Source of the DNA: Clostridiales bacterium GWD2_32_19
GTDB lineage: Bacteria > Bacillota > Clostridia > Lachnospirales > UBA12420
DNA length: 38,278 nucleotides
Direction of reading: 5' to 3'
Assembly (NCBI GenBank): GCA_001795385.1
Contig: MGOU01000024.1
Span: 1 to 38,278, forward strand
The translations under genes were made by a program, and so were the position numbers. This document shows positions 1 through 38,278 of the stretch, piece by piece (within the stretch, counting starts at the first letter, position 1; each line of letters starts with the position of its first letter). The notes below the pieces were generated by a model. That model searched no databases. It was not told the origin of the DNA and was given only the letters and a program-made list of their open reading frames with translations.

Positions 1-512
1 ACTTTAAATATTAACTTGTCATTTATTTCTTCATACACATATATACCACATTCTAGCGGTATAACTTTTTCTACTTCTTGACATTTACTAATTGGACAAA
101 TTACATATACTTCATCAAATAATCGTTGATAGTCATTAACTTGCTTGTCAAGTCTATCTAAAGTATCTAACTCGGTTTTTATTTCATATGCCACACTTTT
201 ACCATTAACCTTACATAAATCCAGTCTACTTTCCCCACTATTTAATTCAAATATTGTTATACTATTGTTACTTTTAAATAATATTTGCCTAATAAAAGCT
301 GCTTTTATAACCGCTTCATTATGATAATACTTAGTAAATAACTCATTGTACACTTCTCTAATATTCTCTGCTGTTATTTCATTCTTAACGCATTTATATA
401 CATTAACAAATTTTTTATATAGTTTTTCATTTAAAGACATGATATTATATTCTTTGTATAGTTGCTGCACATCATTTTTGATACTATAATCATCTAAGAC
501 ACATCCTTGCAT
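1..512 (-). CDS. sce7726-like PD-(D/E)XK protein, 3' end outside window
   Basis: The reading frame opens with ATG at 512 and stays open for 170 codons to the window edge, so the C-terminus is missing. A purine-rich AGAGGTGG stands just upstream. Around residues 90-115 the protein reads SRLDL, a short linker, then YEIKTELDTLDRL followed by a Gln, which is the D...E-x-K core of a PD-(D/E)XK nuclease fold in the arrangement I associate with the sce7726 family, often found in accessory and defence loci. The rest fits: an N-terminal helical part and a later beta strand (VYVICP). The biochemical role of this family is not established. It lies downstream of the BREX cluster and has its own candidate promoter. 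Family assignment is from motif recall, moderately sure; the coding call itself is firm. Confidence 0.75.
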   Translation of the reverse strand, partial: MQGCVLDDYSIKNDVQQLYKEYNIMSLNEKLYKKFVNVYKCVKNEITAENIREVYNELFTKYYHNEAVIKAAFIRQILFKSNNSITIFELNSGESRLDLCKVNGKSVAYEIKTELDTLDRLDKQVNDYQRLFDEVYVICPISKCQEVEKVIPLECGIYVYEEINDKLIFK

Positions 513-534
513 ATTCTTCCACCTCTTCTTCCAT

Positions 535-564
535 TGTATAACACACCTATGTATAGTTTATCAA
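535..564 (-). promoter_or_regulatory. candidate promoter of the sce7726-like gene
   Basis: On the minus strand TTGATA (559-564) is followed after 18 bp by TATACA (535-540), giving a start of transcription about 16 nt before the ATG at 512. The match is imperfect and the leader would be short. The rest of the 513-612 gap holds only a weak five-base-pair hairpin. Confidence 0.35.
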
Positions 565-612
565 AGTTTGCACAAAAGTTCAAGTAGCGAGGTTACTTTA
601 GTGGCTTTATTT

Positions 613-1497
613 TTACTCATTCTCCTGATATTCAAATATGCCATTATTAATTTTATTAGCATATACTTTATATCTTGTTTTTATCTCTTCTGTAGGTAGG
701 TCCTTTAAATATATATCATTTTTCAACTTCCTTAAATATGATATAGATATATTTTTAGGAAATTTATCTACAGCAAATACTATTATTATAATACCTCCGG
801 CTATAGCAGTGCCTAACAACAGCATATGTAAGTTGCTTACCCATACTACAGGTAAAATGTTATAAACATTTTTTATACTAACCCCAAATGCAACTATCCA
901 GGTAGTACAGGTAGTATTACTGATGATTTTAGCCCAGTTTATTTTTGATTCATTTTTAATTTCTCTTTTAATATTAATGTTGTTTTCTTCAATTATTTTA
1001 TCTAATTTCTCTTTAATATACATTAAAAGCATCGCTACCGTCTTTATCAAAGCGTGCATTAAGAAAACTACACTCAAAAAACAAACTGATAAACTAAATT
1101 TTTCCTCTAAAATCCAAAATCCCAAAAATGATATTCCTATAATAAGTATCATTTCTCCTACTAAATATCCTAAAAAAATTTCTTGCTTGTCTAACTTAGA
1201 CAACTCAAAGCTTGTCAATTCTTTGATCATACTTTTTTTGCTAAAATTAACAAGTGTATTTGCCGTAGTAAACAATGCCATTAATCCAAAAATAAGAAAT
1301 TTAAAATTTATATCTGTAGCATATTCTATTACATCCCACCTATTGTTGAATATATAAATGAATACTGCGTAGAAGACTACCAATATTGGAATCTCTACAT
1401 TAGTAAAAAAATATTTACTATTTTTTTCTTCGTAAGCTATCGATTTATCTATTAACTCTACATAATCTCTTTTGCCAAACTTATCTTCATTATCCAT
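613..1497 (-). CDS. multi-pass membrane protein of unknown function
   Basis: This 294-residue protein is not recognised. It starts with a charged stretch of about 30 residues, then shows roughly six hydrophobic segments: two near residues 35-85, two near 110-160 and two near 200-245, separated by Lys/Glu-rich loops (for example KEKLDKIIEENN). It ends with a charged tail of about 45 residues. AGGAGG about ten bases before the ATG supports the start. It is transcribed in the same direction as the BREX operon but lies beyond a poorly coding gap, so it may be separate. Membrane proteins of this kind are often partners of defence effectors, but nothing in the sequence itself proves that role. Confidence 0.75.
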   Translation of the reverse strand: MDNEDKFGKRDYVELIDKSIAYEEKNSKYFFTNVEIPILVVFYAVFIYIFNNRWDVIEYATDINFKFLIFGLMALFTTANTLVNFSKKSMIKELTSFELSKLDKQEIFLGYLVGEMILIIGISFLGFWILEEKFSLSVCFLSVVFLMHALIKTVAMLLMYIKEKLDKIIEENNINIKREIKNESKINWAKIISNTTCTTWIVAFGVSIKNVYNILPVVWVSNLHMLLLGTAIAGGIIIIVFAVDKFPKNISISYLRKLKNDIYLKDLPTEEIKTRYKVYANKINNGIFEYQENE

Positions 1498-1552
1498 ATT
1501 ATTTTTACCTCCTTAACATCCAATTTATATAATTTTTGTATTGTCCTCATTA

Positions 1553-1804
1553 CTATTTCCATCCGTGTAACAAACATTTTTGCTTTTCACTTTCGCTTAG
1601 AACAACTCTACAATCTTCCCAATTTGTGTTGTTTACTGCTTGCCTTTCATACTTAATTTCAAATGGATGTTGCATTGGCACAGAATCGATAATTATCTCA
1701 GCGTCAGCTTTTTTTCCATCGCTACTTGTACCCAAACATCTTCGAGCACACCTGGCAGTTGTCCAAATATATCGCTTAGTTACCCTATACGTTGTATACG
1801 ACTC
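1553..1804 (-). pseudogene. ORF fragment in frame after the 142-aa gene
   Basis: The frame of the preceding 142-aa gene stays open for 83 codons after its TAA stop, to a TAG at 1553-1555. No ATG with a credible ribosome binding site opens it; a TTG at 1735 is the only upstream start-like codon. Near the end it has the spacing of a nuclease-like core: IIID, eight residues, then EIK. The composition looks protein-like (tryptophans, balanced charge). It may be the tail of a longer ancestral protein cut by a stop, or a decayed nuclease piece. Treat it as a remnant of unknown origin. Confidence 0.35.
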
Positions 1805-2233
1805 TTACTTACTCCATATATACCGTTCTATTCTTTTATTACTCCAGTCTGCCGCTTTACTCAATAAATAATCATTCAATATATAATTAACTAGATCTTC
1901 CTCGTTGTACTCTGTGATTTTCTCATCTTCAGTATCATTATCCCATCGTATTCCCTCTTGTGTCCACAACCAAATTGCCTCTTTTTTGTGTTGATCCAGT
2001 TTTTCAACTTCTTTTTCAATAAAGTTCTTTATCACATCAATATAAGCATCCCAAAATATTGATTCTTCGTGTTGTACTTGTGCGCACACTTCATCCCAAA
2101 TATTCTTTAATCCTGAGTCATCGCCTGACTGCATACCTTCTGTCATTTTTTGCAATATTCTTATCACTCTTCTAGAAACTTTTTTACATTCGGCATCTGC
2201 AATTGTATATATGATTCTATCCTTATACTTCAT
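1805..2233 (-). CDS. 142-aa helical protein following brxL
   Basis: The ATG follows the TAG stop of brxL with no gap, and the GGGGGTGGAG just before it overlaps the end of brxL, so the two genes are translationally coupled. The product is acidic and helical, tryptophan-rich (IFWDAYIDVIKNF, IWLWTQEG, AADWSNK), without membrane segments, Cys motifs or a recognisable domain. Position as last gene of the BREX operon suggests a cargo or accessory gene. No function can be assigned. Confidence 0.7.
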   Translation of the reverse strand: MKYKDRIIYTIADAECKKVSRRVIRILQKMTEGMQSGDDSGLKNIWDEVCAQVQHEESIFWDAYIDVIKNFIEKEVEKLDQHKKEAIWLWTQEGIRWDNDTEDEKITEYNEEDLVNYILNDYLLSKAADWSNKRIERYIWSK

Positions 2234-4291
2234 CTACTCCACCCCCAACGCTTTAAACACAGCATCCTCTGGTGTTTGATAGAATATTAAATTAAACTTA
2301 CCAATCAAGTCTGCTGGTACCATATTCAAATCAGCTGCCGATGTAATTGGCAATAGCACCTTCTTCGCACCACTATCTAAGCATACTTGTAGCACATTAG
2401 CTAGTTCCTCTACTTTTATTACCGTTCCGCCGATGCTTAAATTTCCTAGTATAGCCAAACTACTTATAGCTGGTTTGTTTATTGCCGATGAGCACAGTGC
2501 AACAAACGAAGCAAGTGTTAATTGACTTGTCATTCCTATACCGTTTAAGTCTTGTATATGCATAAGATAATCTTTTGTTATTGTGGTTATAGTTCCGCTT
2601 ACGTGCTTGCTGTTTGCTTTAAAGTACCTATATGCCGTATCAATTGATTCCTTAGCTTCCCTGTCAGAACCAATACCCGTACGTTCAAACTTACCCGAAC
2701 CAGTAACCATTTCAGTCTCAAGTTTAAACACACCAATCATTCCTGATCCTCCACGACCTACAGTATAAACTTGCCCCGGTTTGTGTAGTCCTTCTGGTAT
2801 GAGTTTGCCTCCACCTTGTTCAGGTACTGGCACAAAATCTTCATTGAAAGTTTCATTATCTATGTACGAAAAGTTGACGTCATAGAACTCCATACCACCT
2901 ATCTTCTTGAGTTGTTCTTTCACACGTCTTCTACACTCAAGTGCAAATCTTAGTATTTCTTTTATATCATCTTTCTCGTATTTTCCATTTGGATAAATCA
3001 TCTTCACAAGTCCAGATACCATTTTTCTTACAGCAATTACATCACGCTGGTTTAGATTGTTCCCTAGCTTGAAGTACTTGTCGAATGAGTCTGCATATGA
3101 AGTTTTTCGTAGAACTCGCATAAACTCTGATAAATAATCAGTTATAAATCCATATTCATTGGTGAAGAATTCTGGCTTATACTTTGGTATCTCCCAACCA
3201 GGTATATAGCAATGCATTCTATCTAAAAAAGCACTGTCATTTGCCATGATTTCTGGGAATGGATCGAACAAGTGTGAGGTCTTAAGTAGTACCTCTACGC
3301 TCTGGTTTATATTCCCCACAAATACCATAGATGCAGAAGCGTTTTTCTCTTCTTTTCCACGAGAAAATGATCCAGACGCCATATAGTCCTTCATAATTTG
3401 GACTCCGTCTTTATCTTTAAATGTAATTCCCGCAACTTCATCAAAAGCCACACAGTCCCACATTCCTACAAGCCCAACGGTCTTATTAGACATATTGTAG
3501 AATAGATTTGCAACTGTTGTTTGTCCACCTGATACAAGTATACTATTTGGCGATATTTCTTTGTACACATGTGATTTCCCTGTATTCCTCGGTCCTAGTT
3601 CGCATAGGTTAAAATTATTTTCAACAAGTGGTATCATTCTTGCAAGTAATAACCACTTTACTCTATCACTAAATTTAGATGCTTCCATACCTACTGATCT
3701 TAGTAGAACATCAATCCATTCGTCCTTTGTAAAGTTTTCACGTCCTTCTATGACTTCTTTCATGTCAAGGTTTGGCATCTGTATTGGTGTTAGTTTTTTG
3801 ATGATAAATGGGCATCCATTTTTATCTGACTCATCATAAAAATATTCTAATCCGACAATACACCATATCCCACCACATAGTAAACGTTCAAAATCAGAAG
3901 CATATTTTTCTGATATCGGTACATTCTTTATGGCTAGGTTTGAAAATTCAGCTTCGTATTGGTCATTCTTATAGTTTAACTTTACAGTTATCTTATCGAT
4001 TACAGTGTAGCTACCGTTTTCTCTAACCTTTGATATAATCTTTTGAGCTTCATCAGGGCGCACAAAGTTATCAGCCAAGATTTTCTTTACATTCTTGACC
4101 CCTTGCTCAATAGATTCTTCATCTGGCGTTGCACAATACATGCCAAGTAGATATTCTAGAACATAAACTGGTACATTGGCACCTTCCTTAATCTTCTTAG
4201 TCAAGTCTTTCCTAACGACCTTCCCCTGAAAATATTTGTTTAGCTTACTATTAAGACTTTCGCCCATCGTTACTAGTCCTACATCTTCCAT
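2234..4291 (-). CDS. brxL: BREX protein BrxL, AAA+ with Lon-like C-terminal domain
   Basis: BrxL is the last core gene of type 1 BREX systems; in characterised systems it is an AAA+ ring-forming DNA-binding factor needed for blocking phage replication. This 685-aa protein has the expected length. It shows an N-terminal domain, a Walker A (GPRNTGKS, residues 233-240), a Walker B-like DCVAFDEVAG (279-288), and a C-terminal Lon-like fold ending in the typical SGAKKVLLP strand. By eye, a Ser occurs in MTSQLTLASF where Lon has its catalytic Ser, but the position of the Lon catalytic Lys (in GGLKEK) reads Ala within VEELANVL, so peptidase activity is doubtful. AGGAGG lies nine bases before the ATG. 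It follows pglZ after 14 bp. Confidence 0.95.
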   Translation of the reverse strand: MEDVGLVTMGESLNSKLNKYFQGKVVRKDLTKKIKEGANVPVYVLEYLLGMYCATPDEESIEQGVKNVKKILADNFVRPDEAQKIISKVRENGSYTVIDKITVKLNYKNDQYEAEFSNLAIKNVPISEKYASDFERLLCGGIWCIVGLEYFYDESDKNGCPFIIKKLTPIQMPNLDMKEVIEGRENFTKDEWIDVLLRSVGMEASKFSDRVKWLLLARMIPLVENNFNLCELGPRNTGKSHVYKEISPNSILVSGGQTTVANLFYNMSNKTVGLVGMWDCVAFDEVAGITFKDKDGVQIMKDYMASGSFSRGKEEKNASASMVFVGNINQSVEVLLKTSHLFDPFPEIMANDSAFLDRMHCYIPGWEIPKYKPEFFTNEYGFITDYLSEFMRVLRKTSYADSFDKYFKLGNNLNQRDVIAVRKMVSGLVKMIYPNGKYEKDDIKEILRFALECRRRVKEQLKKIGGMEFYDVNFSYIDNETFNEDFVPVPEQGGGKLIPEGLHKPGQVYTVGRGGSGMIGVFKLETEMVTGSGKFERTGIGSDREAKESIDTAYRYFKANSKHVSGTITTITKDYLMHIQDLNGIGMTSQLTLASFVALCSSAINKPAISSLAILGNLSIGGTVIKVEELANVLQVCLDSGAKKVLLPITSAADLNMVPADLIGKFNLIFYQTPEDAVFKALGVE

Positions 4292-4305
4292 ACGCGCAAT
4301 CCTCC

Positions 4306-6834
4306 TTAAACTCCAAATCCATAGTCATCCGAAAAGGCAATATCAATGATAAATTCATACCTTGCTACTTCAACATCTGTTTTATCGTTCATTAGCACCA
4401 TAAAGTACTTGTCGTCTTTACTATACTTTCTATCTTTTAGTACAAACTTTTCTTTAAACGCTCGCTTGTCTGGCTTTTCATCTTTGACATTGGCATTGAT
4501 GATGCATTCATTCGAAATTTTCTCTCCTTCTTCCGTAGTAAAATGTGCTTTCACCGTGAGTGGAAGTACAGTATCACTTACTGGCTCTTTTTGCATAAAG
4601 TCCATATAGGTAATCAGGTTTGTAATTTTCCTACTTAGAGATGTAATGATAAGCTCAGCCTCTTCCGTTTCTTTCTTGGCTCTTATTGATTTTACTGCAA
4701 TAACTGGAATAATCATCTCTTGCAGCGATGTTCCGCCATGCACGTAGTTTTGTCCACCGCCACTTACCTTGAATATGTCTACTCCTCTTGGCGTAGTCAC
4801 ACATATACCTTTCATGGTACTGTCTATATAGTCTAGTGAAAAGTTTAGCGTATTGTCGATATAATCAACATCTTTGGCTAGCATAAACCGCTTGTTGACA
4901 TAGTAACCTTTTAGTTTACCAATGTTAACCTTGTCACTTTCCATAAGTTTATCACGTTTGTAGATAAATCCGTGGTCTGCTGTAATGATGTAGTTTGTAA
5001 TACTCTTGTCTACAGTTAGTTTTTTAATTACCTTTGTGATTTCAGCCATTGCCTCTTCACATGCATCAAATATTTCATTTTCAGTAGATAAGTTGTCACC
5101 ACGTGCATCCACTTGATTATGATAGATATATACTAGCTCTTTTCCATTTAAAAGATTTCTTACCCCGTCTCTGTCTAGTGCCATGATATCAGTATATGTA
5201 CACGCTATAGATTCCTTTGTATATGTTTCTAGTACTTTTTGCCTTTGCTCTGTTGATACAGTTGGCATACCATCAATCATAACATCATACTCATCTGTAA
5301 ATGATAGACTCGTATGCGGTAGTAATGCCGCCATGCCTAGTTTTGTATACGATGGTACAGACGACATCATTGCATTTAATTCTGTCGTGTATCCTAAATC
5401 GTCCATCAATCTACCATTTAATTCAACAGCGCACTCATATCTAAATGCATCAGATATAATCACAACTGTACACCCCTTTTTCATTGATGATTTTACATAG
5501 GAATTATAAAAATTATGCTGCTTTTCTAGTTTAATACTTGCAAGTGATGTGCATTTTTCTAACATATCCGACCATGAAGTTGCTTCTTTTGCTAGTACTG
5601 CGTTCGTATATACGTTTTCAACATATTTTTTAAGTTCGATAAATCTACTATTGTCTTCTAGTTTATCAAAGCTCCAATAAAACTTTCTGTAAAACATATC
5701 TAGTAAACAATGCTGTTTTATATATTCGTCCAAGACGGTATCTTGTCCAAATATTGCATTTGAACCCCATTTTAGTAGTGCCCAACCATTCATAATTGTA
5801 CTATACTCATATTCTAGTTTTTTGCCATAATACATTTCTTTTCTGTCTTCTGCAATATCATATATTTTTTCAAACTCACCTGTATTAATAAACTCATACG
5901 TAAGCTTACTCAATATATTATCCATAATCAATTCATCAAATGTCTCAAAAGTGTCGCAATTTTTGAGTTGTGCTATTTCACACTTGCTCATGCTTTCTTT
6001 CGCTTTAATCTTTATACTGATATATTGTGCAATTTCCATATATCGGTCTTTGTACAACATATTGTTCATTAGGTTACTAACAAACACAGTAATATCATGC
6101 TTCTTGTTTGATATAAAGTATGTCCACGCCTTAGGCAGTACACCGTCAAAGTGTCCTTCAGTGTATGTAATCAACATCGTTATCACTAATTTTTCTAGTG
6201 TTGGCTTTTCTTCACTGTAGCCATAGTATTTTTGGCATAACGTCCAAAACTCTTTATTCACACCTATTCGCTCAAATTCTGCCATGTATTTATTGTTCTC
6301 AAAATCACCCGCAATAATGAGTGCTCTCAGTACTTCATCAAAATTAGGAGTCTTTATATTGCAAAGAACTGCAAGCATGCCAATTACTATAATTTCCGAG
6401 TTGTAGTTTTCTATACTGAGTGCCATAAATGGCTCTACATACTTCTTTTCACTTCTTGATTTGAAAAATTTCGGATACTTGTTCAGTTGCTCTTTATACT
6501 TTTCAGGTATACCTAGGTCGTTCATCATAAGTGATATCTTATCTGCATAGAACACCTTAGAGTAGTAGATCGTATCAGTCAAGTGGTTATCCCTATCGGC
6601 TGGCTTAGCAAATGGAGCATATACTAGATAGCTCGTATCCTTGTCCACTATTTCTAAAAAGTACTTTGTATAAAACACATTATTTGCATCAAGCTTGTAC
6701 ATCTTGGCATTGTCTAATACAAGTGAGTCTACTTCCTCTGCAAACTCAGCATTGTCATCATACCAAAATACAAGCTTGCGCTCTGTGCCTTTAAATTCGT
6801 TGTTTAGTTTATCTTGTATGCTTTTTAAATCCAT
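4306..6834 (-). CDS. pglZ: BREX protein PglZ, alkaline-phosphatase superfamily
   Basis: PglZ is a signature BREX component required for phage exclusion and usually for the host methylation step. At 842 aa it is the usual size for type 1. The PglZ domain in the middle carries the metal-binding-type motifs of the alkaline phosphatase superfamily: IISDAFRYE with Asp462 and ITADHGF with Asp620 and His621. The N-terminal half is helical and of unknown detail, and the last 130 residues form a beta-rich domain (TVKAHFTTEEG, YEFIIDIAFSDDYG). It sits 15 bp after the HEPN-like gene and 14 bp before brxL, all on one strand, consistent with one transcript. Confidence 0.95.
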   Translation of the reverse strand: MDLKSIQDKLNNEFKGTERKLVFWYDDNAEFAEEVDSLVLDNAKMYKLDANNVFYTKYFLEIVDKDTSYLVYAPFAKPADRDNHLTDTIYYSKVFYADKISLMMNDLGIPEKYKEQLNKYPKFFKSRSEKKYVEPFMALSIENYNSEIIVIGMLAVLCNIKTPNFDEVLRALIIAGDFENNKYMAEFERIGVNKEFWTLCQKYYGYSEEKPTLEKLVITMLITYTEGHFDGVLPKAWTYFISNKKHDITVFVSNLMNNMLYKDRYMEIAQYISIKIKAKESMSKCEIAQLKNCDTFETFDELIMDNILSKLTYEFINTGEFEKIYDIAEDRKEMYYGKKLEYEYSTIMNGWALLKWGSNAIFGQDTVLDEYIKQHCLLDMFYRKFYWSFDKLEDNSRFIELKKYVENVYTNAVLAKEATSWSDMLEKCTSLASIKLEKQHNFYNSYVKSSMKKGCTVVIISDAFRYECAVELNGRLMDDLGYTTELNAMMSSVPSYTKLGMAALLPHTSLSFTDEYDVMIDGMPTVSTEQRQKVLETYTKESIACTYTDIMALDRDGVRNLLNGKELVYIYHNQVDARGDNLSTENEIFDACEEAMAEITKVIKKLTVDKSITNYIITADHGFIYKRDKLMESDKVNIGKLKGYYVNKRFMLAKDVDYIDNTLNFSLDYIDSTMKGICVTTPRGVDIFKVSGGGQNYVHGGTSLQEMIIPVIAVKSIRAKKETEEAELIITSLSRKITNLITYMDFMQKEPVSDTVLPLTVKAHFTTEEGEKISNECIINANVKDEKPDKRAFKEKFVLKDRKYSKDDKYFMVLMNDKTDVEVARYEFIIDIAFSDDYGFGV

Positions 6835-6849
6835 CTCATCACCCTTTTA

Positions 6850-8502
6850 CTAAAATTTATTTCGATCTACTCCAACAATATCTGGTCCAAACTTTATGTA
6901 GTCACTATAATACATTGTTTTCCTAGCATGCGATACATAGCCTGACAATGTATCTTTGCTCATAACCGCTATAAGTCCAATCCGATCTTCATATTTATAT
7001 GATACACTCATAAGTTTTCTAGCGATAGATTTGTCACCATCTCCTGGATTCCTTTGCGTGAGTATTCTATCTAATGCAACACCTGCAGATATCCCATTCA
7101 CAATGTATTCTCTTATCGTATTTGCTGCTTGGTCTGACAATTTATACTTATTTATATTATTAGGAAGTAGGCACTCTTGCATATCCTCTTCATTTTTTAT
7201 GAATCCCTCATATCCTGCCCGGATTTCTTTTATCGTTTTCTTTTTCCTATCTATATCGTTTGCTATTGGAATTTGATTTATAATACTATCTATGCCCCTT
7301 ACAACATCATCCACTTGCTTTACATACCATGCGTTTCCAAAAGATTTAGCATTTATCAACATTGATTTTAGTTTATCTAGTTCATCGCACCTTCTAATTA
7401 TAAACCAATATGGTCTCGGATTTCCTTGAGCACTAATTGCTGACGCCACAAATGGCCACACTTGTTGAGCTGTTAACTTATCTGTTTCCTCAATTAATAT
7501 ACCTGTATTTTCGATTCCCGCTATGTAAATGTCCAAAATAAAGTCGCCCAAAGGTAAGTCCATCCGTTTTTCATCAAATCGTGTATTTGCAGATAATACA
7601 TCTTGATGAAATTTATCAGGCAATTCACTCAATTTTCTTTTTAAGTACTGAACGGACATTGGTACTGCATTAGGATCATTATTATCAATCTTTACAGGCA
7701 CACCTTCCTTCCCGCCTCTTTGCTTTAATAAATATATACTATGTGCCTCTGTTAGTGTTTTCACTAAATAGCTTACATCTTGTTCATTTGGAGATGCAAC
7801 TGCTAATTGTTCAAATGAATCTATCCATTCTGGTTTTTTTTCAGGTACATATGGGAGTACTAAATACATTGCCCTTAAGCAATCTGTTTTTCTATCTATG
7901 TCGGTCGCTTGTGCAAGCCTTCTTGACAGATCCTCAAGAATTGCAAGTCTATCTTTTACTGTTGCTTCTGGTTGGGATAAGTTTTTTAAGTAAGCTCCAA
8001 GCCGTTTGCTAGATGAAAGTAATCTCATAAAATCGTATATATCATTTATTATGGAAGATACAATGTCTTTTGATACTCCTATACCAGCGTGAAGTCCCTT
8101 TGCTCTTAGTTCTTGGACTAATTTAAACTTGCTTAAATACTCAATCAATATGGCTCTATACTCTACTTGATTTGATTTATCCTTCCATATGAAATCAAAA
8201 CTTTCATCTAAGTTCTTGATTCCTTGCTTTAATTCCTCAATAACTTCTGTTCCAAACTTGTATACCCCACTATTAATATTATTATTCTTGTACATATGTG
8301 TTACATCCTTAGCCTGAACCAAACAGGCTTTTGCCAGAAGTTCAACTGTAGCACCCAGTAGTCCCATAATTGGTCCGTATTTTGATTCTATATTTCTTCT
8401 TTGTCTTGTGTATGGCACATATAGCCCATATAAAGCCAGTGTGTATGTCTCCAGACTTCCCTCTATTAATGTCAATGTATCCTTTTTCAATACTCTAGGC
8501 AT
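6850..8502 (-). CDS. HEPN-like 550-aa protein inserted between pglX and pglZ
   Basis: This gene is not one of the six canonical type 1 BREX genes. I chose ATG at 8502 because GGAG stands eight bases before it; a GTG three codons upstream has no free binding site. The N-terminal 200 residues are helical and contain the helix LGATVELLAKACLVQ followed later by LRAKGLHAG, which gives Arg133-x4-His138. That combination is the hallmark of HEPN domains (RX4-6H), many of which are RNases in toxin and defence systems. The next 350 residues are helical with no named domain (RPYWFIIRRCDELDKL, SYKYEDRIGLIAVMSKD). It could be an RNase effector held in check by BREX, or an inactive scaffold. The HEPN call rests on motif reading only. 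Confidence 0.7.
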   Translation of the reverse strand: MPRVLKKDTLTLIEGSLETYTLALYGLYVPYTRQRRNIESKYGPIMGLLGATVELLAKACLVQAKDVTHMYKNNNINSGVYKFGTEVIEELKQGIKNLDESFDFIWKDKSNQVEYRAILIEYLSKFKLVQELRAKGLHAGIGVSKDIVSSIINDIYDFMRLLSSSKRLGAYLKNLSQPEATVKDRLAILEDLSRRLAQATDIDRKTDCLRAMYLVLPYVPEKKPEWIDSFEQLAVASPNEQDVSYLVKTLTEAHSIYLLKQRGGKEGVPVKIDNNDPNAVPMSVQYLKRKLSELPDKFHQDVLSANTRFDEKRMDLPLGDFILDIYIAGIENTGILIEETDKLTAQQVWPFVASAISAQGNPRPYWFIIRRCDELDKLKSMLINAKSFGNAWYVKQVDDVVRGIDSIINQIPIANDIDRKKKTIKEIRAGYEGFIKNEEDMQECLLPNNINKYKLSDQAANTIREYIVNGISAGVALDRILTQRNPGDGDKSIARKLMSVSYKYEDRIGLIAVMSKDTLSGYVSHARKTMYYSDYIKFGPDIVGVDRNKF

Positions 8503-8585
8503 TTTATCCACTCCAAACTTATTATTTTAGTTTTTATCTCCGCCAACAACTTCATCTTGTAGTATCTACTTTAACTTCATTCACT

Positions 8586-8774
8586 TTATACATTTTTATT
8601 TTTACCCTTTGTCGCTACCATTAAAGCAATTGGCCCTACTACTGCCAACGCTTTGCCTGCAAACTCCACTGTGCTTTTTACGCCATTAATTATACCGCTT
8701 CCAATCTTTGCAACACAATGTCTACAGATTTTTCCGTCACCTTCTGTTCCACAAATACGACATTTACTCATCAT
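8586..8774 (-). CDS. 62-aa zinc-ribbon protein with hydrophobic tail
   Basis: A tiny protein that begins MMSKCRICG. One zinc knuckle of the form CX2C-X8-CX2C (CRICGTEGDGKICRHC) is followed by an amphipathic stretch and a hydrophobic segment (AGKALAVVGPIALMVA) with a basic end. GGAGGGG stands about five bases before the ATG at 8774; a second ATG follows directly. The start overlaps the end of the upstream 351-aa gene, whose TAA is at 8764-8766, implying coupled translation of the two. It resembles small membrane- or protein-binding partners seen beside larger helical proteins, but no function is known to me. Confidence 0.75.
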   Translation of the reverse strand: MMSKCRICGTEGDGKICRHCVAKIGSGIINGVKSTVEFAGKALAVVGPIALMVATKGKNKNV

Positions 8775-9819
8775 TGCACCCCTCCAATAATTCACGACCC
8801 GAGACTTCTAGTTGTATACAATCTGCATCGTGCTTTAATCCACTTTTCAGTACATTATCTATTTCATCTATAAGCACTTGTGGGTTGCTATACCATGTAT
8901 CTTTCTGCATTCTATCTTTCCCACTCACCGCTATTTGTTCTAGTTCTCTCATTCTTTCATAGCTTATCCCTACAAGTTCTTTTGCTGAAGCGATTACTTC
9001 ACTTATAGCATTTTTGCTGTCTATAATCTCATATGTTAATGCCAGTAAGGTAGTTGCTTCAAAGTAGCGTTTCATATTTTCTTGTATTTCATAAAACTGT
9101 GTTTCTATATTAGAATAAAACTTGTCATCACATAAGGATTTCATCAGCAGCTTTAATTTATTATTCGGTATCTCTATTTCCTTTTTTAGCTCGTCGCTAA
9201 TATATAATTCAATCGTTGACCTACCTTTGTTTAACATTTGAATTGCACCAAACATTAATTGCTTTTTATTTGGATCCGAATCATCTAGTGTCATTGCCTG
9301 TTCTAATTGTTCTTTCCCTGATTTTATATCTCCTAATATAGCAAATTTCTGTCCTTTTTTAATGTCAACTGCAATTGCTTTTACCTCGTTTATTGTTCCT
9401 ACAAGTTCACCTATTTGCTGTTGTAATGCGATATTTGTTAAGTTTCCACTCAATTTTTTAACCTTTTCACCTATATTGAGATCTATCTCATCTAATCTTA
9501 ATTGTCCTATCATATTTCTATTCTTAGGTAACGTTGTATCGATTAAAGTTGCTAATATATCCCCTTTTTTATCTTTCAACATGTCGTATTGTCCACTATT
9601 TATTTTCTCTAATACCTCTTTTGTAAACTTTGCTACATAAGTTTTTTCTGGATTAATTATCTCTTTAACATTTTCAATACTTTGCGCAACTTCTGAAAAC
9701 AAGAGTGTTAAATTATTTTTGTTTTTCATGAAACTATTTATAAATTTGCCTTCTACAATATCTCTCTTGTTAGTTGATTCAATTATCTCATATTTATTAG
9801 CTATAATTATATCACTCAA
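8764..9819 (-). CDS. 351-aa helical protein inserted after pglX
   Basis: Unrecognised. The product is almost entirely alpha-helical, rich in Lys, Glu, Ile and Leu, and looks able to form coiled coils (LSGNLTNIALQQQIGELVGTI; LKKEIEIPNNKLKLLMK). A GTG at 9828 overlaps the AGGAGG motif, so I place the start at the TTG at 9819, seven bases after AGGAGG, which gives the N-terminus MSDIIIANKYEIIES. It has no membrane segment or catalytic motif I can name. It follows pglX by 27 bp and overlaps the small zinc-ribbon gene, so the two probably form a protein pair carried inside the BREX operon. Confidence 0.75.
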   Translation of the reverse strand: MSDIIIANKYEIIESTNKRDIVEGKFINSFMKNKNNLTLLFSEVAQSIENVKEIINPEKTYVAKFTKEVLEKINSGQYDMLKDKKGDILATLIDTTLPKNRNMIGQLRLDEIDLNIGEKVKKLSGNLTNIALQQQIGELVGTINEVKAIAVDIKKGQKFAILGDIKSGKEQLEQAMTLDDSDPNKKQLMFGAIQMLNKGRSTIELYISDELKKEIEIPNNKLKLLMKSLCDDKFYSNIETQFYEIQENMKRYFEATTLLALTYEIIDSKNAISEVIASAKELVGISYERMRELEQIAVSGKDRMQKDTWYSNPQVLIDEIDNVLKSGLKHDADCIQLEVSGRELLEGCNDE

Positions 9820-9846
9820 AAGCCACACCTCCTCTCTGGTTACATA

Positions 9847-12800
9847 CTATATCTTTGCCAACAAATCAACTTTATCAGCCTTTTTCCCCTCATTACTCAC
9901 TTCTACCCCTTGGAATTTCTCATAGTTTACAGTTACCCCATCGTCAAGGTCTATCGATATACGCCTCGCTGCCACATGTCCAATTGCTGCATCGTACAGT
10001 CTAGTTTCCTTTAGTTGCTTTTCTAGCTTCTCCTTCTCTTTGACTGCCTTTACCTTTTGGGCTGGCGTCGTGGCATGGTCTATGTCTGCATTGCGTGCGA
10101 TGATTGCATGTTCTAGCTTCTTTTGCATCTCATGTAGGTATTCCGTTCTGACCTTAGCCACTGTGTCTTGGTTGTATCTGTGCATGTAGATCAGTCCCTT
10201 GAATCCGTTTTCCTTACCACTGTCAAACATCCAGTATATTGGTTTCTTTCGGTATGTCTTTATATGGTCTTTGTAGAAGTCCTTGCTAAAGTAGTTACGT
10301 ATTTTTTCCCTTGATGTATTACCCTTGTTACCAAGTGCATCTGCAATGAAGTCGAGGTTGTCCTCAAGTGTCTCCTCGCCATATGCTACCTTGACAAAGT
10401 TGACGAATCTACTTACAAAGTCGTCGTCGAAGTATTCCGCATCGGTGATTGGTATGATATTGTCTGCATCTGGTATAAATGACTTATACTTGCTGCTATC
10501 CCACTCACCGCCTGCATAGGCTATTCCATCTGTGTCTAGGCTGTATCGCCCGAGCATACATCCTACTGCGTATGATATGAGGCTCTTGATGTCACGTTGT
10601 AAGTCTGCTTTGCGGACTGTTATGTCTTCAGTATCAACCTCTAGTGTGAGTTCTTCTTGAAGTTTGTATATTTCAATGAATATACGGTTTAGCTCTTCTT
10701 CATTTGCTTTTAAAGTATTAAATCTATGTCTTGATTGGATTTCCCAATTTTTATATGCATACTCTATCCCACCCACTTTAGATGGTTCACTAGTACCCGT
10801 GTTATAAAACCTATGAAATATTAAAGGATGGGTTACAAAGTCCCATGAAGTTTCAAAACTATCCCAATCTGTTTTGGAAATAGAGATACATTCTACTGTG
10901 TTCTTTCTTATTTCCCTTAAATTATCTTTATCATATATTACTGGCAAAGAAGCAATATTACCTTTTTGAAAATTTAAAGTTGGATTCAGCATTGATAAAT
11001 AATAAAACACTATATTACTATTAAATAGACCTAATATATAATATATATCGATATTTTTAATAGATGCAAAAGATCCTGCAGCATCGTATAAAAAACCCTC
11101 TTCAGTATATCTTGAAGAAAATTTATACGAAGATAACGAGTTCCAACATATGTTTTCTTTAAATATATAGTCTAAATTAAATGCATGTGCTGGTACTTTT
11201 CCCCTTTTATCTCTATGATTTCTCATCCTAAAACCATCATTATACCAATCAACTACATTTTCATTGTTACCGTACCATTTTCTAAATTCTCCACCTTTAC
11301 TATACGGAAACCACTTCATTTTACTTTTGACTGCTTCCTCTCTACATTTTGAATCCGCTTTGAATTTTATTATTTCGATTTCATACCAAAATCGTACAAA
11401 CATATCATTGTTTCCTGTTATCATACCAGCCCTTGTTTCAGCACAATCTCCAAGTAACTTAGCTTTTTCGTATACCTCTATCACCTTTTCACTTACCCAA
11501 TATGCGATAGGCATACCTGGTATTTTTTCAAAGTTTTCTTTTTTGGCATTATGTTGATTACTCCGCTTTAAGAAAATCTCCTCTTTTGCTCTTGCATTAT
11601 CTATATCCACAAGTCTTATGTAATTTCCAATATATTTATTTATATCCCTATTTCTATTAACAAAAGCTGTTGCTTGCACTACCTCTCCACCTATTTCCTC
11701 AAATGCCCTTGCTCCCAAGTGAACCATATTTATTATACTATTCGACAATAAATTTTTCCTTAAACTTTCATAACTTGATAAAAACATCCATGAGTGCTGA
11801 GTAATCATAGCTTTCAATGCATTTTTCTTTAACATTTCATCACACTTCTCTATAAACACTGCAAACAAATCCGCCTTACTATCTGGATAATTTTCTTTAA
11901 CATATTCAGCCAACCTCACACCCATCCCACTTCCACTCATATAAGGTGGGTTTGTCACTACTACATCATACTTTTGTGACATAATCTTCGCTTGCTTAAT
12001 CAACGCTGGCATAAACTCTTTTATGCGACCAATATACTCCATCTCAAACAAGTCCTCACCACCATGTGCTGACACTCGTTCTATGTACTGTTCAAGTGCG
12101 TCGTAGTCTATTGCCTCTATATCCAGTATTGATCCATACTCCTTAGCATCTCTAAATGCGGCTATCAGGTAATTTGCTGTTTCAAGCACCATATTGTCCA
12201 TAGACAACTGTTTATTGCTAATCGCAAAGTCTCCTTTGTGCCCATTACTTTCTTGTATCGCGCACAAATGAGGCTTTATCCCCTCACTTAAGATACGCCT
12301 TGAGTACTTCCTTGCTTTCATCATTACTGCAAAGTAAGCAAGCTGGTATGCACGGTCGTCAATATCTAGTCCATATAAGTTATTTTCAAGTATATGTTTT
12401 GCAGCATCGCGTTCGTCATACCCACATGACTTGTATATATCCATCAGCACATCAAAAGCATACACCAATATATGCCCACTTCCCATACATGGGTCTATAA
12501 TCTTGATAATCTTTGGATCCTCTATCTTATTTTCTGCCCTAAGTTTTTCCAGCTGTGCTTTCACATCTGGTTCTTGCTCTGCTTCTTCTAGGTAGTATTT
12601 CCATTGTGATTTAAGAGGTGTGCCCCCATCTACTAACATTGTCCCGTTTTCAAGCCACAGCCTACCAAGTGAGTTTTCCACCATATATCGTACTATCCAG
12701 TCTGGTGTAAACAGCTGAGTAGCCGCTGGGATACGCTCTTTTGTTATCTTTACATTGCTTTTTAGTTTGGCAAACGTATCGTCTTTTAGCTCTGTGTTAT

Positions 12801-13479
12801 AATATTGATACAACCATCCAATAATCTCAATTTGTCCGCTTTGGCTCATATCAAAGTCAACTTCATCTATACCATCTACAAGCATACGAACAATGCTCTC
12901 TTCCCCTACATACGATATAGGCAAGAGTAGCTCAGTGTGGTCACTTGTCTTTTCAAACAAGTCTGGCAATATTTCATTCAGTACATTACATTGCTTAACA
13001 AATAGCATTTGAAACAGTTCTTCCGTCTTACTGCTATGCTTCAAGTCTATGATTCGCTCCCTCTCTGCATCAGTATATCCCAAGTCCACGTTTAGCGCTT
13101 CTGTAACAAGATCAGGCTCATTCTTGCCCTCTTTCTCACTCGACAGCACCCTCACACGTGTTGGTAGGTAGTCATTGATCTCCATAAATCGTACAGCAAT
13201 TAAGCGGTTAAACCAAGTATAGGCTACCTCTTCCACCACATTGTCAAGCCCTTTTTCCCTGACCCTAGTCACCAAGCTTTGACGTTGTTTGACTTGATCA
13301 CCTTTAATCTCATAAGCCTGGTTTGCCCCTATATTATAACGTTCAAGTCGTGCTTCTTTATATACTGGCTCATCAGTTTGATCCTTATGTACCCCTAAAA
13401 GTCCCGCTTTGTATGTAATTTCATTCATTAGCTTCTTTCTAGCCTCTACTGCAAACTTCTTAATTGCTGTCTTATTCAT
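9847..13479 (-). CDS. pglX: BREX-1 adenine-specific DNA methyltransferase PglX
   Basis: PglX is the N6-adenine methyltransferase that marks host DNA at a non-palindromic site and supplies self versus non-self information to BREX. The 1210-aa length is normal for type 1. An N-terminal helical region is followed by TPDWIVRYMVENSLGRLW, the AdoMet-binding motif DPCMGSGHIL (residues 329-338) and the catalytic NPPY (510-513), followed by a long target-recognition and C-terminal region. GAGGAG precedes the ATG. Bases 10700-11800, which encode the presumed target-recognition part, look richer in A and T than the rest of the gene, consistent with swapping of specificity domains by recombination; this is an impression, not a calculation. 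Confidence 0.95.
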   Translation of the reverse strand: MNKTAIKKFAVEARKKLMNEITYKAGLLGVHKDQTDEPVYKEARLERYNIGANQAYEIKGDQVKQRQSLVTRVREKGLDNVVEEVAYTWFNRLIAVRFMEINDYLPTRVRVLSSEKEGKNEPDLVTEALNVDLGYTDAERERIIDLKHSSKTEELFQMLFVKQCNVLNEILPDLFEKTSDHTELLLPISYVGEESIVRMLVDGIDEVDFDMSQSGQIEIIGWLYQYYNTELKDDTFAKLKSNVKITKERIPAATQLFTPDWIVRYMVENSLGRLWLENGTMLVDGGTPLKSQWKYYLEEAEQEPDVKAQLEKLRAENKIEDPKIIKIIDPCMGSGHILVYAFDVLMDIYKSCGYDERDAAKHILENNLYGLDIDDRAYQLAYFAVMMKARKYSRRILSEGIKPHLCAIQESNGHKGDFAISNKQLSMDNMVLETANYLIAAFRDAKEYGSILDIEAIDYDALEQYIERVSAHGGEDLFEMEYIGRIKEFMPALIKQAKIMSQKYDVVVTNPPYMSGSGMGVRLAEYVKENYPDSKADLFAVFIEKCDEMLKKNALKAMITQHSWMFLSSYESLRKNLLSNSIINMVHLGARAFEEIGGEVVQATAFVNRNRDINKYIGNYIRLVDIDNARAKEEIFLKRSNQHNAKKENFEKIPGMPIAYWVSEKVIEVYEKAKLLGDCAETRAGMITGNNDMFVRFWYEIEIIKFKADSKCREEAVKSKMKWFPYSKGGEFRKWYGNNENVVDWYNDGFRMRNHRDKRGKVPAHAFNLDYIFKENICWNSLSSYKFSSRYTEEGFLYDAAGSFASIKNIDIYYILGLFNSNIVFYYLSMLNPTLNFQKGNIASLPVIYDKDNLREIRKNTVECISISKTDWDSFETSWDFVTHPLIFHRFYNTGTSEPSKVGGIEYAYKNWEIQSRHRFNTLKANEEELNRIFIEIYKLQEELTLEVDTEDITVRKADLQRDIKSLISYAVGCMLGRYSLDTDGIAYAGGEWDSSKYKSFIPDADNIIPITDAEYFDDDFVSRFVNFVKVAYGEETLEDNLDFIADALGNKGNTSREKIRNYFSKDFYKDHIKTYRKKPIYWMFDSGKENGFKGLIYMHRYNQDTVAKVRTEYLHEMQKKLEHAIIARNADIDHATTPAQKVKAVKEKEKLEKQLKETRLYDAAIGHVAARRISIDLDDGVTVNYEKFQGVEVSNEGKKADKVDLLAKI

Positions 13480-13515
13480 CCACTTTTCACTCCTCTCTTA
13501 GGTCTTCTAAATACG

Positions 13516-14346
13516 TTAAATCAAAGTATCTATAAAAATCCTTACTTTGTCAATTAACATTTGTGAGTTAGTAATAAATTCCCCCGCCAATACAGTGGTT
13601 GCAGGTAATTTTGATAAAAAGCCTTTAAATCCTTCAAATGCTTTCTGTAATCTTGCTTTCTTTGGTTTAGAATCATTCACTTGCTCTTTTATTACTTCTA
13701 AATCATCCATCGCGTTTTCTTTATCATTTTTGTCTATAGCACTTTTCTCTAAAATATCATATAAACTAGTCACTAATTTGTGTATCTCTTTTATTTCATT
13801 GATATTTGTTGTGTTTGTTGAAGTAATATCTCCACTACTAGACATATTAACGTTTCCGTAGTTATTTCCAATATTTTGAACTAATCCTATATTACTTATT
13901 TTATCATTTTCTAGTATTAGCATCTCCTTTGATAATTCATCATTTATAAAATAAATTAAAGGCTTTATCATTTTTGATAAAAAATTTCGTACTATATCTG
14001 TGTAACCAGATGAGCCATGTCTATATCTCATAGCTACAGTTACTATGTCTATTTCAGTTTTGATAATATACTCCATATAATCATATATCGCCTTAAGATG
14101 CTTTTCCGTTTCAACTGGTGGATTTATATCCATCCATCCACTTACTTCAATGTTAAAACACTCTTTAAAATCATACTCTACACCAGATATTTTTTTATCA
14201 ACTATTTCTTTGATTGTAGTCTCAGCGTCTATATAATTTTTAAATCTGATAAAATGTATGGTGCTTTCATCATAAGTAGTGTTAAGTAATTCACTTGCTA
14301 TTCTCCTAAAGTCTATGCTTAATAACTTATATCCTTTTAATTCCAC
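13516..14346 (-). CDS. 276-aa protein with AbiTii-like C-terminal region, between brxC and pglX
   Basis: A TTG at 14364 is possible, but GTG at 14346 is better: its G overlaps the TAG stop of the upstream gene (TAGTG) and GGGGTGG lies five bases away. The first 140 residues are a mixed alpha/beta region without a name. Then comes a polar linker with NIGNNYGNVNMSSSGDI, a glycine/asparagine-rich style common in AbiTii-like and effector-associated proteins. After that a charged helix and a hydrophobic end (KAFEGFKGFLSKLPATTVLAGEF). This C-terminal layout often occurs in small abortive-infection proteins and may touch the membrane. Coupling with the zinc-ribbon gene implies that they act together. 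Function not known. Confidence 0.65.
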   Translation of the reverse strand: MELKGYKLLSIDFRRIASELLNTTYDESTIHFIRFKNYIDAETTIKEIVDKKISGVEYDFKECFNIEVSGWMDINPPVETEKHLKAIYDYMEYIIKTEIDIVTVAMRYRHGSSGYTDIVRNFLSKMIKPLIYFINDELSKEMLILENDKISNIGLVQNIGNNYGNVNMSSSGDITSTNTTNINEIKEIHKLVTSLYDILEKSAIDKNDKENAMDDLEVIKEQVNDSKPKKARLQKAFEGFKGFLSKLPATTVLAGEFITNSQMLIDKVRIFIDTLI

Positions 14347-14804
14347 TATATATCCACCCCACAATACGGACAGAATATTTTAGATGCTCCACTACAATAT
14401 AGAACCTTAACATGATTATCACAAATTTTGCAGGTAAATTGTTGTTCGACAGAATCCTTAGTAGTTAATTCTTGTACGTGCACCTTTTTTAACGGTTTAT
14501 AATCCATTTTCAATGCCTTGCTTTTATTAATATCTCTAGTCATTTTCCCAAAACTCTTATTAAATTGTTCTGAAATATAATTTTCCATGAGTGCCTTTAT
14601 GTGCTTTACCATCTCTTCTGTGTAAAAACTGTCTTTGTCCCTGGTTAATCCACAATACGGACAAAACATATCGTTCAGATTGTTTTTGTCACTTTGAACT
14701 TCTTCAGCACTTAACTTAAACTCTGATTTGCAAAATGGACATTCATATAATATAAATCCCTCACTATCTCCTTGTATTTGCACCTTAAATTCCACCTTTG
14801 CCAC
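14346..14804 (-). CDS. 152-aa protein with two zinc ribbons
   Basis: The protein starts at GTG (14804), seven bases after GGGAGG. It has one zinc ribbon near the N-terminus (CPFC, 22 residues, CPYC) and one at the extreme C-terminus (CKIC, then CPYCG), joined by a helical segment of about 70 residues (EEMVKHIKALMENYISEQF). Such paired ribbons usually bind protein or nucleic acid rather than catalyse. It is 13 bp after brxC, and its stop codon overlaps the GTG start of the 276-aa gene. No family name recognised. Confidence 0.75.
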   Translation of the reverse strand: MAKVEFKVQIQGDSEGFILYECPFCKSEFKLSAEEVQSDKNNLNDMFCPYCGLTRDKDSFYTEEMVKHIKALMENYISEQFNKSFGKMTRDINKSKALKMDYKPLKKVHVQELTTKDSVEQQFTCKICDNHVKVLYCSGASKIFCPYCGVDI

Positions 14805-14817
14805 TTAGATTCCTCCC

Positions 14818-17800
14818 TTACATCAACAATTTTATAACTGTATTTTCATCAAGTTCGCCTATTATCTTTGCCCTTAACCCTTGTAAGAAAGCATCTATAT
14901 CCTCTTCCTTTTCAATGGTTACCATCTTGCCTGCCGTAAGTTGCTTAATGCTTACATTTTTTTCGGTCTTTAGCACCTTTTTCACTTGATCTACTGTTGT
15001 CACACCGTCTGGCTCATTTACTTGTGTATGCTTTGCAAGTTCTTCTGCCAGTTTACGCTCATAGTCAGCTATTTCGTTAAGTAGTCTTACTTTAAGTGCA
15101 TCGCTTTCATGTCTTACGTTCTTTACTTCTGCAATGTTGTTTGATCTATCGAGTTTGTCTAGTAGCTCCTCGAATAGCTTTACGTATCGGTCTCTGAACT
15201 TATCTGCAAACTCCTTTTTGTTAAGCTCATCAAGCATTGTACCTTTGTCTTGCTTTACATCTTCCCTAATAGGATTTGCTTCATTGCCTATTAGCTCTAG
15301 ATGCCTCGTTTCAAACGATTCATTTAGTTCTGGTAGTCTATGTATATCTGAGTACGGCTTAGCCAGTGCTATGATTTGCTCCATCTTAGCCACTATTTCT
15401 ATGATTTCCCTATCAACTACATACGTCTTACTGTCATTGAATACTTTTACATACTTACAAGCCTTAGCAAATATAACTTTTTGCTCCCCACCAAAAAACG
15501 ACATAATAGGTCCTATATCCTCTGCAATATCAAGCAATTCGTCCCTCTTGGTATCAATAAGTTTAAAAAATTCCATTGGCTCATTGTGTTTGTTCACGAT
15601 TGACGTAAGTAGATCTTGGGCATGAGTCATAATACTCTTACCTGGGTATCTTGGTTCGTCTCTATACTCTACAAGTAAAATCTTTTCTATGTCTTTAAGC
15701 TTAGCTTGAGCTCTACGTCTAAAGTTAGATATTAGCGTGTCATCTTCGTCAGATGCAGCCGCACCGCCCAGTAAGTCTTGCATTACTTCTTTTGCAGCCT
15801 TGATTTGTCTATCTGTTGCCTTTTCGCGTTTTTCTATCAAAAGCTTTTCTGCATATTCTTTTCTTGTTATGTATTTTAATATTTCATTTGAATCTGTGTC
15901 TACAAGCGAAATGTTTTGACTATTGATAGACATAGCCACATTCCCTTGTCTAAAGAGTGTTGCCATTAACCATTGCACGTCAAACTCTACAAATCCATAC
16001 GGTGCCTTTTCAAACTTATCTTGTAACGCTTTTAACGAAGTACGTGTGTGACGTATGGTATTTAGATTGATAAACTCTAGCATATCATCAAGTGCGTGTT
16101 GATTCGATAATCTCGCATCTGCTATGTCCATTGATACTTGGTTTGTGATACGGATTGCACTGTCTATGTCCGCTAGTCCTGGCATTGTTTCCATATAAGA
16201 CAGCTTATTGTATCTAGCATTTACAAGTTTACCCATCGCTTCATTGATACGACTTACAGCATCTTTATTTGCAATGTTAAGTTTATCTCCATTGACATAG
16301 ATATCTGCCTCTCTAAGTGCATCTTCTATATATATCTTAACCCTCGAATTTTTCTCATTTAGCTCTTCTTGTTTTGCACGTCTAATGCTATCTAGACTCT
16401 TTGCTAGGTTCGCACTGTTTTTCGTTATGTACTTATTGATTTTAATGATTTCTGTAATCTCGTCTAGGAAGGTGCTATCATTTGGCAGCATAATAACGAT
16501 ATTGTTTTCCTGTGACGAAATCATACGGAGCCTGTCCTCTCTGTATTCTTCGTCACTATATGGCGTAATCACACGGATTCCAACATCATTTGATTGATTG
16601 TTACGATAAAATCTATCATCTACAAGTTGATTGAACGGGAAGTTATACCTAGCGCTGTATCTGTACTTCTTTTCTGTATAAACATCCTCAAATATAACTT
16701 CTGAAGCCTTGTTAATTACTTCCCCTGTCTCCACGTATTCTTGGGCAATTGAGCGGTTGATATCTTGTTCCTCATTTGTTAGGAATATGTATATCTCGCC
16801 ATTCTTTTGCACAAGTGTTTCTTTGGCAAGGCGTTTCAGTGAATCTTCTACACGTTTTTTTAGTGCAATACGATCTGCACTGATATCGTCAACAAGAAGT
16901 GTCGTTATATTATCAACGTTTAGCTTGATTTCTTTTACGTATTTAAGCATAAATAGTGTCTTGAGTACTTCTACATCAAATTTATCTGGACTGAGATTGT
17001 TGTTTTCATCAGCCTTTGTAATAACAAGACTATGTGTATGGTCCACAAACTTATGTAGCGCATTGTAGAATATATTGAATGGTACAAGTGCACCTTCACT
17101 CTTATCCATTAAGGCTACTGCTGATTCTTTAAACAATGCAAGCATTGAACGTTCACCTTCTGACAAGTGTTTTCCTGATGCGCCATGCTCTCTGATCGAT
17201 GTAAGCACTTGCCCAAGCAAATTGAACTGATATGGTATAAACGGATATACTTCAGCAAAATCGTCTTTGTCTGCATACATCTTCTTTTCTGCCGTATCAG
17301 CAGTAAATATTACTAGATTTTTTAGTAGTGATTCATTCTTTTCATACAGTAGTCTAAGTGTTTGCTTAGCCACTTCCTTCTTGTCTAGTATTCTTTTACG
17401 GATAACCTCGTCAACATTGGCACTTGATAGTGAAAGTCTTGTATCAAATCTACCTGTGATTTTTGAAAAGTCACTACCTTTTACCTTAGTGATTGAGTCT
17501 ATGTCTTGTTGGCTAGTTACCACGACCCATGCCTTTCCTCCACACATTGTACCCAAATCTTCTGTTACCGTTTGCAGATTTAGCATAAGTTTCGTATCTT
17601 CACCGATGTACTGACCTACCTCATCCACCATAAATATCACATGGTGGTTATTACCTTTCTTTTCACAGTAGTCTTTTACAAGTGTAGCAAACTTTTCTAT
17701 GCTTATGTTATAGTTTTCCCCTGCTTTTTCGCACCAGTTCTTAGCAGCATCTTCGCTCATAACTCCTACACTAGCAAGCGCTTTAATAATGTCGTCTTGT

Positions 17801-18414
17801 ATAAAGTAAAAATCTTCTCTTGCCTTTTCCCATTCCAAACCATTCAGTGCCTTGAAGTCCGCTCTAAATTTATCATATACCTTATCACTCACCAATTTAC
17901 GCTCAAGGTCAGCCATAAAAGGCATTGTTGCACAGTATCCAAGCTTTTCATTGAATACCTTTAGGAATACTTCTACAATTGCATCTTTATTTGACTTTGA
18001 ATCTGCCGAACTTTTCGAGTCAATATTAAATAAGATTACATCCGCAGATGTGTCAGCAGCAAGGTTAATATCTGCCATCATCATAGAGTCTGTAATCTTT
18101 TTGCCGTCTGTAAAGAAGTCTACTGCCTTTTGCCCATCTATTTCCTTGTTTGCAATTAAATAAGACAACATTTTTAAGAAATGTGACTTTCCACTTCCAA
18201 AGAACCCTGATATCCAAACACCCATTTTGTCTGTATTACCGCTGATTCCCTTTTTATAATTTTCAAAAAACTCTCTAAAGTGTTTTGTAAGTTCCCTTGT
18301 TATAACGTACTCTTCGAGCTCTTGTTTAATATTTTGCTCGTCGTCTTGTCCAACCTTGATAACACCTTTTATATCTCTGTCTATTGATTTTTCGAACATA
18401 TCGCCTATTCTCAT
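14818..18414 (-). CDS. brxC: BREX protein BrxC, large P-loop ATPase
   Basis: BrxC (also called PglY-like, DUF499/DUF6079 lineage) is the large ATPase of BREX and is needed for defence. This 1198-aa copy has the usual size. A Walker A (GFFGSGKS, residues 70-77) and Walker B (VIFMVDEVG, 259-267) define an N-terminal ATPase; the remainder is long and helical with coiled-coil stretches in the last 300 residues (LDKLDRSNNIAEVKNV). GGAGG lies six bases before the ATG. It lies 20 bp after brxB and 13 bp before the zinc-ribbon gene. Confidence 0.95.
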   Translation of the reverse strand: MRIGDMFEKSIDRDIKGVIKVGQDDEQNIKQELEEYVITRELTKHFREFFENYKKGISGNTDKMGVWISGFFGSGKSHFLKMLSYLIANKEIDGQKAVDFFTDGKKITDSMMMADINLAADTSADVILFNIDSKSSADSKSNKDAIVEVFLKVFNEKLGYCATMPFMADLERKLVSDKVYDKFRADFKALNGLEWEKAREDFYFIQDDIIKALASVGVMSEDAAKNWCEKAGENYNISIEKFATLVKDYCEKKGNNHHVIFMVDEVGQYIGEDTKLMLNLQTVTEDLGTMCGGKAWVVVTSQQDIDSITKVKGSDFSKITGRFDTRLSLSSANVDEVIRKRILDKKEVAKQTLRLLYEKNESLLKNLVIFTADTAEKKMYADKDDFAEVYPFIPYQFNLLGQVLTSIREHGASGKHLSEGERSMLALFKESAVALMDKSEGALVPFNIFYNALHKFVDHTHSLVITKADENNNLSPDKFDVEVLKTLFMLKYVKEIKLNVDNITTLLVDDISADRIALKKRVEDSLKRLAKETLVQKNGEIYIFLTNEEQDINRSIAQEYVETGEVINKASEVIFEDVYTEKKYRYSARYNFPFNQLVDDRFYRNNQSNDVGIRVITPYSDEEYREDRLRMISSQENNIVIMLPNDSTFLDEITEIIKINKYITKNSANLAKSLDSIRRAKQEELNEKNSRVKIYIEDALREADIYVNGDKLNIANKDAVSRINEAMGKLVNARYNKLSYMETMPGLADIDSAIRITNQVSMDIADARLSNQHALDDMLEFINLNTIRHTRTSLKALQDKFEKAPYGFVEFDVQWLMATLFRQGNVAMSINSQNISLVDTDSNEILKYITRKEYAEKLLIEKREKATDRQIKAAKEVMQDLLGGAAASDEDDTLISNFRRRAQAKLKDIEKILLVEYRDEPRYPGKSIMTHAQDLLTSIVNKHNEPMEFFKLIDTKRDELLDIAEDIGPIMSFFGGEQKVIFAKACKYVKVFNDSKTYVVDREIIEIVAKMEQIIALAKPYSDIHRLPELNESFETRHLELIGNEANPIREDVKQDKGTMLDELNKKEFADKFRDRYVKLFEELLDKLDRSNNIAEVKNVRHESDALKVRLLNEIADYERKLAEELAKHTQVNEPDGVTTVDQVKKVLKTEKNVSIKQLTAGKMVTIEKEEDIDAFLQGLRAKIIGELDENTVIKLLM

Positions 18415-18434
18415 ATTCAGCCTCCATATTATCT

Positions 18435-19007
18435 TTAGAATTTGTTTGCTCTGTAGTAATTATCATCTTTAATCGTTCCAAACAGCTGTAAAACTTGCCC
18501 CGAATACGCCCCAGGGAAGAACATCACAACTGGTACAGTATCTAGTACCTGGTGTAAGTTGTTAAGTATATTGTGAGACCTTACAATTGGGTAGCACATG
18601 CCTACTCCTGTAATGAATACTACTGAGCCCTCGTTAGTATTTTCTAATATATGATTTACAATCAAATTGTCTTTTGTTGTGATCCTAAGTAGCTTGATGA
18701 TCGCTTCATACATGTACTCTGTTCCTTTTGTCTTTTCAAAATCAAAGCACTTTTCCAAGTAGCCTCTATCTTTTAGTATTTGCATTACAATCTCATACAA
18801 GTTAAACTCAACAATTTTGAAGTCATAGTTTGACTTGTTAATTTTATTGACCAAATATGATACATGACTCCTTACCATTTGCTCATCGCGTGCTGGGTAG
18901 TCAAAGATATGGTAGTTTACTTCATTTGCATTACCAGAGTTTTGTCTAAAATCAACACTTTTAATCTTTTCTTCAATACTATTTAGTTTATCCTCTAAGC
19001 TACTCAT
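18435..19007 (-). CDS. brxB: BREX protein BrxB (DUF1788)
   Basis: BrxB is a small conserved BREX protein; its biochemical role is unresolved. The 190-aa product has the typical features of DUF1788: an N-terminal coiled start (LEDKLNSIEEKIKS), the central YLVNKINKSNYDFKIVEFNLYE, and the C-terminal VVMFFPGAYSGQVLQLFG. GGGGGAG stands before the ATG, which follows the brxA stop after only three bases. Confidence 0.93.
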   Translation of the reverse strand: MSSLEDKLNSIEEKIKSVDFRQNSGNANEVNYHIFDYPARDEQMVRSHVSYLVNKINKSNYDFKIVEFNLYEIVMQILKDRGYLEKCFDFEKTKGTEYMYEAIIKLLRITTKDNLIVNHILENTNEGSVVFITGVGMCYPIVRSHNILNNLHQVLDTVPVVMFFPGAYSGQVLQLFGTIKDDNYYRANKF

Positions 19008-19010
19008 ACT

Positions 19011-19595
19011 CTACTCCCCCATGATGGCATTTAGATAAGCTGTCATGCCGTTTGCTTTCAAGTGCTCTTCCACTTTATAATCAATATTTACAAGCTTTAT
19101 ATCATTATTTTCTGTCAGAAGTCCTATTTCATAAAGGATCCTAAGATAGCTGCTTTTTAACTTTTTTACTGTTGATTCACTAAACTTAGCGACGATATCA
19201 CTCTGCGCCTTCTTAGCATCAAAGAATTTATCTAAATCAACAGACTTTATTGTCATATCACCCAGAATTACCTTTTCCCTAAACACTTCATGCATAAACT
19301 CGAATACCAATCTGTCTGTTCTCATAATCCCTATAAATACAAGCACCTTAGATGTTGTTATGTCCGACTCTGCTATCGCTTTGACTAGATTATCGTCAAA
19401 CACACTCAGCCTTCGATATGCCGTATTCATTACCCCATTTGCTCTGTCAGCTGATGGTACTTGATATATATTATCATTGATTGCCTTTGACTTAATTTCA
19501 TCTTTACTTACACCTGCAACCATTAACTTTGCAGTTTGTTTGGTCTCTGTATATAAAAACGGTCTTGAAACCATTCCCCCACTATATTCTAACAT
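19011..19595 (-). CDS. brxA: BREX protein BrxA (DUF1819)
   Basis: BrxA is the first gene of the type 1 operon, a small DUF1819 protein that in other bacteria binds DNA; its exact role is open. This 194-aa protein has the family pattern: YSGGMVSRPFLYTETKQTAKL near the start, a run of helices, and a winged-helix-like middle (ILGDMTIKSVDLDKFFD). AGGAGG sits eight bases before the ATG, and a near-consensus promoter lies about 40 bp upstream. Confidence 0.93.
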   Translation of the reverse strand: MLEYSGGMVSRPFLYTETKQTAKLMVAGVSKDEIKSKAINDNIYQVPSADRANGVMNTAYRRLSVFDDNLVKAIAESDITTSKVLVFIGIMRTDRLVFEFMHEVFREKVILGDMTIKSVDLDKFFDAKKAQSDIVAKFSESTVKKLKSSYLRILYEIGLLTENNDIKLVNIDYKVEEHLKANGMTAYLNAIMGE

Positions 19596-19633
19596 AAATC
19601 GGTCCTCCTTACTGTATAACTATACCAATTTAT

Positions 19634-19662
19634 ATTATACCCTTATATTCGCCGTTTGACAA
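19634..19662 (-). promoter_or_regulatory. promoter of the BREX operon
   Basis: Minus strand: TTGTCA (19657-19662), 17 bp, TATAAT (19634-19639). Transcription would begin near 19627, about 32 nt before the brxA ATG. It lies in the 105-bp gap after the NERD gene. I see no terminator in that gap, so readthrough from the NERD gene into BREX is also possible. Confidence 0.75.
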
Positions 19663-19700
19663 TCTTTTTACCCAAATTTGTCAACTTTTCTGCCATATAT

Positions 19701-20789
19701 TTAATATTTTGCCAACACCAGTTTTATCTCCAAATATCCTATCCCCACTGGCACCGCATCCTTTATCGCCTTAAGCTTATCCCGTCCAACTTTTGATATC
19801 GCATCCATCACCAGTTTTTCATGTTCCTCCGTAATCATTTCCCGTATGTCCATTTCAAATCCTTCTTTATAAGCTTTCACGATATGTTCCTGAACCGTCA
19901 TTGTTTGTAATCCCAATTGCTTTGCAACTGCGTTTTCATCTTTTAGTTCTAAATATAATTTCGTCGTTGTTATATAACTTTTATCTTTCTTAACTACTTT
20001 TGCTGATTTTTCTGGCTGATTCGACATTATCTTACCGTAATGAACACTAGACTTATGTAGAACAATATCATCGATATGCTTTTGTTTTTCTGTATCTGTT
20101 TTGTATGTACATCTTTTTAATGCATAGTACATCTTATCCATCTGTTCTTTACTATAAGCTTCTTTATTCTTACCAACTATACTCCTAACCGTGGCCGTCA
20201 AATCTTGCCTTTGTAGTACAATCGTATTTTTCTTCGTCAGTTTTATCTTCTTGATATTACAACGCTCACTAAATACGATGATTGAATATACACTGTCGCT
20301 TCCTACCTCTAAACACTTCTCCAACCACTTAATATGTGTAGCGTTCTGCCATACCGGGTTATGAAAGCGTTGCTTTCTGTATTTACCGTATGTTGCTGTC
20401 CATTTTTCTTGATTTTCGTTCCCAAATATCCATCCACTATAGTTCTTAGACTCTAACACAAATATACCACTCGCATGAATCAGTACCACATCAATTTCCG
20501 ATGTGCCACCATCTTCCTTTGGTAAATATGCATTGGTTACTATTCTATACTCACCAGTCAGTTTCTCTATCTCTACAAAAGTCAGATACTCCCCATACTT
20601 TCCCCTATCAGATAATACTTCCCAAAGTGTAATCCCAGCCTCAAGTTTATATTTACTTTTGTCAAACTTCAACTTTTCTACGAGTATAAACCAACCTATC
20701 GGCACCAGCATTATAAGTGCATACCACTTGATTAACCATACTGCTATAAAGAATAATCCTATTACCTTCACCATTTCTAACTTTTTCAT
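19701..20789 (-). CDS. membrane-anchored NERD-domain protein with HTH_40-like end
   Basis: I chose the second ATG (20789), six bases after GGGAGG; the first ATG directly abuts the binding site. The 362-aa product starts with a hydrophobic segment at about residues 10-36. A NERD (nuclease-related) domain follows: GEYLT, then SEIDVVL with Asp100 and the core VLESKNYSGW with Glu113 and Lys115, i.e. an intact D...E-x-K. The last 95 residues (TTKLYLELKDENAVAKQLGL, then EHIVKAYKEGF) look like the helix-turn-helix found at the C-terminus of RecQ-type helicases (HTH_40). A DNA-processing enzyme at the membrane is plausible. It lies just upstream of brxA on the same strand, in a typical defence-gene position. 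Confidence 0.85.
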   Translation of the reverse strand: MKKLEMVKVIGLFFIAVWLIKWYALIMLVPIGWFILVEKLKFDKSKYKLEAGITLWEVLSDRGKYGEYLTFVEIEKLTGEYRIVTNAYLPKEDGGTSEIDVVLIHASGIFVLESKNYSGWIFGNENQEKWTATYGKYRKQRFHNPVWQNATHIKWLEKCLEVGSDSVYSIIVFSERCNIKKIKLTKKNTIVLQRQDLTATVRSIVGKNKEAYSKEQMDKMYYALKRCTYKTDTEKQKHIDDIVLHKSSVHYGKIMSNQPEKSAKVVKKDKSYITTTKLYLELKDENAVAKQLGLQTMTVQEHIVKAYKEGFEMDIREMITEEHEKLVMDAISKVGRDKLKAIKDAVPVGIGYLEIKLVLAKY

Positions 20790-20810
20790 ATTCATCCTCC
20801 CGTATGTACT

Positions 20811-20905
20811 AAAAAAATCGTGTGGTTACGCTATATGTTGAACCCAAATTAGACAAATGCTATATTTGTCTTTTCAAGCTTAACTTACGCGTCCCCACAC
20901 GATTT
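20811..20905 (-). promoter_or_regulatory. structured leader RNA or attenuator of the NERD gene
   Basis: Between the NERD promoter and its start codon, the minus-strand RNA can fold compactly. An 11-bp outer stem (20895-20905 with 20815-20825, AAATCGTGTGG/CCACACGATTT) is followed by a 2x2 internal loop and four more pairs (ACGC/GCGU). Inside is a hairpin of eight pairs (AGACAAAT/ATTTGTCT, loop of five), with a possible five-pair stem around it (UUGAA/UUCAA). The 3' side of the outer stem runs into seven U residues. The design is that of an intrinsic terminator placed before the gene, so it could attenuate NERD expression or make a short separate RNA. It matches no riboswitch class I know; a small inverted-repeat element is the alternative. 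Confidence 0.55.
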
Positions 20906-20919
20906 CTACTATTTCCTTT

Positions 20920-20948
20920 ATTATACATAACTTTCCTAGCTTTTTCAA
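20920..20948 (-). promoter_or_regulatory. promoter of the NERD gene and its leader
   Basis: Minus strand: TTGAAA (20943-20948), 17 bp, TATAAT (20920-20925). Predicted transcription start near 20913, about eight bases before the outer stem of the folded leader. This spacing is what makes the leader look like a transcribed structure. Confidence 0.7.
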
Positions 20949-21155
20949 GAGATTTTGACTAAATTCTCCATTATTTATTCACTGCCCTCGTTTCCTACAG
21001 CATGGTTCACCGACCGCTCCCTATGCGCCCATACAAACTGCCATGTCAGCCCATATCTCGTTTCATTCCTCTTCTCCAATATTTGTCCCTCCAGCTGAAC
21101 AAGTCGCCCTTAAATGGATCCTGGCGCGTTCGAATATTTCCCCTTTAATATACAA

Positions 21156-21187
21156 AAGGCAGTGGTATCATTTATATCCACTGCCTT
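21156..21187 (-). terminator. terminator overlapping the 3' end of the 179-aa gene
   Basis: Ten-base-pair stem AAGGCAGTGG/CCACTGCCTT with a 12-nt loop; minus-strand RNA continues into UUUG. The left half is part of the last codons of the gene and the TGA lies in the loop. It closes the three-gene operon. Nothing else recognisable lies between here and the NERD promoter at 20948. Confidence 0.7.
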
Positions 21188-21707
21188 CTCCCACATATTC
21201 TATAGAACCTAATACCTTGCTAATCAAAAGTGTTTCCTTTTGATTTTTCATAAAGTCGACATACTGATTACTCGTTGCACTTTGTCCATCAATCTCATAC
21301 TCTGTTTTTATTGTATCATTATATAAGCACTCATTAGTCTCTTGCTTATATGCTATCATTCTTAACTGCCTTCCTGTAAACTCGTATACGTTATCATAAC
21401 AATAGTCGTATCCCTCTCCAGATCTGCCGCCACATATTTTTATTGCATTAATTCCTGTCTTGATGTCTTTAACGATTCCAAAGCTATATTCCGTCTCATT
21501 TAAACCACCCTGGTTTGAGAAGTCTTTTCCAAAGACTATTGTGTCGAAATTGTATATCCTCATCTTTAAACTATGTTGTTGCTCAGAGAATACTAGCAAA
21601 GCCACTTTATCATCCCCATACACCATAGGTCTAACCAACTTTATTTCACCTATTAAACTATTGACCCCCATAATCATAATTACTACGAATGTGAATGTCC
21701 CATTCAT
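21168..21707 (-). CDS. 179-aa protein with an N-terminal export signal or anchor
   Basis: The N-terminus (MNGTFTFVVIMIMGVNSLIG) is hydrophobic and could be a signal peptide, though it lacks the usual basic residues, so export is tentative. The remaining part is beta-rich with many aromatic and charged residues and a pair of Cys (KICGGRSGEGYDYC) that could form a disulphide outside the cell. No domain is recognised. AGGGGGC precedes the ATG, which follows the 426-aa gene by 12 bp, and the gene ends in a terminator. Confidence 0.7.
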   Translation of the reverse strand: MNGTFTFVVIMIMGVNSLIGEIKLVRPMVYGDDKVALLVFSEQQHSLKMRIYNFDTIVFGKDFSNQGGLNETEYSFGIVKDIKTGINAIKICGGRSGEGYDYCYDNVYEFTGRQLRMIAYKQETNECLYNDTIKTEYEIDGQSATSNQYVDFMKNQKETLLISKVLGSIEYVGEGSGYK

Positions 21708-21719
21708 CTTATGTGCCCC

Positions 21720-23000
21720 CTATTCAGACGATTTCTCTTTTGGTTGAAACATATCTGAATACAGCCACTGAAAATCTTCGTTATTCACAATGTCTTTCCG
21801 GAATACTCTCCGCAGCATTTTTTCACCCATCGCCTGTATAGTTTTTTCTCCTTCCCACAATCTGATTTCACTCATCCTGAGCAAAACTCTCGATAGGTCA
21901 ACATCCTCTGCAATCCCTATATTTTTGCATCCATCAGACCAATCAAGAGCTCTAACTAATAATGCCTTATTGTACTCAGAGTCAAACTCAGGTTCATCTA
22001 TTTTATACGACTCATATCCCCCAACAAAATCAATATCCTCGATTACTTCGCTTAACCCCGAACTATCTTCTGTAATAATGATTACAGAATTCTGGTATGC
22101 AGAAAATTCTTTCAGCTTGTCTGCGAAGTCTTGGCTCAATATCATCTCTTTTCTTACGATTATAACCAAATTTAATTGAGTTCTGTTTTCTAGGTAGCAC
22201 GTTACTATATTGGTTGCTTGTTTGAATGGTTCTGGATTATATGTACCTACTCTTTCTAAGCATTGGTCGACTTCGGTTGCATCTACTATGAATACTTTAT
22301 TTCCCACTAGTACACGCTTATCTAAATCATGTATCGATCTATCCATATCTAAATCTAGTAATGTTGATAGACACACCGCCGCAGTGAGTCCAGTCGCTAC
22401 TTGCGAACAAACGAGTTGGACTTTGGGTATCAGCACTGGGTCTCTATAATTTTCTTGCGCAGTTCTATCCAAAATACTCAGATGTTCTGCTACACCATTT
22501 ACATTTCTCCAATTTTCCGCAATTCTATCGTATGGTGTTGTTGGGATCAGAAAATACTCAGCAATGTCATACCCAATCTTTATTTTCTCTGTTTTAAAGT
22601 GTGGGATAGTAAATTCTGATATTTCATCCTCATCCACCCCAACAACTTCATATTTCTCAACTGCTTCTGCACCACCAAATGTGGCTGCAAATTCTTCCCT
22701 AAGTTTCATATAATCTACTATTTTCTGATCTAACATGACCATAATGCAAGGGTCTAAACCTTCTATTTGTATTAGCTTATCTATGTATTTCCTGCCATAA
22801 CCATGAGAGCTAATGACCGTGGCAATGGTATTAAGCATATTTTCTCGTGTATCCACGCAACTTAATTCGGTTGCAATTACTTTTACCATGTCGGGAAACG
22901 ATAATCTCTCTACCGTTTCTCTTATCACTGATTCTAATTCAATATAACTCATAGGATCATTTTGATCTACTAGCTTGTCTATTATCATTTCCTTGTTCAT
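21720..23000 (-). CDS. 426-aa protein, possibly a degenerate AAA-type ATPase
   Basis: Not recognised with confidence. Around residues 190-345 the order of elements suggests an AAA-like core: LVCSQVATGLTAAVCLS where a P-loop would be, VFIVDATEVDQ like a Walker B strand, a hydrophobic strand LNLVIIVRKEM, and VIIITEDS. The C-terminal part (AEDVDLSRVLLRMSEIRLW, MLRRVFRKDIV) resembles an ATPase lid. However, no GxxxxGK[S/T] is present, so nucleotide binding would be non-standard or lost. Its ATG overlaps the stop of the zinc-finger gene by four bases, so they are translated together. Confidence 0.65.
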   Translation of the reverse strand: MNKEMIIDKLVDQNDPMSYIELESVIRETVERLSFPDMVKVIATELSCVDTRENMLNTIATVISSHGYGRKYIDKLIQIEGLDPCIMVMLDQKIVDYMKLREEFAATFGGAEAVEKYEVVGVDEDEISEFTIPHFKTEKIKIGYDIAEYFLIPTTPYDRIAENWRNVNGVAEHLSILDRTAQENYRDPVLIPKVQLVCSQVATGLTAAVCLSTLLDLDMDRSIHDLDKRVLVGNKVFIVDATEVDQCLERVGTYNPEPFKQATNIVTCYLENRTQLNLVIIVRKEMILSQDFADKLKEFSAYQNSVIIITEDSSGLSEVIEDIDFVGGYESYKIDEPEFDSEYNKALLVRALDWSDGCKNIGIAEDVDLSRVLLRMSEIRLWEGEKTIQAMGEKMLRRVFRKDIVNNEDFQWLYSDMFQPKEKSSE

Positions 23001-24262
23001 TTCGCACTCCTCCCTTTACTTTTTTGTTTTACATGTGGCTTATTGTAACACTCTTTACATATGTATTTGCCATCTACTGCGTACATATCAGGTTTTTCAA
23101 GCACTTTCTCACACACCTTGCACATTGTGTTAAACTCGCCTAGGCAGTCCTCGCAGTATGTATTTCCCAACTCAGATACGTACATTTCTTCATCAAATTC
23201 TTGTCCACATCCATTGCATTTTTTTGTAGTGTTATCCTCTTTAAATTTACAGAAGTTGCTCCACATTTTAACTTGTCTACTATTGTGCTCTTCCGTGCAT
23301 CTTGAAAAGCTGATTTTTAGCATTTCTATCTGCTCTTCTTCCGTATTTGGATTTGTTTCCATCATTTCATGCTTTTCATAGTCCAATGTGTACCCTTCTC
23401 TTTCTACAAAATAAACTTTGATATATGTTACGATTGCGAGCTTGGTTACATCATCCTGGTCTAACTTTGTTTCCGCACTGATTAGAAAATGTTCGTTCTC
23501 CAATGTAATTAGCCTCTGCCCTTCAATACTTTCTCCAAGGCCTTTCCACTTACTTTTAATTTTTTCCGCGAGTGCGGGATAAACGATTAGTTCTCCGCTG
23601 GCTCCCAGACCAGTGCCGAACATCACCGTCATTTCCCTATCCACTTCATTATCTTTCACTTTTTCTTTTAATGTCTCTTGTATTTCTCCTTCATCGTCAT
23701 GTTGTATTTCTACATCTGGATACATATCCCACTCATCTTGTGTTCCGACTCTGCGATATTCCTTTACCTCTTCGATCTCGTCACTCATAGATGGTATCTG
23801 ATAGCTTCTTGCTATCTCGCAAGTGCTAAACTCTACCTCGTCAGTCTCAGGGTAAAAGTCCACCACTAGTTGATCATTTCTCTCGGACGGCTCATCATCT
23901 CTCGCAAATAAGTATGCCGACAACCTATACTGACCCACATCATAGAACCGCAATATGCTGAAATATTTACATTCCCTCTCACCTACTGCCAAATATGGTA
24001 CTATCTTTAACCAAAATTTTTGTATAAGATCATCTGAATAAATATACTTGCTCAGTTCTCCGGTTTGCTTTAATCGATTGGTTGTATCAAATACCAACAG
24101 CTCCCCATCCTCTCCCATCTCTTCTACTGGTAGTTCAGTGTAGCACACTATTTCTTGGTTACACCCATCTTTTCTAAACACAGTTGTTTCTGTTTGTTCA
24201 TCTACATTTCTTTTGATTTTCGCTTTACTACTAACTGCATCATTCTCATTTACAATTTTCAT
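22997..24262 (-). CDS. 421-aa protein with two tandem four-Cys zinc fingers at the C-terminus
   Basis: The first 330 residues are acidic and without a known domain (beta-rich, for example YFSILRFYDVGQYRLSAYLF). The C-terminus carries two treble-clef-like fingers of identical spacing: Cys349/352 and 370/373, then Cys381/384 and 402/405, each CX2C-X17-CX2C, resembling LIM-type halves (CNGCGQEF...CEDC; CKVCEKV...CKEC). A basic tail ends the protein. Such fingers usually bind proteins. AGGAGG is present before the ATG. It is the first gene of a three-gene operon with the ATPase-like and exported proteins. Tandem LIM-like fingers are uncommon in bacteria. Role unknown. Confidence 0.75.
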   Translation of the reverse strand: MKIVNENDAVSSKAKIKRNVDEQTETTVFRKDGCNQEIVCYTELPVEEMGEDGELLVFDTTNRLKQTGELSKYIYSDDLIQKFWLKIVPYLAVGERECKYFSILRFYDVGQYRLSAYLFARDDEPSERNDQLVVDFYPETDEVEFSTCEIARSYQIPSMSDEIEEVKEYRRVGTQDEWDMYPDVEIQHDDEGEIQETLKEKVKDNEVDREMTVMFGTGLGASGELIVYPALAEKIKSKWKGLGESIEGQRLITLENEHFLISAETKLDQDDVTKLAIVTYIKVYFVEREGYTLDYEKHEMMETNPNTEEEQIEMLKISFSRCTEEHNSRQVKMWSNFCKFKEDNTTKKCNGCGQEFDEEMYVSELGNTYCEDCLGEFNTMCKVCEKVLEKPDMYAVDGKYICKECYNKPHVKQKSKGRSAK

Positions 24263-24287
24263 ATTAATCCCTCCTAATTTTAGTTTG

Positions 24288-24304
24288 CAGGGCTGCGTGC
24301 CCTG
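24288..24304. promoter_or_regulatory. 17-bp palindrome in the leader of the three-gene operon
   Basis: CAGGGC, five bases, GCCCTG, located between the promoter and the ribosome binding site. It is GC-rich against an AT-rich background. It could be a repressor operator or a small hairpin in the mRNA. I see no second copy of it in the window. Confidence 0.45.
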
Positions 24305-24345
24305 ATATATTGCTGGTAATTTTTTACAGCTGCTTTACGATCTAC

Positions 24346-24374
24346 AGTATAGCGTGCACAACGGAAGGAGTCAA
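24346..24374 (-). promoter_or_regulatory. promoter of the zinc-finger/ATPase-like/exported operon
   Basis: Minus strand: TTGACT (24369-24374), 17 bp, TATACT (24346-24351). The leader from about 24339 to the ATG at 24262 is about 77 nt and contains the palindrome. Confidence 0.7.
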
Positions 24375-24478
24375 GGCCCCTTTTGAAGTTTTTTGAAATA
24401 TTTTGTAAAATAATAATATTTAGTAGCCTATTTGGCCTATTTTGGTATATATATCCGTATTAATGTTCTAAACAAAAC

Positions 24479-24513
24479 AAAAAAGGTTATTCAATTTCCG
24501 AACAACCTTTTTT
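24479..24513. terminator. terminator after the 154-aa gene
   Basis: Fourteen-position stem with one mismatch (left arm AAAAAAGGTTATTC at 24479-24492, right arm at 24500-24513) and a seven-base loop. Minus-strand RNA ends in a U-run, so it terminates the 154-aa gene; the A/T ends make it potentially bidirectional. Confidence 0.7.
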
Positions 24514-24524
24514 GCTATCCAATA

Positions 24525-24989
24525 TTATGCTTTACCTTCGCCTTTTCTCATTTCGTTATAGAAAGCTCGTCCAGTATTGCACCAGTCCATATATTGGCAC
24601 TTATCTTCGCATTCACTTTGGTCATTTTGCATATAGTCGATGCAATATCTACTTATTTGACTTGTTAAAAATGCGTTGCTTGGTATATCTCCCAACTCGT
24701 AGATTTTGGTAGTATTGATTTTTATCTTATCTATACTTCCCATACTTCCATCTACTACTATAAAGTTATTGGCTACCAACCAACTGAAGAAACTATCTGT
24801 AGACTTTTCTAGAACAATTACCTTATCAAGCGCAATTGTCTTCTCTACCACTATGTATTCTGCCTCTTCATTCCCTTTATGAGTCAATTCTGGAATGAAC
24901 GCCATTACATATACTTCCTCACCCTCGCCATCTGGCAATACAGATAAAAAACCGTACTTACCGTTGTACACAACATAATTTTTTCGCAT
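24525..24989 (-). CDS. 154-aa protein with a Cys-rich tail
   Basis: Start set at the ATG at 24989, eight bases after GGAGG; an upstream in-frame extension has no binding site. The first 100 residues look like a beta-rich fold (KYGFLSVLPDGEGEEVYVMA). The tail has five Cys in a short stretch (CIDYMQ...ECEDKCQYMDWC), which could bind zinc or an iron-sulphur cluster. No family is recognised. It forms a single-gene unit with its own promoter and terminator beside the defence genes. Confidence 0.7.
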   Translation of the reverse strand: MRKNYVVYNGKYGFLSVLPDGEGEEVYVMAFIPELTHKGNEEAEYIVVEKTIALDKVIVLEKSTDSFFSWLVANNFIVVDGSMGSIDKIKINTTKIYELGDIPSNAFLTSQISRYCIDYMQNDQSECEDKCQYMDWCNTGRAFYNEMRKGEGKA

Positions 24990-25057
24990 AAAATTACCTC
25001 CGTATCTATAATATTTATACAAATATATTCGAATAACCGTCATATTTCTCAGCCTTG

Positions 25058-25087
25058 ATTATACTGTATACTAATACATACAGACAA
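25058..25087 (-). promoter_or_regulatory. promoter of the 154-aa gene
   Basis: Minus strand: TTGTCT (25082-25087), 18 bp, TATAAT (25058-25063), leaving a leader of about 60 nt. Spacer one base longer than ideal. Confidence 0.6.
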
Positions 25088-25145
25088 GCCGAAAGAGAAG
25101 CATCCCAGTTTTTTTAAGAAGCCTCCCGATTCTCTTTATTTATCT

Positions 25146-25199
25146 AAAATAGCAAACAAATAAAACTATCTAATATGACAGTTTCGTGTTTGCTATTTT
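25146..25199. terminator. long hairpin, possible bidirectional terminator
   Basis: A 13-bp perfect inverted repeat (AAAATAGCAAACA with TGTTTGCTATTTT) and a 28-base loop that itself holds a five-pair stem (AAACT/AGTTT). It separates the 154-aa gene from the decayed region to its right. Confidence 0.5.
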
Positions 25200-25587
25200 A
25201 TCCCTATTTCTTATTATTCGACAGTATTTCCCCTGCTCCCAATCTCGTATACTTATCATAATATACCGTAACATATGTTCATTTTTCTCTTACTCACCGG
25301 TACCCAAGTTCACTTGACTTCCCTACTCCTCCGTCATTATTGAATGAATATGTCAAGATACCTTCAAGTTCCCAAGAACACCTTAACGCCACCTGCAAAC
25401 TTCCTGATATATCAACAATATCTAACGCCTCTCTATTTCTTATAAAGCATATTTTAACTTACTTTAATATCTCAATGCCCACCCCTATACTTCTGCAATC
25501 ATATGCTTTTATACACTAGTTCCCGGTGCCCCGACTTTACTAATAGCCATAATCTCGTTGTATGTTTATAATAATTTTTTCCAATAA
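25200..25587. other. non-coding stretch with one unexplained open frame
   Basis: No gene with start and ribosome binding site is visible. On the minus strand, about 25305-25460, a frame of roughly 50 codons reads like protein (EALDIVDISGSLQVALRC, then ELEGILTYSFNNDGG) and ends at TGA. It may be a gene remnant of unknown origin. The rest shows nothing recognisable. Confidence 0.3.
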
Positions 25588-25617
25588 AACCGCCCCTTTT
25601 TCAAAAAGGGGGCGGTT
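25588..25617. terminator. GC-rich terminator hairpin after the dinB remnant
   Basis: Stem AACCGCCCC/GGGGCGGTT continuing into an A/T pair run, loop of about five bases; minus-strand RNA continues into UUUUA. It lies just after the small ORF that follows the dinB remnant and probably ended that operon. Confidence 0.65.
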
Positions 25618-25647
25618 AGTCTGTACCATGTTATTCGTTTTCTTTTT

Positions 25648-25710
25648 CTATGGACTAGTTATAGCCGTCACCGGCTCTACTGCCTCAACATATACTTTGC
25701 ACAAATCCAT
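25648..25710 (-). CDS. 20-codon ORF downstream of the dinB remnant
   Basis: An ATG with AGGAGTG in front opens a 20-codon frame (MDLCKVYVEAVEPVTAITSP). A short companion gene often follows Y-family polymerase genes in clostridia, and the strand and order here fit. It is probably the truncated stub of such a gene rather than a functional one. Confidence 0.35.
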   Translation of the reverse strand: MDLCKVYVEAVEPVTAITSP

Positions 25711-25724
25711 CACTCCTAATTATA

Positions 25725-26160
25725 TTACTCAAAATACCCGTGGGGGTGTACTGTATGTTCTTCTCTGGCGTTCAGGATGAGAGAAGTTTGTCCTTGTGCA
25801 TCAGCCCACGCTGTATACTTTAAAATCCAAAGCACCGTCTTATATGATCACTAGTTTTATCAGCCTCCAGATGCTTTTCCATTTGTTCAAAATCAATGGT
25901 CAAGTAAGCTGTTCTGGACATGTATCTATGGCTAGCTCTGAGCATCTGATTCCAATACTCCTGATTGTCTTTGTCCATACATAATGCTCTTTGAACAAAC
26001 GGTAGGCTTCCTCTGCTATTTCCTTTGTTATATTCATCCCGTGGCTAATCTTTCTTTAACTCGTAAAAAAAGAAGTTCATTGTCGCGAATGGATATCTCA
26101 ACCACAATAAACTTGAATCCATTTTCCCGAAGTCTCGGGGTGCGTACAGTGCTGACAACT
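25725..26160 (-). pseudogene. dinB: remnant of a Y-family DNA polymerase IV gene (dinB)
   Basis: Reading the minus strand across three frames recovers consecutive pieces of the C-terminal third of DinB: LRENGFKFIVVEISIRDNEL, then MNITKEIAEEAYRLFKEHYV and IRSIGIRCSELAID, then LTIDFEQMEKH and IRRCFGF, then IQRGLMHKDKLLSS, finally EHTVHPHGYFE and a stop. These match the little-finger domain of Y-family lesion-bypass polymerases. The frames are broken by indels and stops, and the catalytic N-terminal two thirds is absent, so this is a pseudogene. Confidence 0.8.
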
Positions 26161-26239
26161 TTCAAATTAGTTAATATTAAAATTTATCTTTCTGCATTTA
26201 TTTTCTTGAACATACATTAACACTTTTGTATCCATGAAT

Positions 26240-26296
26240 GTAAAAAGCAAACTCCGTCTAGTCTCATTTACAGACTGTACAGAGTTTGCTTTTTAC
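26240..26296. terminator. terminator of the restriction-modification operon
   Basis: A 15-bp perfect inverted repeat (GTAAAAAGCAAACTC at 26240-26254, complement at 26282-26296) with a smaller AGTCT/AGACT stem in the loop. It lies 200 bp after the ATPase/nuclease gene on the minus strand. Between 26161 and 26239 I see nothing. Confidence 0.65.
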
Positions 26297-26357
26297 TTAC
26301 AATTTTATCTCAAAGCATTATAACCCTCATATTTCCTGATAATTACGTTCCCACGAA

Positions 26358-26400
26358 TGCCATATGGTATCTGCATGGAGATATGCAGAAGCAGGGATTT
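26358..26400 (+). pseudogene. short remnant similar to the L,D-transpeptidase gene at 29.8 kb
   Basis: TGCCATATGGTA (26358-26369) is identical to 29839-29850, and the flanks (AATTA before; CTGC, TGG, AGGGATTT after) align with gaps in the same orientation. In the right copy this segment encodes the [14 protein letters not shown] part of a YkuD domain. The left copy has lost about ten bases and then diverges. Confidence 0.5.
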
Positions 26401-26496
26401 TAATTTCTTTCACTTTTTGCCTTAACCCTGATTTTCAAGCCAGTTCAGTCTTGCATATCCATATCATTTTTTTACATTAAAAAAGTCAAGTCAAAA

Positions 26497-28506
26497 TTAA
26501 ATCTTTATAACATCTTCTAATTCTCCCCATGAATCTTGAAATAAAAACCCCAAGTTCTCATTTATATCCTTACTCTCTTTTATGTATTCGCTATATATGA
26601 CACTCGTATTCTCCGCAATCCTTGAATATGTGTAGATTAGTAAGTTATTATTTTTTTCAAATTCTTTTATTTCCTCAGGGTTTAAATGACTAACTTTATC
26701 ATTTTTCTCCCATATAATAATTACGGGTACTTCATTCGGTTTCAATGTAGTACCTTTAACATTATTATAGTACAAAGCAGCTGATCTTCTATAATTATCA
26801 ACTTGGTCAAGAATTTTACCCTTAGTTGGAGTGTAGCTACCTGCGTTTGGTCTTTTTAATTCTATTATAACTGGGACATCACTTTCACTAGGTTTCCTAA
26901 ATAAAATATCTATCCTTTTTTCTTTCAGATCAGGATCTTTTTCATTAAATTCATTTTTTAATTTAGCTTCACATGAAGAGATATCAGTGCTACCATTCCA
27001 TGTAGGATCTATTAGCCATAAATTTTCATATAATAACTTCTGCATAACTGCTTCTAGTACATTTTCAGCTACACCTTTATTTAACTGATTGACCACGTCT
27101 AACCTATTACTTAAAATCTCTTTATATTTAGTCGCTTCAAGCAAACTTAATTTATTAAATTGCTTTACAATTTCTTCTATTCCATTTTCATTATTATCTA
27201 ATACTTTTTCAAATTCACACAATTCCTCAATGATTTGATAATTTTCAAATGCCAATATAGAATTTCTTATTATTAATTTTTCCTGTTTGTCATCATTAAA
27301 GTCAATTTTTCCAATTTGTTTGAATAATTTATCAATTACTTTTCGTGTATCTGGTTTTCTACTTTTATGATTAATCCACACACCAACTTTAGGATATTTT
27401 GTTTTTATAGAATTAACTTTCTGTTCTGTACGCATATTACCCCATTTAGTAGAAATCTCTTTTAATTCATTATCAATATAGTCAATTAAATCCTTAATTT
27501 CAGGAGAACTATCATCAATTCCTTGTCTGCTACTAGTAATCGGATCATCTAATTCTTTAAGGAAACCAGCATTTATCACTCCTGTAACGTATTTCGTAGC
27601 CAATTCTCCTCTATTAATCTTTCTAAGAATATTTTCATCTGCAACTTTATTATTAAACATAATTGTTATCACGTTAAGATTATCCCCATCTGCGTTTTTT
27701 GCCTTTCCTGCAACATCAAAAGTCCCTATCCATCCATCAATTTTTACACCATGTTCATTTATGATTCCATCACGTTTCTCAAAACTATTACAATTCTTAA
27801 AAATTTCTTTTAAATTAGCATCATCGTTTTCACCATATGTCCATAAATATTCAATATCTTCATAAAAGTCATGATCTATCAAAGATATTTCATCATTATT
27901 TATATAAATTTTAAAATCGTATGCTTCTGATTTTATGTTAAAACGTCTGCCTAGTCTTCTAACAAGTGGTGTTTTAGTTCTTTCATCAATTGCTTTATGC
28001 AAATTAGTGATTTCAATTACAAACCCACTTTCTTCATCTGTTAAATATTCGCATAGATTGGTTATATCATCGACTTCAACTTGATAGTTTCCAGTGTTGT
28101 TCACCATTTCATTATAGTTTAAAGTAAACTTTCTGATTCGTAAATCATCTTTTGATTTTGTGTATACTGTATACGTATTCCCAATGGAAAATGCTGCTAA
28201 TTTTCCAATTCCCTTTTTCCCCATTACAGGACGTGGACTAAGATCTTCTGGAATCTTTATTTCATTCACTTTCTTTTCTTGACCTATAGGAGCATAATAT
28301 GATTTTAAACTTTGATAATCCATTCCTATTCCAGTATCCTTTATAACAATTTTATCCTCAGTAAAATCTATCCTAACTTCTTTTGCATAAGCATCCCAAG
28401 AATTAGCTACAAGCTCCGCTAATGCAGCAGATAGATTATCATACAATTTTTTCCCTAAATGTGTGACAACATTCATCCTTACATCAAACTCTAATTTCTC
28501 TTCCAC
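26497..28506 (-). CDS. GHKL/MORC-like ATPase fused to a PD-(D/E)XK domain
   Basis: The 669-aa protein begins at GTG (28506), preceded by AGGAGG. Its N-terminus has all three ATP-binding motifs of the GHKL (Hsp90/MutL) family: ELVANSWDA (31-39), DTGIGM (57-62) and GKKGIGKLAAF (96-106). A long middle region follows. Near the C-terminus RIDILF with Asp533, then VIIELKRP with Glu549 and Lys551 and QVDNYRR, form an intact PD-(D/E)XK nuclease core. MORC/MutL-like ATPases linked to such nucleases and to DNA methyltransferases are described as predicted restriction factors. The start overlaps the methyltransferase gene by 23 bp, so this is most likely the cutting or sensing subunit of that system. 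Confidence 0.88.
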   Translation of the reverse strand: MEEKLEFDVRMNVVTHLGKKLYDNLSAALAELVANSWDAYAKEVRIDFTEDKIVIKDTGIGMDYQSLKSYYAPIGQEKKVNEIKIPEDLSPRPVMGKKGIGKLAAFSIGNTYTVYTKSKDDLRIRKFTLNYNEMVNNTGNYQVEVDDITNLCEYLTDEESGFVIEITNLHKAIDERTKTPLVRRLGRRFNIKSEAYDFKIYINNDEISLIDHDFYEDIEYLWTYGENDDANLKEIFKNCNSFEKRDGIINEHGVKIDGWIGTFDVAGKAKNADGDNLNVITIMFNNKVADENILRKINRGELATKYVTGVINAGFLKELDDPITSSRQGIDDSSPEIKDLIDYIDNELKEISTKWGNMRTEQKVNSIKTKYPKVGVWINHKSRKPDTRKVIDKLFKQIGKIDFNDDKQEKLIIRNSILAFENYQIIEELCEFEKVLDNNENGIEEIVKQFNKLSLLEATKYKEILSNRLDVVNQLNKGVAENVLEAVMQKLLYENLWLIDPTWNGSTDISSCEAKLKNEFNEKDPDLKEKRIDILFRKPSESDVPVIIELKRPNAGSYTPTKGKILDQVDNYRRSAALYYNNVKGTTLKPNEVPVIIIWEKNDKVSHLNPEEIKEFEKNNNLLIYTYSRIAENTSVIYSEYIKESKDINENLGFLFQDSWGELEDVIKI

Positions 28507-29545
28507 TTTTTATACCTCCTATATGTCTAATAATTTCATTACCAATTACTTCACCTAATCTTACAGGAACTGCATTTCCAATATGAGTGGATACATTTTT
28601 CATTACTATTGGTTTTTCATTATTAAAAAATATATAGTTTTCTGGAAAGGATTGCAATAATGCTCCTTCCCTTAATGACAATCCCCTGTTTTGCTCAGGA
28701 TGCCCAAATCTTCCATTTCCAAAACCATTGAATTGAGTAGTTATAGTTGGTGATACTTTATCCCACTCCATTCTGCCATAAACTGACGTATATGTGCTTC
28801 CAGTCTTTTTCTTATGACATTTAGCAATCAATTTTTTGTCCCAATCTGCCCATGTACCGCCAGGTTTCGATTGCTTTATTCTATCCATATTTTTCTTCGA
28901 TAAACTTGATGCAATATGTAGAGGATCTTTTTCGTCTCTATCTCCAGCTTCTATTGGTTTTAAATGTCCTATTATTTCTCTAACTGTTACATATGTACTC
29001 TTCTCATGCGTTATCTGTGGTAAATTTATTTTACCTAACCTTGAGGCTAAAAGTACAAGTCTTGTTCTACTTTGAGGTATTCCATAATCAGGACAATAAA
29101 TTAAGTCATAATCTACGTAATATCCATTCCCCTTCAATACATCAACAAATTCTCTAAAAACATCCTTTTTCCTGAGTTGTGGCACATTTTCCATAGAAAC
29201 TATGTCTGGCATAATCTCCATAACTAATCTTGAAAATTCATCTAGTAAAAACCATTTCTCCTTTTTTTTCTCTTCACTTGCTGTATTAGAATAGTTTGAA
29301 AATGGTTGACATGGTGCGCAACCCACTAGCACTTTATAGTCTGATCCCTCATAATAAGAAAGCATATCTTCAGATTTAATTTCTCTAACGTCTTTTGCAA
29401 GAAATTTTGCGTTATTATTTGTTTCATATGCATATTTACAAGTTTCATCTATATCAATTCCCAACGTAACATTAATACCCGATTTGATTAATCCATGAGT
29501 TAAACCACCAACACCGCTATATAAATCCACTGCTTTAATAACCAT
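28484..29545 (-). CDS. DNA (cytosine-5-)-methyltransferase
   Basis: A 353-aa m5C methyltransferase with the classical motif order: DLYSGVGGLTHGL (motif I, residues 7-19), GCAPCQPFSNY (motif IV, catalytic Cys79), MENVPQL (motif VI, Glu119-Asn-Val), QSRTRLVLLAS (motif VIII), a rather short target-recognition region around 215-270, and GNAVPVRLGEVIGNEI (motif X). It transfers a methyl group from AdoMet to C5 of cytosine at a site that cannot be read from the sequence. It protects host DNA from the downstream ATPase/nuclease. Length is typical for short single-domain enzymes. Confidence 0.95.
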   Translation of the reverse strand: MVIKAVDLYSGVGGLTHGLIKSGINVTLGIDIDETCKYAYETNNNAKFLAKDVREIKSEDMLSYYEGSDYKVLVGCAPCQPFSNYSNTASEEKKKEKWFLLDEFSRLVMEIMPDIVSMENVPQLRKKDVFREFVDVLKGNGYYVDYDLIYCPDYGIPQSRTRLVLLASRLGKINLPQITHEKSTYVTVREIIGHLKPIEAGDRDEKDPLHIASSLSKKNMDRIKQSKPGGTWADWDKKLIAKCHKKKTGSTYTSVYGRMEWDKVSPTITTQFNGFGNGRFGHPEQNRGLSLREGALLQSFPENYIFFNNEKPIVMKNVSTHIGNAVPVRLGEVIGNEIIRHIGGIKSGREIRV

Positions 29546-29589
29546 ATTAACACCTTCTTTAAAATACTTTTTTGTCAGAAAACTCTTAA

Positions 29590-29641
29590 ATTATTGTACT
29601 AAGTTTCTTATTATTGTACAGTATTTTCTTTATTATTTCAA
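29590..29641 (-). promoter_or_regulatory. methyltransferase promoter with a 10-bp direct repeat
   Basis: Minus strand: TTGAAA (29636-29641), 17 bp, TACAAT (29613-29618). The -10 box is inside the decamer GTACAATAAT, which occurs twice exactly 20 bp apart (29610-29619 and 29590-29599), about two helical turns, on one face of the DNA and spanning the expected transcription start. That is a plausible operator for a repressor or for self-control by the methyltransferase. Confidence 0.55.
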
Positions 29642-29788
29642 GTTCTTTTTATATAATTGTAACTTTATTTTTTATCATATAATTCAATTGCACATCAAGC
29701 ATTAATGAAAAATTTAAAATCAACATGTACACCGTTTGTCTTAATTATATCATATTACCAATTTTTCGTATATCGTTTTACCAAAATT

Positions 29789-29811
29789 AAAAAAAGACTT
29801 CTTTCGAAGCC
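29789..29811 (-). terminator. small intrinsic terminator, minus strand
   Basis: GGCTTC, GAAA loop, GAAGTC with one G-U pair, followed by seven U on the minus strand. No intact minus-strand gene lies directly upstream, so it may be left over from a lost gene. The remaining bases of 29642-29788 are very AT-rich with nothing recognisable. Confidence 0.5.
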
Positions 29812-29827
29812 CTTTCTAGACAAGTAA

Positions 29828-30247
29828 TTATCCCTGAGTGCCATATGGTACTCTGCCTGGGGTAAGTATGGAATACATGGCACGAGGGATTTCCAAAATC
29901 AAATCGGCTCAAATACTTCTCACGGCTGTATACGGATGTACAACAAAGATGTCGCTGCTTTGTACAAGATTATTCCACACGGCACAAGGGTAACTATAAC
30001 GCAAGGCCTCTACGGACCATTCGGTAGCTACTACCGTATGATCAAGTCGGGTACGCGTGGTGCTGATGTATATGCTATGCAGAAGAAGCTAAAAGAATTA
30101 GGCTTCTATAATGGATATGTGAGTGGAATTTATGGAAGAGATACTGATTATGCAATTAATAAATTTCAGAAAAAGAATAAGATGCGAGTACATAACTCTA
30201 TTGGTGTGGCAGAATTTAAAAAACTAGGGTTCATTCAATTTGAATGA
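29828..30247 (+). pseudogene. 5'-truncated YkuD L,D-transpeptidase with peptidoglycan-binding domain
   Basis: The frame is open from just after a stop at 29825-29827 to 30247. It begins inside a YkuD domain ([15 protein letters not shown]), contains the catalytic motif SHGCIRM with the active Cys and the preceding His, and continues to GTRVTI. A peptidoglycan-binding-1 repeat follows ([20 protein letters not shown], then [12 protein letters not shown]). In an intact protein this would cross-link peptidoglycan outside the membrane. The signal peptide and the first part of the catalytic domain are missing, and the first internal ATG lies after the catalytic Cys, so no active enzyme can be made. 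Confidence 0.85.
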
Positions 30248-30262
30248 TTACCCTAGTTTTCT
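30221..30262 (+). terminator. terminator of the L,D-transpeptidase remnant
   Basis: Ten-bp stem AAACTAGGGT/ACCCTAGTTT (30221-30230 with 30250-30259), whose loop holds a second small inverted repeat (ATTCAA/TTGAAT), then TTCTTAGTTT. The stop codon of the remnant lies in the loop. Between 30263 and 30397 I see no feature. Confidence 0.65.
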
Positions 30263-30397
30263 TAGTTTGTGCATAAGTTAATAAGTCAATGCCTGACCCC
30301 ATTTGTTTCTATTTTATGTGTTACTTTTGCAGTAGTGCGTTTACCCTTTAATTCTAACATACCTTCACATCCTTTCATAAAACTCTATTCTACAACT

Positions 30398-31405
30398 TTA
30401 CCTAATTTTCAAAAACTTTTCATATGTCTCCATCATAAGTTGCTCAGTTTTTACATGATCAGGCTCATTCGGCAAAGTAGTATTTCTAGCTGCTTCCTCA
30501 AATCGCAACTCATAGTCATCGACAAGTTTAAAAATTTCAGGATAAGTATAACGTCCATTACGATTATCTAGTAAAAAATTCTTTTCTTCTTTGCGATAGG
30601 TGTTGATGCCTTTACCTTCTAAAATATCTATTCCTGTTAAAAGTAACCTTATCAAATGCATAGCGTGCTTATTTAAGTGAAAATCATCTTTTTTGCGATT
30701 ACGATGGTTCAGTTTCTCATAATCTTTAACAACATTACTCATTTCAGAATGTATATTTTTAAAATCTCGGAGTAGATAATGCACTAGATTAATATCCATA
30801 AATATTTCTTTTTCAAACCCATCTTTAGCAGAATCATCAATATAAAGTTTTATCTCATTATCATCAAAAGCCGAATACATTCTTGAAAAGTGGTCTAATT
30901 GTCTAGTTAGTGCATTCAAAATATGTGTTTCCTTTTCTATTTGTGGATATGAGTCTCTTGCAAGTGCATTTTGCAGTCTTCGAAGCTGTGCAGTTGCATA
31001 GTTCCCAAAACTTTGTACTACTCTCTTTGATAAAAACAAATGCTTATTATCTAATAATGTTTGACCTAAGTCAAATAGAATAACAATATTTTCTTCGTGA
31101 GCTCCCAATATCTCTAGACAGTTTGGATTTGCGTTTAGGCAAAGCTGTAAAAACTTCTTTATTCCGTAGATAACCGTATCCGTTTTCAGTTCCTCAAACT
31201 GCTCAAATTGTTTAAACCCTAGTAAAGACTCCTTTGGTTCAATACATACTCCTCTAAAATCTATATCACTAGTGCCTATATTCGTTCCATATCCATAAGA
31301 ACCACTAGCTACCATCAATATTACATTATCTTTCAATGGTAGCTGATGTAGAAAATCATACTCTTTTGAAAATACCTTCTCTTTAAAATTAATTTTATCT
31401 TGCAT
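30398..31405 (-). CDS. RlaP-like nucleotidyltransferase (second of two)
   Basis: The 335-aa protein starts at ATG 31405 after AGGTGAG; a TTG at 31426 is the only alternative. It has the polymerase-beta-type nucleotidyltransferase signature GSYGYG (35-40) followed by SDIDF (46-50) with the two metal-binding Asp, then helical regions (NALTRQLDHFSRM, HLNKHAMHLIRLLLTG). This is the pattern of the RlaP/YcgL family (PF10127), predicted to add nucleotides to RNA ends or another target. It directly follows a paralogue with which it is only about 15% alike by eye outside the motif. Confidence 0.85.
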   Translation of the reverse strand: MQDKINFKEKVFSKEYDFLHQLPLKDNVILMVASGSYGYGTNIGTSDIDFRGVCIEPKESLLGFKQFEQFEELKTDTVIYGIKKFLQLCLNANPNCLEILGAHEENIVILFDLGQTLLDNKHLFLSKRVVQSFGNYATAQLRRLQNALARDSYPQIEKETHILNALTRQLDHFSRMYSAFDDNEIKLYIDDSAKDGFEKEIFMDINLVHYLLRDFKNIHSEMSNVVKDYEKLNHRNRKKDDFHLNKHAMHLIRLLLTGIDILEGKGINTYRKEEKNFLLDNRNGRYTYPEIFKLVDDYELRFEEAARNTTLPNEPDHVKTEQLMMETYEKFLKIR

Positions 31406-31413
31406 AATCTCAC

Positions 31414-32187
31414 CTATTCTTTCCAAACATCATTCAGCGTCTCTTGAAAAAGTCTATCCAATAAACCAGTATTACTCGATTTATTAAACTTAACATTTTT
31501 TATGTACTCTGCGTAGTAGTTTATCTTACTTGCAAAATATTCCATCATATTTGGATATACAGGCTCAAGGTCAGACTCTACAGATGCAGCTTTCTTAACT
31601 AATAGATCACTTATACTTTTACTTAGCTCTGGCGTTAGTTCTATTTCATTCAATATTTTATTAAATTCCATTGGTGGCATTGTTCCGAACTCTTCTACCC
31701 ACTTACACGCGAGTATAGGTCGTAGTATGTAAAAGTACTTTTTTATCTTGACCGAGTCAGCACCTTGTATCTCTTCGTACTTGTTTTTTGCAATGTGCAA
31801 ATAGTGATAGATGGTGCTTATCGGGTTAAAAACTCCACTTGCGAAATTTCTTAACTTTTCTATGAAAATATCATCCTCGATATATACAATCGGAGATGTA
31901 ATCCACTCTAAAAGAGGTGGATTAGATTTACGAAATAATCGTAAAGATTTTCTTATATCCCACCCACTCACATCAAATACTTCATCAACAGGTTCATTGA
32001 TAAAATCCTCTTTCTCCTCTATCCCTAAGTACCAATCAGGCTTATGGATATATATAAACCGTGCGTCATAATCACTATCCACTGATTCAAATCCCCAGCC
32101 CCTGCTTCCTGATTCGACCGCATACAATACCTTTATATCATGTAGTTTCTCTAGTTCATGTAGTTTTTGTACTATTTCTTTATGCAT
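31414..32187 (-). CDS. RlaP/YcgL-like nucleotidyltransferase (first of two)
   Basis: Start at ATG 32187, eight bases after GGAGG. The 257-aa product contains AVESGSRGWGFES and DSDYD (37-41), the catalytic glycine-serine and Asp-x-Asp of nucleotidyltransferases, then FIYIHKPDWYLGI, a pattern very close to Bacillus YcgL. The protein family is described as RNA-ligase-associated polymerase (RlaP) and can accompany RNA repair, but no RNA ligase is seen here. The end lies eight bases before the second copy. Confidence 0.85.
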   Translation of the reverse strand: MHKEIVQKLHELEKLHDIKVLYAVESGSRGWGFESVDSDYDARFIYIHKPDWYLGIEEKEDFINEPVDEVFDVSGWDIRKSLRLFRKSNPPLLEWITSPIVYIEDDIFIEKLRNFASGVFNPISTIYHYLHIAKNKYEEIQGADSVKIKKYFYILRPILACKWVEEFGTMPPMEFNKILNEIELTPELSKSISDLLVKKAASVESDLEPVYPNMMEYFASKINYYAEYIKNVKFNKSSNTGLLDRLFQETLNDVWKE

Positions 32188-32237
32188 AATTTTATCCTCC
32201 ATTTCCTCTTTTTTGATATACCCTCTTTATTCGCCAA

Positions 32238-32552
32238 CTAAAACAATCTAAGCTCACCCTCTATCTTCACACCATAAAAATATGGTACATTATCTGGTAG
32301 TATTTCCTCTATTCTAATTCTTGCTTCGGCATCTTTAAATGCAATTTAAAATGCTTCAAAAGTCAACTCGCTCATTTTAATCCTTGTAATTTTTTTATTA
32401 TTGTTTATATTTTTACCTATACTCTCTAACATATGTGCATCCGAACTCATAATTTTGGGCATATTAGTACTGGTCTGTTCTCCAAGTTCGTTGTTTCGAT
32501 TAATGAAAAAGTTTTTTCTTTCCACTACATTATCGTTTAGCGAATCTAACAA
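32238..32552 (-). pseudogene. fragment of a TrlF-like PHP/ATPase protein
   Basis: The frame reads NNELGEQTSTNMPKIMSSDAH, then ITRIKMSELTFEAF, a TAA stop at 32346-32348, and in the same frame AFKDAEARIRI. PHP-domain proteins of the TrlF family carry the SSDAH plus IKM.LTFEAL...DPEARI pattern just before their ATPase part. Only about 100 codons remain, with an internal stop and no N- or C-terminal domain, so it is a decayed fragment. It ends 50 bp before the nucleotidyltransferase pair and reads in the same direction. Confidence 0.7.
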
Positions 32553-32606
32553 ACTATCTCATTTGTTTTGCATACCATCATACTCTCGATGTCCTCACAT
32601 CGTATG

Positions 32607-32666
32607 TATTAACCCTTACTTAATAAAAGAGCCCTCAATGGCTCTTTTATTAAGTAAGGGTTAATA
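32607..32666. terminator. 27-bp perfect inverted repeat, strong bidirectional terminator or mobile-element relic
   Basis: Arms at 32607-32633 and 32640-32666 are exact complements, with a six-base loop CTCAAT. The inner AAAAGAGCC/GGCTCTTTT part resembles an intrinsic terminator for the PotD-like operon, which stops at 32709. The extra outer 18 bp are more than a terminator needs. Confidence 0.6.
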
Positions 32667-32708
32667 TCTGACCTTATTCTATTCTACTATTCTATTTTAC
32701 TTTCTCTC

Positions 32709-33791
32709 TTAACGAATTATTGTCCATAAATCATTATATTTTGGAGTAGCACTTGCGTCATATAAGAACGCCTCGCAACGATCAAGTTCCTCTTTTGTTG
32801 GGAACATAATCTTATTATTATTAAATTCTGCCCAAGCACCTGAAATTGGGGAAGTATAACCTGTGTTTGTCATATTTCTAACGGCTATATTTGGACGACA
32901 CATAAAGTTAATAAAATTGTGTGCAGCCTCTAGATGTTTTGTATTTTTCATAATGACAAAGCCATCTACCCATTTATTTGAACCTTCTTTTGGTATAACA
33001 TATTTCAAATTAGGATTTTGGTCTATTGCTGTTTTTGCCTCGCCTGAATACATAAGGGCAATAGCTCCTTCATCAGCTATCATTTTATCACGGATTTCCT
33101 CTTCCCCATAGCCTTGAATTATCTGACGTTGTGCAATTAACTTTGATTGCACTTGTGATAGTTCATCGGCATTATTTGAATTTACACTAAATCCAAGCAT
33201 TTTAAGTGTTGCCCCTAAAACATCACGCTGTGAGTCCCACATTAAAATTTTGCCATTGTATTTTGAATCAAATAATGATGTCCAACTATCGATAGGAGAG
33301 GAAACCATTTTTTTATTATACAAAATTCCCAAAGTCCCAACCATATAAGGAACGACATATTCATTATTAGGGTCATATTGCGGTTTAAGATATTCTGATG
33401 ACACATTCGCAATATTTGGAATTTTAGTTGATTCGAGTCTTGCTAATCTACCCTCTTTTATAAGGCGGTCAATTGTATAATCAGATGGCACTAAAACATC
33501 ATAAGCATTAGGATCGCTAACGACTTCGCTATACATATCTTCGTTTGACTCAAATTCCGCATACTCAACCTTAACTTTAAATTCTTTTTCAAAATCTGCT
33601 ATTGTGGTTTCGTCAATATACTCGGCGGCATTATATACTTTCAATGTTTCCTTGTATGTTTCTCTTTCTTTGTTGTTAGACATTGGTGAGTTATTGTTTT
33701 GAGTAACATTAGAAGTACTACAACCAATAAGTCCAATGCAAATTGATAAAGCTATCGTAAGTGAAATGATAATATTTGTAAGTTTCTTCAC
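32709..33791 (-). CDS. PotD-like spermidine/putrescine-binding lipoprotein
   Basis: The 360-aa product starts with a lipoprotein signal peptide (basic MKK, hydrophobic stretch, lipobox LIGC with Cys24), so it should be anchored outside the membrane. A periplasmic-binding fold follows, with the PotD pattern: EYIDETTIADFEKEFKVKV, YDVLVPSDYTIDRLIKEG, LGILYNKK, GALMYSGEA-like IALMYSGEAKTAI, and FINFMCRPNIA. PotD captures polyamines for an ABC importer. No permease or ATPase gene accompanies it here; instead it closes an operon with telA, the VWA/solute-binding gene and xpaC. Confidence 0.85.
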   Translation of the reverse strand: MKKLTNIIISLTIALSICIGLIGCSTSNVTQNNNSPMSNNKERETYKETLKVYNAAEYIDETTIADFEKEFKVKVEYAEFESNEDMYSEVVSDPNAYDVLVPSDYTIDRLIKEGRLARLESTKIPNIANVSSEYLKPQYDPNNEYVVPYMVGTLGILYNKKMVSSPIDSWTSLFDSKYNGKILMWDSQRDVLGATLKMLGFSVNSNNADELSQVQSKLIAQRQIIQGYGEEEIRDKMIADEGAIALMYSGEAKTAIDQNPNLKYVIPKEGSNKWVDGFVIMKNTKHLEAAHNFINFMCRPNIAVRNMTNTGYTSPISGAWAEFNNNKIMFPTKEELDRCEAFLYDASATPKYNDLWTIIR

Positions 33792-33805
33792 ACATGTTCC
33801 TCCCT

Positions 33806-34930
33806 TTATTCCTTGGCTCTTACTAAACGTGCAATTTCTTTTTCGCCTACTACTGCAAGCTCTTTGAATTGTTCTACTGTTTCTTGCATTCTAGGCAATG
33901 CTTGTTGTTTGAATGTAGAAATATCTTCTAACGCAGCAATGGCATCTTTAAATGATTGTTTTAATACTTCAGGCGATATTGTGCTTTCAGTAGCTTGTTT
34001 TTGAATTGCTGCACCTTGTTCTTTTAGCATTTTGCCAGTTGATGAAATTAAATTACTTGTTGTTTCGTTAAGCAACTCAATTTTACGCAATACAATTTTT
34101 TGATTATAAAGTGCACTTGCAACCATAACTGCCGTACGAAGAGCAGTAACAGTAACAATTTTTGCTCTATCCACACCACGAATAAGCTCTTTGTTGTTGC
34201 GTTTAATAACTTCCATGGCCACAATGCCTTGATGATTTACAACCATCATTTGTTGCATATCCATAATTCTTTGGCGCAAAGGGAATAGAATTTCTTCTGT
34301 TACAAATCGAATTTTCTCTTCATCTTCACCACGTGACTTTGCTTGTTCTATTTGTGTGGCAATTTGTTCGTCCATAGCCAATCCAAGTGCAATTTCCATA
34401 TTCAATTTTTTAGTTAACTCACGGAGCGACTCTTCTTCTAAATCAAGAGTAGTATTGTCGTTTTTCAATGTATCTTTGCCTTTGTCAAGAGAGGTTATAA
34501 TATCTTTAATAACATCGTCTGCTCTTTCGTATTTCTCAAAATAACGGCGAATTGGATTGAAAATCTTGGCAAGAAATCCCTCTTTAGTAAAATCTAATAG
34601 AGAAGGGTCTAAGTCCTTAATCTCTCTATGTAAGTCCGCAAGGCTGTTGGAAACAACACTTCCGTCCTCGCCACCTTTTGAAAGGTTGCCAACTGTTGTT
34701 TGCAATAAAGTGTTTTTACGAGCAGAATTTTGTAATGTCTCCATAGCGAATTCATCAATGTTTTTAAGCAGTTTTCTCTTTTCGTCCATAGCAGATAAAT
34801 CTAAAGCCATTATTTCATCGGCGTTTGTTGCTGCTTGTTTTTGGATTTCAGCAACTTCTGCGTCAATTGGTTTTACTTCGTTCTCAATCTCTTTTTTTAA
34901 ATCTTCTGTACTTACGATTTCCATTTTCAT
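33806..34930 (-). CDS. telA: TelA-family (toxic anion resistance) protein
   Basis: ATG at 34930 is chosen because AGGAGG is nine bases before it; the upstream in-frame extension lacks a site. The 374-aa product is nearly all helical, with the family pattern EIEKQAATNADEIMALD-like start, LDPSLLDFTKEGFLAKIFNPIRR, NMEIALGLAMDEQI, and TVTALRTAVMVASALYNQK. TelA proteins (PF05816) are linked to tellurite and cell-envelope stress resistance; the mechanism is unknown. It usually pairs with XpaC, as it does here (B. subtilis xpaC-yaaN). Confidence 0.88.
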   Translation of the reverse strand: MKMEIVSTEDLKKEIENEVKPIDAEVAEIQKQAATNADEIMALDLSAMDEKRKLLKNIDEFAMETLQNSARKNTLLQTTVGNLSKGGEDGSVVSNSLADLHREIKDLDPSLLDFTKEGFLAKIFNPIRRYFEKYERADDVIKDIITSLDKGKDTLKNDNTTLDLEEESLRELTKKLNMEIALGLAMDEQIATQIEQAKSRGEDEEKIRFVTEEILFPLRQRIMDMQQMMVVNHQGIVAMEVIKRNNKELIRGVDRAKIVTVTALRTAVMVASALYNQKIVLRKIELLNETTSNLISSTGKMLKEQGAAIQKQATESTISPEVLKQSFKDAIAALEDISTFKQQALPRMQETVEQFKELAVVGEKEIARLVRAKE

Positions 34931-34991
34931 GACTGATAGCCTCCTGGTTTGTAATTTTTGTGTGTACAATATGGATGTAGCGTCACACTTC

Positions 34992-36680
34992 CTACATTTG
35001 TGAATTAAACAAACTTTCCAATCTATATATCACATTGTCGTTCTCGGCATTCATCGTTGCAGCTTCATTTATATTTGATAATTTTTTCAACTCATCGATA
35101 TTAGCATTATAACCTATTGTATATATAGGAATTTTTAATCCTTTTGTTAGATTCTCAATATCGCCAAACCCATATCCACGATTTGTTTCGCCATCTGTCA
35201 ATACAAAAAGCATTACTTTTGTATTAGGATTTTGTGCTTGTGCATCCATAAGCATCTTTTCAGCAACTACTACTGAGTCAAACATAGCCGTCCCACCGCT
35301 TGCTCTCATTGATTTAACTGCATTTGAAAAATATGCCTTTTGATTGATGTCAAACTTTGCAATAGGCAAGGCTACATTGACATTATCAGAAAAAGTAACA
35401 AGCCCTATATTAACGTCAGAACCAATAAAATCCCTTGCTCTGTTTAAACTTGCTTTTAATTTTAATAATGGAGAGCCCTCCATACTACCTGAAACGTCTG
35501 CCACGAAAACAGCAGTTAAATCGTTTGCTCCATTCTTTTCTTGTTTCCAAATAGCTTGTGCACTAGTTATTGTAATGCCGTCAGGTTTTGTGAAAGAATT
35601 AACATAATCGTCCATTCCATTGAAACCTTTGTCAGTTGCCATTTTTTGCGAATCTGATGTTTTGCAATAATCTACAAATTTTGTAGTGATTTGCTTTTTC
35701 AGCACAGATAAATCACCAATTGCATAAATTGGTTGATCGTGACGAACACCAAATGGAATAAAGACGTAAGATGATTTCAAGTCTGGTGAATTAACAAAAG
35801 TCTGATATTCTAACAAAAATCCATCCAAAGTGCCACCCAATACGGATTCTTTCATTTGCATTGTATTATATGCAGTATATGCGATATTTTGTTGAAACTT
35901 TTGGAATTGTGCAACAGAGGTATCACTGAGAATATTTGCAGAGTCAAAAGTATAAAGCGTCGCCAAAAGGAAATTTAGGCCTGATGAACTTGCATAAGGA
36001 TCAGTATAAGCTATGTCAAGTTTGCCATTTGACACACTATCTACTATAACTTTGCTATCAACAGAACCATACTCTTTAGCCAACTCATCATTCTTTCTCT
36101 TTGACAAAACAACACCTGCAACATTTCCAGCAATGCGTTTTTCAATCAAATTAACTTTTACACCTTTACTTATAAGTATATCTCCCCAAAGTTCGTTTGA
36201 AGGAGCAAAAACATCAGGTATGTATTTCCCAGAGGATATAAAATCAGCAGCTAATCCACTCGAAACACTGCGAATTCCAACAGATACAGGTATACCATCA
36301 GCTGTAACGCCACTTTGGTTAAATTTATTTGCAACATCAGCTAACCAACTTTCATAATTCACACCTGCTTTTTCAGGAGATGAATAAATTGTAAGGAAGT
36401 TATCTGTTGTTGGATTAACAACAAAAGGGTATTCTGCTAAGTCAGGCAGAACTGCAGATGACGCCTCATCTAGTGAAAACTCCATATCTTTTTTTGGAGT
36501 AAGCTTATTAACATTAAGTTTGCTATATAAGTTATTCAGCTTTTTAAATGAAGCTTCTGTGTTTACCACATCTTTTGTTTTCCCCCAGTTTTGCGTAACA
36601 GAAACAAAACCAAAAATCAAACCGAAAACTACAAGAGCAATCGCTGTGAGTTTTATAAAATTGTTTTCAAAAATTTTCAT
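34992..36680 (-). CDS. solute-binding domain fused to a von Willebrand A domain
   Basis: The 562-aa protein has an N-terminal signal anchor (IKLTAIALVVFGLIFGF). Residues of about 80-350 look like a bacterial solute-binding fold (FLTIYSSPEKAGVNYESWL, YIPDVFAPSNELWGDILIS, IPFGVRHDQPIYAIGDL). From about 385 a VWA domain follows, with the metal-ion-dependent adhesion site DVSGSM (395-400), then TFSDNVNVALP, and LTDGETNRGYG. VWA domains bind proteins through a Mg ion, so this is probably an extracytoplasmic sensor or adaptor. It precedes telA by 61 bp on the same strand, and AAGGATGAAAA precedes the ATG. Confidence 0.88.
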   Translation of the reverse strand: MKIFENNFIKLTAIALVVFGLIFGFVSVTQNWGKTKDVVNTEASFKKLNNLYSKLNVNKLTPKKDMEFSLDEASSAVLPDLAEYPFVVNPTTDNFLTIYSSPEKAGVNYESWLADVANKFNQSGVTADGIPVSVGIRSVSSGLAADFISSGKYIPDVFAPSNELWGDILISKGVKVNLIEKRIAGNVAGVVLSKRKNDELAKEYGSVDSKVIVDSVSNGKLDIAYTDPYASSSGLNFLLATLYTFDSANILSDTSVAQFQKFQQNIAYTAYNTMQMKESVLGGTLDGFLLEYQTFVNSPDLKSSYVFIPFGVRHDQPIYAIGDLSVLKKQITTKFVDYCKTSDSQKMATDKGFNGMDDYVNSFTKPDGITITSAQAIWKQEKNGANDLTAVFVADVSGSMEGSPLLKLKASLNRARDFIGSDVNIGLVTFSDNVNVALPIAKFDINQKAYFSNAVKSMRASGGTAMFDSVVVAEKMLMDAQAQNPNTKVMLFVLTDGETNRGYGFGDIENLTKGLKIPIYTIGYNANIDELKKLSNINEAATMNAENDNVIYRLESLFNSQM

Positions 36681-36792
36681 TTTTCATCCTTGTATAATGT
36701 AATTAAGTTCAAATGAGAGGTATTTACATGAACTTACATTATATTTTTCCTTTCCTTTTATTTTCCTCTCGAATATTGTATTTAAGTTGCTA

Positions 36793-37527
36793 CTATTTGT
36801 AAAGATTTGCATTTTTTATCAACTCGTCCATTTCTATAATAGCTGGAAGTTTTTTAATATCGCCGTCTTCCAAACTATTGTAACGTGAAATTTCCAAAAG
36901 CATTTTATCTAATTTTAATAAAATATCTTCGTTAGTATTGGTAGCACTATTTACAAATTCAATGTATTCATTGTATATATCCTTTTTTTCTTGTGAGAAC
37001 TCATCCCCTTTGAATTCATAACGCTGCATTTCCTCATATTCTTCTATATCAAATGCTGAGATTTTATTGAGAATACTCCGCACATTTAGATAAATAATCT
37101 TTTCCACTTCATGCAGTACATCATTGAATTTTTGGAAACTCATCTCATCGGCAGAAAATTTTTGTAGTAATATATCTTTGATAGTTTCGTGTTTTCTCCT
37201 AAACCGTTTTATCTGCTCTATGTTTTTTTGAATGTTTTCATCAAAAACATCGCCGTTGTGGATTACTTCCTCAAAAACAGAAATACAGTCCTCTAATGAT
37301 TGAATGCCTTTCGTAAGCAGTCTTGTTTCATCTTTCTTAAATATGAGAGAATTCACCCTAATAAAAGCAAATACGCTCCCCAAAATAGACATCCACGCTA
37401 CACTAATAGTAAGAGCTGTTCCTGTAAATAAAGCAAAACCTAAAAAAGCATTTGAAAACAATAATATGTTTATTAAGACAATAACTCCATTGAACATAAT
37501 CAGTTGTCTTTTTTTCTTAGGACTCAT
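36793..37527 (-). CDS. xpaC: XpaC-family membrane protein
   Basis: The 244-aa product has two hydrophobic segments near the N-terminus (about residues 8-60: LINILLFSNAFLGFALF; ISVAWMSILGSVFAFI) and a long helical cytoplasmic tail (IQSLEDCISVFEEVIHNGD; LLQKFSADEMSFQKFNDVLHE). XpaC (PF10112, named after 5-bromo-4-chloroindolyl phosphate hydrolysis) is the usual partner of TelA. It is the first gene of the xpaC / VWA-SBP / telA / potD-like operon. Confidence 0.82.
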   Translation of the reverse strand: MSPKKKRQLIMFNGVIVLINILLFSNAFLGFALFTGTALTISVAWMSILGSVFAFIRVNSLIFKKDETRLLTKGIQSLEDCISVFEEVIHNGDVFDENIQKNIEQIKRFRRKHETIKDILLQKFSADEMSFQKFNDVLHEVEKIIYLNVRSILNKISAFDIEEYEEMQRYEFKGDEFSQEKKDIYNEYIEFVNSATNTNEDILLKLDKMLLEISRYNSLEDGDIKKLPAIIEMDELIKNANLYK

Positions 37528-37608
37528 TACCTTGTTTCACCTCTTTTCTAATTTCCATAATTTTTCGAACTAAACATTCACACTTTTCTCTATTAACTCA
37601 CATTTTAT

Positions 37609-37636
37609 ATTATAAACTTTAATATTATTTTGTCAA
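37609..37636 (-). promoter_or_regulatory. promoter of the xpaC operon
   Basis: Minus strand: consensus TTGACA (37631-37636), 16 bp, consensus TATAAT (37609-37614), leaving a leader of about 75 nt before xpaC. The rest of the gap to 37740 holds one small seven-bp hairpin (37685-37706). Confidence 0.75.
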
Positions 37637-37740
37637 TATTTAATTAACAAATTTAATTTGAAACTCTTTTCCGTTTACAAGTTTAGAACTCCTTTGATAG
37701 AGTTCTTTCAGTCTTGTTATTCTAGATTTCTTAACACAAC

Positions 37741-37770
37741 ATAAGCCTCTAGGTTTATCTAGAGGCTTAT
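37741..37770. terminator. terminator after the SLH remnant
   Basis: Perfect 12-bp stem (37741-37752 with 37759-37770), six-base loop GTTTAT. It lies five bases after the stop codon of the SLH fragment on the minus strand. Confidence 0.7.
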
Positions 37771-37775
37771 TGTAC

Positions 37776-37931
37776 TCATTTTTCTATCAATCCCGATACT
37801 TTCAACATTCTTCTCACCAGTGCAGCTACTTCTGCTCTCGATATATAATCGTTTGGATTTAGTTTTGTTTCTTGATCACCTTTTACTATTCCTCTATCAA
37901 CACATGTTACAAATGCATCCTTCGCCCAATC
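37776..37931 (-). pseudogene. C-terminal fragment of an S-layer-homology (SLH) protein
   Basis: About 51 codons read QDWAKDAFVTCVDRGIVKGD, LNPNDYISRAEVAALVRRML, then the stop. This is one SLH repeat, which in intact proteins anchors them to the cell-wall polymer. Two stops (TAG TAA) directly precede it, so only this C-terminal piece remains. Confidence 0.75.
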
Positions 37932-38011
37932 CTGTTACTATTAGCCTGGATGGCATGTCACTTATATCTTCTTGTGACTTTGTATATCATTAAAAGTCTT
38001 ATTATTGTATA

Positions 38012-38211
38012 TTAATTCCCTAGTTTCATACCTCTATAGTCTTTGCTAACATATATCGGCCCTATATCTATTGAGTCAGCTCCTTCAAAAATAGATATGA
38101 ATGAAATGATTTTATGCTCACCGTTTGCATATCCGTATATCTTAAAATAATCTTTCTTGCTAAACTTACCTTTGGCTTATTTTCAAACTCCACTATGCTT
38201 GCAAAGAACTC
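38012..38211 (-). pseudogene. broken GNAT-type acetyltransferase fragment
   Basis: Two frames join across a shift near 38155: FFASIVEFENKPKVSLARK, then DYFKIYGYANGEHKIISF and DSIDIGPIYVSKDYRGMKLGN followed by TAA. The second part has the beta-strand and RGxxLG loop (acetyl-CoA binding motif A) of GNAT enzymes and stops just after it, so the fold is incomplete. It lies in a zone of gene decay at the window end. The gap 37932-38011 shows no feature. Confidence 0.5.
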
Positions 38212-38278
38212 CTACAAGTCATCCGTTCAAAAATTCTTTATTGATCTAAACAATGGTAAAATTTAAACTTCTTTATAG

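Follow-up and report, generated by a model that had tools for sequence, protein, structure and literature searches.

How bacteria hold many costly immune systems silent and switch them on jointly is largely an open question, and a locus of Clostridiales bacterium GWD2_32_19 raises it in a concrete form. In the stretch of 38,278 nucleotides analysed here (hereafter the window), a gene encoding a NERD-domain protein lies upstream of a BREX operon and is preceded by a compact self-folding RNA ending in a U-run. What is this RNA, and is it peculiar to this gene? We consider it fairly probable that it is a transcription attenuator belonging to a genus-wide family carried by defence transcripts, and the sharing of the leader suggests a single RNA switch that would co-ordinate the immune genes of the bacterium.

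The original prediction placed a near-perfect promoter before the NERD gene, followed by an RNA closing on itself through an 11-bp outer stem, an internal loop, four pairs, an inner 8-bp hairpin and seven U, and both were recovered (Table 1). The leader fold compares with a mean of -16.8 kcal/mol for shuffled sequences (z = -9.34; none of 200 shuffles as low), and when the whole intergenic region was shuffled 200 times, the best 109-nt window reached only -35.3; the fold is far beyond chance and is conserved elsewhere. Its outer stem (20907-20895/20825-20813) comprises 11 bp, or 13 with the flanking A-U pairs, and encloses a GG/AA internal loop, the four pairs ACGC/GCGU and the inner 8-bp hairpin. 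Because the previous gene on the minus strand is already served by a terminator hairpin of its own at 21187-21153, the U-run hairpin of the leader is not the terminator of that gene. The longest NERD reading frame begins at ATG 20795, abutting the ribosome binding site, and ATG 20789 is more likely the start codon. The predicted distinction from T-boxes and known riboswitches held, with no Rfam covariance model (these classes included) matching any leader at its gathering score. The order of promoter, folded leader, U-run, ribosome binding site and defence gene thus supports the attenuator-like, cis-regulatory layout first proposed. What that proposal overlooked is that the leader represents a family on many defence operons of the genus, with two conserved parts: a 5′ hairpin with a GGGG loop, here termed P1, and an intrinsic terminator with which P1 competes.

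Table 1. Positions of the leader, the NERD gene and the neighbouring BREX features in the window.
Feature	Position	Strand	Evidence or remark
Sigma-70-type promoter of the leader/NERD transcript, TTGAAA-17-TATAAT	20920..20948	(-)	11/12 matches
Self-closing leader RNA	about 20914->20806	(-)	-40.8 kcal/mol
Terminator 5′ arm, overlapping P1	20895..20907	(-)	folding of the leader
P1, 5′ hairpin CGUGU-GGGG-ACGCG	20888..20901	(-)	most conserved block of the leader family
Inner stems AGCUUGAA/UUUGGGUU and AGACAAAU/AUUUGUCU	20841..20880	(-)	best covariation in this helix
Terminator 3′ arm and U7 run	20811..20825	(-)	U7 = 20817-20811
Ribosome binding site GGGAGG	20796..20801	(-)	6 nt ahead of ATG 20789
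NERD + HTH_40 protein, 364 aa	19701..20795	(-)	PF08378 E 2e-28, PF14493 E 3e-19
Separate brxA promoter and operator-like palindrome TTGACAA-N15-TTGTCAA	19634..19684	(-)	promoter 19662-19634, 11/12
BREX operon: brxA, brxB, brxC, two PDC-M14 genes, pglX, two unassigned ORFs, pglZ, brxL	2234..19595	(-)	

The leader is not confined to this gene. A BLAST search of the same genome revealed a second copy on contig C16, 80% identical over the promoter and 5′ half, whose 3′ half has diverged yet is still complementary; the next gene encodes a NERD-UvrD protein and is followed by a gene for a 482-aa protein, with a type I HsdM downstream in the island. Among 146 relatives, BLAST found copies only in two congeners, besides promoter-only and chance matches. 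The family thus described comes from three draft genomes of one genus and comprises ten copies, of which six are full; in two the inner stem alone forms the terminator, and two are weaker. Each lies just 3′ of a promoter, the promoters being similar to that in the window. The genes behind them are mutually unrelated. In addition to NERD and NERD-UvrD, they are an orthologue of the NERD gene of the window (leader L025), an AAA_15 ATPase followed by HsdM, HsdS and HsdR (L013/L048), two Hachiman systems (HamA-HamB at L032, and HamA-HamB followed by an HsdM-type methylase at L014/L049), Cas6 in a type I-B cas operon that is complete and has a CRISPR array (L012/L047), a Cas3 HD gene truncated at the end of its contig (L141), and two NUDIX genes (L006, where the 3′ half of the leader is lost and the P1 block conserved, and L145). 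Both the NERD-UvrD and the AAA ATPase genes are accompanied by type I restriction-modification. Recognised defence families accordingly follow 8 of the 10 copies, and NUDIX genes with weak matches only to the phage-defence candidate family PDC-S07 follow the other two. Purely as an illustration, if 5% of genes served defence, the chance of finding 8 in 10 would be about 2e-9.

Some of these loci have features of their own. NUDIX is not an established defence gene; the leader-bearing ones lie at L006/L052 930-1376 (-) and L145 1777-2316 (+). The AAA ATPase gene (L013/L048, 8589-9859 (-)) is broken into two frames, and an early stop interrupts the N-terminus of the NERD orthologue (L025/L051, 1-1050 (-)), each reflecting either decay or assembly error. 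The leader-Hachiman island of genome G001 (L032 1772-2623 (-)) lies directly downstream of a row of seven tRNA genes, a kind of site at which integration is common.

A covariance search for further copies, suggested with the original prediction, was run with three models: R1 built from four copies, R2 from six, and R3, covering the 5′ hairpin in 37 positions, from eight. R1 recovered two copies absent from its input, before the NERD orthologue and before HamA (L032), and R3 found the copy before Cas3 at E 2.4e-7, so that copies found blind again lay on defence genes; the R3 match at L145 was weak (E 0.11). Outside the genus, R2 gave nothing credible when run on the order and the class (about 390 genomes each), where the R1 and R2 matches in other genera were just ordinary terminators (E near 0.002-0.07). 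P1 was not found upstream of HamA and BrxA in other genera, and two of the HamA genes there have unrelated hairpins upstream. The open papers searched contain no description of such a leader.

Could the leader be a repeat or small mobile element whose position ahead of these genes is fortuitous? There are several copies per genome and they are nearly palindromic. Even so, we regard this as highly improbable, since the copies always lie between promoter and ribosome binding site and nowhere else in the three genomes, and they diverge by compensating changes. In a pattern scan of these genomes, promoter-linked TNGGGGACGCG occurred only at the leaders. The repeat at many unrelated sites that had been named as counter-evidence did not appear; copies were seen just 3′ of defence-type promoters only, and none at unrelated sites with target duplications. 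Phage and plasmid collections held no leader match. In viral contigs, the pattern TCGTGTGGGGACGCG gave only eight chance matches, in high-GC coding DNA, TGTGGGGAC...TAAATC gave none, and looser patterns gave 118 stretches, none of them a credible R3 match.

The original prediction also considered read-through from the NERD gene into BREX. Such read-through may occur, as no terminator was found between NERD and brxA, but the link is weaker than supposed: brxA has a promoter of its own, and BREX itself need not depend on the NERD leader. The palindrome TTGACAA-N15-TTGTCAA (19684-19656) overlaps that promoter, over the -35 box, and recurs at three leader promoters in the congeners (L013, L014 and L025), there too across the -35 region, while none was found elsewhere in 634 kb of non-viral loci inspected, allowing up to 4 mismatches. 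It is likely the operator of a shared defence regulator, and with its recurrence at three leader promoters it would seem that defence genes of this genus have a DNA operator in common as well as an RNA leader. In genera of the order other than this one, brxA is usually preceded directly by a small Xre-type HTH gene of about 70 aa (L108, L110, L112, L113, L115, L117 and L119); this gene is absent in the window, where its place is taken by the leader-bearing NERD gene together with a separate promoter for brxA. Inside the BREX operon, between brxC and pglX, two genes (13516-14804 (-)) match the phage-defence candidates PDC-M14A/B. A second defence-like operon of the window, a cytosine-5 DNA methylase followed by a HATPase_c_3 (MORC-like) gene (26497-29545 (-)), has no leader, so that the leader is not on every defence gene. 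Further along, two RlaP (RNA-repair nucleotidyltransferase) genes lie side by side at 30398-32202 (-).

P1 lies within about 10-25 nt of the presumed transcription start, and its loop is GGGG in nine copies and GGGU in one. In the six full copies, its 5′ arm doubles as the 5′ arm of the terminator, and since this arm is common to both, the two structures are mutually exclusive there. In both cas leaders, P1 stands free and the terminator is the inner stem alone (AAAUCUAAG...UUUAGAUUUUUU). A terminator is thus present ahead of the first gene of the operon in 8 of 10 copies; a clear U-run terminator was not seen in the two NUDIX copies, which may have decayed or be under different regulation. 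Folding of the nascent 5′ part alone gave P1 or an equivalent in nearly all copies, though poorly in L025 and L006. Over the whole-leader structure of the six full copies, 95.6% of cells pair, compared with 28-49% in slid registers, and seven pairs are changed on both sides (0 of 500 shuffles as high), in an alignment that was fitted to the model and hence leans towards that structure. For P1, three pairs are double-changed (reached in 13 of 500 shuffles), with five double-changed cells (7 of 500), statistics drawn from 10 related sequences. Over the outer stem, the terminator 5′ arm, expected to be more conserved than the 3′ arm, proved equal to it (0.86 vs 0.87).

These patterns bear on two further readings of the conserved block. 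If the leader served chiefly to encode a terminated, trans-acting small RNA of about 100 nt, with the downstream gene expressed by read-through, its promoter, compact fold and U-run would all be in place. We find this rather improbable, as every copy lies directly before the ribosome binding site of a defence gene while the genes themselves differ, and the 5′ block is fixed whereas the 3′ strand varies freely: across the six full copies, identity is 90% in the P1 block against 54% in the opposite strand. The P1 block seems to be selected for itself, and its partner strand mainly for pairing. Slightly less probable still is that the block is a DNA operator just 3′ of the promoter and the hairpin incidental. 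The block is indeed kept in L006 despite loss of the 3′ half, and a DNA palindrome is common to defence promoters here; however, changes within the block preserve pairing, as in the seven perfect pairs of L141 (ACUGUGU-GGGG-ACACAGU, with CUGUGU/ACACAG) and in L012 (ACCGAAU-GGGG-AUGCGGU, with CCGAAU/AUGCGG), where the arms change and the pairing stays, and compensating changes keep the terminator fold in all six full copies. A leader-peptide attenuator was rejected as well: the frame GUG-UGG-GGA... has no SD and, read by eye, is broken in L014, L006 and L012.

For the attenuator that we favour, the following course can be proposed. By default, most transcripts would stop at the U-run after about 100 nt, and this premature stop would keep the defence genes low. 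A cellular or infection-linked factor, be it an RNA-binding protein, a partner RNA or a modified RNA polymerase, would hold P1 and let the polymerase continue into the defence genes; in the overlapping class, the held P1 would also keep the 5′ arm from the terminator. Sharing of the leader would then put different defence systems under one signal. The fullest form of this idea is a defence regulon under RNA control, in which a dedicated factor, sensing infection or stress, reads the GGGG hairpin of one leader type, and antitermination releases the BREX-island NERD, Hachiman, type I CRISPR-Cas and restriction-modification islands together; we offer it tentatively, as somewhat short of an even chance. 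No candidate for the trans factor was found: each of the three genomes has one NusG and no NusG paralogue such as LoaP.

P1 could instead be a recruitment hairpin for processive antitermination, its factor riding with RNA polymerase past the leader and later terminators of long defence operons, in the manner of LoaP with its UNCG hairpin. The leader-bearing operons are long, and the cas leaders, in which a 5′ hairpin stands apart and a terminator follows, match the LoaP layout exactly. The loop is GGGG and not UNCG, though, which together with the single NusG per genome argues against LoaP itself, and the overlap of P1 and terminator in six copies would be needless for a riding factor, so we consider this explanation unlikely.

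Should the attenuator reading be true, an RNA leader shared among defence operons of unrelated kinds would represent a different layer of control, as the known shared regulators of immune systems, to our knowledge, act on DNA. The leader may also be usable as a tag for new defence genes; through such association, the 482-aa protein encoded behind NERD-UvrD and the two NUDIX genes become candidates.

Among known systems, protein-dependent attenuators of the trp/TRAP, PyrR and BglG/LicT type have competing antiterminator and terminator folds, and there, as here, a 5′ strand either pairs early or serves as the terminator 5′ arm. The present leader differs in having no recognised known binding motif and in controlling, as it would appear, several defence operons that are unrelated to one another. 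In the literature, the layout nearest to it is that of the LoaP/dfn-hairpin antitermination leaders of Bacillus (Bacillota), in which a 5′ RNA hairpin (UNCG) precedes an intrinsic terminator on long, costly operons (PMC12691694). The 5′ hairpin and terminator are common to both, but the LoaP leaders carry a UNCG loop on polyketide operons, whereas ours carry a GGGG loop on defence operons and overlap P1 with the terminator in six copies; membership of the LoaP class is excluded by the different loop type and the absent NusG paralogue in the three genomes. Finally, the WYL/BrxR-type regulators of defence islands likewise provide one regulator type common to many defence systems (PMC9122589, PMC9122601), yet these act on DNA at the promoter, while the element described here is an RNA leader with a terminator.
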